DNA of 64,000 bases from Solirubrum puertoriconensis (GTDB lineage: Bacteria > Bacteroidota > Bacteroidia > Cytophagales > Hymenobacteraceae), in contig NZ_LNAL01000007.1 of assembly GCF_001483135.1 (NCBI RefSeq), positions 310,001 through 374,000 on the forward strand, in the 5' to 3' direction. The notes beneath the pieces are model-generated. The model had not been told where the DNA came from, ran no database searches, and saw nothing but the letters and a program-made list of their open reading frames with translations. The stretch's first letter is position 1, and each line of letters begins with the position of its first letter. The position numbers and the translations under genes are program-made. Shown here piece after piece: positions 1 to 64,000 of this stretch.

Positions 1-220
1 GGCGGTAATTGTTGCCTACTTCCCAAAGGGTCGCTTCCAGTGCCTTCTTTTCCACGACTTCACGCCCCAGCTTATCACGGTAGGTATGAAGGGTATCCTG
101 GAGGGCAGCGGTCAGGCGCTCGTTGCGCGTAACCTCTGACTGGAGTTCCTTGGCTCGGTGGCAGGTGACAACCAGCAGCGCCACCACGGCAATCAGCAGC
201 ACCTTAATCCAGTTTGCCAT
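1..220 (-). CDS. Partial small membrane protein with coiled coil (phage)
   Basis: The reading frame starts at ATG 220 and runs off the left edge with no stop, giving 73 visible residues. Residues 4-19 are a hydrophobic segment ending in VVTC, which could be a membrane anchor or a lipobox-like site. The rest is charged and heptad-like, rich in Glu, Lys and Arg, as in a coiled coil. The start overlaps the end of the upstream protease gene by 17 nt, so the two are probably translationally coupled. The shape fits small phage membrane proteins such as spanin-like or structural anchors, but no family can be assigned from the visible part. Confidence 0.6.
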   Translation of the reverse strand, partial: MANWIKVLLIAVVALLVVTCHRAKELQSEVTRNERLTAALQDTLHTYRDKLGREVVEKKALEATLWEVGNNYR

Positions 221-842
221 CGGTGCGCAGCTCGTTCAGGATGGCGTTGATGTCGTCTTCGATGGAACTCCAGTCGATTTCCTTCGGGGTTGCCTCGGAC
301 ATTTTCACCTGGGATTCGCGGAAACGGCCTTCCAGGCTGAAGCCGGTCACGTTGCCGGTCATCACCTCGGATTCCCAGAAGGTTTCGTCCAAGATTTTGT
401 ACGTAGCCATCATCGTCCCTTTGGGCAGGTGGAAGCCTAGGGCCGCAGCTTTGTCAACCTTTGGGTCTTCGATTATCCAGGATTCAATCAACTGGGCCTG
501 GACGGTATCCGACTGGTCGTGGTTCTTGTTGCTCAGGCGCAGGTTGCCCGTCTGCTGGAAGAACTTGTTCCGGATTTTCTCAATGTCGTCACTAGTGAAC
601 TGGATGTAATGTTCGCCCTGCTGGTCATCGTTGCGGTATATCAGCTTATCGGGAATGATTACAGCTGACGTTAGGTACCGCTTCATCTGGTCGGTGGCCT
701 TCAGGGTTACTTCCTGGGGTTCCGACTCCGAGAGTTTAACCGCCTGGACTTGCATCGCAGGACGGTCAACCATTGAAATCAGGAACATTCCGGTGTTATC
801 ATCGAATTCGTCAACCTGAAGTTGGAATACAGGGAGTTTCAT
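204..842 (-). CDS. XkdF-like phage prohead serine protease
   Basis: 212 residues. The N-terminal part contains FISMVDRPA-type sequence (here LISMVDRPAM, residues 21-30), which is typical of XkdF-like phage proteases. The middle carries KNHDQS with His108, and the later GFSLEGRF segment has Ser169. These are placed as expected for the His/Ser pair of prohead maturation proteases. Such enzymes cleave scaffold and capsid proteins during head assembly. The gene follows the tape measure gene after 16 nt and overlaps the next small membrane gene. A position after the tape measure is unusual, since this protease normally sits between portal and major capsid genes; the capsid gene is presumably to the left of the window. 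Family call by motif only. Confidence 0.65.
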   Translation of the reverse strand: MKLPVFQLQVDEFDDNTGMFLISMVDRPAMQVQAVKLSESEPQEVTLKATDQMKRYLTSAVIIPDKLIYRNDDQQGEHYIQFTSDDIEKIRNKFFQQTGNLRLSNKNHDQSDTVQAQLIESWIIEDPKVDKAAALGFHLPKGTMMATYKILDETFWESEVMTGNVTGFSLEGRFRESQVKMSEATPKEIDWSSIEDDINAILNELRTDGKLD

Positions 843-858
843 AAGGTATTGGATAGGG

Positions 859-3654
859 TTAATTCAAATAATGGTCGCTGATGCGGGTGCGGTCAGCTTC
901 GTAGGTCACGATGTCCGAGGGACGAACCGTGATAGGTTTCTGGAGGGCTGCGGCGGTCTGCTGCTGTAGCGTCTGGATGTTCTGTTGCATCGCTACCAGG
1001 ACGGTCATATCAACGCCCTGCTGAGGCGTCGGAACCGCTACCTGGGCGTAACCACCCTGGGCGTAACCGGTGCCGCCGTTTTGACGGGCAACCTCCAATT
1101 GAGCAATCGTAGAACTGAACTTCGGGCTGGTTACCATCCATTTCGGCGCCACCCATTCGTTTTCGTGAACCACCCCAGCCACCCGGAACCCGCTGTCGTC
1201 CGGAGTTCCGAAGCCCGAACCGGTGAAACCACCTTCATCGAACCCGTTGGCTAACTGTTTCGCAGAGGCAATAGCGGAGGCCGTAGCAGCCAAGGCCACC
1301 ACGATAGCGGCGAGGTTACCAGGGAAGGGGATGCTGTTGGCGCCTACCGTGGCCTTCACCGCAGCCTGGATAGCCAGACCAGCCGTGACAGCCTTATCGA
1401 TGCTAGCAGCGGCCAGGGCCAGACGGTTCATCTTCTCCTGTTCCTTCTGCTGTTGCTGCTGAAGGGCAATCTTTTCCTTCTCCGCTTGCTTTGCGCGGGC
1501 ATCTTCTTTCTGCTTATCGGCAGCTATAGCGGCGTTCCGCTGACGTTCTACCTCCAGTTGTTTGATGATGCGTTCACGCTGGGCGCCTTTCGCGTTCAAC
1601 AACTGGTCTTCCAGGGAATCGATTCTGGATTGGGAATCTTCCAACTGGGCATCCAGGGCGTCGGCAGCATCTTTCGCAGCGCCCAAGATGGAATCCGCTT
1701 CCTCCATCTGGGCCTGTAGGGCTTCCATCCGGGCCTGACCAGCCATCGTCAGGAGTTCCAGCGTCGTGTTCATCGCGGCGTCCGCAGCTTCGTTCACTTT
1801 CGCCTTGACTTCATCCAGGTCGTCATCGCTGACACCAAACAGTTTCTTCAGAATGGAGTCACCGAGGTCAGCCGTAGGCGCCGTGGCGATTTGCGTCACG
1901 ATTTCCCGACGTTGCTTCGCGGCTTCGGCCACGATTTTCGTCCGTTGGGCTTCGTTTTCCTTGGTATCCTTCAACTGAGCCAAGGCGAGACGTTCTTCGG
2001 CGTTGACTTGTTCTAGGAGAGCCTGGAAATACTCTTTGGTGCCTTCCCGGAGTCCCAGAACCTTCACCTGGGCCAAATCGGCTTCGTTCTGGGCAGCCTT
2101 CAGGGTTCGTTCCCGTTGGAAGTCGGCTTCAATCTTCTGCTGGGCAGCGTTACCAGCGGCCTGAACTTCTTTAACCTGCTGAACCAGGGCGTCCTTTTCC
2201 TTCGGCCCAGCCTTTTCGTACTTCTCGGTGATGCTGGCTAGCTGGGTTTCCGTCTCCAGTTCGGCCAATTGCTTCCGGAGTCGCAGTTGTTCAGTCGAAC
2301 CTTCTTCAGCCAGGGCCAATTCTCGTTCCAGGGCGGCTTTCTGGTTGGCGAACTTCAGGGCCGTAGCAGCCGAGGCGTCTGCGGCTTCCTTCTCCAGGCG
2401 GGCTTTGTTTTCTTCCACGGCCTTATCGGCAGCGGCTTTCCGTTCGTCGGCAGCGGTTTTGTCTTTGTCCTTTTGCTCCTGACGCAGGCCGTTCAACGTG
2501 TTCTGAAGCTCGGTCTGGAGTCCTAGGGATTCCTGAAGCACTTCGGCGCGTTGAACCTGGAGTTCAGCCAGGGCATCCTTATCGGCGCTAGTGATGTCAC
2601 CCTTCAGTTTGTGTTCGGCCTGGAGGTTCTGAATCTTCTGGTCGGTCAACCGAAGTTGTTTCTGAATCAGCGCGTCTTCGATGGCGGCTGCTTGCTTGCT
2701 GGCTTCGATGCGGGCCGTAAACGACTTCGTAACGTCCTCACTGGCCTTCTTCAGGGCTTCGATGCGGGCGCGGCTGTTGGCGCGTTCCACGTTCAGGGCG
2801 CGTTCCTGGGCGGAAATCTGCTGGTTGCTCAGGGCCAGACGTTCCGCTTCCTTGGCAGCGGCGGCGGCATCTTTGCCGAACTGCTGGAGGTTGGCTGAAA
2901 GGTTACGCGCCTTCTGAGAAGCGTTTTCGATGCCGGTACCGAACTGGATAACCCCGTTGGTAACCTTTTCGAAATCCATATCACGGATACCCTCCAGTAC
3001 CACGGCGAACGACTTCAGCCGGTTCATCAGGTTGGTTTGGATGGCGTCAACCAACTCGGTCAGCGTCTTCTTCGGATTCTGGAAGGCTTCGAAAAGGAAC
3101 TTCCCGACCTTGGCTACCTGCTGGCTCAGGAGGTTGAATACAGCCTGGAGCGCCTTCGTTTTGCGGTCTAGGAAGTTCATCGCTTCCTGACTGCGGGTGA
3201 AGTAGGTGACCAGGGCGCCGAACGCTAGCAACAGCAACCCGATACCCGTACTGGCTATAGCACCTTTCAGGGTACTGAAGCCTTTGACGACGGTGCCGAT
3301 GCCACCCTGAACCGATTGGAATCCACCCTGGAGGCTTTGCAATGCCTGACCGGTGTTACCCGCAGCCAGGGACGCAATGTTGAAGGCATCCTGGAACTGG
3401 GAACCCATCTGTTGCGCATTCTGACCGGCCTGATTTGCACCAGCCGAGGTCGCTTGCGTCTGCTGTTGTACCTGGGCCAACGCACGACGGGCCTGCTGAA
3501 GGTTCTGGGACAGTTGGGTGAACTGCTGGGAACCGAATTGGGCCTGATTCAACTGCTGTTCAAGCTGCTGAACCGTCGATTCCAACTGGGAAATGTTCGT
3601 TATCGCAGTCTGGACACCGTTGATAGTTAAATTGAATACTCTGCTATTAGCCAT
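859..3654 (-). CDS. Phage tail tape measure protein
   Basis: 931 residues. It begins with a Gln-rich coiled coil (about residues 20-90). A strongly hydrophobic segment at about 131-152 follows, then very long Ala/Lys/Glu/Gln coiled coil up to about residue 720, a second hydrophobic Ala-rich stretch near 760-800, and a Gly-rich tail. This is the standard plan of a tape measure protein, which sets tail length and passes through the tail tube. The C-terminal sequence with GFDEGGFTG and VHENEWVAPKWM is commonly seen in Bacteroidota tape measure proteins. By the usual rule of about 0.15 nm per residue the tail would be near 140 nm (inference). ATG 3654 is directly preceded by an AU-rich leader and a hairpin. 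Confidence 0.9.
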   Translation of the reverse strand: MANSRVFNLTINGVQTAITNISQLESTVQQLEQQLNQAQFGSQQFTQLSQNLQQARRALAQVQQQTQATSAGANQAGQNAQQMGSQFQDAFNIASLAAGNTGQALQSLQGGFQSVQGGIGTVVKGFSTLKGAIASTGIGLLLLAFGALVTYFTRSQEAMNFLDRKTKALQAVFNLLSQQVAKVGKFLFEAFQNPKKTLTELVDAIQTNLMNRLKSFAVVLEGIRDMDFEKVTNGVIQFGTGIENASQKARNLSANLQQFGKDAAAAAKEAERLALSNQQISAQERALNVERANSRARIEALKKASEDVTKSFTARIEASKQAAAIEDALIQKQLRLTDQKIQNLQAEHKLKGDITSADKDALAELQVQRAEVLQESLGLQTELQNTLNGLRQEQKDKDKTAADERKAAADKAVEENKARLEKEAADASAATALKFANQKAALERELALAEEGSTEQLRLRKQLAELETETQLASITEKYEKAGPKEKDALVQQVKEVQAAGNAAQQKIEADFQRERTLKAAQNEADLAQVKVLGLREGTKEYFQALLEQVNAEERLALAQLKDTKENEAQRTKIVAEAAKQRREIVTQIATAPTADLGDSILKKLFGVSDDDLDEVKAKVNEAADAAMNTTLELLTMAGQARMEALQAQMEEADSILGAAKDAADALDAQLEDSQSRIDSLEDQLLNAKGAQRERIIKQLEVERQRNAAIAADKQKEDARAKQAEKEKIALQQQQQKEQEKMNRLALAAASIDKAVTAGLAIQAAVKATVGANSIPFPGNLAAIVVALAATASAIASAKQLANGFDEGGFTGSGFGTPDDSGFRVAGVVHENEWVAPKWMVTSPKFSSTIAQLEVARQNGGTGYAQGGYAQVAVPTPQQGVDMTVLVAMQQNIQTLQQQTAAALQKPITVRPSDIVTYEADRTRISDHYLN

Positions 3655-3660
3655 AAATAA

Positions 3661-3694
3661 TTACTGGTACCCAGGGTTAGCCAGGTACCAGTAA
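3661..3694 (-). terminator. Hairpin between structural gene and tape measure gene
   Basis: A perfect 11-bp inverted repeat, TTACTGGTACC with GGTACCAGTAA, separated by 12 nt. On the minus strand it is followed by TTATTT and then the tape measure ATG. It could be a weak terminator or an RNA processing/stability element that adjusts expression between the two genes. The T tract is short. Confidence 0.5.
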
Positions 3695-3719
3695 ATAAGA
3701 ATCGATTCCGAGGGCCGGA

Positions 3720-6350
3720 TTACGGCGCGTCCGGGTCACGGATACAGGATAGCTGGGACGTCGCATCGTCCAACGCCATTTGATAGGCAACGTCATCGGC
3801 GTCCTGTTGGCTAACGCTGGACGTGTACGTGGCCGTAGCTTCGGTACCGGCGCCGATGTAGCCATCCGGGCAGTAGGCGTACGCTGTCTGGGTTGACGTC
3901 CAGGTTTGGGGAGTTCCACCACCGTTATCACCCGTACCACCCGAGGTCGGTGGGTTGCCGGTGCCACCCGAGGTCGGTGGGTTACCCGTTCCACCCGAGG
4001 TCGGTGGGGGCGTTGTCGTACCTCCACTAGTGACCGGTATCGATGGCAACCCGGTTTGGGTATCGTGACTAACGAACTTGTACAGTTTCACCGTGGCGTA
4101 TTCCTTTCTCAGGTCGTAATTCCGGATGGATTCCAACAGGTACAAATCCGATTCGAGGCGCAGCAATTGTCGTCCGGTCAGGTGGGTGAACAAATCCGGA
4201 TTCATTCGGCTGACACCCTGCACGTAGTTCGATAGGTTGCCTATCAGCAGGTCATTCGAGTACAGCAGGTAGAAGATACCCTTCGGGTTCTCCGAACTTT
4301 CCACATTGGGGGCCAACGATACGGTGTCGAGTTCCGGAAGGCGGGCAACATCCCGAAGGATTACCCCGTCGCCTCCGCTGCTGTAGATGGTGGCGCCCGT
4401 GGCTTCCTCCAGGTCGTAGCTGCGGAGGGTGGTATTCTCGGTCAGGCGGTAACTGGGCTGGTTGTTGACATCGAAGAAGCTAACCTTCGGAGGCAGGCCC
4501 GTGAATTCGTAAGTTCCTGGGGTATAACCACCCATCACGTTGCCGCTAGCGGGCGTGAAGCGACCGAAACCCGTACCTAGGCCCAGTTCCGGGCGTAGCC
4601 AGGTATTGCCGTGGTACAACAGCAGGCGCGGAACCCAGCTTCCGGGTTGGGTGAAGTTATCGATGTCGTTCAACACCGACAGGTCTTCGGAATCCTGAGC
4701 CGGAAGGATGGCCGGAAGCAAATCTTCACCCGTGAACGTGGTACCTCCACTGGTTTGCCCGCTGTACGTAACCCGCACGAACGGCAGCGGCGCGAACGGA
4801 AGCTGGGTGGTTTCCTCCGGTTGGAGTCCGTTCACCTTCTCCAGGTAGTCGGTGTTCTTCAGGATGTGGTCGTTGTCATCCGGAAGGTAACTCAGGTAGG
4901 TTTGCCCGATTTCCGCTTCCGTCAGCGGAAGGTCGTCCGTCTGGTTCACGTCCAGGTAGGGCGTCATATCAACGATTTCCTGAAGCGATTCCTGAATGAA
5001 GTCGTCCCGAGTCAGCAGGGTTACCGTCTTTTCTTCCTCGTTCAGTTGGTAGAAGAGGTTGAAGATTTTGAAGACAGCCTGGACGAATTCAGCCTGGTTC
5101 ATATCCGGCAGGAACAGCGCCGGGTTTACTAGTAGCGGCCCATCTACGGTAGAAATCCGGAAACCTCCGGTGGCCGGGTTGTAGGTGAAGACCGGCGCGG
5201 CGTCGTGGGTGGCTTTATCTACCGAGAAGTACCGCTGAATCTGGTACTGTTTCCCTTCCTCCAGGCGGGCCGTGAACGAGAAGGTTCCGTCACCGACTCC
5301 CAGGGTATCCATATCCAGGAACTCCAGTTGGGGCGTTGCGAACGATGACGACGCAGGTAACATATCCTCGGGGATGGTTTCCGCGTCGGTGATGCAGCGG
5401 AAGGCCGTGAAGGCTGGGCTGGTCAACACCGTTCCGTTGGTGCGGGAAATAACGTGTTCAGCCCGTAGGCGGAAGGAGTACATACCGGTGAACTTCGCGG
5501 TATAGACGCCATCCCCACCGAGGGAATTACACAGGTCGCCTTCGAACGGCGTCCAGGGGTACACCATCACGTACACGTAGTCGTTCTGACGGTCAATCCG
5601 CTTCAGAATCGAACTCTGGTAGCCGCCACCCAACCACAGCGGAGGGGTATCGGCGCCCAACGGGGCTAACTTGCCGTAGTTCCACGCCTGGGGCTGGCTG
5701 CTGGAATACAACATCACCAGCTTCCGGAAGGTACCGTTCTGGAGGATGTCACCAGCCAGGGTATATCCGGCATCCGCGAAGATGTTCTTCAGTACGGCGC
5801 CTACATAGTGGCTAATGCCTAGGTCTTCGTAGCTGATGCCTAGCTGACCGTGTTTGAGCTGATAGAAGCTGTTTAACACCGTTGGGTAACAAACCTCGGA
5901 GTCCGGGAAGGCCACGGTGTTCGTCCAGGAGTCCATCACCGACTGATTGCCGGAGAAATCCAGGCGCGTGAATGACTTGATGTCGGTCAGTTTCTTATCC
6001 TGGAGGATGTCACCGAGCTTCGGGTTCGTGATGCGGGCTTCCCCAACAGCACCTTCGAAACCCTTGCCGGAGTTCTTCAGGTGAAGGAAGGTACCATCGA
6101 CAACCAATTGGTCATCGACAATCAACTGGGCCGCGTAGCTGCGGCGAAATTTGCCCAGGATTTGTTTGTCGTTTTCGCCCTGGAAGATGCCGATGTTCTT
6201 CTGGTTGTACGGCAGCACTAACGGCAGGCTGAACGTGCCCGTCTTTTTCAACGGGTCACGGTATTCGCTCACGACTTTATCCAGTTGGATAGCTACGTCC
6301 TCGTTCAGGTCAGCTAATTGGCCGTTGATGTATAGTTCGATACGGTTCAT
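3720..6350 (-). CDS. Large phage tail structural protein (Dit/tip-like), DUF5977-like end
   Basis: 876 residues. The N-terminus (ELYINGQLADLNEDV...) matches a pattern I know from Bacteroidota phage tail proteins, in which an N-terminal Dit-like region leads into a large variable body. Near residues 775-805 there is a Gly/Pro/Thr linker made of 9-residue repeats (PPTSGGTGN type). After it comes a short domain with Tyr/Thr-rich strands and a SQQDADDVAYQ motif, like DUF5977 domains found at the ends of Bacteroidota surface and phage proteins. It is probably part of the tail tip or a receptor-binding structure. The start is coupled to the upstream gene by a TAATG stop-start overlap at 6350. The exact role is an inference. 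Confidence 0.6.
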   Translation of the reverse strand: MNRIELYINGQLADLNEDVAIQLDKVVSEYRDPLKKTGTFSLPLVLPYNQKNIGIFQGENDKQILGKFRRSYAAQLIVDDQLVVDGTFLHLKNSGKGFEGAVGEARITNPKLGDILQDKKLTDIKSFTRLDFSGNQSVMDSWTNTVAFPDSEVCYPTVLNSFYQLKHGQLGISYEDLGISHYVGAVLKNIFADAGYTLAGDILQNGTFRKLVMLYSSSQPQAWNYGKLAPLGADTPPLWLGGGYQSSILKRIDRQNDYVYVMVYPWTPFEGDLCNSLGGDGVYTAKFTGMYSFRLRAEHVISRTNGTVLTSPAFTAFRCITDAETIPEDMLPASSSFATPQLEFLDMDTLGVGDGTFSFTARLEEGKQYQIQRYFSVDKATHDAAPVFTYNPATGGFRISTVDGPLLVNPALFLPDMNQAEFVQAVFKIFNLFYQLNEEEKTVTLLTRDDFIQESLQEIVDMTPYLDVNQTDDLPLTEAEIGQTYLSYLPDDNDHILKNTDYLEKVNGLQPEETTQLPFAPLPFVRVTYSGQTSGGTTFTGEDLLPAILPAQDSEDLSVLNDIDNFTQPGSWVPRLLLYHGNTWLRPELGLGTGFGRFTPASGNVMGGYTPGTYEFTGLPPKVSFFDVNNQPSYRLTENTTLRSYDLEEATGATIYSSGGDGVILRDVARLPELDTVSLAPNVESSENPKGIFYLLYSNDLLIGNLSNYVQGVSRMNPDLFTHLTGRQLLRLESDLYLLESIRNYDLRKEYATVKLYKFVSHDTQTGLPSIPVTSGGTTTPPPTSGGTGNPPTSGGTGNPPTSGGTGDNGGGTPQTWTSTQTAYAYCPDGYIGAGTEATATYTSSVSQQDADDVAYQMALDDATSQLSCIRDPDAP
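3937..4008 (-). repeat. 27-bp tandem coding repeat in tail protein linker
   Basis: Three near-identical copies of CCACCCGAGGTCGGTGGG begin at 3937, 3964 and 3991, giving an exact 27-bp period (nine codons). They encode the flexible Gly/Pro/Thr linker between the body and the C-terminal domain of the tail protein. The copy number could change by slippage. Confidence 0.85.
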
Positions 6351-7543
6351 TACAGGTTGATACTATTTTCTTCCACGGCAGGCGACACCGTAAGGTTGAT
6401 GACGCTCAGGCCCAGGCTGGAATCGATTTTGAAGGTGTCGTCCTGGGGCCGCTGGTATTTGCCACCGATGTAGATGGCTGGGGAGTGCTTCAAATCGTCC
6501 AGCCACCGAAGTTCGGCCTGGGTCAACCACTGGCTGTAGTAGGTCACCGACTTCTGGCTGTTGATTTGGTAGGCGCGGGTGTTGCTGACGCTGCTGAAGG
6601 TGTTCACCTTCGTCTTCACCTCGGTATCGGTGTCACGGCGGAATTGGATGGAGTCCCAGCCACCCTTCCGGTTCATAAACAGCACCGGAATCGGGAGGGG
6701 GATTTCCTCCGCTACCTGGAATTCCTGCTGGTTGCTCAGACGGATGGTTCCCTGTTCTTCGTCTTCGTAGTCGAGGTAAACCGAATAACTAGTGATGTGG
6801 CTGTAATTGATGTGGGCTACCAGCCGTTCGGGCTTTACGTTAATCAAATACAGACCTCCAGACGTGATTTCCTCGGTATGGAGAGTGTAGCCCTGTTCCG
6901 GGGCTGCGGACTTGAACTGAAGGTCTGCTTTGACGTGAATCTGGACGTTGCTGCTATCCGGGTTCGTAGCCAGGAAGAAGGCCAACAGGGTGTCTTCGTT
7001 GCGGCGCCGTTGGATACCATCGGGCATATTGGTGAGGAAGTTCACGGGTTCGCCGTCGAACTGGTACACGTAGCCCAGCATATCACCGGATTCATCCAAC
7101 GGCAGGGCCGCACGTACGGCCACCTTCACGGGTGATTCGTGACGGTAGTTTTTGACCTGCTGATTCTGGGTGTTGTAGGTGATGTAACCCGTCCGGAAGT
7201 AGTACGCCACGTAGGCCGTTTCGTCCTTTTGGTACACTAGTAACGGGTTCGGTACCCGCTGGGTATCGTGACGGAACTGCGTCTGGAGGGCGCTACTCAA
7301 ATCGAACGAACACGTTCCATCACCGGGGCCGTTCTTGGTCAGGGTGCGGAGTAGGGTAGCACCGGTTTTGGGAGTTCCGGAAAGCTGGATGTTCTTCGTT
7401 GGAAGTGTCCAGATTTCCACGAAGAACAGTTGGCCGATGGAATACGGGTCTTTGGTAACACGAACCGTCATCGGGTTACCCACGGATTGTATAAAGGACG
7501 GTGATTCGGTTACGGAATAGGTGATAGGGGTAGCTACTGCCAT
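6350..7543 (-). CDS. Phage structural protein of unknown function
   Basis: 397 residues, beta-rich by appearance, with no signal peptide or membrane segment. It sits between the neck genes and the large tail protein. The spacing is 5 nt after the upstream gene, and its stop overlaps the next start (TAATG). The size, composition and fixed place next to the Dit-like protein suggest a tail or baseplate component, for example a tail-tube-associated or adaptor protein. I do not recognise a named family. A major tail tube protein would be expected near here, and this or a missing gene could fill that role. Confidence 0.55.
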   Translation of the reverse strand: MAVATPITYSVTESPSFIQSVGNPMTVRVTKDPYSIGQLFFVEIWTLPTKNIQLSGTPKTGATLLRTLTKNGPGDGTCSFDLSSALQTQFRHDTQRVPNPLLVYQKDETAYVAYYFRTGYITYNTQNQQVKNYRHESPVKVAVRAALPLDESGDMLGYVYQFDGEPVNFLTNMPDGIQRRRNEDTLLAFFLATNPDSSNVQIHVKADLQFKSAAPEQGYTLHTEEITSGGLYLINVKPERLVAHINYSHITSYSVYLDYEDEEQGTIRLSNQQEFQVAEEIPLPIPVLFMNRKGGWDSIQFRRDTDTEVKTKVNTFSSVSNTRAYQINSQKSVTYYSQWLTQAELRWLDDLKHSPAIYIGGKYQRPQDDTFKIDSSLGLSVINLTVSPAVEENSINL

Positions 7544-7548
7544 CGGGG

Positions 7549-8121
7549 TTAATTTTTATCAGAGAAGGTTACTTCCAGAACGCTGACGATTTCTGGAATC
7601 ATTATTTGGTCAACCACCTCGGCAATGAGTAGCTGTTGGAAGTCCAGGGTGGCTTCGATGAAGGGCCGGGCCTTGATGCCGTTGCGGTAAATGCTGCGTT
7701 GGATAGCCACGGCAGCGGAGTTCACCGATTCGGCGCTGGCTTTGCGGAACACGCCCGTTCGCTTCACGCGCCCCAGGATGCGGTACCGCTTTACCCAGGC
7801 AATCAGCATATCCAGCGGTACCATCTTCGTTCCGGGCTGACGTCCGGCGTCCAGGGCTTCGCCGTACTCGGGCAATTGAATCAGGCCACCGTCCGTCGTC
7901 ATTGTAACCTTCGTGTTGTGCCACAAACCCGACTGGTCACGACGGATGTTGTGGCGTCCGCTCAGCTCCAGTTCCGCGAACATAAATTCCTTGATGGCGT
8001 CCGCTACCTCCTGAAGTTCTCTGTCCAGGTAGGGTTTGACCTGTTTGCTGGTGAAGACGTTGCCGGAACCCGAACCCCGTTGGATAGACCGGATAATCTG
8101 GGGTATAGACTTCTTTTTCAT
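7549..8121 (-). CDS. HK97 gp10-like neck / tail completion protein
   Basis: 190 residues, basic N-terminus. The central part has PGTKMVPLDMLIAWVKR, and the C-terminal part has NGIKARPFIEATLDF. The combination of an internal basic helix and an RPF(I)E/A ending resembles HK97 gp10-like head-tail joining proteins. The gene begins with a TAATG overlap with the stop of the previous gene, so it belongs to the same translationally coupled morphogenesis operon. The family assignment is by pattern and not certain. Confidence 0.5.
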   Translation of the reverse strand: MKKKSIPQIIRSIQRGSGSGNVFTSKQVKPYLDRELQEVADAIKEFMFAELELSGRHNIRRDQSGLWHNTKVTMTTDGGLIQLPEYGEALDAGRQPGTKMVPLDMLIAWVKRYRILGRVKRTGVFRKASAESVNSAAVAIQRSIYRNGIKARPFIEATLDFQQLLIAEVVDQIMIPEIVSVLEVTFSDKN

Positions 8122-8609
8122 TAGCTACCGAAAATCTTCTTCAGGTCTTCTAGGGGCGTATCCTGGGCTTCCACTTCTATTGTGAATTCACCGCGTAGGC
8201 GCTTCAGACGGGAATCCTGGGTATCGTTGAACACTAGTACCGAGGCGGGGCCGATGTTGGCTTCACCGAAGACTTCCACCCGTTCGAGGTAGTTCAGGAT
8301 TTCGAAGAAGGTTTGTTCCAGCCGGTCAGCAATGTTCACCGACTCAGAACGGGCGCCTTCCTGGGGTTCTCTGTCCAGGATGTTCAAGGCCACGGAATAG
8401 GTCTTCGAACGTTTCCGTTCGCCCTGCTGGATGTCGGTGATGGTTTCCAGGTATGCCAACGGGAATTCGTAGCTGGAACCCGAGTCACCGAAGGTCTGGA
8501 GTTCACCCGTATCGTAGCTGGCAATACTGAGGTGACGACGGCAAACGTCACCCAGGGTATCGTATAGTTTCTTCAGCGTTGCCTTCCGCTGGGCGTAATG
8601 TTCAGTCAT
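8121..8609 (-). CDS. Putative tail terminator / neck protein
   Basis: 162 residues, soluble, with a helical N-terminus and mixed alpha/beta remainder. The segment SSYEFPLAYLET resembles the FPLVFLE-type motif of tail terminator proteins in Bacteroidota phages. Start ATG 8609 lies 3 nt after the stop of the -1 frame of the upstream gene (8613), which supports that frame as the real end of the upstream gene. It ends in a TAATG overlap with the gp10-like gene. Confidence 0.45.
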   Translation of the reverse strand: MTEHYAQRKATLKKLYDTLGDVCRRHLSIASYDTGELQTFGDSGSSYEFPLAYLETITDIQQGERKRSKTYSVALNILDREPQEGARSESVNIADRLEQTFFEILNYLERVEVFGEANIGPASVLVFNDTQDSRLKRLRGEFTIEVEAQDTPLEDLKKIFGS

Positions 8610-8612
8610 TAA

Positions 8613-9469
8613 TTATTTAGTCTTTTCGTATTGCTCACGGCGGAAGTCGTTTACTTCTTTCCGGTACTGGAGTACCGTAAGGACATCTGCAATAGGCGCA
8701 GATAACAACGCAGGATGTTTGAGAACATCCGGTTCCAAATCGTAGAGGGACGCCATCCAGCCGTACGTTGCGCCGATATGCTGTCCGAAAGTCCGTTCAG
8801 CAGCGGTTGAATGCGGGTTAGCTTGGAATAATGCTGGGTAACTAGTTTGAATGCTTCCGATTTGTCCAAAAAAAAACCTTCCAGGGCCTTCACTTGGCAG
8901 GGATTGAGGTGCTGACGGAAGAGTTTGGCCCTGGATTCAATCCAATCCATACTGTTTTCGGCCTGCTCGTACACGTCTTCGGCTTGGGTAACCTCGGTTT
9001 TGCGTCCCAGCAGGCGCCCAAACCAGCCGATGTTATCCTGTTTTTCAGCCGTTTTCCGCTTCTTCCGCAGCAACAGCGCCATCAGATAGGGCATCTGGGC
9101 GTTTACATCGTCCGGAAAGGCCGTGGTTATCTTGTCGAAAGCGGCCAATTCACCCATCGTTTCAATCGGACGGGCGTAGTATTCGGTACCCAGGATGGTT
9201 ACCGAGTCGGTTGGAATCAATTCCGGCGCCGTTTTCAGGAACTCCAGGTGGCTGAACAACGGAATCACCACCCCGAACCCAGCTTCCTCCAGCAGTTCCA
9301 CGGGGTAACCGGTCAGGATGGAAACAATCCGGGTTGCCTTATCGGTACCCGACAGACCTTCTTCAGCGTCCAGACGGGCAATGTTCAGGAATTGGTCGAA
9401 CGTGACTTCTTCCCAGCAGGTCGGCAGGTAGCGGGTATCGGTATTGAGGGTGACGGGTATCTTCTGCAT
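8613..9469 (-). CDS. Tail-assembly-chaperone-like protein made by -1 frameshift
   Basis: The zero frame from ATG 9469 runs to a stop at 8651 (272 residues). A run of nine T on the coding strand (8868-8876) forms a T TTT TTT slippery heptamer at codons 198-200. A -1 shift gives an 85-residue extension ending at 8613, for 285 residues in total. The extension looks like real protein (ATYGWMASLYDLEPDV, then a charged C-terminal helix) and ends 3 nt before the next gene. The zero-frame tail is Arg/Ser-rich and leaves a 41-nt gap. The N-terminus (CWEEVTFDQFLNIARL) resembles tail assembly chaperones, whose long form is usually made by -1 frameshifting. The odd point is its place just after the large terminase and not before the tape measure. 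A sequencing error in the homopolymer is the alternative explanation. Confidence 0.65.
8868..8876 (-). other. Candidate -1 ribosomal slippery site (T9)
   Basis: Nine T residues on the coding strand, in frame as GGT TTT TTT TTG, which contains the canonical X XXY YYZ heptamer T TTT TTT. Both codons can re-pair with the tRNA after a one-base slip. No strong stem-loop was identified just downstream by eye. Confidence 0.7.
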
Positions 9470-9493
9470 TGTATCGGTAAATAAGAATTGGGG

Positions 9494-11104
9494 CTACACC
9501 ACGGCGTAGTAGAAGCTGGACTGACGGGCGTTCAGGATGGCGTACACCAGGGCGTCCAGCGCGTCGTCGTGGCCTTTGCCGGTACCATCGGTGAAGGCGG
9601 TTACCTCGTCAATAAATTCATCGTTCCAGGCGCCTTTCAGCAGCCAAAGACGGCCACCTTCCACGAACGGAACGGCCTTCAGGGCGCGGCCTGCTTTGCT
9701 GACGCCTGCTGGGTCTAACGGCAGTACCGGAGTATTCACGTCCTGGGCCTTCACTAGCGACAGCAGGGACGAACCCACGGATTTCTTCTCGATGAAACAG
9801 CGGCGAATCGGCGTCGTGGTCAGGTCGTAGCTGCGCAGGTAGGTAACCAGGTCACGAACCAGGTCAGCGGGTTCCTTCCGAACCCAGCGAACATCCTTCA
9901 CGAACAACTGATTGTCCAGGCGGGCGCACAGCAAATAGCAGGTGGCGTCATTCTTTGGATTCGCGGTTTCGGCGCCGTCAACAAACAATTGCCACTCCAG
10001 GCCGCGTCCGTTGACCTTGGCTTCGAATTCGCCTTGGGTGATGATGTTCGGACGCATCCAGTCCGCTTTGAACATTCCACCCTCGGTATCCCTGGGTGTC
10101 TGAAGGTGCTGCTGGGCGTACACCCGACTACCCATCATTTCCTTCTGTTCGTCCAGGTCGTCACGGCTGAAGCGGCCTGGGGAATCCCAAATCAGGCGAG
10201 TTCCGTCGTCTCGGCTGTCGTCTAGGTCGTAATACTGGAACCAGTCACGGGGGCTGACGTCGTGTTCCGACTTGGCTTCACTAGGAAGCTTAATCAGGCG
10301 CCACCGTTGGGGTTGCTTCTCCAGTAGGAAACCCGTCATATCCTGGACGTGAAGGCGCTGCTGGATATTGATGATGACACCCACCTGTTTGTTGTCCAGG
10401 CGCGTGTAGATGGCCTTCTGGAATTGCTGGATGGCTTCTTCCCGTTTGGCGTTGCTGTCCGCCATTTTGCTCGACATCAGGTCGTCGCACAACACCAGGT
10501 CAGCATTGTTACCCGTGATGGAATCCGAGTTCACCCCGAACGCCTTCCGGAACCCACCTTTGTCGTTGCCGATTTCGGCGTAATTGTGGGTGGTCAGTTT
10601 GAATTCCTGACCGTAAAGGCGCTGGAACCACCCGGATTTGATGATGTTCGCGGAGTACGACACCAAATCAGCGGCCAACCCTTCGGTGTGGGTAACCGTC
10701 AGGATGCGAAGGCTGGGGTTGTGCAGCCACAACCAGACCGGGAAGAAGACCGAGAAGATGTAGCTTTTGGCCGAACGAGGCGGGATGTTGACAATCAGGT
10801 GTCGGTCACGGGGTAAACCCTGAGCTAGTTTTAAACCGACTTCCTGGAGTTCATCACATAGAAACCTCTGGTACCACGCGCCTTCCTGGAAGTTCTGGCC
10901 TTCGGCGTAGGAAAACGCAGCCTTGAAGAACTCCCAATACGACTTCCGGTATAGTACCCGCTGAAGGTTCAACAACAGGTCAGGGTCTTCCGCTAGCGGG
11001 TTTACCTGGGGTTTCACCTTCCGGGGGCGCCCACCTTTGTTTTTGGGTTTGTGTTGTTCGACTACCTGGGGTTCGTTCGATAGGTTTTCAGTTATGTCAG
11101 ACAC
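9494..11104 (-). CDS. terL: Phage terminase large subunit
   Basis: 536 residues. The N-terminus carries a GGRPRKVK AT-hook-like basic patch. The ATPase domain shows a Walker A-like NIPPRSAKS (about 106-114) and a Walker B LVLCDD (about 203-208). The C-terminal nuclease domain has FVDGAE with a metal-binding Asp near residue 380 and the HDDALDAL motif near residue 518. The enzyme packages DNA into proheads and cuts concatemers. The frame opens at GTG 11104, and I see no better ATG that keeps the AT-hook region. It follows the small subunit by 23 nt. Confidence 0.93.
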   Translation of the reverse strand: MSDITENLSNEPQVVEQHKPKNKGGRPRKVKPQVNPLAEDPDLLLNLQRVLYRKSYWEFFKAAFSYAEGQNFQEGAWYQRFLCDELQEVGLKLAQGLPRDRHLIVNIPPRSAKSYIFSVFFPVWLWLHNPSLRILTVTHTEGLAADLVSYSANIIKSGWFQRLYGQEFKLTTHNYAEIGNDKGGFRKAFGVNSDSITGNNADLVLCDDLMSSKMADSNAKREEAIQQFQKAIYTRLDNKQVGVIINIQQRLHVQDMTGFLLEKQPQRWRLIKLPSEAKSEHDVSPRDWFQYYDLDDSRDDGTRLIWDSPGRFSRDDLDEQKEMMGSRVYAQQHLQTPRDTEGGMFKADWMRPNIITQGEFEAKVNGRGLEWQLFVDGAETANPKNDATCYLLCARLDNQLFVKDVRWVRKEPADLVRDLVTYLRSYDLTTTPIRRCFIEKKSVGSSLLSLVKAQDVNTPVLPLDPAGVSKAGRALKAVPFVEGGRLWLLKGAWNDEFIDEVTAFTDGTGKGHDDALDALVYAILNARQSSFYYAVV

Positions 11105-11127
11105 GTATTAAGCACTAGTAATCAGTA

Positions 11128-11625
11128 TTATTTATTGGGGTTGGATAGCTTCGTCGTCAATTCCAGGATTTCTTCCGGACTGAGGTGGCTGTAATCGTGG
11201 GTAACCTCGGTTTTCTGCATAATTGCCATCGTCTTCGGCGCCTCCATACCCTTGAGTTTGATGTACTGGTCAAGAACCTTCGCAGCTTCTTTCAATTGAT
11301 TGCTGGCGTATAGGTCACGGTAGAGCTGCCAGAGCTTCGTCACGACGTCCGCACGGTCTTTCTCCTGTTCTTCACCGAGTTCCTTTCGAATCTGGTCTTT
11401 GGTTTCCTTCACGTAGTTCTTCGCCTGACGTACGGCCACCCCATACTTCTGACGGATGGCGTCAACCATCTGCGTATAGGTGAAGCCACGACCAATCATT
11501 GTCCGGGTGAACTCGATGTATTCGCGGCGCTTTTCCTTCAACTCGGTTTTGGACATCGAATTGATGACCTGGAGTCCTTTGGCTCCTTTCATTGGAGCCG
11601 GAAGGTTCGGGTTGTTTGTATCCAT
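11128..11625 (-). CDS. terS: Phage terminase small subunit (probable)
   Basis: 165 residues from ATG 11625. The longer frame that begins inside the previous gene is rejected because it would read through a terminator hairpin. The protein has a helix-turn-helix-like N-terminal region (about residues 25-75, with FTYTQMVDAIRQKYGV) and a helical middle, as expected for a TerS DNA-recognition domain followed by an oligomerisation domain. Its position immediately before the large subunit supports the call. The leader carries the GTAAATAAGA motif (complement strand) seen before other genes of this phage. Confidence 0.7.
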   Translation of the reverse strand: MDTNNPNLPAPMKGAKGLQVINSMSKTELKEKRREYIEFTRTMIGRGFTYTQMVDAIRQKYGVAVRQAKNYVKETKDQIRKELGEEQEKDRADVVTKLWQLYRDLYASNQLKEAAKVLDQYIKLKGMEAPKTMAIMQKTEVTHDYSHLSPEEILELTTKLSNPNK

Positions 11626-11678
11626 AAGGGTATCTATCACTAGTAAATAAGAGGCGGCGTTACCCAGGGTGAAACGCA

Positions 11679-11707
11679 AACGACCAGCGGGTTCAGGGCT
11701 GGTCGTT
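11679..11707 (-). terminator. Terminator-like hairpin after sigma-like gene
   Basis: A perfect 10-bp stem, AACGACCAGC with GCTGGTCGTT, around a 9-nt loop. It is located between the sigma-like gene and the small terminase gene. The T tract after it is weak (TTTGCGTTT), so attenuation rather than full termination is possible. The same 10-bp arm recurs in the hairpin at 22617. Confidence 0.6.
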
Positions 11708-11726
11708 GCTAGTAGTAATTCCGGTA

Positions 11727-12461
11727 TTATTCTCGGGGTCGAAGGTTCCAATCCACCGTTTTCAGGTGGGTTTTGATGCGCTTAATGGCCGTATAGACGA
11801 AGGTTTGTTTGAACTCCGACTGGGCTACCAGTTGCTTCATTGTGAGGTTATCCAGTACGTAGGTTTTGTACAGGTTTACTTCCTCCAGTTTGAAGATGTT
11901 ATCCTGAACGCAGTCGTCCAGGTAGTTGAAAAGTTTCTGGTATAATTCCGAATAGTAAGCGTCGGTCAAATCCTGGTCGGTTTCATCCCGAGGTTCCTGG
12001 GCTGCGAATGCTGGGTGGGTATCGGCGTCTTCCAGGTTATCCAGGCTCACCACCGAGGTACGGATTTCGAAGTAGGTGTCAAACGTCAGCATTTGGGCGC
12101 CTTCCCGTAACCAGTCTTCTTCGTGCTGAACTTTCTTCCAGTCCCGGTTCCGCTTGTATTCGGCACTGACGTTCTTCATTCCCTGGGTTCGGTAGTTACA
12201 CCAGCAGGCGAAGAGGATGTACCCGATAACCTTGGCTTCGGATTCGAATTGAATCAATCCGTCGTGGTGGCGAAGTACGGTGTTGGTAATTGCCTCGCTG
12301 ACCAAATCCTGAAGGTCTTCGCGCCCGATGTTATGACGAAGTTTGTATTGGATTCCGTCTTTGACCTTCTTCTGGATTTCCTTTCGGTTTGATGTGATTA
12401 CGTCATAGACCTGTTGCTGGGATAGGTAGGTGGTGGTACTAGTATTGTTCTCAGTATTCAT
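11727..12461 (-). CDS. Sigma-like phage transcription regulator
   Basis: 244 residues. Residues about 45-97 resemble a sigma-70 region 2 helix bundle (GREDLQDLVSEAI, then an aromatic stretch ending ...CNYRTQG). Residues about 192-235 form a region-4-like helix-turn-helix (LTMKQLVAQSEFKQTFVYTAIKRIK). It resembles short ECF-like sigma factors, with an insertion between the two regions. It lies directly upstream of the terminase genes, so a role in switching on the morphogenesis operon is a reasonable inference. Its own upstream region carries two copies of a sequence that is also found before the polymerase-like operon. Confidence 0.6.
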   Translation of the reverse strand: MNTENNTSTTTYLSQQQVYDVITSNRKEIQKKVKDGIQYKLRHNIGREDLQDLVSEAITNTVLRHHDGLIQFESEAKVIGYILFACWCNYRTQGMKNVSAEYKRNRDWKKVQHEEDWLREGAQMLTFDTYFEIRTSVVSLDNLEDADTHPAFAAQEPRDETDQDLTDAYYSELYQKLFNYLDDCVQDNIFKLEEVNLYKTYVLDNLTMKQLVAQSEFKQTFVYTAIKRIKTHLKTVDWNLRPRE

Positions 12462-12620
12462 ATACGTGTTGTGTATATAAATACGTCCGTTTAATGCCAG
12501 AACCGATTCTGTCGATAAGTTTCTGCTACTATTCTCCCATATACCGACAGCAGTTAAGTATTATTCTACAAGTAGCAGGAAAGGGATATACTAGAGGCAT
12601 AGAAGAGTATATATATACTC

Positions 12621-12734
12621 CCTTGCGATGGTACACCTAGAGCTTACATACTGGTATTGATTCCTGGGATAGACTGGAGGTAGGAGGGAAGGGAATGTTC
12701 TCCTTCTTCTATTCCCTTACGATGGTACACCTGG
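12621..12734. repeat. Pair of CCTTRCGATGGTACACCT repeats (site set 1)
   Basis: Copy 1 is at 12621-12638 with G in place of A at position 5. Copy 2 is at 12715-12734 and continues with GG. The two starts are 94 bp apart. Two more copies lie at 20347 and 20427, upstream of the other main minus-strand phage operon, all in the same orientation. Confidence 0.8.
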
Positions 12735-12971
12735 ACAAAGACAGTGGATAACGTATTGATATACTGTGTAGTACAACGTCAATCTGATGTTCGCTGATGG
12801 TCGAACTCGGTGGTGTGCAGTACCCAGGTGAAAAATTATTTTCTCAAAAGTGAGGGAAAACACGTCGTTCACCGATGTCCGGCACTATTTACTAGTGAAG
12901 CCCGAGGGCAGGCGCCGAACACCACGAAAAAATAGTTTGGAAATAAACTTATCTAATCCAACTAGGGAGTG

Positions 12972-12979
12972 TATGTTTG
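12972..12979 (+). promoter_or_regulatory. -7 element of the HTH gene promoter
   Basis: TATGTTTG matches the Bacteroidota -7 consensus TAnnTTTG. It lies 46 bp upstream of the HTH gene ATG (13026). No good TTG -33 element is at the ideal distance, which suggests the promoter may need an activator or be weak. Confidence 0.5.
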
Positions 12980-13025
12980 GTCAGAAGCCTGGGAATCCGG
13001 CCTTACTGAAAATAATACTGAACCA

Positions 13026-13211
13026 ATGAAAATCGAAGACTTCATCAGCACCCACGGACTGAAGCAAAACCACCTAGCGGAACTCCTGGGCATCAGCAAC
13101 GCCACCTTCACGAAGAAGATGCAAAGCCGGATTGAATACGGATTCACCGAGGCGCAACGCCAGACAATAATTGACTACATCCGAAGCTGGCAAACGGTTG
13201 AACTCCGCTAG
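13026..13211 (+). CDS. Small HTH repressor (Cro/cI-like)
   Basis: 61 residues from ATG 13026. A longer frame starting at GTG 12969 would overlap the promoter and is not used. The sequence KQNHLAELLGISNATFTKKM is a typical helix-turn-helix of the Cro/cI or XRE type with little else around it. It is transcribed away from the sigma-like/terminase operon, with a divergent control region between them. It is the best candidate in the window for the lysogeny switch protein, although its small size fits a Cro-like rather than a self-cleaving repressor. Confidence 0.7.
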   Translation: MKIEDFISTHGLKQNHLAELLGISNATFTKKMQSRIEYGFTEAQRQTIIDYIRSWQTVELR

Positions 13212-13250
13212 TCAGTGACGATAACCACGACGACAATGAACGAGCCTTGA

Positions 13251-13400
13251 ATGTTCTGCGGAGAATCGCAGAATCCAGAATTGGAACTGGATATAGAGAA
13301 TACGGGATGCGGTAACCCGAATGAATTACGCGCACGGAAAGGAACAATTCTTTCACAGGCCCCAGGGCCAATAACCTCTTTTGAAAATGACACGCACTAG
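13251..13400 (+). CDS. Small ORF, 49 residues, unknown function
   Basis: An ATG at 13251 opens 49 codons ending in TAG 13398-13400. The stop overlaps the GTG of the next gene (TAGTG), the layout of translational coupling. The protein is polar with two Cys and no known motif. No other start fits the downstream gene, which supports a real coupled unit, but coding is not proven. Confidence 0.4.
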   Translation: MFCGESQNPELELDIENTGCGNPNELRARKGTILSQAPGPITSFENDTH

Positions 13401-13942
13401 TGCAACCCCAAACCAAACCGTTCAAATCGTTAGACGAGAAAAACGCAAAATTCGCCTACTACAGCTTCGTGGAACGCTACTTCCTCCACAGCGCCCAGCA
13501 TAACCTAACCGAGGTTTCCGACCTGGAATACACACCTGTCATCGGGTTCCAACAACACGATTTCGAATACCGACGTTGGGGACATATGTTCATCGGTGAA
13601 ATCAAAGTACGCCACGACAGAGACTTCAACTACACCGAAGGTTCGCTGATTGAGGTGAAGAAGTACAACGCCCTGATGAAGCTGCATCGGGAAACCGGGA
13701 AGACTCCGGTGTACCTTTGCTTCTGGAAGAACGGACAGGTTACCATTCAAAACCTGCTCCGCTACCCGAACCCGGAACTAGTGCTGATGCCCTGTCCGAA
13801 GGATACGGCCAACGGCGGCGCCTATATTGAGAAGGAATGTTACCTGCTGAGCTTCTTCCGAGGTACCGAGGTGGAACAGTACGACAAGCCGGATATGGAA
13901 GTGATACGCGAGAAGTTCAAGCGCAAGTACGTCCAGCAGTAA
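13400..13942 (+). CDS. Hypothetical phage protein, possible PD-(D/E)XK nuclease
   Basis: 180 residues from GTG 13400. An in-frame stop at 13388 rules out an earlier start, and the next Met is residue 63. The central part has an Asp followed by HMFIGEIKVR, where E-x-K could be the catalytic pair of a PD-(D/E)XK fold, and then EGSLIEVKKYNALM. A secreted or membrane role is not indicated. Alternatives are a phage regulatory or anti-host protein. Followed by a plus-strand terminator. The nuclease call is tentative. Confidence 0.5.
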   Translation: MQPQTKPFKSLDEKNAKFAYYSFVERYFLHSAQHNLTEVSDLEYTPVIGFQQHDFEYRRWGHMFIGEIKVRHDRDFNYTEGSLIEVKKYNALMKLHRETGKTPVYLCFWKNGQVTIQNLLRYPNPELVLMPCPKDTANGGAYIEKECYLLSFFRGTEVEQYDKPDMEVIREKFKRKYVQQ

Positions 13943-13965
13943 CCAACCGCAGCCACTAGCACATA

Positions 13966-13996
13966 GGTCAGCCCCAAGCTGGCCTTTGCTGTTTTT
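13966..13996 (+). terminator. Terminator of the plus-strand HTH operon
   Basis: Stem GGTCAGC with GCTGGCC (one wobble pair), loop of five nt, followed by TTTGCTGTTTTT. It lies 24 bp after the stop of the 180-residue gene. Confidence 0.75.
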
Positions 13997-14013
13997 AGGG
14001 TAAGCTGAAAAAG

Positions 14014-14043
14014 AAAAACCCCGATGTTGGGGTAACACCGGGG
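14014..14043 (-). terminator. Terminator of the 126-residue gene
   Basis: On the minus strand, CCCCGGTGTT pairs with AACATCGGGG (one wobble) and is followed by TTTTTCTTTTT. It faces the plus-strand terminator, as expected between convergent genes. Confidence 0.8.
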
Positions 14044-14066
14044 CCTGAGTAGGTGTGGCGTGAAGG

Positions 14067-14447
14067 TTAGCGCCAATGATGGAATTGCTTACTACCAGGG
14101 TTCAGCAGAATGATGTATTTACCCTGACGGATGAAGCCTTGGTCTTCGTCGTAATTCTCATCGTCTTCAGCTACTTCGGTAGAGTCGGTTACGAACTTTA
14201 CCTTTTCGGCAATGACTTCCACAGTACCGTCAACTTCGTGGTCTTCGAACCCGAAGTGGCTGTATGGGAAATCGACATTGTAGTGGTCAACCTTGTCAGC
14301 GTCGTATAGGTCGCCGGTAACAGCGCCTACGTACAGGATTTCTTCGTTGGCGTCGTAACCCCAAGGATAGGATGTCAAATCCTGTACTTCGTATTTCGTC
14401 TGGGGCGTTTCCTGGATGAACTTAGGTAAGCGGGTTTCAGTAGGCAT
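14067..14447 (-). CDS. Acidic hypothetical phage protein
   Basis: 126 residues, rich in Asp and Glu, with an acidic patch near residues 93-102 and no signal peptide, membrane segment or recognised motif. It is downstream of the serine recombinase gene (48-bp gap) and upstream of a strong terminator. Strongly acidic small phage proteins can act as DNA mimics against host nucleases, but nothing in the sequence shows this directly. Confidence 0.6.
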   Translation of the reverse strand: MPTETRLPKFIQETPQTKYEVQDLTSYPWGYDANEEILYVGAVTGDLYDADKVDHYNVDFPYSHFGFEDHEVDGTVEVIAEKVKFVTDSTEVAEDDENYDEDQGFIRQGKYIILLNPGSKQFHHWR

Positions 14448-14495
14448 TGCTAGCAGGTTAAATCCAGCAACAAAATAGCAAGAAAGAAGCTCAGG

Positions 14496-15155
14496 TTACG
14501 CTACCTGTTGGTTTGAGAGTCGCATCACCTGTACGGCCGTGAACTCCTTGCCTCGTCGGGTTCGGTACCCGGTGGAATTCAACTGGGCAGCGACATCACG
14601 TAAGGTCTTACCCTGGGCCAACAGTAGGTTGACCAGTTGGGCAGCTTGAACATTCTCCTTTGCCGTACGTGCCTTCTCCTGTTGCGTCTGACGACCTTTC
14701 AGGCGCCCGTCATCGCTGAAGTTGCTGGGGTTGCCAAGGGACTCACCTCGGACCTTCTTCGCCTTCAGGGCTGACTTCGTACGTTCGGAAATCATTCGGG
14801 CTTCCTGCTCAGCCAGGGCCGCGAAGATGTGCAGCGTGAACGGGGTGGCTGTCGGGTTATCTACGCAGACGAAATCGGCGCCCGTTTCCATCAGGGTAGC
14901 AATGAAGGCGACGTTACGCGCAAGTCTGTCCAGCTTGGCTATGACCAGCTTCGCGCCCGTACGCTTCGCCTCGGTAATAGCAGCGGCCAACTTCGGACGG
15001 TCAGACTTCTTACCGGATTCGACCTCAATGAACTCACTAGTGATAACACCCTGGGTGCCGACAAAGCTGGTAACCATCGAACGTTGTGCTTCCAGGCCCA
15101 GACCGGATTGACCTTGACGCTGGGTAGATACTCGGAGGTAGGCGACGAACTTCAT
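14496..15155 (-). CDS. Small serine recombinase (resolvase/invertase family)
   Basis: 219 residues. The N-terminal catalytic domain shows YLRVSTQRQ with the nucleophile Ser10 and the AKLDRLARN motif near residues 73-81, followed by the long E helix. The C-terminus holds a short helix-turn-helix (GKTLRDVAAQLNSTGYRTRRG). The length is that of resolvases and DNA invertases, not large phage integrases. In a phage that also has a tyrosine integrase it may invert a tail-fibre segment, resolve multimers, or be a cargo gene. No inverted-repeat crossover sites were seen next to it. Confidence 0.88.
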   Translation of the reverse strand: MKFVAYLRVSTQRQGQSGLGLEAQRSMVTSFVGTQGVITSEFIEVESGKKSDRPKLAAAITEAKRTGAKLVIAKLDRLARNVAFIATLMETGADFVCVDNPTATPFTLHIFAALAEQEARMISERTKSALKAKKVRGESLGNPSNFSDDGRLKGRQTQQEKARTAKENVQAAQLVNLLLAQGKTLRDVAAQLNSTGYRTRRGKEFTAVQVMRLSNQQVA

Positions 15156-15722
15156 CGGAAATTGGATTTGTCCTGCTGAGGTATGCGAAGTTAATCGGTT
15201 TGTTACAACATTACAACGGGCGTACTACCAATGTAACAAATGAATCCGAACATTTTTCGATGCCAAATCCTGACCGGATTCAATATGTATCCGACGATAT
15301 GCGTCTAGGCGAATGTTCATCACATCCAGCATCGATTCGCAGTATTCGGAACAGTGTTTGGGTCATTCGAATAAGAAAACACTGGGAAAACCGAGGGTAT
15401 GACCGGAGTGAAGTCAGGGCTACAGGCAGAGGTAGTCACTAGGGCAGGGTAGGGAATTGATTCTGAGAACGGGAAAACCTACGGGCATCAAAACCGGGTT
15501 CTGGGTAGCTTTAGGGCCGATTCTGAGTACAGGTAGTATTGAATCCAGCGTCTCCAGGCGGGATTTCCAGGCTCAGGGGGTAACCTCGGGTATAGGGGCC
15601 GCTGGGGTTGGATTGTGTGTCTGCGTAGGCTTCAGATGTCGTTACACCCACGGGTAGTTTCAGCCAGGGTAAAATCGGTACCCCAGGAGGTTTTCAGCGG
15701 CCCCGTAGGAGTTGTTACCAAT
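15156..15722. other. Phage intergenic region without clear gene
   Basis: About 570 bp. A minus-strand promoter for the recombinase is possible near 15200-15245 (TAATGTTG with an upstream TTTG), with one mismatch to consensus. Short related words such as GATTCTGAG and GGATTCAAT recur, but I see no convincing protein, tRNA or strong hairpin. Plus-strand frames here lack a plausible start and composition. Confidence 0.5.
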
Positions 15723-15758
15723 GAAAAACCCACCCAAACGATGAAGTTCTGGGTGGGT
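15723..15758 (-). terminator. Terminator of the early phage operon
   Basis: A perfect 9-bp stem, ACCCACCCA with TGGGTGGGT, then TTTTTC on the minus strand. It lies just after the last small early gene (stop at 15764). Confidence 0.8.
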
Positions 15759-15763
15759 AGGGG

Positions 15764-16018
15764 TTACGCTGGGTCTGATTCGGTATCAGTACCGGTAGTT
15801 GGGTTGGTTGGAGTTTCGTTGTTCGAGGTGATACCCAGGTGAGGGTTTTCAGCTCGGTAAGTATCCAGCAGGTTGACGATACTCTGGACGGCTTGGGCTT
15901 TACGTACTCGGAATTCGGCCTTCTGGTCTTCGTGAAGGTGTTCGTCAATGAACCAGTCGGGAGTCAATCCTTCCTGGGTGTGCTGATAGATTTTGCTCAG
16001 CAGTTCTACTTCGGTCAT
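15764..16018 (-). CDS. Small hypothetical phage protein
   Basis: 84 residues, helical and polar, with a Thr/Asn/Asp-rich low-complexity C-terminus. It is the last gene of a tightly packed early operon, starting 6 nt after its neighbour and followed by a strong terminator. No function can be assigned. Confidence 0.55.
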   Translation of the reverse strand: MTEVELLSKIYQHTQEGLTPDWFIDEHLHEDQKAEFRVRKAQAVQSIVNLLDTYRAENPHLGITSNNETPTNPTTGTDTESDPA

Positions 16019-16024
16019 ATAAGG

Positions 16025-16252
16025 TTAGTTGTTGTTTTCTAGGTTACTAGTGGTGGTGTTATTGTTATCCGTATCGGTGATGTACACGTGTGCGTCGCCT
16101 CGGCTGATTTCCAGGAATCCGTTCCGCTGTAGTTGCTCAGAAAGTTCTTTGGTTTGTTCCGGGTAGCGGAGGAAGTGACCGATTACGTCCGCTAGGATTT
16201 CTTCCGGGTGAATGTCGGTGATGCCGGGTTCGAAGATGATTTCTATTTCCAT
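16025..16252 (-). CDS. Small hypothetical phage protein
   Basis: 75 residues, acidic, with an Asn/Thr-rich tail like the downstream gene. The spacing to both neighbours is 6-11 nt, consistent with one early operon. No recognised motif. Confidence 0.55.
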   Translation of the reverse strand: MEIEIIFEPGITDIHPEEILADVIGHFLRYPEQTKELSEQLQRNGFLEISRGDAHVYITDTDNNNTTTSNLENNN

Positions 16253-16263
16253 TAGGGTTACTC

Positions 16264-16425
16264 TCAGTTCTGGTTATTCTCGAATACGGCGGTTACCTGA
16301 ACGTACTGCTGGATAGCTTCCAGCATTGCCGGTACATCGTGGTTCTGCTGGGCGTACTTGTAATGGTCTTCGATGATGTTCAGGGTTTCCATACACATCC
16401 GGTTGATTGCTCTGTATGTGTTCAT
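16264..16425 (-). CDS. Small hypothetical phage protein (53 residues)
   Basis: ATG 16425 follows the TAG of the upstream gene with no gap, and the frame ends at TGA 16264-16266. The protein is helical (MNTYRAINRMCMETLNIIED...) without a known family. The exact stop-start adjacency and its fit into the operon support coding. Confidence 0.55.
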   Translation of the reverse strand: MNTYRAINRMCMETLNIIEDHYKYAQQNHDVPAMLEAIQQYVQVTAVFENNQN

Positions 16426-16611
16426 CTAGTTGTTATTGTTTTCTTCTTTATGGAACTCCGGATGTTCTTTCCGGTAGGCTTCCATCTTGCTTTCGTAGTC
16501 TTTCCGACATTTCCGGATGAATTCCCAGTATTCGTTCTCGGGTAGGCGGCTGATTTGGGTTACCACGGCTGTCAGCAGGTCTTTCGGGGTTACTGGGTTA
16601 TTGCTTGACAT
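16426..16611 (-). CDS. Small hypothetical phage protein (61 residues)
   Basis: Start taken at ATG 16611; a GTG one codon earlier is possible. It is a helical, charged protein (ENEYWEFIRKCRKDYESKMEAYRKEH) with an Asn run at the end. It overlaps the end of the upstream small membrane ORF by 14 nt. Unknown function. Confidence 0.55.
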   Translation of the reverse strand: MSSNNPVTPKDLLTAVVTQISRLPENEYWEFIRKCRKDYESKMEAYRKEHPEFHKEENNNN

Positions 16612-16705
16612 CACAACCTTCTTCGGAGTTTGTTATGAATGTTACCAGGGCGCCGAATACCATCAACATCAGGCCGATGATGGCTGCGTATATCTTCTGT
16701 TTCAT
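16598..16705 (-). CDS. Single-span small membrane protein (35 residues)
   Basis: ATG 16705 to TAA 16598. The translation has one hydrophobic segment (IYAAIIGLMLMVFGALVTFI) followed by a short acidic tail. It fills the space between two early genes, with a 14-nt overlap downstream. Such mini membrane proteins are common in phage early and lysis regions, but the role here is unknown. Confidence 0.45.
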   Translation of the reverse strand: MKQKIYAAIIGLMLMVFGALVTFITNSEEGCDVKQ

Positions 16706-16706
16706 A

Positions 16707-16943
16707 CTAGTAAATACGCTGGTATTCCCGCTGGATGGAATCCGTGAGTGATTTTATCGCCTCGGTGTTCTTCTGGATTTGTTCCAGGAGTCCGTCCAGG
16801 CCCAGTTCTTTCCGGAGGGCGTTTCGGTGTTCGCGGCGTTCCTGTCGTTCGGCGGCTTCCACGGGAGTCAGGATAACCCCGTGTTCATCGGTTTCGACGT
16901 GTACGGCCACTAGGCTTCGGAATGGGTTTCGTTTGGTCTTCAT
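16707..16943 (-). CDS. Small hypothetical phage protein
   Basis: 78 residues, basic N-terminus, then an Arg/Glu-rich helical stretch that could form a coiled coil. It overlaps the end of the RusA-like gene by 59 nt, which is long; a later non-ATG start is possible. Unknown function. Confidence 0.45.
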   Translation of the reverse strand: MKTKRNPFRSLVAVHVETDEHGVILTPVEAAERQERREHRNALRKELGLDGLLEQIQKNTEAIKSLTDSIQREYQRIY

Positions 16944-17385
16944 TGGTATTGCTTTCCTCTAAATAGTCCGAGGGTGGTACCGAAGACCTGGTTTTACCCG
17001 GTTTTCCAGAACTTTTTTTCGTTTTAGCTACCGGATTTGCAGCTTCTTCCGGAATGATGGTTATCTGGTAGGTATTATGAGCCAACTCCAGGTTGGGTTC
17101 GATGGATATACCTTTGTAGATGTGTTTGTTATCCTCTCGGATGATACCCAATTCGCGCATCGTGTCCACTAGTACCTTCGTGCCTGCTGTCAGGTTATCG
17201 CAGTCCATTCGGCTGTTGTATTCGATGCGCAGGCGGAACGCAGGAAGTTCGGGTATTCGGGCGCCCAGCAGCATCGTTCGGAAGCGTTGCTGGTATTCTT
17301 TCTTGACGATGTTGCGTTGGTGGTGGTGTTTGGTATAGACGGCGTTCAGGGATAACCATTGGCCTCGAAACTCTAGCTGGTACAT
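16885..17385 (-). CDS. RusA-like Holliday junction resolvase
   Basis: 166 residues. Residues 59-86 (SRMDCDNLTAG ... GIIREDN) carry the acidic residues Asp61, Asp63 and Asp85, placed like the catalytic Asp residues of RusA. The family dimerises and cuts four-way junctions during phage recombination and replication. The C-terminal 50 residues are a Lys/Ser/Pro-rich extension not needed for the fold. The start overlaps the end of the membrane protein gene by 13 nt. Confidence 0.85.
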   Translation of the reverse strand: MYQLEFRGQWLSLNAVYTKHHHQRNIVKKEYQQRFRTMLLGARIPELPAFRLRIEYNSRMDCDNLTAGTKVLVDTMRELGIIREDNKHIYKGISIEPNLELAHNTYQITIIPEEAANPVAKTKKSSGKPGKTRSSVPPSDYLEESNTNEDQTKPIPKPSGRTRRNR

Positions 17386-17777
17386 ACGTAACTGAATACG
17401 GAAGCCAGGGCGCCTACTAGGAACAGCACCAACCGAGTTTTGAAGTTGAATTCCAGCTTTGCCGTACTGGTTGTACTGGAATACCGGATGTCGAACGGCT
17501 GGGAATCGATTCTGGAGCGGCCCCAGTAATAGGCTGTGTTGTGCGGTAGGGAGAACATCAGCGCGTAGCTCAGGACAGCACAGAGGGCCTGTAATGCGCT
17601 CAACTGGGTACAGAGGATAGCCACGGCTACCAGGGTTATTCGTTCCAGGACGAATACGACGTGTTCATTCCAGCGGAACGCTTCGGCGCCTTTGCGGCTC
17701 CACAGGATACTGTCTTTGAATCCGGACAGCAGGGCGTAGGTATTCAGCAGGAGAATGAATAGGAGGTAGTATAACAC
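17373..17777 (-). CDS. Phage membrane protein, about 4 transmembrane segments
   Basis: The frame is open from ATG 17825, but its first 16 codons lie in a terminator hairpin (17790-17823). I choose GTG 17777, which gives 134 residues and places the GTAAATAAGAA leader motif just upstream. Hydrophobic segments are near residues 2-16, 42-60, 62-78 and 113-130 of this form. The location between early genes suggests a membrane-acting early function such as superinfection exclusion or a holin-like role, but no signature confirms one. Confidence 0.55.
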   Translation of the reverse strand: MLYYLLFILLLNTYALLSGFKDSILWSRKGAEAFRWNEHVVFVLERITLVAVAILCTQLSALQALCAVLSYALMFSLPHNTAYYWGRSRIDSQPFDIRYSSTTSTAKLEFNFKTRLVLFLVGALASVFSYVCTS

Positions 17778-17789
17778 GTGGGTAAATAA

Positions 17790-17823
17790 GAAACCCCGTC
17801 CAGACGAATCCAGACGGGGTTTC
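17790..17823 (-). terminator. Terminator after the 171-residue early gene
   Basis: Perfect 11-bp stem GAAACCCCGTC with GACGGGGTTTC, loop of 12 nt, followed on the minus strand by TTATTT. It separates the repeat-ended early protein from the membrane protein gene. Confidence 0.8.
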
Positions 17824-17848
17824 ACTAGCGGAAATGTTCTCCGTACAC

Positions 17849-18364
17849 TTACTTGTTCTTAGCCTTGGTACCACCACCGGTCACCGGGCCGTCTGCTCTA
17901 GCGGCTTTGTTACCACCACCGGTCACGGGGCCGTCAGCGTTGTCCAGTTGGGGATGATTCGGGTAATGCTGGGCAAACAATTTTTTGTTTTCCTCCGTGG
18001 CTAACGTTCCGTTCGGTCTGTTCGGCAAACCTGTAAGTTTCGACCTACCAAACCAGGACACATTCAGCACAGCTTCGGGGTGCTTCGGGAACTTGCGTAG
18101 GTTTTCGATGTACTTGGCCGATTTACCTTCTTCCGATTCGGAATCGGTACCGCTGGAGTTGTTACCCGCCTCCAGGAGTTCAATGGCCTGCTGAAGGAAC
18201 TTCTGGGATTCCTGTAAGGCTGCTTGGCTTTGCTTGAAGAGCTTCAGGGCGCCTTTGACATCAATCTTCTGGGTGTCTTCCTTCTTCTGGTTAGCCAGCG
18301 ATTTGATGTACTTGAAGTAGTCTTCCAGGTTGATTTCCTGTTGTTCGTTGGTTCGCTTCGCCAT
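17849..18364 (-). CDS. Hypothetical phage protein with C-terminal Gly repeats
   Basis: 171 residues. The N-terminal half is a Lys/Gln/Glu-rich coiled coil. A middle section contains PEAVLNVSWFGRSKLTGLPNRPNG. The last about 30 residues hold two tandem copies of ADGPVTGGG followed by a Lys-rich end. It is located just after the polymerase-like gene, 42 nt away, and ends in a strong terminator. A DNA- or polymerase-associated role is possible but not shown. Confidence 0.6.
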   Translation of the reverse strand: MAKRTNEQQEINLEDYFKYIKSLANQKKEDTQKIDVKGALKLFKQSQAALQESQKFLQQAIELLEAGNNSSGTDSESEEGKSAKYIENLRKFPKHPEAVLNVSWFGRSKLTGLPNRPNGTLATEENKKLFAQHYPNHPQLDNADGPVTGGGNKAARADGPVTGGGTKAKNK

Positions 18365-18406
18365 TGTTATCCGATTTGGGTTCGAAGCAAGTATAGCGGG
18401 TTTCGA

Positions 18407-19924
18407 TTACGCAGCCAACAAATCCGATTCCGGTTCCCAGGAGTTCATCAATTCCATCGCTAGCGAGTAGATGTCCGTGGTTTCCATTTGAACCGATTTC
18501 GGCCCCGTGGTGAAGACATCTTCTTCCACGGTAGGAGCAACCCCGACTTCGTTGAAGAACGCTTCCAGAATCAATTCTTTCGCCTGCTGGGCATCTTTCG
18601 CCAGTACCACGATGCTGTCGTGAATCGTCTGGTACCAGATGTCACGGCGCTGGAGTTCCTTACCAATGGTTTGAAGAATGATTCCGGCTTCCCGACGCTG
18701 CATCAGGATTGCAAGGTTCGCGTGGTTACCCTGCTTGTTGCGTTCCACTAGTGCGGCCACGTTGGGGAATTGTTTCCGGAACCATTTGCCTTCCTCGGTG
18801 CGGGCGCTGTAATGATTGGTACAGAAGAAGACCGAAGCGAAGAACTGAACCTTGAACGCTTTCCGGTTCTCGGTTACCTCCAGGGAATCCATCACGAAGT
18901 CGTAGAATTTGCCGGTGGCCGTCAGGTGAATGTACTGCTGAACATCCTCGGGTAGTACCTGACCTCGGTAGTGGTCAATCAGCAACAGGCTCAGCAGGTA
19001 GGGTTGGGAATTGCGGATGTCCAGGTTCACCAGCGCGGCGCCGTGGTCGTCCTGATGACGCAGGAAGTTGCGGAGGTCGGTGCTGAGGTTGCTCAGGTTC
19101 GTGTACACCCTGGACAACTTATCGGGCTGATGGAAGAAGTACTTCTGGGTGGCAATCTTCCGGATGGCTTTCTGGTCGCTGCTGTGTTGGTCGTGAAGGT
19201 TGGACAGTAGGAGGTCGTAGGCGTTCATACCCTCGTTAACCTTGCGCTGTACAGCCTTCTGGAGCTGCTGTACCATCGTAAGAGAGTAAACCGGCGCCTG
19301 GGCGGATTTCCACGTGGTTTTCAGGGCTGGGTAGGTGCTAGCTACGGCGTCAACCGTGGTTACCTCCGTCAGGGTGGGTTTCCAGGATTCCAACAGCTCC
19401 AGCGAACATTCCAACTTGGCATCGATGTACGCCTGGGCAGCGGCTTCCTCAATCGTGAGCTTCTTCAGGTTGGCCCAGTACCGGTTCTTCAGGTGTTGCT
19501 TCGTGTAATCCAGTTGGTGTTTGCGAAGCTTGGCTTCAAACTTCTCGTTCAGCACCATCCGGAAGACACCCTTGGATTGATAGGCTGGGGCAATGCGGTA
19601 ACCCAGGGCTTTGCCTTTGATACCTTTCTTCTCGTTGGTCTGGATGTAGTAGCCGTCTGTCTGGATGTAGCCCCAGGTCAGGAGGTTCTTCACGATGTCG
19701 TCTGCGTAACGACGGCCCAGGAACTCCCGCTGGTTTTTCATCGGCAGGTTCGAGAAACCATCGGCGCCGATGCGGTTGTAGATGCGGGTTTCGTAAATCT
19801 TATCCAACACGTAGTTGTATTTGTCTGCGTGGTGGTTGATGTATTCGTCACTGAACCCGAGGGAATTCAGGACTAGGGGGATGTCAATGGCTGACGGTAC
19901 TAGTAGTTCTTCTTTGAATGGCAT
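18407..19924 (-). CDS. Putative minimal family-A-like DNA polymerase / primase
   Basis: 505 residues from ATG 19924. A TTG at 20179 would add 85 residues that cross a perfect hairpin and is rejected. Three palm-like motifs appear in order. Motif A is LDIRNSQP with Asp302, in the place of DYSQIE. A motif-B-like helix is ENRKAFKVQFFASVFF (Arg354, Lys358). Motif C is TIHDSIVV with His435-Asp436, as in VHDE. An upstream YTNLSNL...R segment resembles the thumb-palm junction of family A enzymes. There is no 3'-5' exonuclease and the N-terminal 270 residues are unfamiliar. It would be the phage replicative polymerase or a primase-polymerase. No helicase or separate primase is visible in the window. 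Function inferred from motifs only. Confidence 0.5.
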   Translation of the reverse strand: MPFKEELLVPSAIDIPLVLNSLGFSDEYINHHADKYNYVLDKIYETRIYNRIGADGFSNLPMKNQREFLGRRYADDIVKNLLTWGYIQTDGYYIQTNEKKGIKGKALGYRIAPAYQSKGVFRMVLNEKFEAKLRKHQLDYTKQHLKNRYWANLKKLTIEEAAAQAYIDAKLECSLELLESWKPTLTEVTTVDAVASTYPALKTTWKSAQAPVYSLTMVQQLQKAVQRKVNEGMNAYDLLLSNLHDQHSSDQKAIRKIATQKYFFHQPDKLSRVYTNLSNLSTDLRNFLRHQDDHGAALVNLDIRNSQPYLLSLLLIDHYRGQVLPEDVQQYIHLTATGKFYDFVMDSLEVTENRKAFKVQFFASVFFCTNHYSARTEEGKWFRKQFPNVAALVERNKQGNHANLAILMQRREAGIILQTIGKELQRRDIWYQTIHDSIVVLAKDAQQAKELILEAFFNEVGVAPTVEEDVFTTGPKSVQMETTDIYSLAMELMNSWEPESDLLAA

Positions 19925-20014
19925 TTCATTTTGGATGTTTAGGGCATTAGCGGCGTTCCACGGCCACCGATGACATCCGGTCATCACGGGTATCCGTTTT
20001 GAGTGGGTTGGAAC

Positions 20015-20049
20015 GCGCCCTGGGTAAAATGAACAAAACCCCAGGGCGC
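20015..20049. promoter_or_regulatory. Hairpin in the leader of the polymerase-like gene
   Basis: Perfect 10-bp stem GCGCCCTGGG with CCCAGGGCGC around a 15-nt loop. It lies about 90 nt upstream of ATG 19924 and has no T tract. It could be an operator or a leader RNA structure. Its presence argues that the upstream in-frame extension is not coding. Confidence 0.5.
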
Positions 20050-20346
20050 CCCAGTCGATTCTTTGGAAAGCGTTCGACTTCGCTTCTGTATGTAAATAGT
20101 CGGAGGCACGGGCAAAAGCATCGAATTCGACCGACCGATTGAAAATATTTTGTAGGGCAACGTTTTCCCTACTTACCAAATATGATGTTTTCTTTCCAAT
20201 AACAGAAGAGTATCGATGTTATCTTATTGTTAACCGAGGTATAACAGAGTGCCAACGGGGGCCTGGAGGAAGTACGTAATGTTCTCCGGTACTAGTGGAG
20301 GTATAGGTAGGGGTATGGTATTCCTTTCAGTGTTATCCATCTACTT

Positions 20347-20446
20347 CCTTACGATGGTACACCTGTAGGTATTGGTGAAACATCTTGTATTCCAATAGGG
20401 TATCTATCCGGTTCCTACTTCTATTCCCTTACGATGGTACACCTGG
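20347..20446. repeat. Pair of CCTTACGATGGTACACCTG repeats (site set 2)
   Basis: Copies at 20347-20365 and 20427-20446, starts 80 bp apart, same orientation as the pair at 12621/12715. Copy 4 and copy 2 also share the preceding CTATTC and the following GAC. Confidence 0.8.
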
Positions 20447-20490
20447 ACGAAATGCACGTATAACGTACATAATACCAATAGGTTACGGGC

Positions 20491-20525
20491 AAAAAAGAAA
20501 CCCCGTCTGATTCAGACAGGGCTTC
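20491..20525 (-). terminator. Terminator of the integrase gene
   Basis: On the minus strand GAAGCCCTGTCTGA pairs with TCAGACGGGGTTTC (14 bp with wobble) and is followed by TTTTTT. It lies 157 bp after the integrase stop. Confidence 0.8.
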
Positions 20526-20681
20526 CCGACAGTCACAAAAAAGTTCATTGGGTAAGTCGGTATGGTGGCCGAAACATCTTACCCGACATCAGTACCGAGT
20601 TCATAGCAAAACGGAGGGTAGTACGGTATGTCTGTCCAAATATATCCTCGGTTCCACTAGGACGAAAACAAATCGTTTCGG

Positions 20682-22208
20682 TTAGATCAATTGGAACAAC
20701 GGAATCTTCTGCACCTCGGCGCCCAGGTTATCCGTTTTGTTTGCGTACTTCATCAACGTCTGGACTTCGATGTGGCCGGTCATCCCTTGAATCTTCGGAA
20801 TCGATAGAGCCTGCTGGAAACAGTAATTGATGAACGTTCTGCGACCTGAGTGACTTCCCAGATATTGCCATTTCTTCGTCCGTTCGTCCCGAATCAATTC
20901 CTTACCGCAGTATTCGCCACGGATAACCTCGGTCTGGAGTTCGGGAATATCCTGGGCAAACTCCCGAAGCAATTGGATGAAATAGAAGTCTTCCATCATC
21001 GGGATTTTGTAATCGTACTTCCGAAGAATCATCTTCACTAGCGGCGTCACGGGTATCACGCAGCGGATACCCTTTTTGATGGTTTTTACGGGCGTGACGT
21101 GAAGTTCTTCCTGACCCTGGGCGTTCTTCTTCACCAACGGTTTGAAGTCCTGGAAGGCGTCAGAAATGCGTAATCCGGTGGCGCACATAAACACCATAAT
21201 ATCCTTCGTCCGCTCGTAGTCCGGGCCGCTAGTGCGGTTGGGTTGGTGCGCGTACTTCTTCAGGGGCTTCTGGTAGCCCATAAACGCCCGAAGTTCGTGG
21301 TCTTCCAGGTACACCACGTCGTTGTCGGCCATCGGTAACTGGAACTTGTACTTCTTGTAATTGGGGTTCACGGGGGCGTCATCGGCCCAGTAGTTCAGAA
21401 TCGATTTTACCTTGGTGATGTAGTTTTCGATTGAGGGGTTCAGGATGCCTTCGGAAATCATATGGGCTTCCAGGCCGTACAGCGCCTCGCGGTTCACGTC
21501 CTGAAGCTTCAGGTTCGCGTCGTAGCGGTTCAGCAGGTTCACAATCGACTGGTAACCCCGAATGGTCGCTTTACCCAGGCTGTTCTTCCGGGTTTCCAAC
21601 ATCCTCTGAACGTAGGTAACGAAGAGGTCAGCGGTCTGCTCGGGCTTCTTCAGGGTCTTTCTGCCCATCACCTCGTTGAACGTCTGGGCGTACAGCGGGT
21701 CTTTGCTCAGGGTGATGAAGTTCTTCGGCCTTTCCAGGGTATCCGATTGCTCAATCAGGGATTTCGTCTGCTGGCGTTGGGCCGCTAGTTGTTGTTCTAG
21801 GTCACGAATTCGTTCCTGAATATCTTCCTCCGCTAGCTTTGACTTAATCGTGGTGCTCGTATGCTCCAGCACGTTCGTCCGCTTCTCGAACTGGTCACGT
21901 TTCTCCTTTGCTAGGCGGGTGGTCTTCACCCTCTCGTACTCTTCCCGAAGTTCGTGCTTATCGAAGCCGATAACACCACGGTCACAAATCTGGGTGTAGG
22001 CTGACATCAGGTCGTTACAGATGTCGTTCACCAAGTCGTTCAGCGGCGAACGGTCACCGACTACGCGCCCGTTCTTGAAGATTTTGGGTTCAATCTGATA
22101 CCCCGTGGGTACCACTAGTTCGACTTTGCCGTGGCGGAAAATGACGTTCAGCGGTTGTTCCGACTTGCTGGTGTTGACCTTGCGGAGGAAGGGCGTACAG
22201 GTTGCCAT
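20682..22208 (-). CDS. int: Tyrosine recombinase / phage integrase
   Basis: 508 residues from ATG 22208, where the protein begins MATCTPFLRK, the usual opening of Bacteroidota phage-type integrases. The open frame extends to 22349, but that stretch contains the promoter and iterons. The N-terminal arm-binding region is followed by a coiled coil (about residues 105-160) and a SAM-like core-binding domain. The catalytic domain shows the Arg of TGLRISDAF, HSGRRTF (H-x-x-R), and GHIEVQTLMKYAN with the His and the nucleophile Tyr. The enzyme integrates and excises the prophage, and its place next to the host boundary fits. The coiled-coil insertion makes it longer than usual. Confidence 0.93.
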   Translation of the reverse strand: MATCTPFLRKVNTSKSEQPLNVIFRHGKVELVVPTGYQIEPKIFKNGRVVGDRSPLNDLVNDICNDLMSAYTQICDRGVIGFDKHELREEYERVKTTRLAKEKRDQFEKRTNVLEHTSTTIKSKLAEEDIQERIRDLEQQLAAQRQQTKSLIEQSDTLERPKNFITLSKDPLYAQTFNEVMGRKTLKKPEQTADLFVTYVQRMLETRKNSLGKATIRGYQSIVNLLNRYDANLKLQDVNREALYGLEAHMISEGILNPSIENYITKVKSILNYWADDAPVNPNYKKYKFQLPMADNDVVYLEDHELRAFMGYQKPLKKYAHQPNRTSGPDYERTKDIMVFMCATGLRISDAFQDFKPLVKKNAQGQEELHVTPVKTIKKGIRCVIPVTPLVKMILRKYDYKIPMMEDFYFIQLLREFAQDIPELQTEVIRGEYCGKELIRDERTKKWQYLGSHSGRRTFINYCFQQALSIPKIQGMTGHIEVQTLMKYANKTDNLGAEVQKIPLFQLI

Positions 22209-22280
22209 CAGGGGCCTGGAATAGGGGAGTGGAAATTGGATTCTCCGGAACGGTGGAAAACCTCTCGTAACTGACTGCCC

Positions 22281-22288
22281 CAAAGGTA
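22281..22288 (-). promoter_or_regulatory. -7 element of the integrase promoter
   Basis: On the minus strand TACCTTTG, a perfect TAnnTTTG match, 73 bp before ATG 22208. There is no clear TTG at -33; that position is covered by the 12-bp repeats, which suggests repressor- or activator-controlled transcription. Confidence 0.65.
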
Positions 22289-22292
22289 ATAG

Positions 22293-22326
22293 TCTGTACT
22301 GAACTCTGTACTGATGTCTGTACTGA
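22293..22326. repeat. Three 12-bp direct repeats (TCTGTACTGA) at integrase promoter
   Basis: TCTGTACTGA begins at 22293, 22305 and 22317, exactly 12 bp apart. The set lies immediately upstream of the integrase -7 element. This fits either an operator array or integrase/excisionase arm-type sites of the attachment region. Confidence 0.8.
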
Positions 22327-22399
22327 TGGCAAGAAAAAATCCTCTCCAATTGCTCAGAAAGGGCATTTTTAATTGTTACCTGTTTTGGTTGTGGAAAAG

Positions 22400-22427
22400 A
22401 GGGCGGCTCCTAGCTGCCCTTTTTTTA
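22400..22427 (+). terminator. Terminator near prophage right end
   Basis: Stem AGGGCGGC with GCTGCCCT, loop TCCTA, followed by TTTTTTTATT. The opposite strand also has a short T-rich flank, so it may work in both directions. It insulates the prophage edge from host genes. Confidence 0.7.
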
Positions 22428-22616
22428 TTGTTTATACCTGAGTGACTGAATATACCGCGAATAAGCTGGACGAAAGCGTTAGGCTCATCCGGGAAATACA
22501 CAATATAGTAGGGGTTTCAAGCCAGCCAATACGTACACATTGTCAGGTGGAGGTTTACAGTCTAGTCCTGAGATATGTGTTGTACCTGACAAACTGCTCA
22601 CTGCTGACATTTAGCG

Positions 22617-22672
22617 CAGCCGTGAACGAAAACGACCAGCCGATGCCAGCTGGTCGTTTTCGTTCACGGCTG
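22617..22672. terminator. Perfect 24-bp hairpin at prophage/host boundary
   Basis: The left arm at 22617-22640 and right arm at 22649-22672 are perfect inverted repeats with an 8-nt loop. The inner 10 bp (AACGACCAGC/GCTGGTCGTT) equal the phage hairpin at 11679. It lacks a following T tract. It could be a bidirectional terminator or a mark of the prophage end. Between 22428 and 22770 I see no gene or tRNA. Confidence 0.65.
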
Positions 22673-22770
22673 TGTGTTCTTCGGTAAATCTAGTACAGGC
22701 TGATTATGGAATTCGGTTAATCTCGCGGCGGCATTTTATCGCGTTCAAGCACGGATGCTTGTGGCGGACT

Positions 22771-23736
22771 TTACCAAAAACGGTTGGTGCACACTACTTG
22801 GGCTTTCTTCTTGATACGCAAGCCTACGAGCACTTCGTGGCTGCCACCGTGGTAGCCTGCCAGCTCTGAAAGGCCTGCGTCGTAAGCGTAACCGACGGTG
22901 AACTGCTCGTAGCTAAGGCCTGCCATAGCTACCACCGAGTCGAAAGCCCGCCACGATACACCTGCCCACAGTAAATCCTGGTACTTCACTTTGGCGTTGA
23001 GATCGAGCGAAAGCGGAGCCGGGCTAACGGCTTTAACCAGCACCGATGGCACAAAGGACCAGTCGTTGCTAAGCGGCACCCGCACGCCACCGGTCAGGAA
23101 GTAATGGCGTTTGAGTACGTTGCCGGGAGCACCAGATTCCAGTTGGTTGGGGCCGTAAGCGAAGTTGAGCTTGTTGCCAAGCAATTGCGCGCCCGATAGC
23201 CCAACGTAGAAGCGCGAGCTGTATACCCACAAGCCCACGTTTACGTCGGGCACCCGAGAGGAGGCGCTTGGCGCAACGGTAGTAGGATCGAAGAACTGCA
23301 ACTGCGACCCATCGACGGCAAACTGCTGCAGACCCACCGTGGCACCTAGGGCGGCCCGTAAATCGGGGCGCAGCACAAGGTTGTAGGCGTAGGAGGCATA
23401 AAAACCCGTTCGGCTGGTAGGGCCCGTAACGTCGCGGTACATTATGCCGCCGATGGCGTGAAAAGGCCGACGCCGGTCGCGAAGGGTACGTTTGCTGGTG
23501 CTGCGCCACTTGCCCAACGAGGAGTTGGCCGTGAGGTAATACGTTTTGGGTGCTCCTTCGAGGCCGGCCCACTGGGTGCGGTAGCTGGCCTTCACATCGA
23601 TGTAATCCTCCACACCGGTAGCGCCAGGGTTCAGGAGGTAACTGTTGAGCATGTATTGGCTGTACTGCGCCTGTTGTTGGGCCAGGGCTGGCGCTGCGGC
23701 TAGTAGCAGCACCAGCAGTGGTAGAGCTCTTGTCAT
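22771..23736 (-). CDS. PorP/SprF family outer membrane protein (type IX secretion)
   Basis: 321 residues from ATG 23736 (MTRALPLLVLLLAAAPALA: a signal peptide). After it comes the family hallmark QYSQYMLNSYLLNPGATG, and the rest is a repeated beta-strand pattern ending in GLRIKK. PorP/SprF proteins sit in the outer membrane and are usually encoded beside large CHU_C proteins, to which they help anchor or export type-B cargo. This is the case here: the 1625-residue protein gene is 69 bp upstream on the same strand, so the two form an operon. Confidence 0.9.
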   Translation of the reverse strand: MTRALPLLVLLLAAAPALAQQQAQYSQYMLNSYLLNPGATGVEDYIDVKASYRTQWAGLEGAPKTYYLTANSSLGKWRSTSKRTLRDRRRPFHAIGGIMYRDVTGPTSRTGFYASYAYNLVLRPDLRAALGATVGLQQFAVDGSQLQFFDPTTVAPSASSRVPDVNVGLWVYSSRFYVGLSGAQLLGNKLNFAYGPNQLESGAPGNVLKRHYFLTGGVRVPLSNDWSFVPSVLVKAVSPAPLSLDLNAKVKYQDLLWAGVSWRAFDSVVAMAGLSYEQFTVGYAYDAGLSELAGYHGGSHEVLVGLRIKKKAQVVCTNRFW

Positions 23737-23805
23737 AACCGTGATGGTCTTTAGGCCTGTCCAGAAAGGGTTGTCCTGCTGCACAAGCTGCAGCAGGACA
23801 GTTAA

Positions 23806-26800
23806 TTAATACAGGATCGTAATCGACCCGCTATAGGACCGACCCAGCGGACCCTTCGTGACGATGACGTAGTAGTACGTGCCGACCGGCGCGGGCTGGC
23901 CGTTTATGTCGCCGCGCCATTCGTTGGAGCGGCCGTAGTTGCTGGTTGAGAAAACCCGGTTGCCCCAGCGGTTGAACACGCTCACGGTATTCTCGGGGAA
24001 CTGCTCGATAAACTCAATCTGCCAGGTATCATCGCGGCCATCACCGTTGGGCGTGAAGGCGTTTGGAATGCGAATGGGCGGACGCACCGTCACCGTAACT
24101 TGGTCGCTATCAGCGCAACCATCAGCCCCGGCCGACAGGGTGTAGGTGGTGGTAACGGTGGGCGAGGCCAACGGCCGCAGCGGGTCGTTGTCGGGGAAGG
24201 TTAGCCCTGTAGTAGGCGTCCACGTCACGGGGTAATTACCGTCGGCGCGGCCTTCCAGCCTAACAGAAGTGCCTGCCAGAATTTCCTTGTCGGGGCCGGC
24301 ATTTACATCAACTGGCGGCTGAATGCGTACCGGTACCCCGTTGGAAACAGCCGTGACGGGTTGCCCGCAAACGTTGGTGGTGCGCAGTCGCAGCGTTACG
24401 GTTTGCCCTTCGCGCAGTGTGGTGCTGGTAAACACCGGGCCCGTGGCGCCGGGTACGTCGGTGCCGTTTACCTGCCATTGGTACTCGGGCGTGGGGCCCG
24501 GCTCTGTTACGTTGGCAATGCTGAAGGTAAGCGGCGCACCTAGGCAAACCGGGCCGCCGGGCTGCACTGCAATGGTAAGGGTGGGTTGCGGCGTTGGCGT
24601 GCGCGTGATGGTAACGGTAGCGGTGGCCGGCCCTGTGTTGCATAGCCCAGCAGTAGGTGTTACTTCCACGCGTACTTGGTCGCCGGTAACCAGTGTGCTG
24701 CTCGTAAACGTGGGCCCGGTAGCTGCGGGCGAGTTATTCACAAACCATTGATAAGTGGGCGAGGCGCCCACGTTAGTAGCCACGGCCGTGAACGTCAGAG
24801 GCGTACCCGGGCACTGCACGGGCGGCGGCGTCAGGCTCACCGTGGGCGTTACCAGGGGTTGTACCTGAACGGTTACCACATTTGTAACCGCTGAGGCGCA
24901 TGTGCCGGTACCCGAGGTAACCCGGCGGCGGAAGAAGGTGGTAGCCGAAAGCGGGCCAGGAGCAAAAGTTTCGCTGGTAGCGCCGGCAATGGCGGTCCAG
25001 TTCGTGTTGTCGGCCGACGATTCCCACTGGTAAGCAAACGTACCCGTGCCACCGTTGGCTCCGCTAGTGCTGCTGAGCGGCGCAGGCGTAGTACCAGCGC
25101 AAATGGACTGATCGGCAGCGATACCGCCCGGGGCCAGAACTGGTAACACCCGTATCACAACTGGCTGCGAGGTTTCGGGTCCGCAGGCGCCGGAGCGCAC
25201 CTGGCGGCGGAAGTAGGTGGTGGCCGAAAGCGGGCCGGGATTGTAATCGGCCCCAGTAGCGCCGGGTATGGCCGTCCAGGTGTTGTTGTCGGGCGACGAC
25301 TCCCACTGATAGGCGTAGCTACCTAGGCCACCACTCGCAACTGCGGTGCTGGTAAGTGGTGCAGGGGTTGCCCCAATGCAGATTGTCTGATCGGCAGCTA
25401 TGGAACCGGCTACCAATGGTGGTGCTACGGTTATGGTAATAACATTGGTGTAAACCGGACCGCAGGCGCCAGCTGTAGCCCGGCGGCGGAAGTAGGTCGT
25501 AGCCGTTAGCGAACCGGGCGCAAACGTTGAGCCGGTAGCGCCGGGCAGGGCCGTCCAGTTCGTGTTGTCGGCCGACGATTCCCACTGGTAGGCAACGGTG
25601 CCCCCGCCGCCTGCCCCCGGAGCCGTGCTCGTGAGTGGCGCCGGGGTAGCACCCGAACATAGCGTTTGGTCGGCGGCGATGCTGCCGGCCGTCAGAGCCG
25701 GTAATACTGTAATGGTAACGGTATTAGAGGCGGAACTGCTGCAGGTGTTTGTGCTTATCCGGCGGAAGTAGGTGGTAATAGAAAGTGGGCCGGGTGCGAG
25801 AGTCTCGCTGTTGGCGCCGGGGACAACCGACCATGTGCTGTTATCGGTTGACGCTTCCCACTGGTAGGTAAACGTACCCGCACCACCCGATGCTGGAGCC
25901 GTGCTCGTCAGGGGCGCCGGGGTGGCGCCTGCGCAAATCGTCTGGTCGGCGGCGATGCTGCCAGGTGTTAGGGCCGGCAGTACCGTTATTGTTACTGCAG
26001 ACGAAGTTTCGGGTCCGCAGGCGCCGGAGCGCACCTGGCGGCGGAAGTAGGTGGTGGCCGAAAGCGGGCCGGGGGCGAAGGTCTCGGCGGTGGCACCAGA
26101 TATGGCCGTCCAGGTGGCATTATCCGGCGACGACTCCCACTGATAGGTGTAGCTGCCCGTGCCGCCCGTGGCCCCTGTGGTGCTAGTAAGCGGAGCAGGA
26201 GTAGCACCCGGGCACAGCGTTTGGTTGCTGCCAATGGTGCCAGCTGCCAACGCTGGCGCTACCGTGATAGTAACCACGTTGGAAAAGACCGGAGAACAGC
26301 TGCCTGAGCTAGCTTGCCTGCGGAAATACGTGGTAGCATTCAGCTGCCCCGGCGCAAACGTTGAGCCGGTAGCGCCGGGCAGGGCCGTCCAGTTCGTGTT
26401 GTCGGCCGACGATTCCCACTGGTAGGCAACGGTGCCCCCGCCGCCTGTCCCCGGAGCCGTGCTCGTGAGCGGGGCAGGCGTGGCGCCGGCGCAAATGCTT
26501 TGGTCGGCAGCAATGGTGCCAGCTGTGAGGGCCGGCAACACCGTAATCGTAACGGTATTAGTGGGTGGAGCAGGGCATGTTCCGGAGCGCACCTGGCGGC
26601 GGAAGTAGGTGGTGGCCGAAAGCGGGCCGGGGGCAAAGGTCTCGGCGGTGGCGCCGGGTACCGACGACCAAGTGCTGTTGTCGGTTGAGGCTTCCCACTG
26701 GTAGGCGAACGTGCCCGTGCCGCCCGTGGCTGGGGTCGTGCTCGTGAGCGGGTCAGGCGTGGCGCCGGCGCAGATGGTCTGGTCGGCGGCGATGCTGCCC

Positions 26801-28683
26801 GAAGTCAGGCCTGGCAGTACTGTAATAGCTACCGAGGCAGTGAAGGTAGGTGTGCAGTAAGGGCCTGATTGATTGGGAAGCAGCAATTGAGCGCGCCGGC
26901 GGAAATAGGTTGTTCCGACGGGAAGCGAAGCCGGGGGTTGGAAAGTAGCACCGGTAGCCCCGCTGATAGGCGTGAAAGTGGCGTTGTCCGTCGAGGATTC
27001 CCACTGGTACACTATCGGCAAGCCAGCATCGCTCGCGGCGTCGGTAGTGCTGGTAAGTGGCGCTGGCGCTGTGCCGGCGCACAGCGTTTGAGAAGCCGCA
27101 ATGCTGCCAGGCTCGGGCAGGTTCGGCACCCGAATGGTACCACGGGTTTCGCGGCAAAAGCAATCATTGGTGATGCGCAGCGTAACGGTATAGTCGCCGG
27201 GCGTTGCGTAGGTATGAACAGGGTTTTGCTCCGCCGAAGTAGTGCCGTCGCCGAAGTTCCAGGAATACACCAGATTGTTGGCTTGCACGGCGAAACTTGC
27301 CTGGAAGGTTATCTGCCGGCATCCCGTAATTTCTGCTCCGATACCAGCCCGTAGCAACGAGCTTTGGTTGAAGTTCGGCAGACCTAGGCCCCCGCGGCGG
27401 CCGCCCAGCGCCAAGCTGTCGTCGGCGTAGGCAATGGCTTCGCCCAACGAGTCGGGGTAGGTGATAAAGCCAATAGCAGGCTGGTTTTCGCGGGCCACGT
27501 AGATCTTCCCGTCGGGGCCAGCCTGCATCGAGCCTAGGTTAACCGGGGTAGTCTGCTTGAGCGGAATGCTCAGCTTGCTGGCCTGCACATTGGTGGCCGT
27601 CAGATCGAACTGCAGCAGCTGAGGCGGGCTCAGTACCGTAGCATAAAGCCGGCTGCGGCCCGGCGAAAACTCCACCCCGTAGTACCGCCCTGCGCCGCTG
27701 TCGATTACGCGCGGGTTGCTGACCACGCCCGTGGCAGCATCGAAAGCAAACAGCTCTACGGTGCTGCTATTGTCGCCGAGGGTTTCGCTGTAGCGGGCCA
27801 CGGCCAGCTGCTCGCCATCGGGCGTTACTTTCATTTGCCCGCGGTACCCCTGCGGGCCAGCGTGCACGGAGCCAACCACAGAAATTACGGGATTGGGCTG
27901 TACGCCAGCCGGCGTTACCTGATAAGCCAGAAATGCGTCGCCGCGGTTTTCGTTGCCGGAAGTGGCGTTGCCGTAGCCGTGCACAATCAGCCAGATGTCG
28001 CAGCCGTTTTTGTGCTGCACGGCGGTCATCTTCTCGGCGGTGCCGCGCGTGAGCAGCGTGTTTTTGGTGGCCGCTACTACTTCGCCTTGCTGCCCGTTGG
28101 GAATTACAATTTCGGAGTAGCTGAGCCCTTTGGGGCCGCCTTGCGCATCCTGAGTGAACAGGTAGTAGGTGCGGGGGCCTCCCGGCGGTACAATTCCCGG
28201 CTTGCGTATGGCCAGCGGCCCATCGGTTGTTTGGCGGTTGCCACCTAGGCCCGTGCCGTTGGGCATGATGCTGTGGTTACGACTCCATACCGTGTCGCCG
28301 TTGCTGTAGAAGAGCAGGTTGCCCGTGCCATCCGACATCACACCCGAACCGGCCGGGGCTACCATCTGGCCGTCGGTGAGCACCTTGGGCGGAATAGAGT
28401 CGGTGGCTTCGTTGAAGTCGAGCCCGGCTTTGTAACCGAAGTACCAGTTGTTGATGTACTTCTCGTCTTCGCTACACTCGGGGGGCGTGGTGGGAGCTTG
28501 GGCGAAAGCTGAGGTGGCTGCACCGCTTACCAGCAACAACAGCATCAGCAGCCAGCTACGCGCCGGCCACCTCCACTTACCTAAATGCCTATTGCTGGCG
28601 CGGCTTGGCCAGCCGCGCCGGGCAGTGGAAGGCGAGGGCGTACAACTATCCGTTTGGGCAGGGGGGTAGAGCGCTGCGGGCAT
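23806..28683 (-). CDS. Giant CHU_C-type surface protein with eight tandem repeats
   Basis: 1625 residues. The signal peptide is around residues 40-61 (a Leu-rich stretch ending SAFAQ), so the true start may lie inside the annotated N-terminus. A six-blade-like region (about 70-440) is followed by a PKD domain with YSWNFGDGTTS. Then come eight imperfect repeats of about 92 residues, each with DQTICAGATPAPLTST, YQWE and TTYFRR, then Ig-like domains. The C-terminal CHU_C domain (PNAFTPNGDGRDD ... WGNRVF) is the type B sorting signal of the type IX secretion system. It is likely an adhesin or gliding-associated surface protein, like SprB-class proteins. It is co-oriented with the PorP-like gene. 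Confidence 0.88.
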   Translation of the reverse strand: MPAALYPPAQTDSCTPSPSTARRGWPSRASNRHLGKWRWPARSWLLMLLLLVSGAATSAFAQAPTTPPECSEDEKYINNWYFGYKAGLDFNEATDSIPPKVLTDGQMVAPAGSGVMSDGTGNLLFYSNGDTVWSRNHSIMPNGTGLGGNRQTTDGPLAIRKPGIVPPGGPRTYYLFTQDAQGGPKGLSYSEIVIPNGQQGEVVAATKNTLLTRGTAEKMTAVQHKNGCDIWLIVHGYGNATSGNENRGDAFLAYQVTPAGVQPNPVISVVGSVHAGPQGYRGQMKVTPDGEQLAVARYSETLGDNSSTVELFAFDAATGVVSNPRVIDSGAGRYYGVEFSPGRSRLYATVLSPPQLLQFDLTATNVQASKLSIPLKQTTPVNLGSMQAGPDGKIYVARENQPAIGFITYPDSLGEAIAYADDSLALGGRRGGLGLPNFNQSSLLRAGIGAEITGCRQITFQASFAVQANNLVYSWNFGDGTTSAEQNPVHTYATPGDYTVTLRITNDCFCRETRGTIRVPNLPEPGSIAASQTLCAGTAPAPLTSTTDAASDAGLPIVYQWESSTDNATFTPISGATGATFQPPASLPVGTTYFRRRAQLLLPNQSGPYCTPTFTASVAITVLPGLTSGSIAADQTICAGATPDPLTSTTPATGGTGTFAYQWEASTDNSTWSSVPGATAETFAPGPLSATTYFRRQVRSGTCPAPPTNTVTITVLPALTAGTIAADQSICAGATPAPLTSTAPGTGGGGTVAYQWESSADNTNWTALPGATGSTFAPGQLNATTYFRRQASSGSCSPVFSNVVTITVAPALAAGTIGSNQTLCPGATPAPLTSTTGATGGTGSYTYQWESSPDNATWTAISGATAETFAPGPLSATTYFRRQVRSGACGPETSSAVTITVLPALTPGSIAADQTICAGATPAPLTSTAPASGGAGTFTYQWEASTDNSTWSVVPGANSETLAPGPLSITTYFRRISTNTCSSSASNTVTITVLPALTAGSIAADQTLCSGATPAPLTSTAPGAGGGGTVAYQWESSADNTNWTALPGATGSTFAPGSLTATTYFRRRATAGACGPVYTNVITITVAPPLVAGSIAADQTICIGATPAPLTSTAVASGGLGSYAYQWESSPDNNTWTAIPGATGADYNPGPLSATTYFRRQVRSGACGPETSQPVVIRVLPVLAPGGIAADQSICAGTTPAPLSSTSGANGGTGTFAYQWESSADNTNWTAIAGATSETFAPGPLSATTFFRRRVTSGTGTCASAVTNVVTVQVQPLVTPTVSLTPPPVQCPGTPLTFTAVATNVGASPTYQWFVNNSPAATGPTFTSSTLVTGDQVRVEVTPTAGLCNTGPATATVTITRTPTPQPTLTIAVQPGGPVCLGAPLTFSIANVTEPGPTPEYQWQVNGTDVPGATGPVFTSTTLREGQTVTLRLRTTNVCGQPVTAVSNGVPVRIQPPVDVNAGPDKEILAGTSVRLEGRADGNYPVTWTPTTGLTFPDNDPLRPLASPTVTTTYTLSAGADGCADSDQVTVTVRPPIRIPNAFTPNGDGRDDTWQIEFIEQFPENTVSVFNRWGNRVFSTSNYGRSNEWRGDINGQPAPVGTYYYVIVTKGPLGRSYSGSITILY
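24860..27120 (-). repeat. Eight coding repeats of about 276-300 bp
   Basis: The repeats form a higher-order pattern of three. Units 2 and 5 share ASTDNSTWS, units 3 and 6 share SSADNTNWTALPGATGSTF, and units 4 and 7 share SSPDN plus RSGACGPETS. So a block of three repeats was probably duplicated as one segment. Limits are approximate. Confidence 0.75.
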
Positions 28684-29344
28684 AGTAGGGCAGGTAAGTA
28701 GCCGGACAAGGAAGCTGGTACTCAGCAGAGAAAGTACTGCTTACTTATCTCATAGGGGTCAAAGCACGGTAAGCGCGAACTACAGCGAAGTGAGTTGGCT
28801 ACCGGCTTCACTAAGCTACTCACTGCCGATTATGTTTCTGCAACACAATGTTTAAATAGTGACAAAGTCACCTATAAGCCAACGTTGCGCCGCCCGCATT
28901 TCTTGCTTCGGCTGTATAGTTTAAGCGCGGTCGGGGCACACTGTGCCTTATGCTATGACCGCAAATCCTGCGTGTGGTTGCTTTTGGTGAATTAAAGCTG
29001 CCGGTTGTGGTACCGTGGCTTATAATTATCCCGGGCTTGATAGCTATTAGGGATGTAAAGAAATTGGCTAATGAGTAGCCAAATGTGGCCGCTGCTTGCG
29101 GCTAGTGCAGCTGGGTATCTGGCTAATTAACAGCTACAAGCGACTCATAAACAATGGCGCAAATAATTTGGACCATTGTATATAGTCTTTTGGCAACGTT
29201 CCCGGTAACGATTGCATAAAAAAAGGTGATTTCTGGAGGATAAAGAGACTGGATTGGACGCACCTTATGCCCACTGAAGCTGGCTAGGTTGCTAGTCGAC
29301 CTCGGCGGTGAAGAGCTACTCCAACTCCAAAATACCTCCAGTAG
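28684..29344. other. Intergenic region between surface protein and SusC1
   Basis: 660 bp between divergent genes. It contains the LacI-type operator at 29192 and short AT-rich stretches, including GTGAC-AAA-GTCAC near 28858. Small open frames here have no plausible composition or start. I see no RNA gene. Confidence 0.5.
29192..29216 (+). promoter_or_regulatory. Hexuronate LacI-type operator, site A (SusC1)
   Basis: GGCAACGTT, CCCGGT spacer, then AACGATTGC and an A-rich tail. It ends 129 bp before the SusC1 ATG. It matches sites B and C at nearly every base. Confidence 0.7.
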
Positions 29345-32300
29345 ATGCGACAAGGTTTACTCTCAGGAGCTTTGCTAGCCGTAGCAACGGTAGCAAGTGC
29401 TCAGGCCCAACAAACCCGGCCGCTCAGTGGGCGCGTCGTTGATGCTACCAACGGCGACGCATTGCCCGGTGTAACGGTGGTGGTGAAGAACTCTACGATT
29501 GGCGCTACCACAAACGAGAATGGCGAGTTCTCGCTTAATGCACCTGCCTCGGGCGACGTAACGCTGGTGCTCAGCTACGTAGGCTACATCACCGAGACGG
29601 TAAACGCCGGTACGCAAAGCAGCATCAACGTGAAGCTGCGCACCGACCAGAAGGCCATTGATGAAGTGGTGGTGATTGGCTACGGCGCCGTGAAGCGCAG
29701 CGACGTGACCGGCGCGATTGTGTCGGTGAAGGAAGAGGACATGAAGAAGGTGCCGGTGGCCAACGTAATGGAGTCGTTGCAGGGCCGCCTGCCGGGCGTC
29801 GACATTACGCGCAGCAGCGGCTCGGCTTCGTCGGGCGTGAACATTACGGTGCGGGGCAACCGCTCGCTCACGGCCAACAACGGGCCGTTGTTCATCGTGG
29901 ATGGCATTCAGTACAACTCCATTCAGGACATCAACCCCAACGACATACAATCGATGGAGGTGCTGAAAGACGCCGCGTCGACGGCCATTTACGGTTCGCG
30001 CGGAGCCAACGGAGTAATCATTGTAACAACCAAAAAAGGAGCCGCCGGCAAAACCCGCGTAACGCTCAACAGCTACATCGGGCGCAGTGATGTGGAGTAC
30101 TATCCATACGTGAACGACGGCCCCGGTTACGTTGCCCAAAAGCGCGAAGCCAACCGCACAACGGGCCTGTGGAACAGCCCCGCCGACGACGCCAAAATTT
30201 TCACGCCGCTGCAGCTGTCGGCCATCCAAGATGGCACTTGGTCGCGCTGGCCCGATTTGTTTTTGCGCAACGGTGTGCAGCAGGAGCACCAGGTAGGCCT
30301 GGCTAGCGGCGGCGAGAACACCAAGTTCTACGTGTCGGCCAACTACTACGACGAGCAAGGTATTTTCCGGATGGATAACCTGAAGCGCTACGCCACCCGC
30401 TTCAACCTAGAGCATGCCGTAACGGATAAGTTTAAGGTGGGTATGCAAAACCAGCTTACCTACTACAACCAAAACAACCGCCGCGACCCGCTCAACATTG
30501 CCAACAAAATCGACCCCCTAGGTGCGCCGCGCGACGAGAACGGGCAGGTGGTGGTGTTTCCCAACAACGGCAAGGACATCAACCCACTGGCCGACGAGAT
30601 AAACGGCAACTACCAGAACAACTCGCGCACCACCCGCACCTTCCTGACGGCGTTTGCCGAGTACCAGCTGCTGCCTTCGCTTAACCTGCGCAGCAACGTG
30701 GGCCTTACCCTAGGTAACTCGCGGGTAGGCACCTACTTCGGCTCCAACACCGTCGACCGCAACGGCAGCGTACCGCTAAGCTCCTACGGCACCCAGATGG
30801 ATACCAACTGGAGCTGGGAAAACATCCTGAACTACAACCAAACCTTCGGCGACCATTCGTTGGCCGTTACGGGTGTCACGTCGCTGCTGACGTTTAAGAC
30901 CGAGCAAGCCCGGGCGCAAGGCGCCAACCAACTGCTCAACTCGCAGCAGTACTACGCCCTAGGTAACGCCAATCAGCAGGTAGTCATCAACAGCGCCTAC
31001 GTGGCTAGCAACTTGGTGTCGTTTACGGGCCGGGTGCAGTACGGCTACAAAGGGCGGTACTTGCTCACCCTAACGGGCCGCGAAGACGGCTCCTCCAAGC
31101 TGCCGGGCAACCCGTGGGCATTTTTCCCATCGGCGGCCGTGGCCTGGCGCATCGTCGACGAGGGCTTTATGAAGAACCTCACGATGCTGAGCGACCTGAA
31201 GGTGCGGGGCTCGTACGGCCTGGCCGGCAACTACGACATTGCCGCTTACTCCTCGCAAACGCCGCTTACCAAAGTGCCCTTCGCGTGGGGCGATGCTTCG
31301 GCTCCGGGCTACGCCCTAGGTGCCCGCCTCGGCAACGACAACCTGCAGTGGGAAACCTCGCGCACAGCCAACGTGGGCTTGGATTTTGGCCTGGTGCGTA
31401 ACCGCGTTACGGGTACCGTTGACGTGTACGACACCCACGCCGATAAATTGCTGATTGACGCTTTCCTGCCCATGACATCGGGCCAGAGCTTTAGTACCCG
31501 CAACGTGGGCAAAACCCGCAATCGCGGGATTGAGGTGGGCGTGAACTCGGCCATTATCGACAACGGCTCCTTGCGCTGGAACGTGGGCTTAAGCTGGTTC
31601 AAGAACAAGGAGGAAATTCTGGAGCTTAGCACCGGCGCCAACGACATCAACAACGGCTGGTTTATTGGGCAGCCCACGCGGGTGTTCTACGACTACGAGA
31701 AGATTGGCATTTGGCAGCTCGATGAAGCCGACCAAGCCAAGGCCTACGGCCAAAAGCCCGGCCAGATTAAGGTGAAAGACCAGAACGGGGACGGGCGCAT
31801 TACGGCCACCGACGACCGCATTATTGTGGGCTCGGCCTTGCCCAAGTGGAACGGCAGCCTGAGCAGCGACGTGGCCTACAAAGGCTTCGACTTGTCGTTT
31901 CAGGTGTTTGCGCGGGTGGGCCAGATGATCAACTACGAGTACGACCAACTCTGGGACCCGCAGGGCATCGAGAACAGCGCGAAGCAGGATTATTGGACGC
32001 CCGAAAACCCCACCAACGCTTACCCACGGCCCGATGCCAGCGTGTCGAAGAGCAGCATGCAGTATTTCAGCACCCTAGGTTACCGCGATGCCTCCTACGT
32101 GAAGCTGCGCGCCGCCACTTTGGGCTATAACCTGCCTGCCGCTTGGCTCAGTAAAATTGGCCTAGGTACGGCGCGCGTGTACCTGCAGGGCAAGAACCTC
32201 TTGGTGATCAGCAAAGTGAAAGACTACGACCCCGAGCGCGGGGCGGCCGCCGCTGCCGCGAACCCCGAAGCAACGGCTACGACCTCTACCTCCACGCCAG

Positions 32301-32380
32301 CTGGCGCACGGGTTGGTTTGGCTCCGTTGTCGAACCCCATTCCGCGGGTGCTTACCGTGGGCCTGAACCTCAGCTTCTAA
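29345..32380 (+). CDS. SusC-like TonB-dependent transporter 1
   Basis: 1011 residues. The signal peptide ends at ASAQAQ (about 1-21), followed by the carboxypeptidase-like barrel-associated domain (GRVVDATNGDALPGVTV, about 27-100). The plug domain has VVVIGYGAVKRSDVTGA and the SusC hallmark VLKDAASTAIYGSRGANGVI. A 22-strand barrel completes it. Such proteins import oligosaccharides in a complex with SusD. The substrate is inferred as pectic oligosaccharides, because GH28, GH105 and GH43 genes follow. The gene is preceded by operator site A and followed 24 bp later by its SusD partner. Confidence 0.95.
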   Translation: MRQGLLSGALLAVATVASAQAQQTRPLSGRVVDATNGDALPGVTVVVKNSTIGATTNENGEFSLNAPASGDVTLVLSYVGYITETVNAGTQSSINVKLRTDQKAIDEVVVIGYGAVKRSDVTGAIVSVKEEDMKKVPVANVMESLQGRLPGVDITRSSGSASSGVNITVRGNRSLTANNGPLFIVDGIQYNSIQDINPNDIQSMEVLKDAASTAIYGSRGANGVIIVTTKKGAAGKTRVTLNSYIGRSDVEYYPYVNDGPGYVAQKREANRTTGLWNSPADDAKIFTPLQLSAIQDGTWSRWPDLFLRNGVQQEHQVGLASGGENTKFYVSANYYDEQGIFRMDNLKRYATRFNLEHAVTDKFKVGMQNQLTYYNQNNRRDPLNIANKIDPLGAPRDENGQVVVFPNNGKDINPLADEINGNYQNNSRTTRTFLTAFAEYQLLPSLNLRSNVGLTLGNSRVGTYFGSNTVDRNGSVPLSSYGTQMDTNWSWENILNYNQTFGDHSLAVTGVTSLLTFKTEQARAQGANQLLNSQQYYALGNANQQVVINSAYVASNLVSFTGRVQYGYKGRYLLTLTGREDGSSKLPGNPWAFFPSAAVAWRIVDEGFMKNLTMLSDLKVRGSYGLAGNYDIAAYSSQTPLTKVPFAWGDASAPGYALGARLGNDNLQWETSRTANVGLDFGLVRNRVTGTVDVYDTHADKLLIDAFLPMTSGQSFSTRNVGKTRNRGIEVGVNSAIIDNGSLRWNVGLSWFKNKEEILELSTGANDINNGWFIGQPTRVFYDYEKIGIWQLDEADQAKAYGQKPGQIKVKDQNGDGRITATDDRIIVGSALPKWNGSLSSDVAYKGFDLSFQVFARVGQMINYEYDQLWDPQGIENSAKQDYWTPENPTNAYPRPDASVSKSSMQYFSTLGYRDASYVKLRAATLGYNLPAAWLSKIGLGTARVYLQGKNLLVISKVKDYDPERGAAAAAANPEATATTSTSTPAGARVGLAPLSNPIPRVLTVGLNLSF

Positions 32381-32404
32381 CCTCCCAACTACCCATATCA
32401 AGTC

Positions 32405-34060
32405 ATGAAACGCACGACAAACAAACTGATGCTGGGTGCGGGGGCGGTACTAACGCTGCTTGCTGTCAGCTGCGATAAGAAGCTTGAAGAATTTAACCCC
32501 TCGGGCCTCACGGCCGAGGTGGTGTACACCACGCCCGCGGGCTTCGAGAGTCTCGTGAGTGCCGCCTACTCCTACAACCGCTGGTGGTACGGCAAGGAAG
32601 ATGGTTTCAGCGCTTCGGAACTGGGCACCGATTTGTGGCTGCGCGGCGCCGGCGACGTTAACCCCGAACTAACTGATTACACCACCAACCTGCAGTCGAG
32701 CTCCAGGGCGCTGGAGGTGCTGTGGGGCAAGCTGTATGCCGCCGTAAACCTGTGCAATACGGGCATGGAGTACCTAGGCAAATCGGGCCTCTCGGATGCG
32801 CAGAAAAAAGCGCGCGAAGGCGAGCTGCGCTTTCTGCGAGCCTTCTATTACTGGCACATCGTTGAAACGTGGGGTGGGGTTCATTTCACTACCGAATCGA
32901 CGAAGAGCGTGCAAACCACTGCCAACCGCACCTCCGAGGACGAGTTCTACAAGCAGATTATAGAAGACCTGACGCTGGCCGTGGCCAACTTGCCCGCTAC
33001 CTCGCCCGATTACGGCCGGGCCACCAAACCGGCGGCCGAGGCTTTTCTGGCAAAGGTGTACCTCACGCGCGGCAACTATCAGCAGGCGGCTACGCTGGCG
33101 CAAAAGGTAATCACCGGCTACAACTTTCAGCTGGTGCCGCGCTACGCCGACCTCTGGGCCATGAACAACCTAGAGAACCGCGAAATTATTTGGGCCGTGA
33201 ATTACTCCAAGGACCTGAGCCTGAACGACCGCACCGATGCGCTTCTGTACCCCGACGGGCACCCGCGCGGCGGCAACAACGGCCACTTGCTTTGGATGAT
33301 GAAGTACGACGACCAGCCCGGCATGATCCGGGACGTAGCCAACGGGCGGCCCTTCAACCGCTACATGCCGTCGTTGTTCCTGCTGAATCTTTTCGATGAA
33401 ACCAAGGACTCGCGGTACCAGGCATCGTTCAAAACGGTGTGGTTTGCCAATACTGCCGTGGCTGGCCGCTTGGCCGTGGGCGATACGGCCGTGGTAGCCA
33501 GCAAGCGCGAAATACCCGATGCGCTGGAGGCCACCAAGAAGTACCGCGTGTGGGACCTCAGCAAGGTGTATCGCGCCAACGGCACCGTGAGCGGCGACCG
33601 GCTGCACTACGTGTGCCTGCGCAAGTTCGACGACCCAACGCGCCCAACCATTCAGGAAGAGCAAAGCGCCCGCGACGCCTACCTCATTCGCCTGGCCGAT
33701 GTGTACCTGCTGAACGCCGAAGCCGAGCTGCGCCTAGGCAACACGGGCAAAGCCGCTGCCCTAATCAATTCGGTGCGTAAGCGGGCCGCGCTGCCCGGCA
33801 AGGAAAGCCAAATGGAGATAACCGCCGCCGATGTTTCGCTCGATTTCATCCTCGATGAGCGGGCCCGCGAGCTAGCGGGCGAGCAGCACCGCTGGTTCGA
33901 TTTGAAACGCACCGGCAAGTTGCTCGCGCGGGTGCGCACCTTCAATCCCGAAGCCGGCCCCAACATTCGCGACTACCATTTGCTGCGGCCCATTCCGCAG
34001 CGCCAACTCGATGCCGTGCTGAACAAGGACGAGTTCAAGCAAAACCCCGGCTACCGCTAG
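32405..34060 (+). CDS. SusD/RagB-like surface glycan-binding lipoprotein 1
   Basis: 551 residues. The N-terminus (LLAVSCDKK) holds a lipobox with Cys at about residue 24, so it is a lipoprotein. The body shows SusD/RagB features: TPR-like helices with FLRAFYYWHIVETWG and the C-terminal LDERARELAGEQHRWFDLKRTGKL motif. It caps SusC1 at the cell surface and binds the glycan. It is followed by a strong terminator, so SusCD pair 1 forms its own unit. Confidence 0.95.
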   Translation: MKRTTNKLMLGAGAVLTLLAVSCDKKLEEFNPSGLTAEVVYTTPAGFESLVSAAYSYNRWWYGKEDGFSASELGTDLWLRGAGDVNPELTDYTTNLQSSSRALEVLWGKLYAAVNLCNTGMEYLGKSGLSDAQKKAREGELRFLRAFYYWHIVETWGGVHFTTESTKSVQTTANRTSEDEFYKQIIEDLTLAVANLPATSPDYGRATKPAAEAFLAKVYLTRGNYQQAATLAQKVITGYNFQLVPRYADLWAMNNLENREIIWAVNYSKDLSLNDRTDALLYPDGHPRGGNNGHLLWMMKYDDQPGMIRDVANGRPFNRYMPSLFLLNLFDETKDSRYQASFKTVWFANTAVAGRLAVGDTAVVASKREIPDALEATKKYRVWDLSKVYRANGTVSGDRLHYVCLRKFDDPTRPTIQEEQSARDAYLIRLADVYLLNAEAELRLGNTGKAAALINSVRKRAALPGKESQMEITAADVSLDFILDERARELAGEQHRWFDLKRTGKLLARVRTFNPEAGPNIRDYHLLRPIPQRQLDAVLNKDEFKQNPGYR

Positions 34061-34067
34061 CATGTAC

Positions 34068-34103
34068 AGCACTGCCCGGCCCCGCGCCGGGCAGTGCTTT
34101 TTT
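34068..34103 (+). terminator. Terminator of SusCD pair 1
   Basis: Perfect 13-bp stem AGCACTGCCCGGC with GCCGGGCAGTGCT, 5-nt loop, then TTTTT. Located 8 bp after the SusD1 stop. Confidence 0.92.
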
Positions 34104-34398
34104 GGTACATAGCACTTCTGACAGTTGGTTAGTGGCTATTGAAGCGGCACGTTGTGAGTGTTGTGCTCAACACCAAGCATGCTCAAGTAGCGGGCTGGAG
34201 CGGCTTTGCTCAATCGTGTTGGCAACGTTCCCGATAACGTTTGCGCAAAAAAATACCCACGCAAGCACCTAGGCTTGCGGAGGCGAGGATTAACATTAGA
34301 CTACCACTGGTCCTACTCTCAGGCATAATGCCAAGCTCCGGACCTAAGGAACGGGCGTAAGAAAGTGCATGCAGCACCACCCGAATTTTGCTTCAGCT
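34104..34398. other. Leader region of the GH28 gene
   Basis: About 295 bp without a gene. It includes operator site B (34221-34245) and an AT-rich section. No clear -7 element matching TAnnTTTG is visible downstream of the operator. Confidence 0.5.
34221..34245 (+). promoter_or_regulatory. Hexuronate LacI-type operator, site B (GH28)
   Basis: GGCAACGTT, CCCGAT spacer, AACGTTTGC and an A-rich tail. It ends 154 bp before the chosen GH28 start. Confidence 0.7.
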
Positions 34399-36120
34399 AT
34401 GAAAAGACTTACCACACTGGCGCTGCTCGGGGCCCTGATGAGCTGCCGCGCAGCCGAGTATCCGGCAGCAACCGCTAAGACAAATGCTGGCAAGCTTACC
34501 GACAACGCCGGTGCGGCATCTGCTACCGAAGCACTGCCCAACCTGCCGCAGGTGAAAACGCCTTCGTTCCGGGCCGACACAGCTTCTGTCGTGAAGTTTG
34601 GGGCTGTGGCCGATGGCGTTGCCAAAAACACGCAAGCGTTTCAGCAAGCCATTGATGCCGTAAGCAAAGCCGGTGGGGGCGTGGTGCTGGTGCCGCGCGG
34701 GCACTGGCTCACGGGCCCCATTGAGATGCGCAGCAACGTGAACTTGCACCTAGCCAAAGGCGCGCTCGTGCAGTTCTCGGCCGACCGGGCCGATTACCAC
34801 CTCATCAAAACCAGCTGGGAAGGCGTAGCGGCCGTGCGCAACCGGGCGCAGATCTACGGCCAAAACCTCGAAAACATTGCCATTACCGGGCAGGGCGTTT
34901 TCGATGGCGCAGGCAACACTTGGCGCCCCGTGAAAAAGGGTAAGCTGACGGACTCGCAGTGGAAGCGCCTGGTAGAGTCGGGCGGCGTGCTGAACGAGAA
35001 AAAGGATACCTGGTACCCCTCGGCATCGGCGCTCAAAGGCTCTACCATCAAGGAGGCCTTTTACCTGAAGCCGGGCAAAGAGGTGAAGGACTACGAGGAC
35101 ATCAAAGACTTTCTGCGCCCCGACATGATGGTGCTCGACCGGTGCAAGCGGCTGATGTTGGAGGGCGTAACCTTCCAGAACTCGCCGGCCTGGACGCTGC
35201 ACCCACTCATGAGCGAAGACATCACCGTGCGCAACGTAACCGTGCTCAATCCCGAGTACGGCCAGAATACCGATGCCATCGACCTAGAATCGTGCCGCAA
35301 CGGCATTGTGGAGGACTGCACGTTTGACGTGGGCGACGACGCCATCTGCATCAAATCGGGCCGCGACGAGCAGGGCCGCGAGCGGAACATGCCCACCGAA
35401 AACTTCATCATCCGCAACACCAAAGTGTACCACGCGCACGGTGGGTTTGTAATTGGCTCGGAGATGTCGGGCGGGGCGCGCAACATCTACGCCTCCAACC
35501 TCACCTTCATGGGTACCGACGTAGGGCTGCGCTTTAAAACCACACGCGGCCGCGGCGGTGTGGTCGAGAACATTTTCATCAACAACGTCGACATGCGCGA
35601 CATTGTGGGCCAGGCCATCATCTTCGACATGTACTACATGGCCAAGGACCCCGTACCGCTAGCTGGCGAATCGGCAGCACCGCCCGTTATCAAGGCCGAG
35701 CTGCTAAACGAAGGCACCCCGCAATTCCGCAAAATCTCTATCAAGGACGTAACCTGCAACGGCGCCGAAACGGGCATTTTGGTGCGCGGCTTGCCCGAAA
35801 TGCCTATCCGAGACATTTCGATTGAAAATGCCACGCTACAAAGCACCAAAGGTTTGGTGTGCATCGAGGCCGAAAATATCCGCCTGAAAAACGTAGCCCT
35901 GCTCACGACGCAAACCCTGCCCGTGATGGAAATTCAGAACAGCAAGGACATTGTGCTTGATGGCATCCGGTACAAGCCCGGCGCCGAGCTGCTGATGCGC
36001 GTAACCGGCGACCGTGCCAAGGGCGTGAAGCTGGCCAACACCGACACCAAAGCCGCGAAAAAAGACGTGGAGTTTGGCGACAAAGTGTCGAAGAAAGTTC
36101 TGTCCATCTCGAAGCTCTAA
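34399..36120 (+). CDS. GH28 polygalacturonase, lipoprotein
   Basis: 573 residues from ATG 34399; an ATG at 34369 would add ten residues before the signal and is not used. The N-terminus MKRLTTLALLGALMSC carries a lipobox (Cys16), so the enzyme is membrane-anchored. The right-handed beta-helix has the four GH28 motifs: NTDAID, GDDAICIKSG, a GHG variant read as HGGFVIGSEMSGG, and RFK in place of RIK. The Asp residues of NTD and GDD are the catalytic set. The enzyme hydrolyses homogalacturonan or rhamnogalacturonan backbones, releasing galacturonate. Same strand as GH105 and GH43 downstream. Confidence 0.93.
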   Translation: MKRLTTLALLGALMSCRAAEYPAATAKTNAGKLTDNAGAASATEALPNLPQVKTPSFRADTASVVKFGAVADGVAKNTQAFQQAIDAVSKAGGGVVLVPRGHWLTGPIEMRSNVNLHLAKGALVQFSADRADYHLIKTSWEGVAAVRNRAQIYGQNLENIAITGQGVFDGAGNTWRPVKKGKLTDSQWKRLVESGGVLNEKKDTWYPSASALKGSTIKEAFYLKPGKEVKDYEDIKDFLRPDMMVLDRCKRLMLEGVTFQNSPAWTLHPLMSEDITVRNVTVLNPEYGQNTDAIDLESCRNGIVEDCTFDVGDDAICIKSGRDEQGRERNMPTENFIIRNTKVYHAHGGFVIGSEMSGGARNIYASNLTFMGTDVGLRFKTTRGRGGVVENIFINNVDMRDIVGQAIIFDMYYMAKDPVPLAGESAAPPVIKAELLNEGTPQFRKISIKDVTCNGAETGILVRGLPEMPIRDISIENATLQSTKGLVCIEAENIRLKNVALLTTQTLPVMEIQNSKDIVLDGIRYKPGAELLMRVTGDRAKGVKLANTDTKAAKKDVEFGDKVSKKVLSISKL

Positions 36121-36125
36121 ACCGG

Positions 36126-36154
36126 ATGCCCCTGCTACCGCCTGGCAGGGGCAT
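36126..36154 (+). terminator. Hairpin between GH28 and GH105 genes
   Basis: Perfect 10-bp stem ATGCCCCTGC with GCAGGGGCAT, followed only by TTCGTT. It sits 5 bp after the GH28 stop and 21 bp before the GH105 start, so partial termination or mRNA stabilisation is likely. Confidence 0.6.
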
Positions 36155-36175
36155 TTCGTTGCACTCCCTTTCCCG

Positions 36176-38134
36176 ATGAAACTAACCTACCGACTGCTCC
36201 TAGGTGCTTTGCTGCTGACTTCGGCCGCCCAGGCCCAACAGGCACCGGCGCCTACCAAGCCCATGTCGCAGCGCATGGCCGATGCATTTATTTCGTGGCA
36301 CCCCGATTCTATCCTGATCGGCAACCGCAAAACTACCCGATGGGACTACGAGCAGGGCCTGATGCTGAAAGCCTTGGAGCGCGTATGGAACCGCACGGCC
36401 GACGCCAAGTACTTCACCTACATTCAGAAAGACCTGGACTTGTTTGTGCAGCCCGATGGCAGCATCCGCACCTACAAGTTGCAGGACTACAACCTCGATA
36501 ACCTCACCACTGGCCACGCGCTGCTTACCCTAGGTCAGATGTCGGTGCCGAAGCAGGAGAAGTACCTGAAGGCCGCGCAGCTGTTGCACAAGCAGTTGGA
36601 GGAGCAGCCCCGCACCAAAGAGGGCGGCTTTTGGCACAAGAAGATCTACACCAACCAGATGTGGCTCGACGGCCTGTACATGGCCGAGCCCTTCTACGCC
36701 GAGTACAGCCAGGTTTTCAAGCAACCCAAAGGCTTTGATGATATAGCCAAGCAGTTTGCGCTTATTGAAAAGCACCTGGTTGATGCCAAAACCGGCCTCA
36801 TGTTCCATGGCTACGACGAAAGCCGGGAGCAGAAATGGGCCAACAAGCAAACCGGTCAGTCGCCTAACTTTTGGGGCCGCGGCATGGGCTGGTACGCCAT
36901 GGCTTTGGTAGATGTGCTCGACTACTTCCCACCCAACCACCCCGAGCGCCAGAACCTAGTAAAGTACCTGCAGCGCCTGGCGCCCGTGCTCGTGAAGTAC
37001 CAAGACCCCAAAACCGGAGCCTGGTTTCAGGTAGTTGACCAAGGCACACGAAAGGGTAACTACGTGGAGGCCTCGGCCTCGAGCATGTACGTGTACGCGC
37101 TGGCCAAAGGCGTGCGCATGGGTTACCTCGATAAAAAGTACTTCGCTACTGCTCAAAAAGGCTACGCCGGCCTGCTGAAGCAGTTTGTGCAAACCGAGGG
37201 CAACGGTGCGCTGGCCTTCAACGGCACCGTAAGCGTGGGCGGCCTAGGTGGCAACCCTTACCGCGACGGCAGCTACGAATACTACCTGAGCGAACCCCTG
37301 CGCAAGAACGACCTGAAAGGCGTGGGCCCGTTTATTCTGGCCAGCGTGGAGATGGAAGTAGCCGCCGAGCAGGGCGTGGGCAAAGGCAAAACCGTGGGTT
37401 TGGATACCTATTTCAACCGCGAGTTTCGGAAGAGCAACATTACCGGCGAGCAGGAGCCTTTCCATTACACTTGGGAAGACCGCATGCACTCTGGTTTTTG
37501 GTGGTGGGGCAATCAATACCGCGAGTTAGGGGCCCGTACCGTTTCGATAGGTGCGCCTACCAAAGCCTCGCTGAAGGACCTCGACGTGCTCATCATCGTT
37601 GACCCCGATACCCGCAAGGAAACTCCGCAGCCCAACTTTGTGCAGCCTGCGCACATCGAGGCGCTGCAGCAGTGGGTGAAGGGCGGTGGCGTGCTGGTGA
37701 TGATGGCCAACGACACCTCGAACTGCGAAACCAAGCACTTCAACGAGCTGGCCAAGGTCTTCGGCATGCAGTTCCTCCCCCTGAACCTGAACATGGTGAA
37801 AAACGACCAGTTTGAGCAAGGGAAAGTGAAAGTACCGGCTGGCACGGGCGTATTCAAGCAGCCCCTCAGCCTGTATATCAAAGAGCTGGCGCCGCTAAGC
37901 GTAACGGGCCCAGCCAAGCCGTTGATTGCCCGCGAAGGCAACGTGATTATGGCCACCGCCAAAGTGGGCAAAGGAACGGTATTCGCCATCGGCGACCCGT
38001 GGCTGTACAACGAGTACGTGGATGGCCGCAAGATTCCGGCAACGTTTCAGAACGCCCAAGCTGCGAAAGACTTGGCTACCTGGCTACTGAGCCAAACGGG
38101 CGGCAGCACTGCTAAGCCTGCCGCCGGGCAATAA
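36176..38134 (+). CDS. GH105 unsaturated uronyl hydrolase with C-terminal extra domain
   Basis: 652 residues from ATG 36176, with a signal peptide (MKLTYRLLLGALLLTSAAQA). Residues about 30-390 form the alpha/alpha-barrel of GH105 (GLYMAEPFYAEYSQ, FWGRGMGWYAMALVDVL, EASASSMYVYALAKGVR, DGSYEYYLSEP). This family removes the unsaturated uronic acid from lyase products. The about 240-residue C-terminal part (LKDLDVLIIVDPDTRKE, WVKGGGVLVMMANDTSN) resembles a glutamine-amidotransferase-like or DUF4350-type domain and is not catalytic in a way I can identify. It follows GH28 closely and precedes GH43 by 3 bp. Confidence 0.88.
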   Translation: MKLTYRLLLGALLLTSAAQAQQAPAPTKPMSQRMADAFISWHPDSILIGNRKTTRWDYEQGLMLKALERVWNRTADAKYFTYIQKDLDLFVQPDGSIRTYKLQDYNLDNLTTGHALLTLGQMSVPKQEKYLKAAQLLHKQLEEQPRTKEGGFWHKKIYTNQMWLDGLYMAEPFYAEYSQVFKQPKGFDDIAKQFALIEKHLVDAKTGLMFHGYDESREQKWANKQTGQSPNFWGRGMGWYAMALVDVLDYFPPNHPERQNLVKYLQRLAPVLVKYQDPKTGAWFQVVDQGTRKGNYVEASASSMYVYALAKGVRMGYLDKKYFATAQKGYAGLLKQFVQTEGNGALAFNGTVSVGGLGGNPYRDGSYEYYLSEPLRKNDLKGVGPFILASVEMEVAAEQGVGKGKTVGLDTYFNREFRKSNITGEQEPFHYTWEDRMHSGFWWWGNQYRELGARTVSIGAPTKASLKDLDVLIIVDPDTRKETPQPNFVQPAHIEALQQWVKGGGVLVMMANDTSNCETKHFNELAKVFGMQFLPLNLNMVKNDQFEQGKVKVPAGTGVFKQPLSLYIKELAPLSVTGPAKPLIAREGNVIMATAKVGKGTVFAIGDPWLYNEYVDGRKIPATFQNAQAAKDLATWLLSQTGGSTAKPAAGQ

Positions 38135-38137
38135 TCT

Positions 38138-39796
38138 ATGCCGCTGACACAGGTGAACAACTACATTCTGCAAATCCTACTAATGGCTGCCTGGCTTGTG
38201 CCGGGCAGCCTTTTTGCTCAGCAGCCAACTCCTGGGGTATCCAACGTATGGGTGCCCGACCTAGGCAACGGCACCTACAAAAACCCGGTACTCTACGCCG
38301 ACTACTCCGACCCCGATGTGGTGCGCGTGGGTGCCGATTATTACCTCACTTCGTCGAGCTTTAATGCGGTGCCAGGCTTGCAGATTTTGCACTCGCGCGA
38401 CTTGGTAAACTGGTCCATTATCGGCTCGGTTTTTCGGCAGCAACCGCCGCTGGCTCGCTACCGCGAAGTGCAGCATGGCAACGGGGTGTGGGCACCGGCT
38501 ATTCGCTACCACAACAAGGAGTTCTACATCTACTATCCCGACCCCGACCTAGGCATTTTCGTGACAAAGGCCAAAAGCCCGGCCGGGCCGTGGTCGGAGC
38601 CGGTGTGCGTAAAAGAGGCCAAAGGCTGGATTGACCCTTGCCCGTTGTGGGACAAAGACGGAAAAGCCTATTTGGTGCACGGGTTTGCTGGCTCGCGGGC
38701 GGGCATTAAATCGGTGTTGGCCATTAGCCCCATGAGCCCCGATGGTACCCGCTTGGTTGGCGACGACGTGCTGGTGTTTGATGGGCACAATGGTCACCCA
38801 ACCGTAGAGGGGCCCAAGTTTTACCAGCGCAACGGCTACTACTACATTTTCGCGCCGGCGGGCGGAGTGGCTACCGGCTGGCAACTGGTGCTGCGCTCCA
38901 AAAACGTGTTTGGGCCCTACGAGGAGCGTATCGTGATGGACCAGGGCAAAACGACCATCAACGGACCGCACCAAGGGGCTTGGGTTGATACCAACACGGG
39001 CGAAGACTGGTTTCTGCATTTTCAGGACCAAGGCCCTTACGGGCGAGTTGTGCACCTGCAGCCCATGGCGTGGAAGAACGACTGGCCCGTGATTGGCGAC
39101 GACCCCGACGGCGACGGCAAAGGTCAGCCGGTGCTTACCTACCGCAAACCACGCACGAAAGGTCCAGCTAAACCCCTTGCCACACCGGCTACTTCCGACG
39201 AATTCAATGCCAATCACCTAGGGCTGCAGTGGCAGTGGCATGCCAACCCGCAGGATTACTGGGCGTACCCCAACGGAGCGCAGGGCTTCTTGCGCATGTA
39301 CTCGGTGCAACTGCCCGAAGGCTTCCGCAACTATTGGCAAGTGCCCAATCTGCTGCTGCAAAAGCTGCCGGCCGAAACCTTCACGACTACTACCAAACTC
39401 ACCTTTAGCCCGCGGGTAGAAGGGGAGAAGGTAGGCCTAATGATGATGGGGTTGGATTACGCTTATCTATCAATCACCAACCTAGGCGGCCAGTTACAAC
39501 TCAGCCAAAGCGTGAGCACCAACGCCGAGAAGTTAACTGCTGAAACCACCAGCGCGCCGGTACAAATACCAGCCGCGCAAGCCAAGCAGCCCATTTACCT
39601 GCGTGTGGCGGTGCGGGCCGGTGCCAAATGCCAGTTCAGTTATAGTTTCGACGGGCAAACCTTTCAGCCCCTAGGTCAGGAATTTCTGGCGCGCGAAGGC
39701 AAGTGGATCGGAGCGAAGGTGGGCTTGTTTTGTAGCCGCCCGACCAGGTTCAACGACTCCGGCAACGCCGACATCGATTGGTTCAGGATAGAGTAG
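38138..39796 (+). CDS. GH43 family glycoside hydrolase (arabinosidase/xylosidase type)
   Basis: 552 residues with a signal peptide ending near GSLFAQ. The five-blade propeller shows the catalytic set: YSDPDVVRVG (base Asp), WIDPCPLWD (pKa Asp) and HPTVEGPKFY (acid Glu). The C-terminal beta-sandwich (LATPATSDEFNANHLGLQW onwards) is the extra module of GH43 beta-xylosidase/arabinofuranosidase groups. In this pectin context it probably removes arabinose or xylose side chains. Last gene of the GH28-GH105-GH43 unit, ended by a strong shared terminator. Confidence 0.9.
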   Translation: MPLTQVNNYILQILLMAAWLVPGSLFAQQPTPGVSNVWVPDLGNGTYKNPVLYADYSDPDVVRVGADYYLTSSSFNAVPGLQILHSRDLVNWSIIGSVFRQQPPLARYREVQHGNGVWAPAIRYHNKEFYIYYPDPDLGIFVTKAKSPAGPWSEPVCVKEAKGWIDPCPLWDKDGKAYLVHGFAGSRAGIKSVLAISPMSPDGTRLVGDDVLVFDGHNGHPTVEGPKFYQRNGYYYIFAPAGGVATGWQLVLRSKNVFGPYEERIVMDQGKTTINGPHQGAWVDTNTGEDWFLHFQDQGPYGRVVHLQPMAWKNDWPVIGDDPDGDGKGQPVLTYRKPRTKGPAKPLATPATSDEFNANHLGLQWQWHANPQDYWAYPNGAQGFLRMYSVQLPEGFRNYWQVPNLLLQKLPAETFTTTTKLTFSPRVEGEKVGLMMMGLDYAYLSITNLGGQLQLSQSVSTNAEKLTAETTSAPVQIPAAQAKQPIYLRVAVRAGAKCQFSYSFDGQTFQPLGQEFLAREGKWIGAKVGLFCSRPTRFNDSGNADIDWFRIE

Positions 39797-39797
39797 A

Positions 39798-39834
39798 AGC
39801 AACAAGGCCAGCACACAGTGCTGGCCTTGTTGCT
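39798..39834. terminator. Bidirectional terminator between GH43 and LacI genes
   Basis: Perfect 17-bp stem around a 3-nt loop (arms 39798-39814 and 39818-39834, beginning AGCAACAAGGCC). It sits exactly between convergent genes. Confidence 0.85.
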
Positions 39835-39858
39835 TGTAAAGGGTGGAGGTTCGTTGCC

Positions 39859-40890
39859 TTAGCTGGCTGTGCTGCTTGCAACGCGAGTCGATTCGCGCAC
39901 CTCCAAATGCGATGGAATGACTACCGTGTTGGGCGGCATAGCTCGGTGCTTGCGCTCGATAAGCTCGATGAGGCGTTCGGCTGCTGCTTGGCCAATTTCC
40001 TGGGCCGGCTGCACCACCGTGCTCAGCGAGGGCGAAAGCAAATCGGCAACGTTCAGGTTGGTGAAGCCGATGATCGACATTTCGTCGGGGATGGAGATAT
40101 GCCGCTGACGTAGGGCAGCCAAAGCACCTAGGGCCAGCCGGTCGCTGGCGGTAAAAATGGCATCGGGGCGGGGCGATTGGGCCAGCAGCTCATCCACCAT
40201 ACCTAGGGCTTCATCAGGGCCGAAAGTGCCGTAGCGTACCAGGTTCTCATCGAAGGGAATGCCGTATTGCTCAAGGGCTGCGCGGTAGCCCGCCAAACGT
40301 TCCTGCGTAATCGACATCCAGCGCGGAATGGTAAGGTGCGCAATGCGCCGGCGGCCCGATTTGATGAGGTGCTCGGTGGCGGCAAAAGCTCCCGCGTAGT
40401 TGTCGGCTACTACTTTGGTAGTATTCAGCTCCTCCGAAACCCGGTCGAACTGCACCAAGGGCAAATTGCGCTGCAGCAAATCTTGCAGGTGGTTCACGTC
40501 GGAGGTTTCGCTCGAAAGCGAAATCAGCAGGCCATCTACCTTGCGCGCCATGGCTTGCTGCACGTTGGCTACCTCGCGCTCGTACGATTCGTGCGTTTGG
40601 AAAATAATGACGTGGTAGCCCCGGTTGTAGGCAATGGCCTCAATGCCGTTGATGGCTTGCGAGAAGAAGTAGTTGGCAATTTGAGGCACGATAACCCCGA
40701 TGGCCCGCGAGCTGCTGCCCTTCAAACTCAGGGCAATCGGGTTGGGCCGGTAGTTTAGCTTCTCGGCGTACTCCATCACAAGCCGCTTGGTCTCGGGGTT
40801 GATTTCGTAACTGCCCCGCAAGGCCCGCGAAACCGTGGACGTGGAGAGGTTGAGTGCCCGGGCTATGTCTTTGATGGTGACGTTTTCCAA
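39859..40890 (-). CDS. LacI-family transcription regulator of the pectin/hexuronate cluster
   Basis: 343 residues. The N-terminal helix-turn-helix is TIKDIARALNLSTSTVSRAL, with the LacI hinge helix NPIALSLKG, then a periplasmic-binding-protein-like effector domain (IGVIVPQIANYFFSQAINGIE). It is encoded inside the cluster and divergent from kduD, with operator site C in the shared intergenic region. This suggests it controls itself, kduD-kduI-SusCD2 and probably the other units with the same inverted repeat. The effector is probably a hexuronate or 2-keto-3-deoxy sugar acid (inference). Confidence 0.92.
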   Translation of the reverse strand: MENVTIKDIARALNLSTSTVSRALRGSYEINPETKRLVMEYAEKLNYRPNPIALSLKGSSSRAIGVIVPQIANYFFSQAINGIEAIAYNRGYHVIIFQTHESYEREVANVQQAMARKVDGLLISLSSETSDVNHLQDLLQRNLPLVQFDRVSEELNTTKVVADNYAGAFAATEHLIKSGRRRIAHLTIPRWMSITQERLAGYRAALEQYGIPFDENLVRYGTFGPDEALGMVDELLAQSPRPDAIFTASDRLALGALAALRQRHISIPDEMSIIGFTNLNVADLLSPSLSTVVQPAQEIGQAAAERLIELIERKHRAMPPNTVVIPSHLEVRESTRVASSTAS

Positions 40891-41015
40891 GAATAAAGCT
40901 GGTTAAAGTGCAATTGAAACCGCTGGCTAGTTAACGGTTTTTTTTGAGTTTGGCAGAGGGCAAGGGTGCGGATGAAGAAATGCAAAATCGGTGAAAGCAA
41001 GCATCAGAGCGAAAT

Positions 41016-41040
41016 GGCAACGTTCCCGATAACGATTGCA
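41016..41040 (+). promoter_or_regulatory. Hexuronate LacI-type operator, site C (kduD / lacI)
   Basis: GGCAACGTT, CCCGAT spacer, AACGATTGC, then an AT-rich tail. It lies 126 bp before the kduD ATG and 126 bp before the regulator start in the opposite direction. Confidence 0.75.
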
Positions 41041-41166
41041 TAAATAAACTCAGAGTATTGCTTCCGTTTGCGCTGTAGGCTATAAAAATTAACAATCACA
41101 GTGGTGCTAGTCAGGGTCTTCAGCCAAGCTATTCATCCTGAAAAGTTAACAACACAACTCCAACGA

Positions 41167-41937
41167 ATGAACCTGTCCACTGCCTTTCGCCTCGATGGCA
41201 AACTCGCACTCGTAACCGGCTGCAACCGCGGCATTGGGCAGGCCATGGCACTGGGGTTGGCCGAAGCAGGCGCCGACATCATTGGCGTATCGGCCTCGTT
41301 GGCCTTGCAGGGCAGCGAAACCGAGCAGCAGGTGCGGGCTCTGGGCCGTAACTTCTATCCGTACCAGGCCGATTTCAGCCAGCGTAGCCAGGTTGATGCG
41401 TTTTTGGAGCAAGTGCAGCAGGATTTTCCCCGCATCGACATCCTCATCAACAACGCTGGCACCATTCGGCGCCAACCCGCCGCCGAGCACTCCGATGAGT
41501 TCTGGGACGAAGTGCTGCGCATTAACCTCGACGCCCCGTTCCGGCTGGCCCGCGCCCTAGGTGCCCGCATGCTGCAGCAAGGCAGCGGCAAAATCATCTT
41601 CACGGCTTCGCTGCTCACGTTTCAGGGCGGCATCAACGTGCCCGGCTACGCGGCCAGCAAAGGCGCCATCGGCTCGGTTGTGAAAGCATTGGCCAACGAA
41701 TGGGCCGGCCGCGGCGTCAACGTCAATGCCATTGCCCCGGGCTACATCGCTACCGACAACACCGAAGCCCTGCGCAACGACCCCGGCCGTTCGCAGAGCA
41801 TTTTAGGTCGCATACCGGCTGGCCGCTGGGGCACCCCCGACGACTTCAAAGGCCCCACGGTTTTCCTGGCTTCGCCGGCCGCCGACTACGTGCACGGCAC
41901 CATCTTAACCGTCGACGGCGGCTGGATGGGACGCTAA
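41167..41937 (+). CDS. kduD: 2-deoxy-D-gluconate/KDG 3-dehydrogenase (SDR)
   Basis: 256 residues from ATG 41167; the upstream GTG at 41101 has no support. SDR features: TGCNRGIGQAMA (cofactor loop), NNAG, a Ser in the FTASLLTF region and YAASK (catalytic Tyr/Lys). In pectin breakdown it reduces 2,5-diketo-3-deoxygluconate to KDG. It is followed by kduI on the same strand. Confidence 0.93.
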   Translation: MNLSTAFRLDGKLALVTGCNRGIGQAMALGLAEAGADIIGVSASLALQGSETEQQVRALGRNFYPYQADFSQRSQVDAFLEQVQQDFPRIDILINNAGTIRRQPAAEHSDEFWDEVLRINLDAPFRLARALGARMLQQGSGKIIFTASLLTFQGGINVPGYAASKGAIGSVVKALANEWAGRGVNVNAIAPGYIATDNTEALRNDPGRSQSILGRIPAGRWGTPDDFKGPTVFLASPAADYVHGTILTVDGGWMGR

Positions 41938-42014
41938 CCGCCACGCAGCCGCCAACTATTCCTCACCTAGGGCTTCGGCTCGCTTGCTGCCTTCGGGCAC
42001 TTCACCCCAACCAC

Positions 42015-42833
42015 ATGCTCCAACGCTACGCCTGCAGCCCCCGCGAAACCGCCGCCATGAACACGGCCCAGTTGCGCGAAAACTACCTCATCGAGCAGCT
42101 TTTTGTGCCCGGCGAGATAGAGCTGGTGTATACCCATTACGACCGCATGATTGTAGGCGGCGCAACCCCCGGCGCGGCCGCGCTGAGCTTGCCCTGCCCC
42201 GATGAACTCAAGGCCGAGTACTTTTTGGAGCGGCGCGAGCTGGGCATCTTGAACGTGGGCGAAGCCGGCGAGGTAACCGTTGATGGCACCACCTACGCCC
42301 TAGGTAACCAAGACTGCCTATATGTAGGCAAGGGCAGCCGCGAGGTATCGTTTGCCGGCGAAGGCGCCCGGTACTACCTGCTATCGGCCCCGGCCCACGC
42401 CGAGTACCCCACCACGCTACGCACCCAAGCCGAGGCTACGCCGGTTGAGATGGGCGCACTCGAAACCGCCAATCAGCGCACCATTTACAAGTACATCTAC
42501 TCCGAAGGCATCCAGAGCTGCCAGCTGGTAATGGGGCTCACGCAGCTCAAGCCCGGCAGCGTGTGGAACACCATGCCCAGCCACACCCACACCCGCCGCA
42601 TGGAGGCCTACCTGTACTTCAACCTGCCGGCCGGCCAGCGGGTGCTTCACCTTATGGGCGAACCGCACGAAACGCGGCCCCTGTGGGTATCGAACGAACA
42701 AGCTATTCTCTCGCCGCCGTGGTCTATCCACACCGGCTGCGGTACGGCTGCCTACGCCTTCATCTGGGGCATGGCCGGCGAAAACCGCGAGTACACTGAC
42801 ATGGACGCGGTTGCTCTCGACCAACTCCGCTAG
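42015..42833 (+). CDS. kduI: 5-keto-4-deoxyuronate isomerase
   Basis: 272 residues from ATG 42015; the open frame extends upstream into kduD in another frame and is not used. Cupin fold with the zinc-binding HTHTRRMEAYLY region and a later His in WSIHTG. It converts 5-keto-4-deoxyuronate (from lyase products after GH105) to 2,5-diketo-3-deoxygluconate for KduD. 77 bp separate it from kduD and 47 bp from SusC2, so these genes and the downstream pair form one operon from operator site C. Confidence 0.94.
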   Translation: MLQRYACSPRETAAMNTAQLRENYLIEQLFVPGEIELVYTHYDRMIVGGATPGAAALSLPCPDELKAEYFLERRELGILNVGEAGEVTVDGTTYALGNQDCLYVGKGSREVSFAGEGARYYLLSAPAHAEYPTTLRTQAEATPVEMGALETANQRTIYKYIYSEGIQSCQLVMGLTQLKPGSVWNTMPSHTHTRRMEAYLYFNLPAGQRVLHLMGEPHETRPLWVSNEQAILSPPWSIHTGCGTAAYAFIWGMAGENREYTDMDAVALDQLR

Positions 42834-42880
42834 GCAAGCTCTTCCCGCAACAGCCAAAGATTCCCACACCCGTTCTTCCC

Positions 42881-45800
42881 ATGAAAAAACAACTACTGAT
42901 GGCCGCGCCGCTACTCGCCGTAGCGATTTCGGCCACGGCGCAGTCCCGACGCATTGAGGGTATCGTGCGCTCGGAAAAAGGTGAGGCGCTTCCTGGCGTT
43001 ACCGTAGTAGTAAAAGGCACCACCACCGGTGCCAGCACCGACCCCGATGGCAAGTTTAGCCTGAGCGTAGACGGGGAGAATGCCACCTTGCGCCTGAGCT
43101 ACATTGGCTTTGTGCCGCAGGATGTGGTAGTGGGCAATAAAGCAGCCTTGAACATCACACTCAAGGAAGATGCAAAGCTGCTCAACGACGTAGTGGTTAT
43201 CGGCTACCAGGAGGTGCAGCGCCGCGACGTAACCGGTTCGGTGTCGTCGGTAAGTGCCCAGCAGATTAAGGACATCCCGGTTAACTCTGCCGCCGAGGCC
43301 CTAACTGGGCGCCTGGCTGGTGTGCAGCTGACCTCGTCGGAGGGCACGCCCGGCAACCAGAACGTGCAAGTGCGCGTGCGCGGTGGCGGCTCGATTACCC
43401 AAGACAACTCGCCTCTGTATGTAGTCGACGGCATTCAAATCGAGAATGCGCTATCGGTTATTGCGCCGCAGGATATTGCCTCGGTTGACGTGCTGAAGGA
43501 CGCCTCGGCCACGGCCATTTACGGTGCCCGCGGTGCCAACGGCGTAATCATCATCACCACCAAAAAAGGCCTCGAAGGCAAAACGGTGGTGAGCTATAAC
43601 GGGTTTGTGGGCGTCCGCAAAATCTCGAAAACGCTCGACGTACTCAGCCCCGACGATTACCTCAACTACCAGTTCGAGCGTGCCAGCCTGATTGGTACTG
43701 CCTCGGGCGGCCTGAACACGTTCAAAGAACTGTTTGGCAGCCGCAACTTCAACAGCGACACCCTGCAGCGGGCCCGCCGCGCCCCGTTTGTTGACTGGCA
43801 GGACCAAGCCTTTGGCCGCAATGCCATGCAGCAAACCCACAACCTCTCGGTATCGGGTGGGGGCAAGGGTACCACCTACAACCTGAGCCTGACGCGCAAT
43901 AACGAAGAGGGCATTCAGCGCGGCTCCGATTACGTGCGGAACCTCGTGAACTTCCGCTTCGACACGAAAGCCACCGAGAAGCTAAGCCTAGGTCTGAACG
44001 TCCGCTTCAACGACCAGGAGGCCAACGGAGCAGGTACTTCGTCGTCGGGCTCCAACACCACCTCGCGCCTGCGCAACGCTGTGCAGTATATGCCGCTGAT
44101 GGTGCCGCGCGCTGATGGCACGGTAGCCGATGTATCGACGTTCGACCCGGATTTCTTCGATCAATCCTCGCTGGTAAACCCCATTGTTACCATCGATAAT
44201 GAGCAGCGCGAAGACAAGCGCCGCACCTTTAACATCGGCGGCAACGCTGCGCTGGTGCTGATGAAGGGCCTGACCTTCCGTACCACCGCCGGCCTCGACA
44301 TTACCAACTTCGGGGTAAGCACCTTCAACGGGCGCTACTCGCCCACGCTTCGCTCGCCTGCCGGTGGCTACGCCAACTTGCCGTTTGCTACCATTACCAC
44401 GGCTACCCAGCAAACGATCAACAACTCGAACGTGCTGGACTACAGCCGCAAGACGGACAAGCACTCGTTGGGCTTGTTGCTGGGCCACGAGGTGTACCTG
44501 CAAAACAACCGGCAGCAGTACATCCAAACCAACTTCCTGCCGCTCGACATCACGGCTGACCGGGCCTGGGCCAACATCAACCAAGGCGTACTGCCTCCGG
44601 GCCAATCGGCGCAGCCGGTATTGCCGCAAACCAGCATTCCGCAAAACTTCCGCTTGCTGTCGGGTTTCGGTCGCGTTACCTACTCCTACGACGATAAGTA
44701 CTTGTTTACGGGTACCTTCCGGGCCGATGGTTCGTCGAAGTTCCACCCCGATGATCGTCGCCGGTGGGGTTTCTTCCCCGGTGCTTCGGTGGCGTGGCGC
44801 ATTTCGCGCGAGGGGTTCTTCCAGGATGTATCGGCAGTTAACGACCTTAAGCTGCGCCTGAGCTACGGCGAAGCTGGCAACAACCGCATTCCGGACAACC
44901 TGTACTACGGCTTGTTCCAGGCCGGGGTAGCGCCATACTCGCTCAATAACACCATCGTGTTGGGTTCGGCGGCCACGCGTTTGGCCAACCCTTTCCTGCG
45001 CTGGGAGTCGACCACCACGCGCAACGTGGGTCTCGATCTGGCCCTGTTCCAGAACCGGGTGCAGTTCACGGCCGATGCCTACTACAACACCACCTCCGAC
45101 CTGCTGCTCGATAAGCCGGTGCCGGCCTTCACGGGCTACACCTCGCAGCAGCAAAACGTAGGCAAAACTTCGAACCGCGGTATCGAGCTGCAGCTGACGG
45201 GTACCGTGGTGCAGACGCCCGACTTCACCTGGACGGCCACGGCCAACGCCTCGATTAACCGTGGCAAAATCGAAAGCCTAGGTGGCGACCAGCAGGAGAT
45301 TCCAGCCATTACCTCGGGTTGGGCAGGCTCTACGGCTTCGCTGATTCCGGACTTTGTAGCTCGCGTGGGCCAGCCGGTAGGGCAGATGTATGGCTACGTA
45401 ACCGATGGCTACCTCACTGCCGACGACTTCGAGAGCTACACGCCCTCCACAACGCCTGGTGCCTTAGGTAGCTGGGTGCCCAAGCCGGGCTTGGTAAACA
45501 ACCTAGGCCTGATCGGCGAATCGGCTTTCCGCCCGGGCCTCATCAAGTTCAAGGACCTTAATAACGACGGTCGTATCGACGATGCCGACAAAACGGTTAT
45601 CGGCAACGCCAACCCCAAACTGGTGGGTGGTCTGAACCAGCAGTTCGCTTACAGAGGCTTTGACGCCAGCGTATTCCTGAACTTCGTGCTGGGCAACGAC
45701 GTGTACAACGCCAACAAGCTCGAGTTTACCTCGAACACGGCTAACACGGCTTACAGCAACGTGCTTGGCATTATGGAAGATCGGTACCGCACCATCGAAG

Positions 45801-46156
45801 CCGATGGTACGCCCATTACTTCCCTCGACCGTCTGCGCGAGGTAAACCAAAACGCCAATATCTGGACGCCCACCCGCAACTTCGTCTTTCACTCGTGGGC
45901 GGTAGAGAGCGGCTCGTTCCTGCGCGTGAACAACGTAACCCTAGGTTACACGCTGCCCAAGACGCTGACCAGCCGTGCCAAGCTGAGCAGCCTGCGCTTC
46001 TACGTGACGGCCAACAACCTGTACACCTTCACGAAATACTCCGGCTACGACCCCGAGGTGAACACCCGTCGCAGCTCGCCGCTGACGCCCGGCGTCGACT
46101 ACGCCGCTTACCCGCGCAGCCGTGCCTTCCTGCTTGGCGTGAACCTCTCCCTCTAA
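42881..46156 (+). CDS. SusC-like TonB-dependent transporter 2
   Basis: 1091 residues. Signal peptide (MKKQLLMAAPLLAVAISATA), carboxypeptidase-like domain (GIVRSEKGEALPGVTVVVKG), plug with DVVVIGYQEVQRRDVTGS and VLKDASATAIYGARGANGVI, then the barrel ending in GVNLSL. It forms the second outer-membrane uptake complex of the cluster with SusD2. Being downstream of kduD-kduI it is probably expressed with them. The two SusC proteins are clearly different in sequence, so they likely take different pectic oligosaccharides. Confidence 0.95.
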   Translation: MKKQLLMAAPLLAVAISATAQSRRIEGIVRSEKGEALPGVTVVVKGTTTGASTDPDGKFSLSVDGENATLRLSYIGFVPQDVVVGNKAALNITLKEDAKLLNDVVVIGYQEVQRRDVTGSVSSVSAQQIKDIPVNSAAEALTGRLAGVQLTSSEGTPGNQNVQVRVRGGGSITQDNSPLYVVDGIQIENALSVIAPQDIASVDVLKDASATAIYGARGANGVIIITTKKGLEGKTVVSYNGFVGVRKISKTLDVLSPDDYLNYQFERASLIGTASGGLNTFKELFGSRNFNSDTLQRARRAPFVDWQDQAFGRNAMQQTHNLSVSGGGKGTTYNLSLTRNNEEGIQRGSDYVRNLVNFRFDTKATEKLSLGLNVRFNDQEANGAGTSSSGSNTTSRLRNAVQYMPLMVPRADGTVADVSTFDPDFFDQSSLVNPIVTIDNEQREDKRRTFNIGGNAALVLMKGLTFRTTAGLDITNFGVSTFNGRYSPTLRSPAGGYANLPFATITTATQQTINNSNVLDYSRKTDKHSLGLLLGHEVYLQNNRQQYIQTNFLPLDITADRAWANINQGVLPPGQSAQPVLPQTSIPQNFRLLSGFGRVTYSYDDKYLFTGTFRADGSSKFHPDDRRRWGFFPGASVAWRISREGFFQDVSAVNDLKLRLSYGEAGNNRIPDNLYYGLFQAGVAPYSLNNTIVLGSAATRLANPFLRWESTTTRNVGLDLALFQNRVQFTADAYYNTTSDLLLDKPVPAFTGYTSQQQNVGKTSNRGIELQLTGTVVQTPDFTWTATANASINRGKIESLGGDQQEIPAITSGWAGSTASLIPDFVARVGQPVGQMYGYVTDGYLTADDFESYTPSTTPGALGSWVPKPGLVNNLGLIGESAFRPGLIKFKDLNNDGRIDDADKTVIGNANPKLVGGLNQQFAYRGFDASVFLNFVLGNDVYNANKLEFTSNTANTAYSNVLGIMEDRYRTIEADGTPITSLDRLREVNQNANIWTPTRNFVFHSWAVESGSFLRVNNVTLGYTLPKTLTSRAKLSSLRFYVTANNLYTFTKYSGYDPEVNTRRSSPLTPGVDYAAYPRSRAFLLGVNLSL

Positions 46157-46184
46157 TTCCCACCCGAACTTTCCCGTCCTGCAT

Positions 46185-48059
46185 ATGAAATCGTTCAGCT
46201 TCTTTCGCGTTGCGCTAACTGCCGCAACCGTAGTAGGCTCAGCCGGTGCACTTACGTCGTGCAAAGACTTTCTCGACGTTGAGCCTATTGCCCTGAACAC
46301 GACGGAGTACACCTTCAGCACCGTCGACGGAGCCACGGCCGCCGTAATTGGCGCCTACGACCCGCTTTCGGGCGACAACGGCTACGGTACGCGGGTGAGC
46401 ATGTACTACCCCTACGACTCCGACGAGATGATCGGCTCGGCAGGGGCTCCCGATGGCGGCCGCCGCAGCATCGCACGCTACTCGTCGTTGGCTACGAATT
46501 CGGAAATCAACAACCCCTGGAACCAACTGTACCAAGGAGTTGAGCGCGCCAACATCTGCATTCAGCAGATTCCGCAAGCAACGATTTATACCAGCGGCAC
46601 CCCGGCCGAGCAGGCTGCCATGCGTCGCCTGCACGGTGAGGCCCTCACGCTGCGTGCACAATACCTGTTTGAGCTGGTGCGCAACTGGGGCGACATTCCG
46701 GTGCAGTTTACTCCCTCCGTTGCGGGGCAGGATTTCAACCTGCCAAACTCCGACCGCAACGCCACGCTCAAGCGCCTCATCGATGACCTGAACACTGCTG
46801 TTGAGCTGGTGCCGTGGCGCTCAGAAGCAGGTGCTGCCAATGAGCGCATCACCAAGGGTGCCGTGAAGGCGCTGCGGGCCCGCATCGCCTTGTTCCGCGG
46901 TGGCTACCATCCTAGCTCAAGCACCGGTACGTTCGAGCGTGCATCCGACTACCAGGAGTACTACCGCATTGCTCGTCAGGAGTGTGCCGATTTGATGGCC
47001 CGCCGCTCCGAACACGACCTCAATTCGAGCTTCCTGGAGGTATTCAAGAGCATGAACGAGAAGCGCCCCGAGGCCAAAAACGAAATCATCTTCCAAGTGG
47101 GGATGTCGACGGCAACGGGTAACTCCGGCAGCAAGCTGGGCTATTACAACGGCCCGCGTCTGCGCAACACCAACGGTACTTACGGCTCTACACAGGGCGC
47201 CGTAACCATTGCGCCGCCATATTTCTACGCCTTTGACTCGACCGATACGCGCCGCGACGTGACCATTACCACGTACGAAATTGGGGCGAACAGCAACTTC
47301 CAGTCGGGTGTTGCCCTGAACAACATCACCGATGGCAAGTGGCGCCGCGACTGGCACATTCCGCCGGTAACCGGCTCGGTTAACTACCTGGATTACAACT
47401 GGCCCATCATTCGCTTCGCCGATGTGCTGCTGATGTTTGCCGAAGCCGAGAACGAGCTGAACGGCCCAACGCAAGCGGCTCAGGATGCCCTGCTCGAAGT
47501 ACGCGCCCGTGCCTTTCGGGGCAACCGCGCCACCGCGCTGACGACGCTTAACCAAGCGGGCTACAACCTAACCAGCAAGACGAGCTTCTTCAACGCACTT
47601 ACCCAAGAGCGCTACCTGGAGTTTGGTGGCGAAGGCATCCGTAAGTATGACTTGCTGCGCTGGAACCTGTTTGCTACCAAAATCGAAGAGGTAAAGGTCA
47701 ACATCGAAAAGATGGCCAAAGGCGAGGCTCCTTACCAGAACGTGCCGCTTTATCAGTACTACCGCACGCCCTCGGCCAGCCCCGTGCAGTGGACGCGTTC
47801 GTTCTACCGCCCTTCGCCCAGCAACAATGCTGCTCCCTCCGGTACTACCCGCGTAAACTGGCGCCAAGCCATTACTGCCGAATACGTGGCCAACACGCGC
47901 CCCGCCGGTACCACTTACCGCCTTGGTACCACCAACGCCACCAGCACCGCTACTGGCCTAGCTGCCGAGTACGTGCCCAACCGTGGCAAGGAGCTGCTGC
48001 CCATTCCACAGGCTACGCTTTCGGCCGATCCGGCTCTCAAGCAAAACTTCGGCTACTAG
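46185..48059 (+). CDS. SusD/RagB-like surface glycan-binding lipoprotein 2
   Basis: 624 residues. The lipobox GALTSC puts the lipidated Cys near residue 26. The RagB/SusD body includes RLHGEALTLRAQYLFELVRNWGDIP and the C-terminal ALTQERYLEFGGEGIRKYDLLRW motif. Partner of SusC2, 28 bp downstream of it. Confidence 0.94.
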   Translation: MKSFSFFRVALTAATVVGSAGALTSCKDFLDVEPIALNTTEYTFSTVDGATAAVIGAYDPLSGDNGYGTRVSMYYPYDSDEMIGSAGAPDGGRRSIARYSSLATNSEINNPWNQLYQGVERANICIQQIPQATIYTSGTPAEQAAMRRLHGEALTLRAQYLFELVRNWGDIPVQFTPSVAGQDFNLPNSDRNATLKRLIDDLNTAVELVPWRSEAGAANERITKGAVKALRARIALFRGGYHPSSSTGTFERASDYQEYYRIARQECADLMARRSEHDLNSSFLEVFKSMNEKRPEAKNEIIFQVGMSTATGNSGSKLGYYNGPRLRNTNGTYGSTQGAVTIAPPYFYAFDSTDTRRDVTITTYEIGANSNFQSGVALNNITDGKWRRDWHIPPVTGSVNYLDYNWPIIRFADVLLMFAEAENELNGPTQAAQDALLEVRARAFRGNRATALTTLNQAGYNLTSKTSFFNALTQERYLEFGGEGIRKYDLLRWNLFATKIEEVKVNIEKMAKGEAPYQNVPLYQYYRTPSASPVQWTRSFYRPSPSNNAAPSGTTRVNWRQAITAEYVANTRPAGTTYRLGTTNATSTATGLAAEYVPNRGKELLPIPQATLSADPALKQNFGY

Positions 48060-48144
48060 GTATTTAGGCCCCGGCTATTCGTGGCTGGGGCCTTACCCAG
48101 GCTACCATAAACATTACCCAACTGCCTAACACAGGCACTCCGAA

Positions 48145-50205
48145 ATGAGCGGCTCGATGACATTTATGCTGCGACTACTGATCCTGGTTTTGGGATTGGC
48201 AGGGGGCATTATCTGCCGGGCAGTTGCCCGGCAGATAACGGTAGCCGCCGATGGTTCGGGCATGTTCCGAACTGTGCAGGAGGCTATCAACAGCCTGCCT
48301 GCGCATGCCTCCAAGCAGCGTGTAATCTTCATCAAAAATGGCACCTACCGCGAGCAGGTGTTTATCGATGGCAAGGACCACATTACGCTGAAAGGCGAAA
48401 GCGAAAAAGGCAGCATCATCAGCTTTGCCCTGGCCCGCGATGCTTACCGCTGCGGTGGCAACGCCGACGACTGGGGCGTGGCTACGCTGAACATGCGCAA
48501 CTCTCCCGACGTCACGCTCGAAAACCTGACCATCGTAAACAGCTACGGGTTTGATGCCGCCGGCGACGTAACTATTGATTGCCCCGTGGAGCCCTCGGGC
48601 AAAAAGGTGGTAAGCAAAACCGGACATCAAATGGCGCTGCGAACCTTTGCGGGCACCACGCGCCTGATTGTGCGGCATTGCACTTTCCGGGCCCTAGGTG
48701 GCGATACGGTTAGCCCCTGGGACACCGAAGGGGGCATGTATTATTTCAAGGACTGCACCCTGGAAGGTGGCGTCGATTTTTACTGCCCGCGTGGGTGGGC
48801 CTACGCCGAAAACGTGCGCTTTATCTGCCACAACATGTCGGCCGCTATTTGGCACGACGGCTCGGGCAACCGGGACTCCAAAACAGTATTGAAGAACTGC
48901 ACCTTCGAAGGCGACAACGGTTTTAAACTGGGGCGCTACCACCGCGAATCGCAGTTCTATTTAATCGGCTGCAGGTTCCCGCAGAACATGGCCGATGCCG
49001 ACATCTACCACGCTACTTCGGGGCCGGGCACGCCCTCGTGGGGCCGGCGCGTGTATTACAGCGACTGCCACCGCGAAGGCGGCGACTTTGCCTGGATGAA
49101 GGACAACCTGGCCACTGCCCTAGGTGCTCCTACGGCCAAGCAGATTACGGCAGCCTGGGCATTTGATAACCGCTGGAACCCGGAGGGCAAAAAGAAAGAC
49201 GTAGCAAAAGCCGCTGCCCCCGCCGCTACCGATACCACTGCCGAGCGCATGCTGATTTATCAGCGCACGATTGGGGGCTGGCCCAAGGCAATCAGCGAGG
49301 TAAAAGTTGATTACAAGAAGGCCCTGACGGAGGCCGAAAAAGCCGCTGTTGCAGCCGGTGCTGCACGCAACGATGCCACCATCGATAACAACGCCACCAC
49401 CCGCGAAATCCGCTACTTAGTTGAGGCCTTTAAACGCACCAACAACGCGGTGTACCGCAAAGCAGCCGAGCGCGGTATTCGCTTTTTGCTGCAGATGCAG
49501 CACAAGAGCGGCGGCTTTCCGCAGTACTACCCCGATAGCAGTTCGTACCGCGGCCAGATTACCTACAACGACGACGCCATGGTGCGCGCCCTGTGGGTAC
49601 TGAAAGACGTAGCCGATCAGAAGGGCGACTTTGCTTTGGTTGATCCTACGTTGGTTGGGCCAGCTAAGCAGGCGGTGCAGCGCGGCATCAGCTGCATCCT
49701 ACGCACGCAGTACGTGCAAAACGGCAAGCTCACGGCGTGGTGCGCCCAGCACGACCGTCGCACCTTGCTGCCCACCAAAGCCCGCGCATTCGAGCTACCC
49801 TCGCTGAGTGGGATGGAAACGGTGGGCATACTGGAATTCTTGATGGCAGTGGACCAACCCACGTCCGAAATCAAGCTAGCCATTAAAGCTGGTGTGGCTT
49901 GGCTGAACGAAGTGAAGATGCCGGGCCTCACGGTGAAGCTGATTGAAGACCCCAAGCAGCCCAGCGGCCGCGACCGGGTTATCGTGCCCGAGGCAGGTGC
50001 TAACGTGTGGGCCCGCTTCTACGACCTAGAAACCAACAAACCATTCTACGTGGGCCGCGCAGGGGAGAAGAAGCCTAACCTGGCCGACATCGAAAACGAG
50101 CGCCGCGCCGGCTACGCTTATGCCGGCACCTGGCCCGAAAAACTTCTGACAAAAGCTTATCCCAAGTGGCAGCACAAGTGGGAGAACGGAAAGAGCGGAT
50201 TATAA
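48145..50205 (+). CDS. Pectinesterase (CE8-like) fused to pectate lyase (PL10)
   Basis: 686 residues with an N-terminal signal segment (LRLLILVLGLAGGIIC, possibly lipidated). Residues about 28-330 are a CE8-type beta-helix: VAADGSGMFRTVQEAI, LRTFAGTTRLIVRHCTF, then GGDTVSPWD and EGGVDFYCP. These carry the two Asp residues in modified surroundings compared with classical QDTLY and VDFIFG, and the Arg-Trp pair reads as LGRYHRE. Residues about 345-686 are a PL10 pectate lyase (TIGGWPKAI, DNNATTREIRYL, WCAQHD). The combined enzyme would demethylate and then cleave homogalacturonan. It ends 10 bp before uxaB. Confidence 0.88.
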   Translation: MSGSMTFMLRLLILVLGLAGGIICRAVARQITVAADGSGMFRTVQEAINSLPAHASKQRVIFIKNGTYREQVFIDGKDHITLKGESEKGSIISFALARDAYRCGGNADDWGVATLNMRNSPDVTLENLTIVNSYGFDAAGDVTIDCPVEPSGKKVVSKTGHQMALRTFAGTTRLIVRHCTFRALGGDTVSPWDTEGGMYYFKDCTLEGGVDFYCPRGWAYAENVRFICHNMSAAIWHDGSGNRDSKTVLKNCTFEGDNGFKLGRYHRESQFYLIGCRFPQNMADADIYHATSGPGTPSWGRRVYYSDCHREGGDFAWMKDNLATALGAPTAKQITAAWAFDNRWNPEGKKKDVAKAAAPAATDTTAERMLIYQRTIGGWPKAISEVKVDYKKALTEAEKAAVAAGAARNDATIDNNATTREIRYLVEAFKRTNNAVYRKAAERGIRFLLQMQHKSGGFPQYYPDSSSYRGQITYNDDAMVRALWVLKDVADQKGDFALVDPTLVGPAKQAVQRGISCILRTQYVQNGKLTAWCAQHDRRTLLPTKARAFELPSLSGMETVGILEFLMAVDQPTSEIKLAIKAGVAWLNEVKMPGLTVKLIEDPKQPSGRDRVIVPEAGANVWARFYDLETNKPFYVGRAGEKKPNLADIENERRAGYAYAGTWPEKLLTKAYPKWQHKWENGKSGL

Positions 50206-50215
50206 GCACATCATC

Positions 50216-51745
50216 ATGACCTACTTGTCGCGCAACATTGTGTTAGCTGAAGCCGCCACCGCGGCCGTTGCGTTGCCCAACGCAGCGCAGTTCGAGCTAC
50301 CCGAAAAGGTTTTGCAGTTTGGTACCGGCGTGCTGCTGCGCGGCTTGCCCGATTACTTCATTAACAAAGCCAACCAGCAAGGCATTTTCAATGGCCGCAT
50401 CGTGGTAGTGAAATCTACCGACGGTGGCGACATCAATGCCTTTTCCCGCCAGGATGGCCTCTACACCCTGTGCATCCGTGGTATCGAGGATAGCGAGCAG
50501 GTAGAGGAGAATGTGGTATGCTCGGCCATCAGCCGCGTGCTGTCGGCCAAAAGCCAGTGGGCCGAGGTGCTGAAATTTGCTGCCAGCCCCGATCTGCAGG
50601 TAGTGATTTCGAACACTACCGAAGTCGGTATTCAGCTGCTACAGGAAGATATTCACCAAACCCCGCCGCAGTCGTTTCCGGGTAAGCTACTGGCCGTACT
50701 TTATGCCCGTTACCAAGCGTTTGGCGGCGACAAGAGCAAAGGCTTGGTGATTGTGCCCACCGAGCTGATTCCGGACAACGGCAGTAAGCTCGAAGCCATT
50801 TTGCTTGAGCTGGCACACCGCAACGGGCTGGAAACGGAGTTTCTGGATTGGCTTGAAACCGCCAATCACTGCTGCAACTCACTCGTCGACCGCATCGTGC
50901 CCGGTCGCCCCGATGTAGGTTCGTACAACGCCTTGAGCGAGCAGCTCGGCTACGACGACGACCTGCTGACGATGTCGGAAGTGTACCGGCTGTGGGCTAT
51001 TGAGGGCGACGAGCACGTGCGCTCGGTACTCTCGTTTGGGCAAGTTGATAAAGGCGTCATTATTCAGCCCGACATCAACGAGTTTCGGGAAATGAAGCTG
51101 CGCCTGCTCAATGGTACGCACACCCTGAGCTGCGGCCTAGCGCACCTGAGCGGTTTTGAAACAGTGCGTGGCGCAATGGACGACGAGGTGTTTGGCTCCT
51201 TCATTGGGCACCTGATGCTGGGCAATCTGCTGCCTGGTATTCCGTACCCCGTAAGCGAAGCCAAAGCCCGCGACTTTGGCCGGCAGGTGCTGGATCGATT
51301 TCGCAACCCCTTTATTGAGCACCGGTGGCTGGCCATAACGCTAAATTACACGGCCAAAATGCAGATGCGCAACGTGCCCACGCTGCTGCATTACTACCAG
51401 CAGCGCCGCGGCGTGCCGCAGAGCATTGCCCTAGGTTTTGCCGCTTACCTGCTGTTCATGCGCGGTACGCACGAGCAGAATGGAACGTGGTACGGCGAAC
51501 TAGGAGGGGAGCAGTACCCCATTCAGGATGAGAAGGCGGGCTACTTCGCCGAGCTCTGGCAAAAGCTAAGCCCGGCAGTCCTCGTCACCACGGTGCTGCA
51601 AAACCAGGCACTATGGGGCCACGACCTAGGCCAGCTGCCCGGGTTTGCCAACCAAGTAACCGAGTACCTGCAGCAGATGCTCGACCACGGCGCATACGCT
51701 GCGGTAACTACGCTGCTCAACAACCAGGTGCTAGTAGAGAAATGA
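50216..51745 (+). CDS. uxaB: Tagaturonate reductase (altronate oxidoreductase)
   Basis: 509 residues of the mannitol dehydrogenase family. The N-terminal Rossmann region has LQFGTGVLLRGLPDYFI and SNTTEVGI, and the C-terminal domain has LRLLNGTHTLSCGLAHL with the catalytic-region Asn/His. It reduces tagaturonate to altronate with NADH. The gene overlaps uxaA by 4 bp (ATGA), so the two are translationally coupled. Confidence 0.93.
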   Translation: MTYLSRNIVLAEAATAAVALPNAAQFELPEKVLQFGTGVLLRGLPDYFINKANQQGIFNGRIVVVKSTDGGDINAFSRQDGLYTLCIRGIEDSEQVEENVVCSAISRVLSAKSQWAEVLKFAASPDLQVVISNTTEVGIQLLQEDIHQTPPQSFPGKLLAVLYARYQAFGGDKSKGLVIVPTELIPDNGSKLEAILLELAHRNGLETEFLDWLETANHCCNSLVDRIVPGRPDVGSYNALSEQLGYDDDLLTMSEVYRLWAIEGDEHVRSVLSFGQVDKGVIIQPDINEFREMKLRLLNGTHTLSCGLAHLSGFETVRGAMDDEVFGSFIGHLMLGNLLPGIPYPVSEAKARDFGRQVLDRFRNPFIEHRWLAITLNYTAKMQMRNVPTLLHYYQQRRGVPQSIALGFAAYLLFMRGTHEQNGTWYGELGGEQYPIQDEKAGYFAELWQKLSPAVLVTTVLQNQALWGHDLGQLPGFANQVTEYLQQMLDHGAYAAVTTLLNNQVLVEK

Positions 51746-53394
51746 GACACCAAGTAGCCAAAATACACCCTGCCGACAACGTGCTGGTTGCCCTGCAGGA
51801 CCTTCCGGCTGGAACTCCCATTCAGTGGGACGGAGCCACCATCACTACCGCCGCGGCTATTCCGGCCAAGCACAAACTGGCGCTGCAGGCTTTCGAGCCC
51901 GGCGACTCCGTAACGATGTACGGCGTGTTGGTGGGCAAGGTACGTCAGAGCATCCCCCTAGGTGGTTTGCTCACTACGGCCAACATTCAGCACGCCACCA
52001 ACAACTTCGACCAAAACGGCTCGCACCGGGCCGAGTGGCCGAAGCCCGACGTATCGCAGTGGCAGGAGCGCACCTTTATGGGTTACCACCGCGCCGACGG
52101 GCGCGTGGGTACATCCAATTACTGGTTGGTTATTCCGCTGGTATTCTGCGAGAACCGCAACATACAGGTGCTGGAAGAAGCCTTGGTAAACGACTTAGGC
52201 TACGCTCGCAAGAAGTCCTACCAGCCGCAAACGCAGGAGCTGATTGCCCTGATGCAAGCGGGCAAGTCGGTAGAAGAAATCCTGCAGGCCGACCTGCAAT
52301 CGGCCATTGAAGCGCACCAAAAACCCAAGCTTTTCCCGAACGTGGATGGCGTACGTTTCCTGAGCCACGAAGGTGGCTGCGGCGGTATCCGGCAGGATGC
52401 CCAAACGCTGTGCGGCTTGCTGGCTGGCTACATCACGCACCCGAACGTAGCCGGAGCAACGGTGCTCAGCTTAGGATGCCAGAACGCGCAGGTGAGCATG
52501 CTGCAAGAGGAAATCCAGAAGCGCAGCCCCAACTTCGACAAGCCGCTCTTCATCCTGGAGCAGCAGAAAATGGGCACCGAGGAAAACCTCGTAAGCACCG
52601 CGCTGCGCCAAACTTTTGTGGGCCTGATGCAAGCCAACACAGCGCAGCGCCAGCCGGCTCCGCTCAGCAAGCTCGTAATTGGCTTAGAGTGCGGCGGCTC
52701 CGATGGTTTCTCGGGTATTTCTGCCAACCCGGCTGTAGGCCACGTGTCCGACCTAGTGGTTGGCCTAGGCGGCACAGTTATCCTGTCGGAATTTCCGGAG
52801 CTGTGCGGCGTGGAGCAAGAGCTGTGCGACCGGAGCGTGGATGCAGCCACGGCCCAGCGTTTTACCGAACTGATGAAAGCTTATGGCGACAGCGCCAAGG
52901 CGGTCGGTTCAGGCTTCGATATGAATCCTTCGCCAGGCAACATCCGCGACGGCCTCATTACCGATGCCATGAAATCGGCTGGGGCGGCGCGCAAGGGCGG
53001 CTCGTCGCCGGTAGTGGCAGTGCTCGACTACCCCGAGCTGGTGACCAAGCCGGGCCTGAACCTGTTGTGCACCCCCGGCAACGACGTGGAATCGACCACG
53101 GCCGAGGTGGGCTCGGGTGCTTCGGTGGTGCTGTTTACCACTGGCTTAGGCACGCCCACCGGCAACCCCATTGCGCCCGTGGTCAAGATCAGCAGCAACA
53201 CGGCGTTGGCCAAGCGCATGCCCGATATCATCGACGTGAACACGGGTACGGTAATCGACGGCGAAGAGACTATCGAGCAGGCCGGCGAGCGAATTCTGGA
53301 CTATGTGATTCGCGTAGCCAGCGGCGAAGAAGTAGCCGCTGTACGCCACGGTCAAACCGATTTTATTCCCTGGAAACGGGGCGTTTCGCTGTAA
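51742..53394 (+). CDS. uxaA: Altronate dehydratase
   Basis: 550 residues from ATG 51742, overlapping the uxaB stop. The N-terminal SAF-like domain (about 1-90) and main UxaA domain (HEGGCGGIRQD, GLECGGSDGFSGISANPAVG, with conserved Cys residues for the iron centre) are both present. The product is KDG from altronate. The length is somewhat above the about 495 residues of E. coli UxaA. Confidence 0.94.
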   Translation: MRHQVAKIHPADNVLVALQDLPAGTPIQWDGATITTAAAIPAKHKLALQAFEPGDSVTMYGVLVGKVRQSIPLGGLLTTANIQHATNNFDQNGSHRAEWPKPDVSQWQERTFMGYHRADGRVGTSNYWLVIPLVFCENRNIQVLEEALVNDLGYARKKSYQPQTQELIALMQAGKSVEEILQADLQSAIEAHQKPKLFPNVDGVRFLSHEGGCGGIRQDAQTLCGLLAGYITHPNVAGATVLSLGCQNAQVSMLQEEIQKRSPNFDKPLFILEQQKMGTEENLVSTALRQTFVGLMQANTAQRQPAPLSKLVIGLECGGSDGFSGISANPAVGHVSDLVVGLGGTVILSEFPELCGVEQELCDRSVDAATAQRFTELMKAYGDSAKAVGSGFDMNPSPGNIRDGLITDAMKSAGAARKGGSSPVVAVLDYPELVTKPGLNLLCTPGNDVESTTAEVGSGASVVLFTTGLGTPTGNPIAPVVKISSNTALAKRMPDIIDVNTGTVIDGEETIEQAGERILDYVIRVASGEEVAAVRHGQTDFIPWKRGVSL

Positions 53395-53408
53395 ACCGAT
53401 TCATCAGC

Positions 53409-53515
53409 TGTCATCCTGGGTAGTAGCCGGAGGGCTTTATCACGCGTGAACGACTAACTCCGGATAGTTTACTATTCGAATGTGATAAGGTCCTTCGGCT
53501 ATGCCTCAGATGACA
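53409..53515. repeat. Imperfect palindromic intergenic element
   Basis: About 107 bp with terminal inverted repeats of about 34 bp (TGTCATCCTGGGTAG on the left, CTCAGATGACA on the right). It contains GTGATAAGGTCCTTCGGC and the matching left arm GCCGGAGGGCTTTATCAC. It fills the gap between uxaA and uxaC. Its form is that of dispersed REP/MITE-like elements. As RNA it would fold into a long hairpin and may act as a processing or termination signal. Confidence 0.75.
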
Positions 53516-53537
53516 ATTAGCTTCTAGCTCACTCGCT

Positions 53538-54977
53538 ATGAAACCCTTCCTGAACGAAGATTTCCTGCTTCAGACCGATACCGCTCGCACGCTCTACCAC
53601 GAGTATGCGAAGCAGATGCCCATTATCGATTACCACAACCACCTGCTGCCCGACCAAATTGCCGAAGACAAGCAGTTTGAGAACCTGACGCAGATTTGGC
53701 TGTACGGCGACCATTATAAGTGGCGCGCTATGCGCACCAACGGCGTCGACGAGCGGTACATCACCGGCGATGCATCGGACTGGGAGAAGTTTGAAAAGTG
53801 GGCCGAAACGGTGCCTTATACCCTGCGTAACCCGCTGTATCACTGGACGCACCTAGAGCTGCAGCGGTATTTTGGCGTAACCGAACTGCTGAACAAGGAG
53901 TCGGCGCGGCGCATTTACGACCACTGCTCCGCGTTGCTGCGCACGCCCGAGTACTCGGTGCGCAATCTGCTGCGCAAGATGAACGTGCAAACGCTGTGCA
54001 CCACCGACGACCCCTCTGACTCGCTGGAGCACCACCGCGCCATTGCCGAAAGCGGCTATAACATTCAGGTACTGCCCACTTTCCGCGCCGATAAAGCCAT
54101 GTCGCCGGAAGACCCGGCTGCTTACAACGCCTACCTCAATAAGCTAGGCGCTTCGGCTGCCGTCGACATCGTAAGCTATCAGGATCTGCAGCAAGCCCTG
54201 CGCGTGCGCCACGACTACTTCGCGGCCTTAGGTTGCAAGCTTTCCGACCACGGCTTAGAGCAGATTTACGCAGCTGATTACACCGAGGCTGACACCGCAC
54301 GCATCTTCGCGAAAGTGCGCGGCGGTGCTGCGCTAGAGCAGGCCGAGGTGTTGCAATTCAAATCGGCCATGCTAGTATTCTTGGCTGAGCTAGATTGGGA
54401 GAAAGGCTGGACGCAACAGTTTCACCTAGGGGCGCTGCGCAACAACAACTCGCGCATGCTGCGCCAATTGGGCCCCGATACCGGCTGGGACTCCATCGGC
54501 GACTTTTCGCAGGCTGCGGCGCTGTCGAAATTCCTCGACCGCCTCGATACGCAGGATAAGCTGGCCAAAACCATCCTCTACAACCTCAACCCCGCCGACA
54601 ACGAACTGTACGCCACCATGATTGGTAACTTCCAGGATGGCTCTGTGGCTGGCAAAATGCAGTTTGGCTCGGGCTGGTGGTTTCTCGATCAGAAGGACGG
54701 TATGGAGCGGCAAATAAACGCCTTGTCAAACATGGGTTTGCTGAGCCGTTTTGTGGGCATGCTCACCGATTCGCGCAGCTTTCTCTCGTACCCGCGCCAC
54801 GAGTACTTCCGTCGCATTTTGTGCAACCTGCTCGGCAACGATGTAGAAAACGGCGAGCTACCCGCCGACATGGAGCTGCTTGGGCAGATGGTGCAAAACA
54901 TCTGCTACCACAACGCCGAGCAGTACTTCGGCTTCCAGCAAGTAGCAAAATCAAGCCAAGTAGCCATCGAGGCATAA
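53538..54977 (+). CDS. uxaC: Glucuronate/galacturonate isomerase
   Basis: 479 residues, the usual family length (about 470). The N-terminal DYHNHLLPDQIAED has the metal-binding H-x-H, and TLCTTDDP, SYQDLQQALRVRHDYFAALG and HLGALRNNN are family segments. It converts galacturonate to tagaturonate (and glucuronate to fructuronate), feeding UxaB. It is separated from uxaA by the palindromic element and followed by the operator/terminator at 54991. Confidence 0.94.
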   Translation: MKPFLNEDFLLQTDTARTLYHEYAKQMPIIDYHNHLLPDQIAEDKQFENLTQIWLYGDHYKWRAMRTNGVDERYITGDASDWEKFEKWAETVPYTLRNPLYHWTHLELQRYFGVTELLNKESARRIYDHCSALLRTPEYSVRNLLRKMNVQTLCTTDDPSDSLEHHRAIAESGYNIQVLPTFRADKAMSPEDPAAYNAYLNKLGASAAVDIVSYQDLQQALRVRHDYFAALGCKLSDHGLEQIYAADYTEADTARIFAKVRGGAALEQAEVLQFKSAMLVFLAELDWEKGWTQQFHLGALRNNNSRMLRQLGPDTGWDSIGDFSQAAALSKFLDRLDTQDKLAKTILYNLNPADNELYATMIGNFQDGSVAGKMQFGSGWWFLDQKDGMERQINALSNMGLLSRFVGMLTDSRSFLSYPRHEYFRRILCNLLGNDVENGELPADMELLGQMVQNICYHNAEQYFGFQQVAKSSQVAIEA

Positions 54978-54990
54978 GCTGCTAAGAGCG

Positions 54991-55027
54991 CCGGCAACGT
55001 TCCCGCAAACGTTGCCGGTGTTTTTTA
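54991..55027 (+). terminator. uxaC terminator that also contains operator site D
   Basis: CCGGCAACGTT pairs perfectly with AACGTTGCCGG (11 bp, loop CCCGCA) and is followed by TGTTTTTTAT, a strong terminator. The same sequence contains GGCAACGTTCCCG, identical to operator sites A-C, and forms a perfect version of the inverted repeat. It lies about 130 bp before kdgK, the same order of distance as the other operators. Confidence 0.8.
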
Positions 55028-55153
55028 TGGCTATTTCGATTGCCAGGCTTCGTTTACTGCCGATTTTGTCGGAAGACCTTTTCCTAACTCTTCAATGGTA
55101 GCGCTGAGCACCACCCGCGCTGCTCTGAATCACGAGCCGCTTTCCACCCCCGC

Positions 55154-56170
55154 ATGAAGCAGATCGTTACGTTTGGCGAAATCATGATGCGGTTGTCGCC
55201 GCCGCTGAACTACCGCCTCGAGCAAGCCTCGAACCTAGAAGTGACTTACGGCGGCGGCGATGCCAACGTGGCTGCTTCGGTGGCTTGCCTTGGCTTGCCG
55301 GCCGCCCACGTAACCTGCTTTCCGGAGCACCAGCTGGGTAGGGCCGCCGTGCAGCAGTTCCGGCGCCTAGGCGTTGATATGCGCCACACTGTGTTTATCC
55401 CAAACACGCGTATGGGCCTGTACTTTCTCGAAGTAGGCTCGGCCTTGCGGGCCAGCACCATCGTGTACGACCGGTTTGATTCGGCATTCGCCAAGCTCGA
55501 TCCGGCCGCTTTCAACTGGGAGGAAATTCTGAAGAATGCCCAGTGGTTTCACTGGACGGGCATTACGGCAGCCATTTCGGCTTCGGCGGCGCAAGCCTGC
55601 CGCGAGGCCATCCGGGTAGCCCGTCGCCTAGGTATTACCGTGTCGGCCGATGTAAACTACCGCCGCAACCTGTGGCAGTATGGCCAACGCGCCCAGGATG
55701 TGATGCCTGAGTTGGTTGAAGGCTGCGACGTAGTGGTATGCTCGGAAGGAGATGCCGCCGACTTGTTCGACATCAAAGCCGACGCCGGCACTGCCAACAG
55801 CTTTGCCTCGATGGCCGAAAAGCTAATGCAGCGTTTTCCGCAGATAAAGCAAGTAACGGCGACGCAGCGCGAAACCCAGAGCGCTTCTCACGAACGCATT
55901 AAAGGCATGCTCACCGATGCACAACTCGGCTACCTCGAAACTGCCTTCTACGACATCGTGCCCGTTGTCGACCGTATTGGCGGCGGCGACGCCTTCATTG
56001 CCGGCTTTATCTATGGCGCTCTGAAGCTTGAGAATCCCGAGCAAGCGCTGGCCTTCGCCACTGCAGCATCGGCCCTAAAGCACACCATCCACGGCGATGT
56101 AAACCTGGCCACTGCGGCCGAAGTGGAGCACATCGTGGCTGGCAATACTACTGGCCGCCTGCTGCGCTGA
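55154..56170 (+). CDS. kdgK: 2-keto-3-deoxygluconate kinase
   Basis: 338 residues of the PfkB/ribokinase fold. It has the N-terminal YGGGDANVAA and the C-terminal RIGGGDAFIAGFIYG with the catalytic Asp and anion-hole Gly residues. It phosphorylates KDG, the shared product of both pectin branches, to KDPG. First gene of kdgK-kdgA-exuT, 28 and 4 bp apart. Confidence 0.94.
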   Translation: MKQIVTFGEIMMRLSPPLNYRLEQASNLEVTYGGGDANVAASVACLGLPAAHVTCFPEHQLGRAAVQQFRRLGVDMRHTVFIPNTRMGLYFLEVGSALRASTIVYDRFDSAFAKLDPAAFNWEEILKNAQWFHWTGITAAISASAAQACREAIRVARRLGITVSADVNYRRNLWQYGQRAQDVMPELVEGCDVVVCSEGDAADLFDIKADAGTANSFASMAEKLMQRFPQIKQVTATQRETQSASHERIKGMLTDAQLGYLETAFYDIVPVVDRIGGGDAFIAGFIYGALKLENPEQALAFATAASALKHTIHGDVNLATAAEVEHIVAGNTTGRLLR

Positions 56171-56198
56171 TTTTTCCACACCTTATATCCCACCCGCC

Positions 56199-56876
56199 AT
56201 GCCCTTCACTACCGACAACACTCCTAAAATTGCCTCCGTCGACGTGCTGGCGCGCGTGCTGGAAGCGCCGGTGATTCCTGTGTTTTACCACGCCGATGTG
56301 GCGCACGCGCAGCAGATTATCAGCGCCTGCTACGCCGGTGGTATTCGCGTATTCGAGTTCACCAACCGCGGCAGCAACGCCTTCGAGGTGTTTACCAAGC
56401 TGCGCAGCTACGTGCGCGACAACTGCCCCGAGATGCTGCTGGGCATTGGCACCATCTACAACGCGCAGGATGCCGAGGCTTTCATTCAGGCCGGTGCCGA
56501 TTTTGTAGTGCAGCCCGTAACCACCGCCGATGTAGCCGCCATTTGCCGCCACTACGATGTAGCCTGGGTGCCCGGTGTGATGACGCTGAACGAGATTTTC
56601 CATGCCACCCGCTTAGGTGCGCAAATGGTAAAAATCTTCCCTGGCAATGTAGTAGGCCCCGATTACGTGAAAGCCGTGCACGGACCCATGCCGAAGGTGA
56701 AGATTATGGTAACGGGAGGCGTGGAGCCCACCATCGAAAGCCTCGGCGCTTGGTTTGGGGCTGGCGTAAGCTGCGTGGGCATGGGTTCCCAGCTCTTCAA
56801 GAACGCCGATGACCTAGGAGCACTGTCGGGCCGCATTGCCGACCTGATGGATTTCGTAAAAACCTTTACGCGCTAG
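56199..56876 (+). CDS. kdgA: KDPG aldolase (2-keto-3-deoxy-6-phosphogluconate aldolase)
   Basis: 225 residues, typical length. RVFEFTNRG carries the catalytic Glu, and AQMVKIFPGN the Schiff-base Lys. The TIM barrel ends with a GVEPTIESLGAW phosphate-binding region. It splits KDPG into pyruvate and glyceraldehyde-3-phosphate. The same fold class also includes KHG aldolase. Context favours KDPG. Confidence 0.93.
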   Translation: MPFTTDNTPKIASVDVLARVLEAPVIPVFYHADVAHAQQIISACYAGGIRVFEFTNRGSNAFEVFTKLRSYVRDNCPEMLLGIGTIYNAQDAEAFIQAGADFVVQPVTTADVAAICRHYDVAWVPGVMTLNEIFHATRLGAQMVKIFPGNVVGPDYVKAVHGPMPKVKIMVTGGVEPTIESLGAWFGAGVSCVGMGSQLFKNADDLGALSGRIADLMDFVKTFTR

Positions 56877-56880
56877 CCGT

Positions 56881-58251
56881 ATGCCAACTACCACCCCCAA
56901 ACCGATGGTAAGCACTGCCGGGGCTACGGCGCCCGCGCAAGGCCCCATAGGCAAATACCGCTGGACGATATGTTCGCTGGTGTTTTTTGCCACCACCATC
57001 AACTACCTCGACCGGGCGGTTATTTCGCTGCTCAAGCCGTACCTGGAAACGGAGTTTCGGTGGACGGATGCCGACTACGCAAACATTGAAATTGCCTTTA
57101 AACTGGCCTACGCGTTGGGCATGGTAGGGGTGGGCCGCGTAATCGACCGCTTGGGTACCAAAATCGGCTACGCGCTGTCCACGTTTTTGTGGAGCCTGGC
57201 TGCTGTCGGTCATGCCTTCGTGAGCAGCACGTTTGGCTTTAGCGTAGCGCGGGCTTTCCTAGGTGTTACCGAGGCCGGCAACTTCCCGGCAGCCATTAAG
57301 ACTACGGCCGAGTGGTTTCCGCAGCGCGAGCGGGCCTTGGCTACGGGCATCTTCAACTCGGGCTCGAACGTGGGCGCCATCATTGCCCCGCTTACCGTGC
57401 CGCTGATTGCCGAAACCATTGGCTGGCGCTGGGCCTTCATCATCACCGGTGCCATTGGCTTTGTGTGGCTGGTGCTGTGGTTTATGCTCTACGAGGTGCC
57501 GGCTCGCCAGGCGCGCCTCACCAAAGCCGAATTCGACTACATCCACAGTGACGTGGACGACTTGGCCGCCGCATCCATCGAAACCCAACCCAAGGTATCG
57601 TGGTTGCAACTGCTGGGTTTTCGCCAAACCTGGGCCTTCGTGCTAGGCAAGTTCCTCACCGATCCTATCTGGTGGTTTTACCTGTTCTGGTTGCCCGACT
57701 TTCTGAACAAACAGTACGGCCTGAAGGGTACCAGCGTGGCGCTGCCAGTGGCTATGGTCTACATCTTGTCGAGCGTTGGTAGCGTGGGCGGCGGCTGGAT
57801 TCCGCTGCGCTTTATCCGCAATGGTTGGCCGGCTTTCCGGGCCCGCAAAACGGCCATGCTGTTAATTGCCTTGTGCGTGTTCCCGATTGTGTTTGCTCAA
57901 TACCTAGGGCAAATCAACATGTGGTTGGCGGTGCTGGTGATTGGCATTGCGGCAGCGGCCCACCAAGCCTGGAGCGCCAACATCTTCACCACCGTTTCGG
58001 ATATGTTCCCGAAGCGCGCCGTAGCATCGGTAACGGGTATCGGCGGCATGGCTGGTGGCCTGGGGGGCATTCTGCTCTCGGCCTTGGTGCAGAAGCGCAT
58101 GTTCGTGTACTACGAGAGCATCGGCCAGAAAGAAACGGCCTACTTCATCATGTTCCTGATTTGCGGAGGCGCCTACTTAGTGGCTTGGCTACTGATGCAT
58201 TTCCTCGTGCCCCGCATGAAGCCCATTGCCATCGATAATCCTGCCGAATAG
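56881..58251 (+). CDS. exuT: MFS hexuronate transporter (ExuT-like)
   Basis: 456 residues with 12 hydrophobic segments. The sequence INYLDRAVISLLKPYLETEF near the first membrane span is the mark of the anion:cation symporter family, which includes ExuT. It would import galacturonate or glucuronate across the inner membrane for UxaC. It starts 4 bp after kdgA. Confidence 0.9.
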   Translation: MPTTTPKPMVSTAGATAPAQGPIGKYRWTICSLVFFATTINYLDRAVISLLKPYLETEFRWTDADYANIEIAFKLAYALGMVGVGRVIDRLGTKIGYALSTFLWSLAAVGHAFVSSTFGFSVARAFLGVTEAGNFPAAIKTTAEWFPQRERALATGIFNSGSNVGAIIAPLTVPLIAETIGWRWAFIITGAIGFVWLVLWFMLYEVPARQARLTKAEFDYIHSDVDDLAAASIETQPKVSWLQLLGFRQTWAFVLGKFLTDPIWWFYLFWLPDFLNKQYGLKGTSVALPVAMVYILSSVGSVGGGWIPLRFIRNGWPAFRARKTAMLLIALCVFPIVFAQYLGQINMWLAVLVIGIAAAAHQAWSANIFTTVSDMFPKRAVASVTGIGGMAGGLGGILLSALVQKRMFVYYESIGQKETAYFIMFLICGGAYLVAWLLMHFLVPRMKPIAIDNPAE

Positions 58252-58263
58252 CCCTAGGTGTTC

Positions 58264-58731
58264 ATGAAGAAATTACTCGCCCTGGCCTTGCTGCTGTTGA
58301 TGGCAGTGGCAGACATGGCCCAAAGTTCCAAAGACAAAGCCGCGGCCAAAGAGGTAGAAGCGCTGGAACGCCAACGCTTCGAAGCGCAGGTGAAGAAGGA
58401 TTATGCCTTTTTGGAGAAGGTGTTTGCCGACGACCTAGTGTATACCCACTCCAACGGCAAACAAAACGGCAAGCCCGACTACATTCAATCGATTCGGGAT
58501 GGCAAAAGCCAGTACGATAAGATTGACGTGGAAGCCCTGAACGTGCGTGCTTACAACAATGGGCAAGCTGCCGTGGTAAACGGAACCATCACCATCACAC
58601 TGCCCAACAACCCCGATGGTACGCCCAACTTGGCCCACCTTAAGTACGTCGTGGTCCAAATTAAAGACCCCAAGAAAGGTTGGCAGGTGGTGCTGTGGCA
58701 GTCGCAAAAGCAACCCCAAGCCAGAACCTAG
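58264..58731 (+). CDS. Secreted NTF2-like (DUF4440) protein
   Basis: 155 residues from ATG 58264; a GTG two codons earlier is not needed. A signal peptide (about 1-20) is followed by a SnoaL/NTF2-like alpha+beta fold (KKDYAFLEKVFADDLVYTHSNG, YIQSIRDGKSQYDKID, VVLWQSQKQP). Proteins of this group often bind small hydrophobic ligands and their enzymatic role is usually unknown. It follows the transporter by 12 bp but does not obviously belong to the pectin pathway. Confidence 0.75.
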   Translation: MKKLLALALLLLMAVADMAQSSKDKAAAKEVEALERQRFEAQVKKDYAFLEKVFADDLVYTHSNGKQNGKPDYIQSIRDGKSQYDKIDVEALNVRAYNNGQAAVVNGTITITLPNNPDGTPNLAHLKYVVVQIKDPKKGWQVVLWQSQKQPQART

Positions 58732-58740
58732 GTAAACCTC

Positions 58741-58775
58741 ACTGCCCCCTTGCTCGCAGTAGCAGTTAGGGCAGT
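58741..58775 (+). terminator. Hairpin after the NTF2-like gene
   Basis: ACTGCCC pairs with GGGCAGT and encloses an inner TGCT/AGCA stem. No T tract follows. It may end or stabilise the upstream transcript. Confidence 0.45.
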
Positions 58776-58792
58776 TCCCACATCATTGCCAA

Positions 58793-58891
58793 AGCAAGAA
58801 GCCGGAGTTGTTGGTTATTGTTGCTAAAGAAGCAGGCACTTGCCTGCTGCAACCCGCCGCCTAGGTGGTAACCAATGTCTCCGGCTTTGCT
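58793..58891 (+). ncRNA. Candidate structured RNA with three-way junction, before aldehyde dehydrogenase
   Basis: Helix P1 is AGCA + AAGCCGGAG with CTCCGGCTT + TGCT (2-nt bulge). It continues through one U-U mismatch and two wobbles into P2, TTGGTTA with TAACCAA. A branch P3/P4 is GTTGC with GCAAC enclosing AGCAGGC-ACTT-GCCTGCT. P5 is CCGCC with GGTGG around GCCTA. Almost all bases between 58793 and 58891 are paired. It ends 14 nt before the aldehyde dehydrogenase start. It may be a cis-regulatory RNA, a small RNA or a dispersed hairpin element. Confidence 0.5.
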
Positions 58892-58904
58892 GTACCCACT
58901 TCCT

Positions 58905-60449
58905 ATGCCTAAAATCATTTCGCCCCAAGTAGAGTTTGCCGGCCTTGTTGCGCAGGTAAAGCAAGTTGCTCCCGAAATCTTCGACCAAAACGGCCGGTAC
59001 CTGAACCTGCTTGAAGGCCGCTGGCAAGAAACCGGCAAGCCGCAGGACTTTGTATCGCCAATTGACGGCTCGGTGCTCGGTGCCTTGCCCATGCTCGACC
59101 GCGAAACCGCCCTGCGCGCTGTGAACTTCGCCAACGCCGAAGCCGGCCAATGGGGCAAAACCGACCTGGATGAGCGCCGCCGCCGCGTGCAGGACTGCCT
59201 CGATCAGCTCCGCCAGCAAGCCGACCTGGTGGGCAAGCTTCTGATGTGGGAAATCGGCAAAACTTACAAGTTAGGCTTTACCGATATCGACCGCGCCATC
59301 GACGGCGTGCAGTGGTACGTCGACAATATCGAAGACATGCTTGGCGACCGGGAGCCCCTAGGTGTGGTTTCGAATATTGCCTCTTGGAACTACCCCATGT
59401 CGGTGCTGCTGCACGCGGTGCTGGTGCAGGTGCTGTGCGGCAACTCGGCCGTGGCCAAAACGCCCACCGATGGCGGCTTCATTTCGCTGAGCCTCACCTT
59501 TGCCATTGCCCGCCGCTGTGGCTTGCCCGTAACGCTGGTGAGCGGCTCGGGTGGCGAACTGAGCGATGTGCTGGTAAAAAACGACGCCATCGACTGCCTC
59601 TCGTTTGTGGGTGGGCGCTACAACGGCCGCAACATTGCCGATGCCTTGGCCTCGGTGCACAAGCGCTACATGCTGGAGATGGAAGGCGTGAACACCTACG
59701 GCATCTGGAATTTCTCCGACTGGACGGCGCTTGAGGACCAGCTAAAGAAAGGCTACGACTACGGCAAGCAGCGTTGCACCGCTTACGTGCGATTTGTGGT
59801 GCAGCGCAGTCTGTTCCCTAGGTTCCTCGAAACCTATTGGAACGCCGTGCGCAGCCTGAAAGTGGGCAACCCTACGCTGGTTGATAACCCCGACGACAAG
59901 TTGCCCGATTTGGCATTTGGCCCCGTCATCAACCAACGCCAAGCCGAAGACCTCGACCGCCTCTACGCCGACGCCTTGAAAACTGGTGCTACGCCCATCT
60001 ACGAAGGCCAGCTCGACGATTCATTGTTCTTGCCCGGCCAAGACCGCTCGGCCTACCGTGCTCCGCGCGCCTTGGTAAACCTGCCGCGCCAAAGCGAGCT
60101 GTACTTCAAAGAGCCGTTCGGCCCCATCGATAGCATCGTGCTCGTGGATCGGGTAGAGGAGCTGGTAGGGGAGATGAACATCTCGAACGGTGCTTTGGTA
60201 GCCGCTTTGGCTTCCGATGATCAGAAATGGGCCCAACGCACGGCCAAAGAAATTCGCGCCTTTAAGGTTGGCATCAACAAGCTCCGCTCGCGCGGCGACC
60301 GGGAAGAAGTGTTCGGTGGCCTAGGCGAATCCTGGAAGGGAGCCTTTGTGGGCGGCAAGCTGCTGGTTGAGGCCGTTACGCAAGCCAGCAACGGCCAGCT
60401 TGTTCTTGGCAACTACGAAGACGCACTGCTGCTTCCGGAAAAGATCTAG
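58905..60449 (+). CDS. Aldehyde dehydrogenase family protein
   Basis: 514 residues from ATG 58905 (MPKIISPQ); an in-frame ATG at 58875 lies inside the structured leader. Catalytic residues are in place: Asn162 in SWNYPM, Glu260 in MLEMEG and the nucleophile Cys291 in GKQRCTAY. The N-terminal NAD(P)-binding Rossmann region and C-terminal oligomerisation arm have typical length. The substrate is not clear: the wording of the active site is unlike uronate-semialdehyde enzymes, so I give no gene symbol. Monocistronic, with a long hairpin after the stop. Confidence 0.88.
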   Translation: MPKIISPQVEFAGLVAQVKQVAPEIFDQNGRYLNLLEGRWQETGKPQDFVSPIDGSVLGALPMLDRETALRAVNFANAEAGQWGKTDLDERRRRVQDCLDQLRQQADLVGKLLMWEIGKTYKLGFTDIDRAIDGVQWYVDNIEDMLGDREPLGVVSNIASWNYPMSVLLHAVLVQVLCGNSAVAKTPTDGGFISLSLTFAIARRCGLPVTLVSGSGGELSDVLVKNDAIDCLSFVGGRYNGRNIADALASVHKRYMLEMEGVNTYGIWNFSDWTALEDQLKKGYDYGKQRCTAYVRFVVQRSLFPRFLETYWNAVRSLKVGNPTLVDNPDDKLPDLAFGPVINQRQAEDLDRLYADALKTGATPIYEGQLDDSLFLPGQDRSAYRAPRALVNLPRQSELYFKEPFGPIDSIVLVDRVEELVGEMNISNGALVAALASDDQKWAQRTAKEIRAFKVGINKLRSRGDREEVFGGLGESWKGAFVGGKLLVEAVTQASNGQLVLGNYEDALLLPEKI

Positions 60450-60460
60450 AGCCCGGCTGC

Positions 60461-60505
60461 TGCAACCAGACACGTGTACCGCTATGGTGCGTGTGTTTGG
60501 TTGCA
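60461..60505 (+). terminator. Long hairpin after aldehyde dehydrogenase
   Basis: A 20-bp stem with only wobble deviations (arms 60461-60480 and 60486-60505, outer TGCAACCA/TGGTTGCA), loop GCTAT. No T tract follows, so it may be a stabilising end structure rather than a classic terminator. Confidence 0.6.
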
Positions 60506-60660
60506 CTGCGCGCTGGCTTAGTTCACGGAGCCACGGTCAACTCGGCTTCAGTAATTGGTTTTAGCAGTCAAAAGTTACCGTTGAGTTAATTTTTTACAGG
60601 TGAATATCAGCTTGGTAAGACGCAAAGGGTCGATTTTGTGGCTTAAACAATGATTTGGCC

Positions 60661-60692
60661 TTGCGGAAATAAAAAGCCTTTGCTTACCTTTG
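60661..60692 (+). promoter_or_regulatory. Promoter of tRNA-Glu
   Basis: -7 element TACCTTTG at 60685-60692, a perfect TAnnTTTG match, with a -33 TTG at 60661-60663. The distance to the tRNA 5' end is about 18 bp. Confidence 0.8.
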
Positions 60693-60710
60693 CATCGTCA
60701 AACGACAAAC

Positions 60711-60782
60711 GCTCCGTTCGTCTAGGGGTTAGGACTGCAGATTTTCATTCTGCCAACAGGGGTTCGATTCCCCTACGGAGTA
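60711..60782 (+). tRNA. tRNA-Glu (anticodon UUC)
   Basis: Acceptor GCTCCGT pairs with ACGGAGT. Anticodon stem GCAGA/TCTGC encloses the loop TTTTCAT with anticodon TTC. The T arm is CAGGGGTTCGATTCCCCTA. CCA is not encoded. It is a host tRNA, far from the prophage edge and intact. Confidence 0.95.
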
Positions 60783-60784
60783 CT

Positions 60785-60822
60785 AAAAAGGCCGCTTCCT
60801 GATGCAGGAAGCGGCCTTTTTG
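60785..60822 (+). terminator. Terminator of tRNA-Glu
   Basis: AAAGGCCGCTTCCTG pairs with CAGGAAGCGGCCTTT (loop ATG) and continues into TTTT. It may also end the minus-strand gene that stops at 60842. Confidence 0.9.
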
Positions 60823-60841
60823 ATTTGAGTAGTTTTCGGTA

Positions 60842-61237
60842 CTAGTGCACCACTCGGAGCATGTACTCGGGCTGACCCGGCTTGGGATTGTCGAGTCGGA
60901 AAGCGCCCACACGGCTGGGGCCGTAGCCGAGGTTTACCTTCACCCACTCGTCGCGGGCGGGCAGCAGTTGCATAACCTCGTCGCGAAGCTGGGCAATGGT
61001 TTGCTGCAAACGCTGGATTTGCTGCTGTACTTCGGCCAACGGGCGCGGCGGCTCAACCGGCGGAATGTTCTGGATGAAATTATTCGCTGCCACTTCGGCC
61101 GCCGAGGGATGAGCCGATTGAAGGCTGCGGGCCTCTACCTCCGCTTGGCGCAAATCTTCTTCGGCCTCTAGGTAGGCTATAACTTTTTGCTCCAGGGGCA
61201 CTAGGTTGGGGTCGAGGTAATCAAGGTTCGATGACAT
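60842..61237 (-). CDS. Hypothetical coiled-coil protein
   Basis: 131 residues. Two helical charged regions (about 10-45 and 65-95) flank a Pro-rich linker (IPPVEPPRPLAE). The C-terminus has WVKVNLGYGPSRVGAFRLDN, which looks like a folded small domain. No known family. Not in an obvious operon. Confidence 0.6.
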   Translation of the reverse strand: MSSNLDYLDPNLVPLEQKVIAYLEAEEDLRQAEVEARSLQSAHPSAAEVAANNFIQNIPPVEPPRPLAEVQQQIQRLQQTIAQLRDEVMQLLPARDEWVKVNLGYGPSRVGAFRLDNPKPGQPEYMLRVVH

Positions 61238-61317
61238 AAAGCATCAGGGAAGGTTGTGGTAGGTTCTCAACGCAACCTCCGCTGGCAAGGATACGCCCTC
61301 GGCTACGGATAAGCCCC

Positions 61318-61506
61318 TTAAGCCGACGGCGCACCATCGGTTGCGGAGGCAAGGCGGTTGCGCCGGCACTTCTCCCCGCAGTATTTCACCTCATCCCAGC
61401 ATTGGCTCCACTTCTTGCGCCAAGCAAATGGCCTACCGCAGGTTGCGCACTGCTTTGTGGGCAAATTGCTTTTGGTATAGCGCGGGGTGGAGAAGCTAGA
61501 AGGCAT
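61318..61506 (-). CDS. DUF2256 family zinc-binding protein
   Basis: 62 residues with two CxxC-like pairs: CATCGRPFAWRKKW and VKYCGEKCRRNR. This is the DUF2256 signature (C-x2-C, RPFxWRKKW, YCxxxC). Biochemical role unknown. Confidence 0.9.
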   Translation of the reverse strand: MPSSFSTPRYTKSNLPTKQCATCGRPFAWRKKWSQCWDEVKYCGEKCRRNRLASATDGAPSA

Positions 61507-61588
61507 GTGTGCGGGAGCTTTGCTTACGTAAACCGCGTGCCTTGCGCTTAGTTGTGCCTAACTTGCCGCGTTTTTTCATTTCCGGTTT

Positions 61589-62038
61589 ATGAATCGTTTG
61601 TTGTTGATGCTGCTGGCCGTGAGCATGGGCGCATTGCTGCCGGTACAGGCAGCGCTGAATGCCCGCCTGGCCCGCGCTGGAGGAGGACCTGTAGTAGCCG
61701 CGCTTGCGTCGTTTGCTATCGGCACGATTACCCTGTTGCTGATTGCCCTAGGTTCGGGCATGCGGCTGAGCAGTTTGGCAGGGGCTGCGCGCACTGAGTC
61801 GCCTGTGGTATGGTTGGGCGGCATTATCGGAGCGTTTTATGTGGGCTCGGTAACCTTGCTAACGCCCCGCCTGGGAGTGGCGCTTACCTTCGGGCTACTT
61901 ATTGCCGGGCAGCTGTTGCTGTCCGTGGCGCTCGATCATTTTGGTTTGTTGGGTTTGCCCATGCAGCGCGTGTCGGTGGGCCGCGTGGCCGGCATACTTT
62001 TGTTGCTGGTTGGCGTACTACTCATCCGCCGTTTCTAA
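61589..62038 (+). CDS. DMT superfamily transporter (YdcZ/DUF606 type)
   Basis: 149 residues with five hydrophobic segments (first: LLLMLLAVSMGALLPV). The pattern QAALNARLARAGGGPVVAALASF with a later GGIIGAFYVGSVTLLTPRLG matches the YdcZ (DUF606) half-size DMT proteins. Substrate unknown. Divergent from the DUF2256 gene. Confidence 0.85.
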   Translation: MNRLLLMLLAVSMGALLPVQAALNARLARAGGGPVVAALASFAIGTITLLLIALGSGMRLSSLAGAARTESPVVWLGGIIGAFYVGSVTLLTPRLGVALTFGLLIAGQLLLSVALDHFGLLGLPMQRVSVGRVAGILLLLVGVLLIRRF

Positions 62039-62114
62039 TTACTGCATGGTAAGCAGCTGCCAGCGGGTACCATGGTGCATGGCCGCAGGCTGCTCATTAC
62101 CAAATTTCTCGCAT

Positions 62115-62837
62115 ATGGCTTCTGCTTTCGACCCCATCGGGGCTGCGCTCAACGACTACCTAGGCGGCAACCAATCGGCATCTATTACGGTGCACAGCAG
62201 CGTAGCCGAAGATGAGCCGCTGCCGGCTAAATACTTCTTCCGCACGCTTTGGGAAATGCCGGAGCTCGAACGCACGGCCCTCGACGAGTGCCGCGGTCGG
62301 GTGCTCGACCTAGGTGCTGGTGCCGGTGCTCATGCGCTGGAGCTGCAGAACCGGGGTTTTCAGGTGAAAGCCATTGATGTATCGGTGGGGGCGGTGCAGG
62401 TTATGCAACAGCGCGGCGTGCGTGAGGTTGCCTGCCACGACATCTTCGAGCTAACGGCCTCTGCCGAACGCTACGACACCCTGCTGATGCTGATGAACGG
62501 CCTAGGTGTGGTGGGCACCCTCGAAGGGTTGGAGAAGTTCCTGAAGCTTGCCCACCAGTTGCTGGTGCCGGGCGGCCAGATATTGGCTACCAGCTCCGAT
62601 ATCAGCTACATCTATGAAGACGAAGACGGCGCGCTCAACTTCAACCTCAACGGACCTTACTACGGCGAGGTGGAGTACCAAATGAGCTACAACCAGCAAA
62701 CCGGCCCGCAGTTTAACTGGCTGTTCGCCGACCCTACCATCGTGCAGGATTACGCCGAAGAAGCCGGCTACGATGTGGAGTTTATCGACGAAGACGACCA
62801 GCAACAATTTCTAGTGCGCCTCACCCGCCGCGGCTAA
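62115..62837 (+). CDS. SAM-dependent methyltransferase (class I)
   Basis: 240 residues from ATG 62115; the open frame runs upstream to 61902 but overlaps the transporter gene. Motif I VLDLGAGAGAHA and motif II KAIDVS mark the SAM pocket, and later LLMLMNGLG and LLVPGGQILATSSD are motifs III/IV. Substrate unknown. Confidence 0.87.
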   Translation: MASAFDPIGAALNDYLGGNQSASITVHSSVAEDEPLPAKYFFRTLWEMPELERTALDECRGRVLDLGAGAGAHALELQNRGFQVKAIDVSVGAVQVMQQRGVREVACHDIFELTASAERYDTLLMLMNGLGVVGTLEGLEKFLKLAHQLLVPGGQILATSSDISYIYEDEDGALNFNLNGPYYGEVEYQMSYNQQTGPQFNWLFADPTIVQDYAEEAGYDVEFIDEDDQQQFLVRLTRRG

Positions 62838-62876
62838 GCCAAGGGCTTACCGTACCGGGGCTCTTACTTGCCTTAT

Positions 62877-63332
62877 ATGCAATACCACAAGCAATACCCC
62901 ATTCGTTGGGCCGACCTCGACCCCAACGGCCACATGCGCCACTCGGCCTACAACGATTACGCTGCCCAACTGCGCCTCGATTTTCTGGAGGATGCTGGTT
63001 TTCCGCTGGCTAAGTTTGCCAAGCTGGGCATTGGCCCTATTCTGTTTCGCGAAGACACGCGTTTTCTCAAGGAAATCAGCCCGAACGAAACGATCAAGGT
63101 AGGTGCCGAACTGGCTGGCCTCAGCGCCGATGGCAGCCGCTGGCGCATCGTACATACCATCTACAAAGCCGATGGGCGCGAGTCGGCCATTATTACCGTC
63201 GATGGTGCCTGGCTCGATTTGCGCCAGCGCAAGCTTGCTACGCCACCAGCCGAGCTGGCCGAAGCCCTGAGCAAGCTCGATCGGCACAGCTCGTATGCCG
63301 AAATCGAGCGCAGCCCCAAAGCTGGTTCTTAG
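62877..63332 (+). CDS. Thioesterase (4HBT hotdog fold)
   Basis: 151 residues from ATG 62877. The sequence IRWADLDPNGHMRHSAYNDYA is the hotdog-fold catalytic region (Asp plus GHM/NxxY) of acyl-CoA thioesterases such as YbgC-like proteins. The stop overlaps the DinB-like gene on the other strand by 4 bp. Confidence 0.88.
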   Translation: MQYHKQYPIRWADLDPNGHMRHSAYNDYAAQLRLDFLEDAGFPLAKFAKLGIGPILFREDTRFLKEISPNETIKVGAELAGLSADGSRWRIVHTIYKADGRESAIITVDGAWLDLRQRKLATPPAELAEALSKLDRHSSYAEIERSPKAGS

Positions 63333-63883
63333 GCCACCGTCCGCAGCATTTTGCTGATGCGCCCCAGTTGTTGCTGATGGTGCAGCACGTGGTCGAGCAG
63401 AAAGTCGAGCGTCTGCTGAATGGTGAGCATGCCCACCCGCGGATGCTTGAAGATGGCGCGGTTTACAAGCTGATCGGGAAACTCGTTGAGTAGGTTTTCG
63501 AGCTGCCGGCGGCTGGCCATCCACTGCGCACGCATGTCGGCCAGCGCGGGCAAATCGGTGGCGGCCGCGGGCGTAAGCGCCGCCACCCGGCCCGGGGCCT
63601 TAAACTTGATGCCCGGCAAACGTAGCAACAGGCGCAGCAGTCCTGCCCGCAAACGCATACCTAGGGTGCCGTTGGTCAGCTGGCTTTGTTCGCGGAGCTT
63701 CTGCTGCAGGTACTGCCCAATAGCTGCCTCCGACGACAGCAAGTGATGCACCACGTGTGCCGCCGACCATTGCCCCGGCGCCGGTGCTTGGTAAGCTTGC
63801 TCGCCTAAGGATTCGGCCGCTCGCAGCAGCTTTTCGGTGGCGTGTTCGAGTTGCTCGAAGCGGAGGTGTAGGCGATGGTTCAT
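63329..63883 (-). CDS. DinB-like metal-binding four-helix protein
   Basis: 184 residues from ATG 63883. The helical bundle has His residues in AAHVVHHLLSSEA and DHVLHHQQQLGRI, which is the DinB/DinB_2 metal site pattern. Members often are thiol-dependent or unknown-function enzymes. Confidence 0.8.
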   Translation of the reverse strand: MNHRLHLRFEQLEHATEKLLRAAESLGEQAYQAPAPGQWSAAHVVHHLLSSEAAIGQYLQQKLREQSQLTNGTLGMRLRAGLLRLLLRLPGIKFKAPGRVAALTPAAATDLPALADMRAQWMASRRQLENLLNEFPDQLVNRAIFKHPRVGMLTIQQTLDFLLDHVLHHQQQLGRISKMLRTVA

Positions 63884-63947
63884 GCGGCAATCAAACAAGA
63901 AGGCAATACAGCAGGCATAATCAGTTTACCGCCCACCTTTGCGCTCA

Positions 63948-64000
63948 ATGTTACCGCATATTCCGCACTTATCCGAAGCGCACCGCCGCCTGCTGCCTGT
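63948..64000 (+). CDS. Partial gene at right edge
   Basis: ATG 63948 opens a frame that runs off the window after 17 codons (MLPHIPHLSEAHRRLLP). A near-consensus -7 element CACCTTTG lies just before it (63934-63941). No family can be named. Confidence 0.45.
   Translation, partial: MLPHIPHLSEAHRRLLP

Follow-up and report, generated by a model that had tools for sequence, protein, structure and literature searches.

Probable programmed recoding at a conserved T run in a candidate tail-assembly gene of Bacteroidota phages

The two-frame gene and its prophage

The window, that is, the whole 64-kb stretch of DNA analysed here, carries a prophage that includes an integrase, a terminase, a portal, a head protease and a tape-measure-like gene. 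Within it, on the minus strand, lies a gene (8613..9469) whose two reading frames meet at a run of nine T residues. The zero frame (8651..9469, minus strand) encodes 272 aa, comprising a conserved N-terminal domain (residues 1-200) and an unconserved tail (residues 201-272). The T9 run (8868..8876, minus strand) begins at CDS offset 593 of the coding strand, is read as GGT TTT TTT TTG and contains the slippery heptamer T_TTT_TTT in phase across codons 198-200. A -1 change of frame after codon 200 would add 85 further residues, giving a long product of 285 aa whose C-terminal domain, FFFGQIGS...YEKTK, is encoded at 8613..8876 (minus strand), with its stop codon at 8613-8615. The next gene starts at 8609, leaving a gap of 3 nt from the -1 stop and of 41 nt from the zero-frame stop. 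An earlier note on this DNA had described the heptamer in the zero frame, the 85 open residues of the -1 frame and the distances of both stops from the next gene, and all of these proved exact.

Directly upstream is the gene for the terminase large subunit (9494..11104, minus strand; PHROG phrog_38, E 3.5e-80), and directly downstream that for a 162-aa protein with no assigned function (8121..8609, minus strand). The same strand continues with a 190-aa protein (7549..8121) weakly matching PHROGs without function (best E 0.0039), a 397-aa module protein (6350..7543) that weakly matches a family of virion structural proteins (E 0.015), and an 876-aa module protein (3720..6350) with no significant family, which directly precedes the tape-measure-like protein of 931 aa (859..3654; phrog_21537, virion structural, E 1.1e-10; phrog_24, tape measure, E 1e-4). 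A head maturation protease of the XkdF type follows (204..842, minus strand; Pfam Peptidase_S78_2, E 3.7e-13), and the integrase lies at 20682..22349 on the minus strand (PHROG phrog_1, E 8.5e-17). Elsewhere in the window, inspection by eye pointed to a protein of 1625 aa that contains numerous near-identical repeats and ends in a gliding-type C-terminus (23806-28683), to a PorP/SprF-like gene beside it (22771-23784), and to a pectin or uronate utilisation cluster with SusC/SusD-like pairs, glycosidases and uronate enzymes (29345-60449).

The position of the gene is shared widely among its relatives. The order terminase, two-frame gene, ORF of about 145-160 aa and ORF of about 180-210 aa recurs in G000, G083, G043, G241 and L046; L047 and L048 show the same gene order with ORFs of 139-166 aa, L048 having a small extra ORF before the gene; and in G711 the terminase and the two-frame gene are followed by ORFs of 154 and 685 aa. 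In most relatives read, an ORF of 139-161 aa follows the two-frame gene. A 196-aa ORF separates the gene from a terminase-like ORF in G447 (terminase assigned by eye). Overall, 15 of the 21 diverse members have a terminase match no more than 1.6 kb upstream, not always adjacent, while five queries and their finds gave no terminase match near the other 6 or near any of the 14 single-frame loci. The earlier note had regarded a location directly after the terminase as an oddity; for this family it is commonplace. In one copy (G860, L026/L146), a two-frame T9 gene adjoins a lipoyl synthase-like gene with no terminase nearby, both judged by eye, and may be a lone remnant.

Although the T9 is the sole A or T run of nine across the window, shuffled versions of the window contained 0.85 such T runs on average and at least one in 41 of 100 shuffles; the whole 4.8 Mb genome holds 15 pattern matches, overlaps included. 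Since shuffling shows that a lone T9 is nothing uncommon in the window, the case for recoding was built on comparison, and it is the conservation of the run, judged across related sequences, that exceeds chance. An IMG/VR copy (L009) is identical to the window over 10.6 kb and was therefore counted as the same genome and not as independent evidence.

Conservation of the slip site and the -1 domain

With the 200-aa N-terminal part as query, matches were obtained in 8 of 204 genomes of the host family, the window's own genome included. The seven other relatives, at 26-46% identity to the window's N-terminal part, all have a T run at the same place (T9 in six, T7 in L006, which reads GCT TTT TTT ACC), and six of them carry the conserved C-terminus in the -1 frame. 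The contig of the seventh, L005, ends exactly at the T9, perhaps at an assembly break. Wider profile searches found matches in 14 of 390 genomes of the order, 16 of 395 of the class and 7 of 395 of the phylum, these sets overlapping, and 1, 4, 3, 57, 1 and 3 loci on viral contigs in successive searches. In Mucilaginibacter, 109 of 149 genomes matched, 101 of them at E below 1e-75, and the best 30 of the 109 were read as loci.

Counts at the slip site refer to 94 distinct two-frame members, of which 21, counting the window's own gene, are diverse and 73 belong to the Mucilaginibacter type; they are not statistically independent of one another. Before counting, we set aside L005 (contig end at the run), L113, L116 and L134 (truncated ahead of it), the single-frame relatives, and the unclassified G015 (L022/L028), which has neither run nor heptamer. 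Duplicates were also removed: L042, L043 and L046 are the same as L016, L018 and L008, and the removal of 11 identical-protein rows reduced 105 to 94. The two-frame members come from eight families of one Bacteroidota class, from viral contigs and from an isolated phage, and their N-terminal parts diverge to about 20% identity among members that keep the run.

Comparison of these members shows that the in-phase T_TTT_TTT is kept in 93 of the 94; the one member without it, L105, seems frame-broken upstream. Run length differs by group. Among the diverse members, T9 occurs in 20 of 21 and T7 in one, with the T9 in codon phase xxT TTT TTT TTx in 18 and xTT TTT TTT Txx in 2, and in the Mucilaginibacter type (n=73) there are 61 T7, 9 T8 and 3 T9. 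No run longer than nine was seen among the 94. A second set of 63 Mucilaginibacter loci, overlapping the 94, comprised in-phase T7 in 44, T8 in 8, T9 in 4 and no run in 7, six of the latter being cut just before the run and one lying at a contig end. In the Mucilaginibacter type, 72 of 72 members use TTT for the two Phe codons of the slip site, but the eight other conserved Phe columns mix TTT and TTC, with 5-41 TTC each, indicating that the bases are held and not merely the amino acids.

The domain encoded in the -1 frame is likewise conserved. Unbroken relatives carry a conserved C-terminal domain in one frame, and it is the same domain as the -1 tail. At E<=1e-3, a profile built from the C-termini of the single-frame relatives L030, L039, L148 and L152 recognised 78 of the 95 -1 peptides, among them 72 from the 73 Mucilaginibacter-type members and 6 from the 21 diverse ones, and none of the zero-frame tails. 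This profile missed the window's own -1 peptide (E 1.3) and that of Nonlabens phage P12024S; a -1 profile made without the window's clade (L001-L004 left out) matched the window's -1 peptide at E 4.4e-10. In the overlap, mismatches at -1-frame codon positions 3:1:2 stood at 5102:2882:1161 over 364 Mucilaginibacter-type pairs of equal length whose mismatches numbered more than 5 and amounted to less than 30%. The earlier note had named homologues with one continuous frame as a ground for rejecting its reading. Such homologues do exist, yet they encode the C-terminal domain without any shift, a finding in support of the -1 reading. The comparison of both C-termini with homologous phages that it had proposed also favours this reading, with the -1 domain conserved and the zero-frame tail not.

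A tree of N-terminal parts (47 rows, including 14 of the 73 Mucilaginibacter-type members; rooted at its midpoint merely for drawing, with many weak forks) places a single-frame group of 9 rows apart from the remaining 38, which are two-frame except for L030 and L039, the latter on a long, unsure branch. Within the two-frame part, all deep lineages include T9 apart from the Mucilaginibacter clade, which has mainly T7; among two-frame rows, T7 and T8 are confined to that clade and L006. L030 and L031 are sister genes from one genus, the first a fused frame with T7 in which TGA would stop a -1 slip immediately, the second with T9 and two frames, so that in this pair the gene with the fused frame is also the one whose run lacks two Ts.

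Homopolymers are error-prone, and the L005 contig even starts at the T9, but the same run and the same -1 domain recur in many separately assembled genomes, so that a sequencing mistake, or decay of the gene in this prophage, is extremely improbable. Chance or sequencing error is excluded because the run and the -1 domain are conserved across relatives; the conserved run, phase and -1 domain also rule out a pseudogene and phase variation. The programmed -1 change of frame put forward in the earlier note is thus strongly supported, its run, phase and -1 domain all being kept in relatives. Taken together, the locus looks like a deeply conserved recoding site, and a real switch, in a gene family without a named function.

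The Mucilaginibacter matches belong to an element of about 24 kb (L136-L137, G711; 109 of 149 genomes) with a terminase, the two-frame gene, a head protease, a portal, an endolysin and a conserved 428-aa protein taken as the capsid protein; 106 of the 109 genomes have one match each. No integrase or replication gene was found among the 22 ORFs scanned of the 49 listed in G711, and the element could be gene-transfer-agent-like or a domesticated prophage. A conserved location of the element, with genes of 231 and 133 aa as its host flanks, was considered and not retained, since the 231-aa gene is an S24-type repressor that may belong to the element. In L177, L197, L199, L205 and L226, the gene breaks off several bases short of the T run and is fused there to an 82-aa gene that belongs to the opposite end of the element; L178 is cut likewise with another junction. 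Neither the capsid-like gene nor the -1 domain was found in the six genomes whose match ends at the cut; the junction was read in four of these, and two have a completeness below 90%. On the tree, the cut rows do not group together and force at least 3 changes, so similar deletions seem to recur.

Proposed slippage by the ribosome or by RNA polymerase

We consider it likely that a single start gives rise to two proteins, a probable tail-assembly pair, through programmed recoding at a run made up solely of Ts late in the gene. From the sequence comparison, we infer both the production of the two proteins and their ratio: most product would stop in the zero frame as the 272-aa form, with its N-terminal domain and unconserved tail, and a fraction would shift to -1 after T_TTT_TTT, gaining the conserved 85-residue domain to reach 285 aa. 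The earlier note had proposed a programmed -1 frameshift at a slippery site. The -1 recoding itself is borne out by the comparison, but RNA polymerase slippage on the T9 is a serious alternative as to its agent. The choice between ribosome and polymerase appears near even, with both acting in the T9 lineages a real possibility.

A purely ribosomal shift, in which tandem tRNA-Phe would slip on U_UUU_UUU and the extra Ts would be irrelevant, comes close to an even chance without quite reaching it. It accords with the in-phase T7 or T8 of 69 of 73 Mucilaginibacter-type members and of L006, runs below the nine nucleotides from which many genomes show selection against polymerase slippage (PMC1088944), and with the description of tail-chaperone recoding as ribosomal frameshifting in passages of PMC5009743. 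In E. coli, the frameshift rules would accept either U_UU.U_UU.C or an ending in.U (PMC4066793), yet C never occupies the final position of the heptamer, which is T in 72 of 72 Mucilaginibacter-type and 21 of 21 diverse members. The two Ts after the heptamer, which a purely ribosomal shift would leave irrelevant, are kept in 18 of 21 diverse members versus 3 of 72 of the Mucilaginibacter type.

The lack of a downstream RNA structure, as far as nested structures go, also speaks against the ribosome. Folding of the 60 nt downstream, nested structures only, gave mean z values of -0.22 and -0.09, and RNAalifold on 36 sequences returned 0 pairs; no downstream RNA stimulator was thus found among nested structures. 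Compared with canonical X_XXY_YYZ sites, the family has the in-phase heptamer (93 of 94 members) and shows no nested downstream stimulator, a feature that is common but not obligatory.

Under polymerase slippage on the T9, a share of the mRNA would carry ten Us and both forms would be read normally, a reading that we regard as credible at somewhat under an even chance. It fits a run length of precisely nine, shared over deep branches by 20 of 21 diverse members and by P12024S, and the occurrence of the T9 in two codon phases, 18 and 2 of 21, P12024S having the second. Nine is also the length from which selection against polymerase slippage is visible in many genomes, although the length depends on the organism, and mxiE provides a precedent (both PMC1088944). 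An A or T run of about nine, as expected of transcriptional slippage, is present in the window, whose gene is one of the 20 (of 21) diverse members that have it, but is missing from the T7 lineages; the existence of those lineages, with the heptamer phase retained, argues against the polymerase, as does the absence of any run above nine among the 94 members.

Weighing the two agents lineage by lineage, the shift in the T7 and T8 relatives would most likely be ribosomal, with two tRNA-Phe slipping back one base, and in the T9 lineages, the window among them, RNA polymerase slippage inserting one extra U may add to the shift or dominate it. A bolder joint reading, which we offer tentatively, is that a large unnamed Bacteroidota phage family tunes its tail-chaperone ratio by RNA polymerase slippage, not by the ribosome, on a T run fixed at nine; Mucilaginibacter would have trimmed the run to the bare ribosomal heptamer, and L030 (T7, fused, with an immediate -1 TGA) would have reversed the logic as in dnaX. 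Since T9, T8, T7 and fused versions exist among the relatives, the question of ribosome versus polymerase is directly testable at one site.

Candidate roles and related systems

By analogy and from its module, a chaperone pair is the likeliest role. The two products would probably act in tail assembly like lambda gpG and gpGT, the abundant short form as a chaperone and the rare long form joining two partners. As with gpG/gpGT, the gene would, judging by sequence comparison, yield a short and a long product with a common N-terminus and a late -1 shift in a structural module. It differs in lying directly after the terminase and four genes from the tape measure, in its pure T run, and in that no sequence similarity or clear fold similarity was found. 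Neither the N- nor the C-part of the window's gene matched a Pfam or PHROG family at E<=1, and among 13 N-parts no family was matched by more than one member at E<=0.1. The model of the N-terminal part (pLDDT 78) matched no PDB fold at E<=0.001, and a PDB sequence search gave nothing usable. Against BFVD, it matched 32 viral proteins at E<=0.001, uncharacterised or unnamed and including those of P12024S and Flavobacterium phage 6H; matches named tail assembly chaperone appeared at E 0.62 and 0.70. A model of a full-length single-frame relative (pLDDT 42.7) was set aside. The earlier label of tail-chaperone-like therefore stands as plausible from the -1 pair and the module, but the gene has no family match and is not beside the tape-measure gene; because it lies four genes from the tape measure and no similarity to known chaperones was found in these searches, we did not file it as a lambda-type chaperone.

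A less likely alternative accepts both proteins as genuine but assigns them to head-tail joining or packaging and not to tail-length chaperoning. The proximity of the gene to the terminase, adjacent or nearby, would suit such a role, as would the four ORFs that separate it from the tape measure in the window and in G043 and the five in G083 (tape measure assigned by eye in G043 and G083). However, phages with long tails normally need a tail chaperone of this kind, and no other two-frame gene was seen by eye before the tape measure in the window's ORF lists. The chaperone pair is thus retained as the likeliest role.

A counterpart in an isolated phage is a two-frame T9 gene of Nonlabens phage P12024S (L172, JQ823122, 23136-23830). 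Its genes _38 and _39 lie after the terminase and share the T9 and the N-terminal part (E 1.4e-13), and the -1 domain is matched by a profile of 21 diverse -1 peptides (E 1.2e-5); they differ in that the T run falls one base earlier in codon phase and in being annotated as two hypothetical proteins. The N-part of phage P12024L is 99.4% identical to that of P12024S. Gene 3 of Elizabethkingia phage TCUEAP1 (MN732896), directly after the terminase, has a C-terminal domain like that of L039 (E 9e-9) but one continuous frame and no T run of six or more seen. Similarly, phrog_28240, without assigned function, matches the C-terminal part of single-frame L039 (E 3.7e-6) but not the window's own parts. 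In Flavobacterium phage 6H (L171, KC959568, 10352-10927), the N-part matches at E 2e-4, and the frame change, a T6 followed by C with an early stop in -1, fits neither pattern.

Among known slippage systems, Shigella mxiE has a homopolymer run within the gene and two ORFs joined by one inserted base, and Thermus thermophilus dnaX a homopolymer run of nine As within the gene (PMC1088944). The window's run departs from both in containing a ribosomal slip heptamer in phase and in having relatives with T7.

No description of tail-chaperone recoding in Bacteroidota phages was found among the top matches in open-licence papers; the GeneTack study covered 22 Bacteroidetes genomes (PMC3711429). The finding is ordinary in principle, since phage tail chaperones recode, and unusual in its site, its place and its host group. 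What emerges is a recoded gene family whose parts in the window lie outside Pfam and PHROG models, and whose member in an isolated phage carries an annotation as two hypothetical genes.
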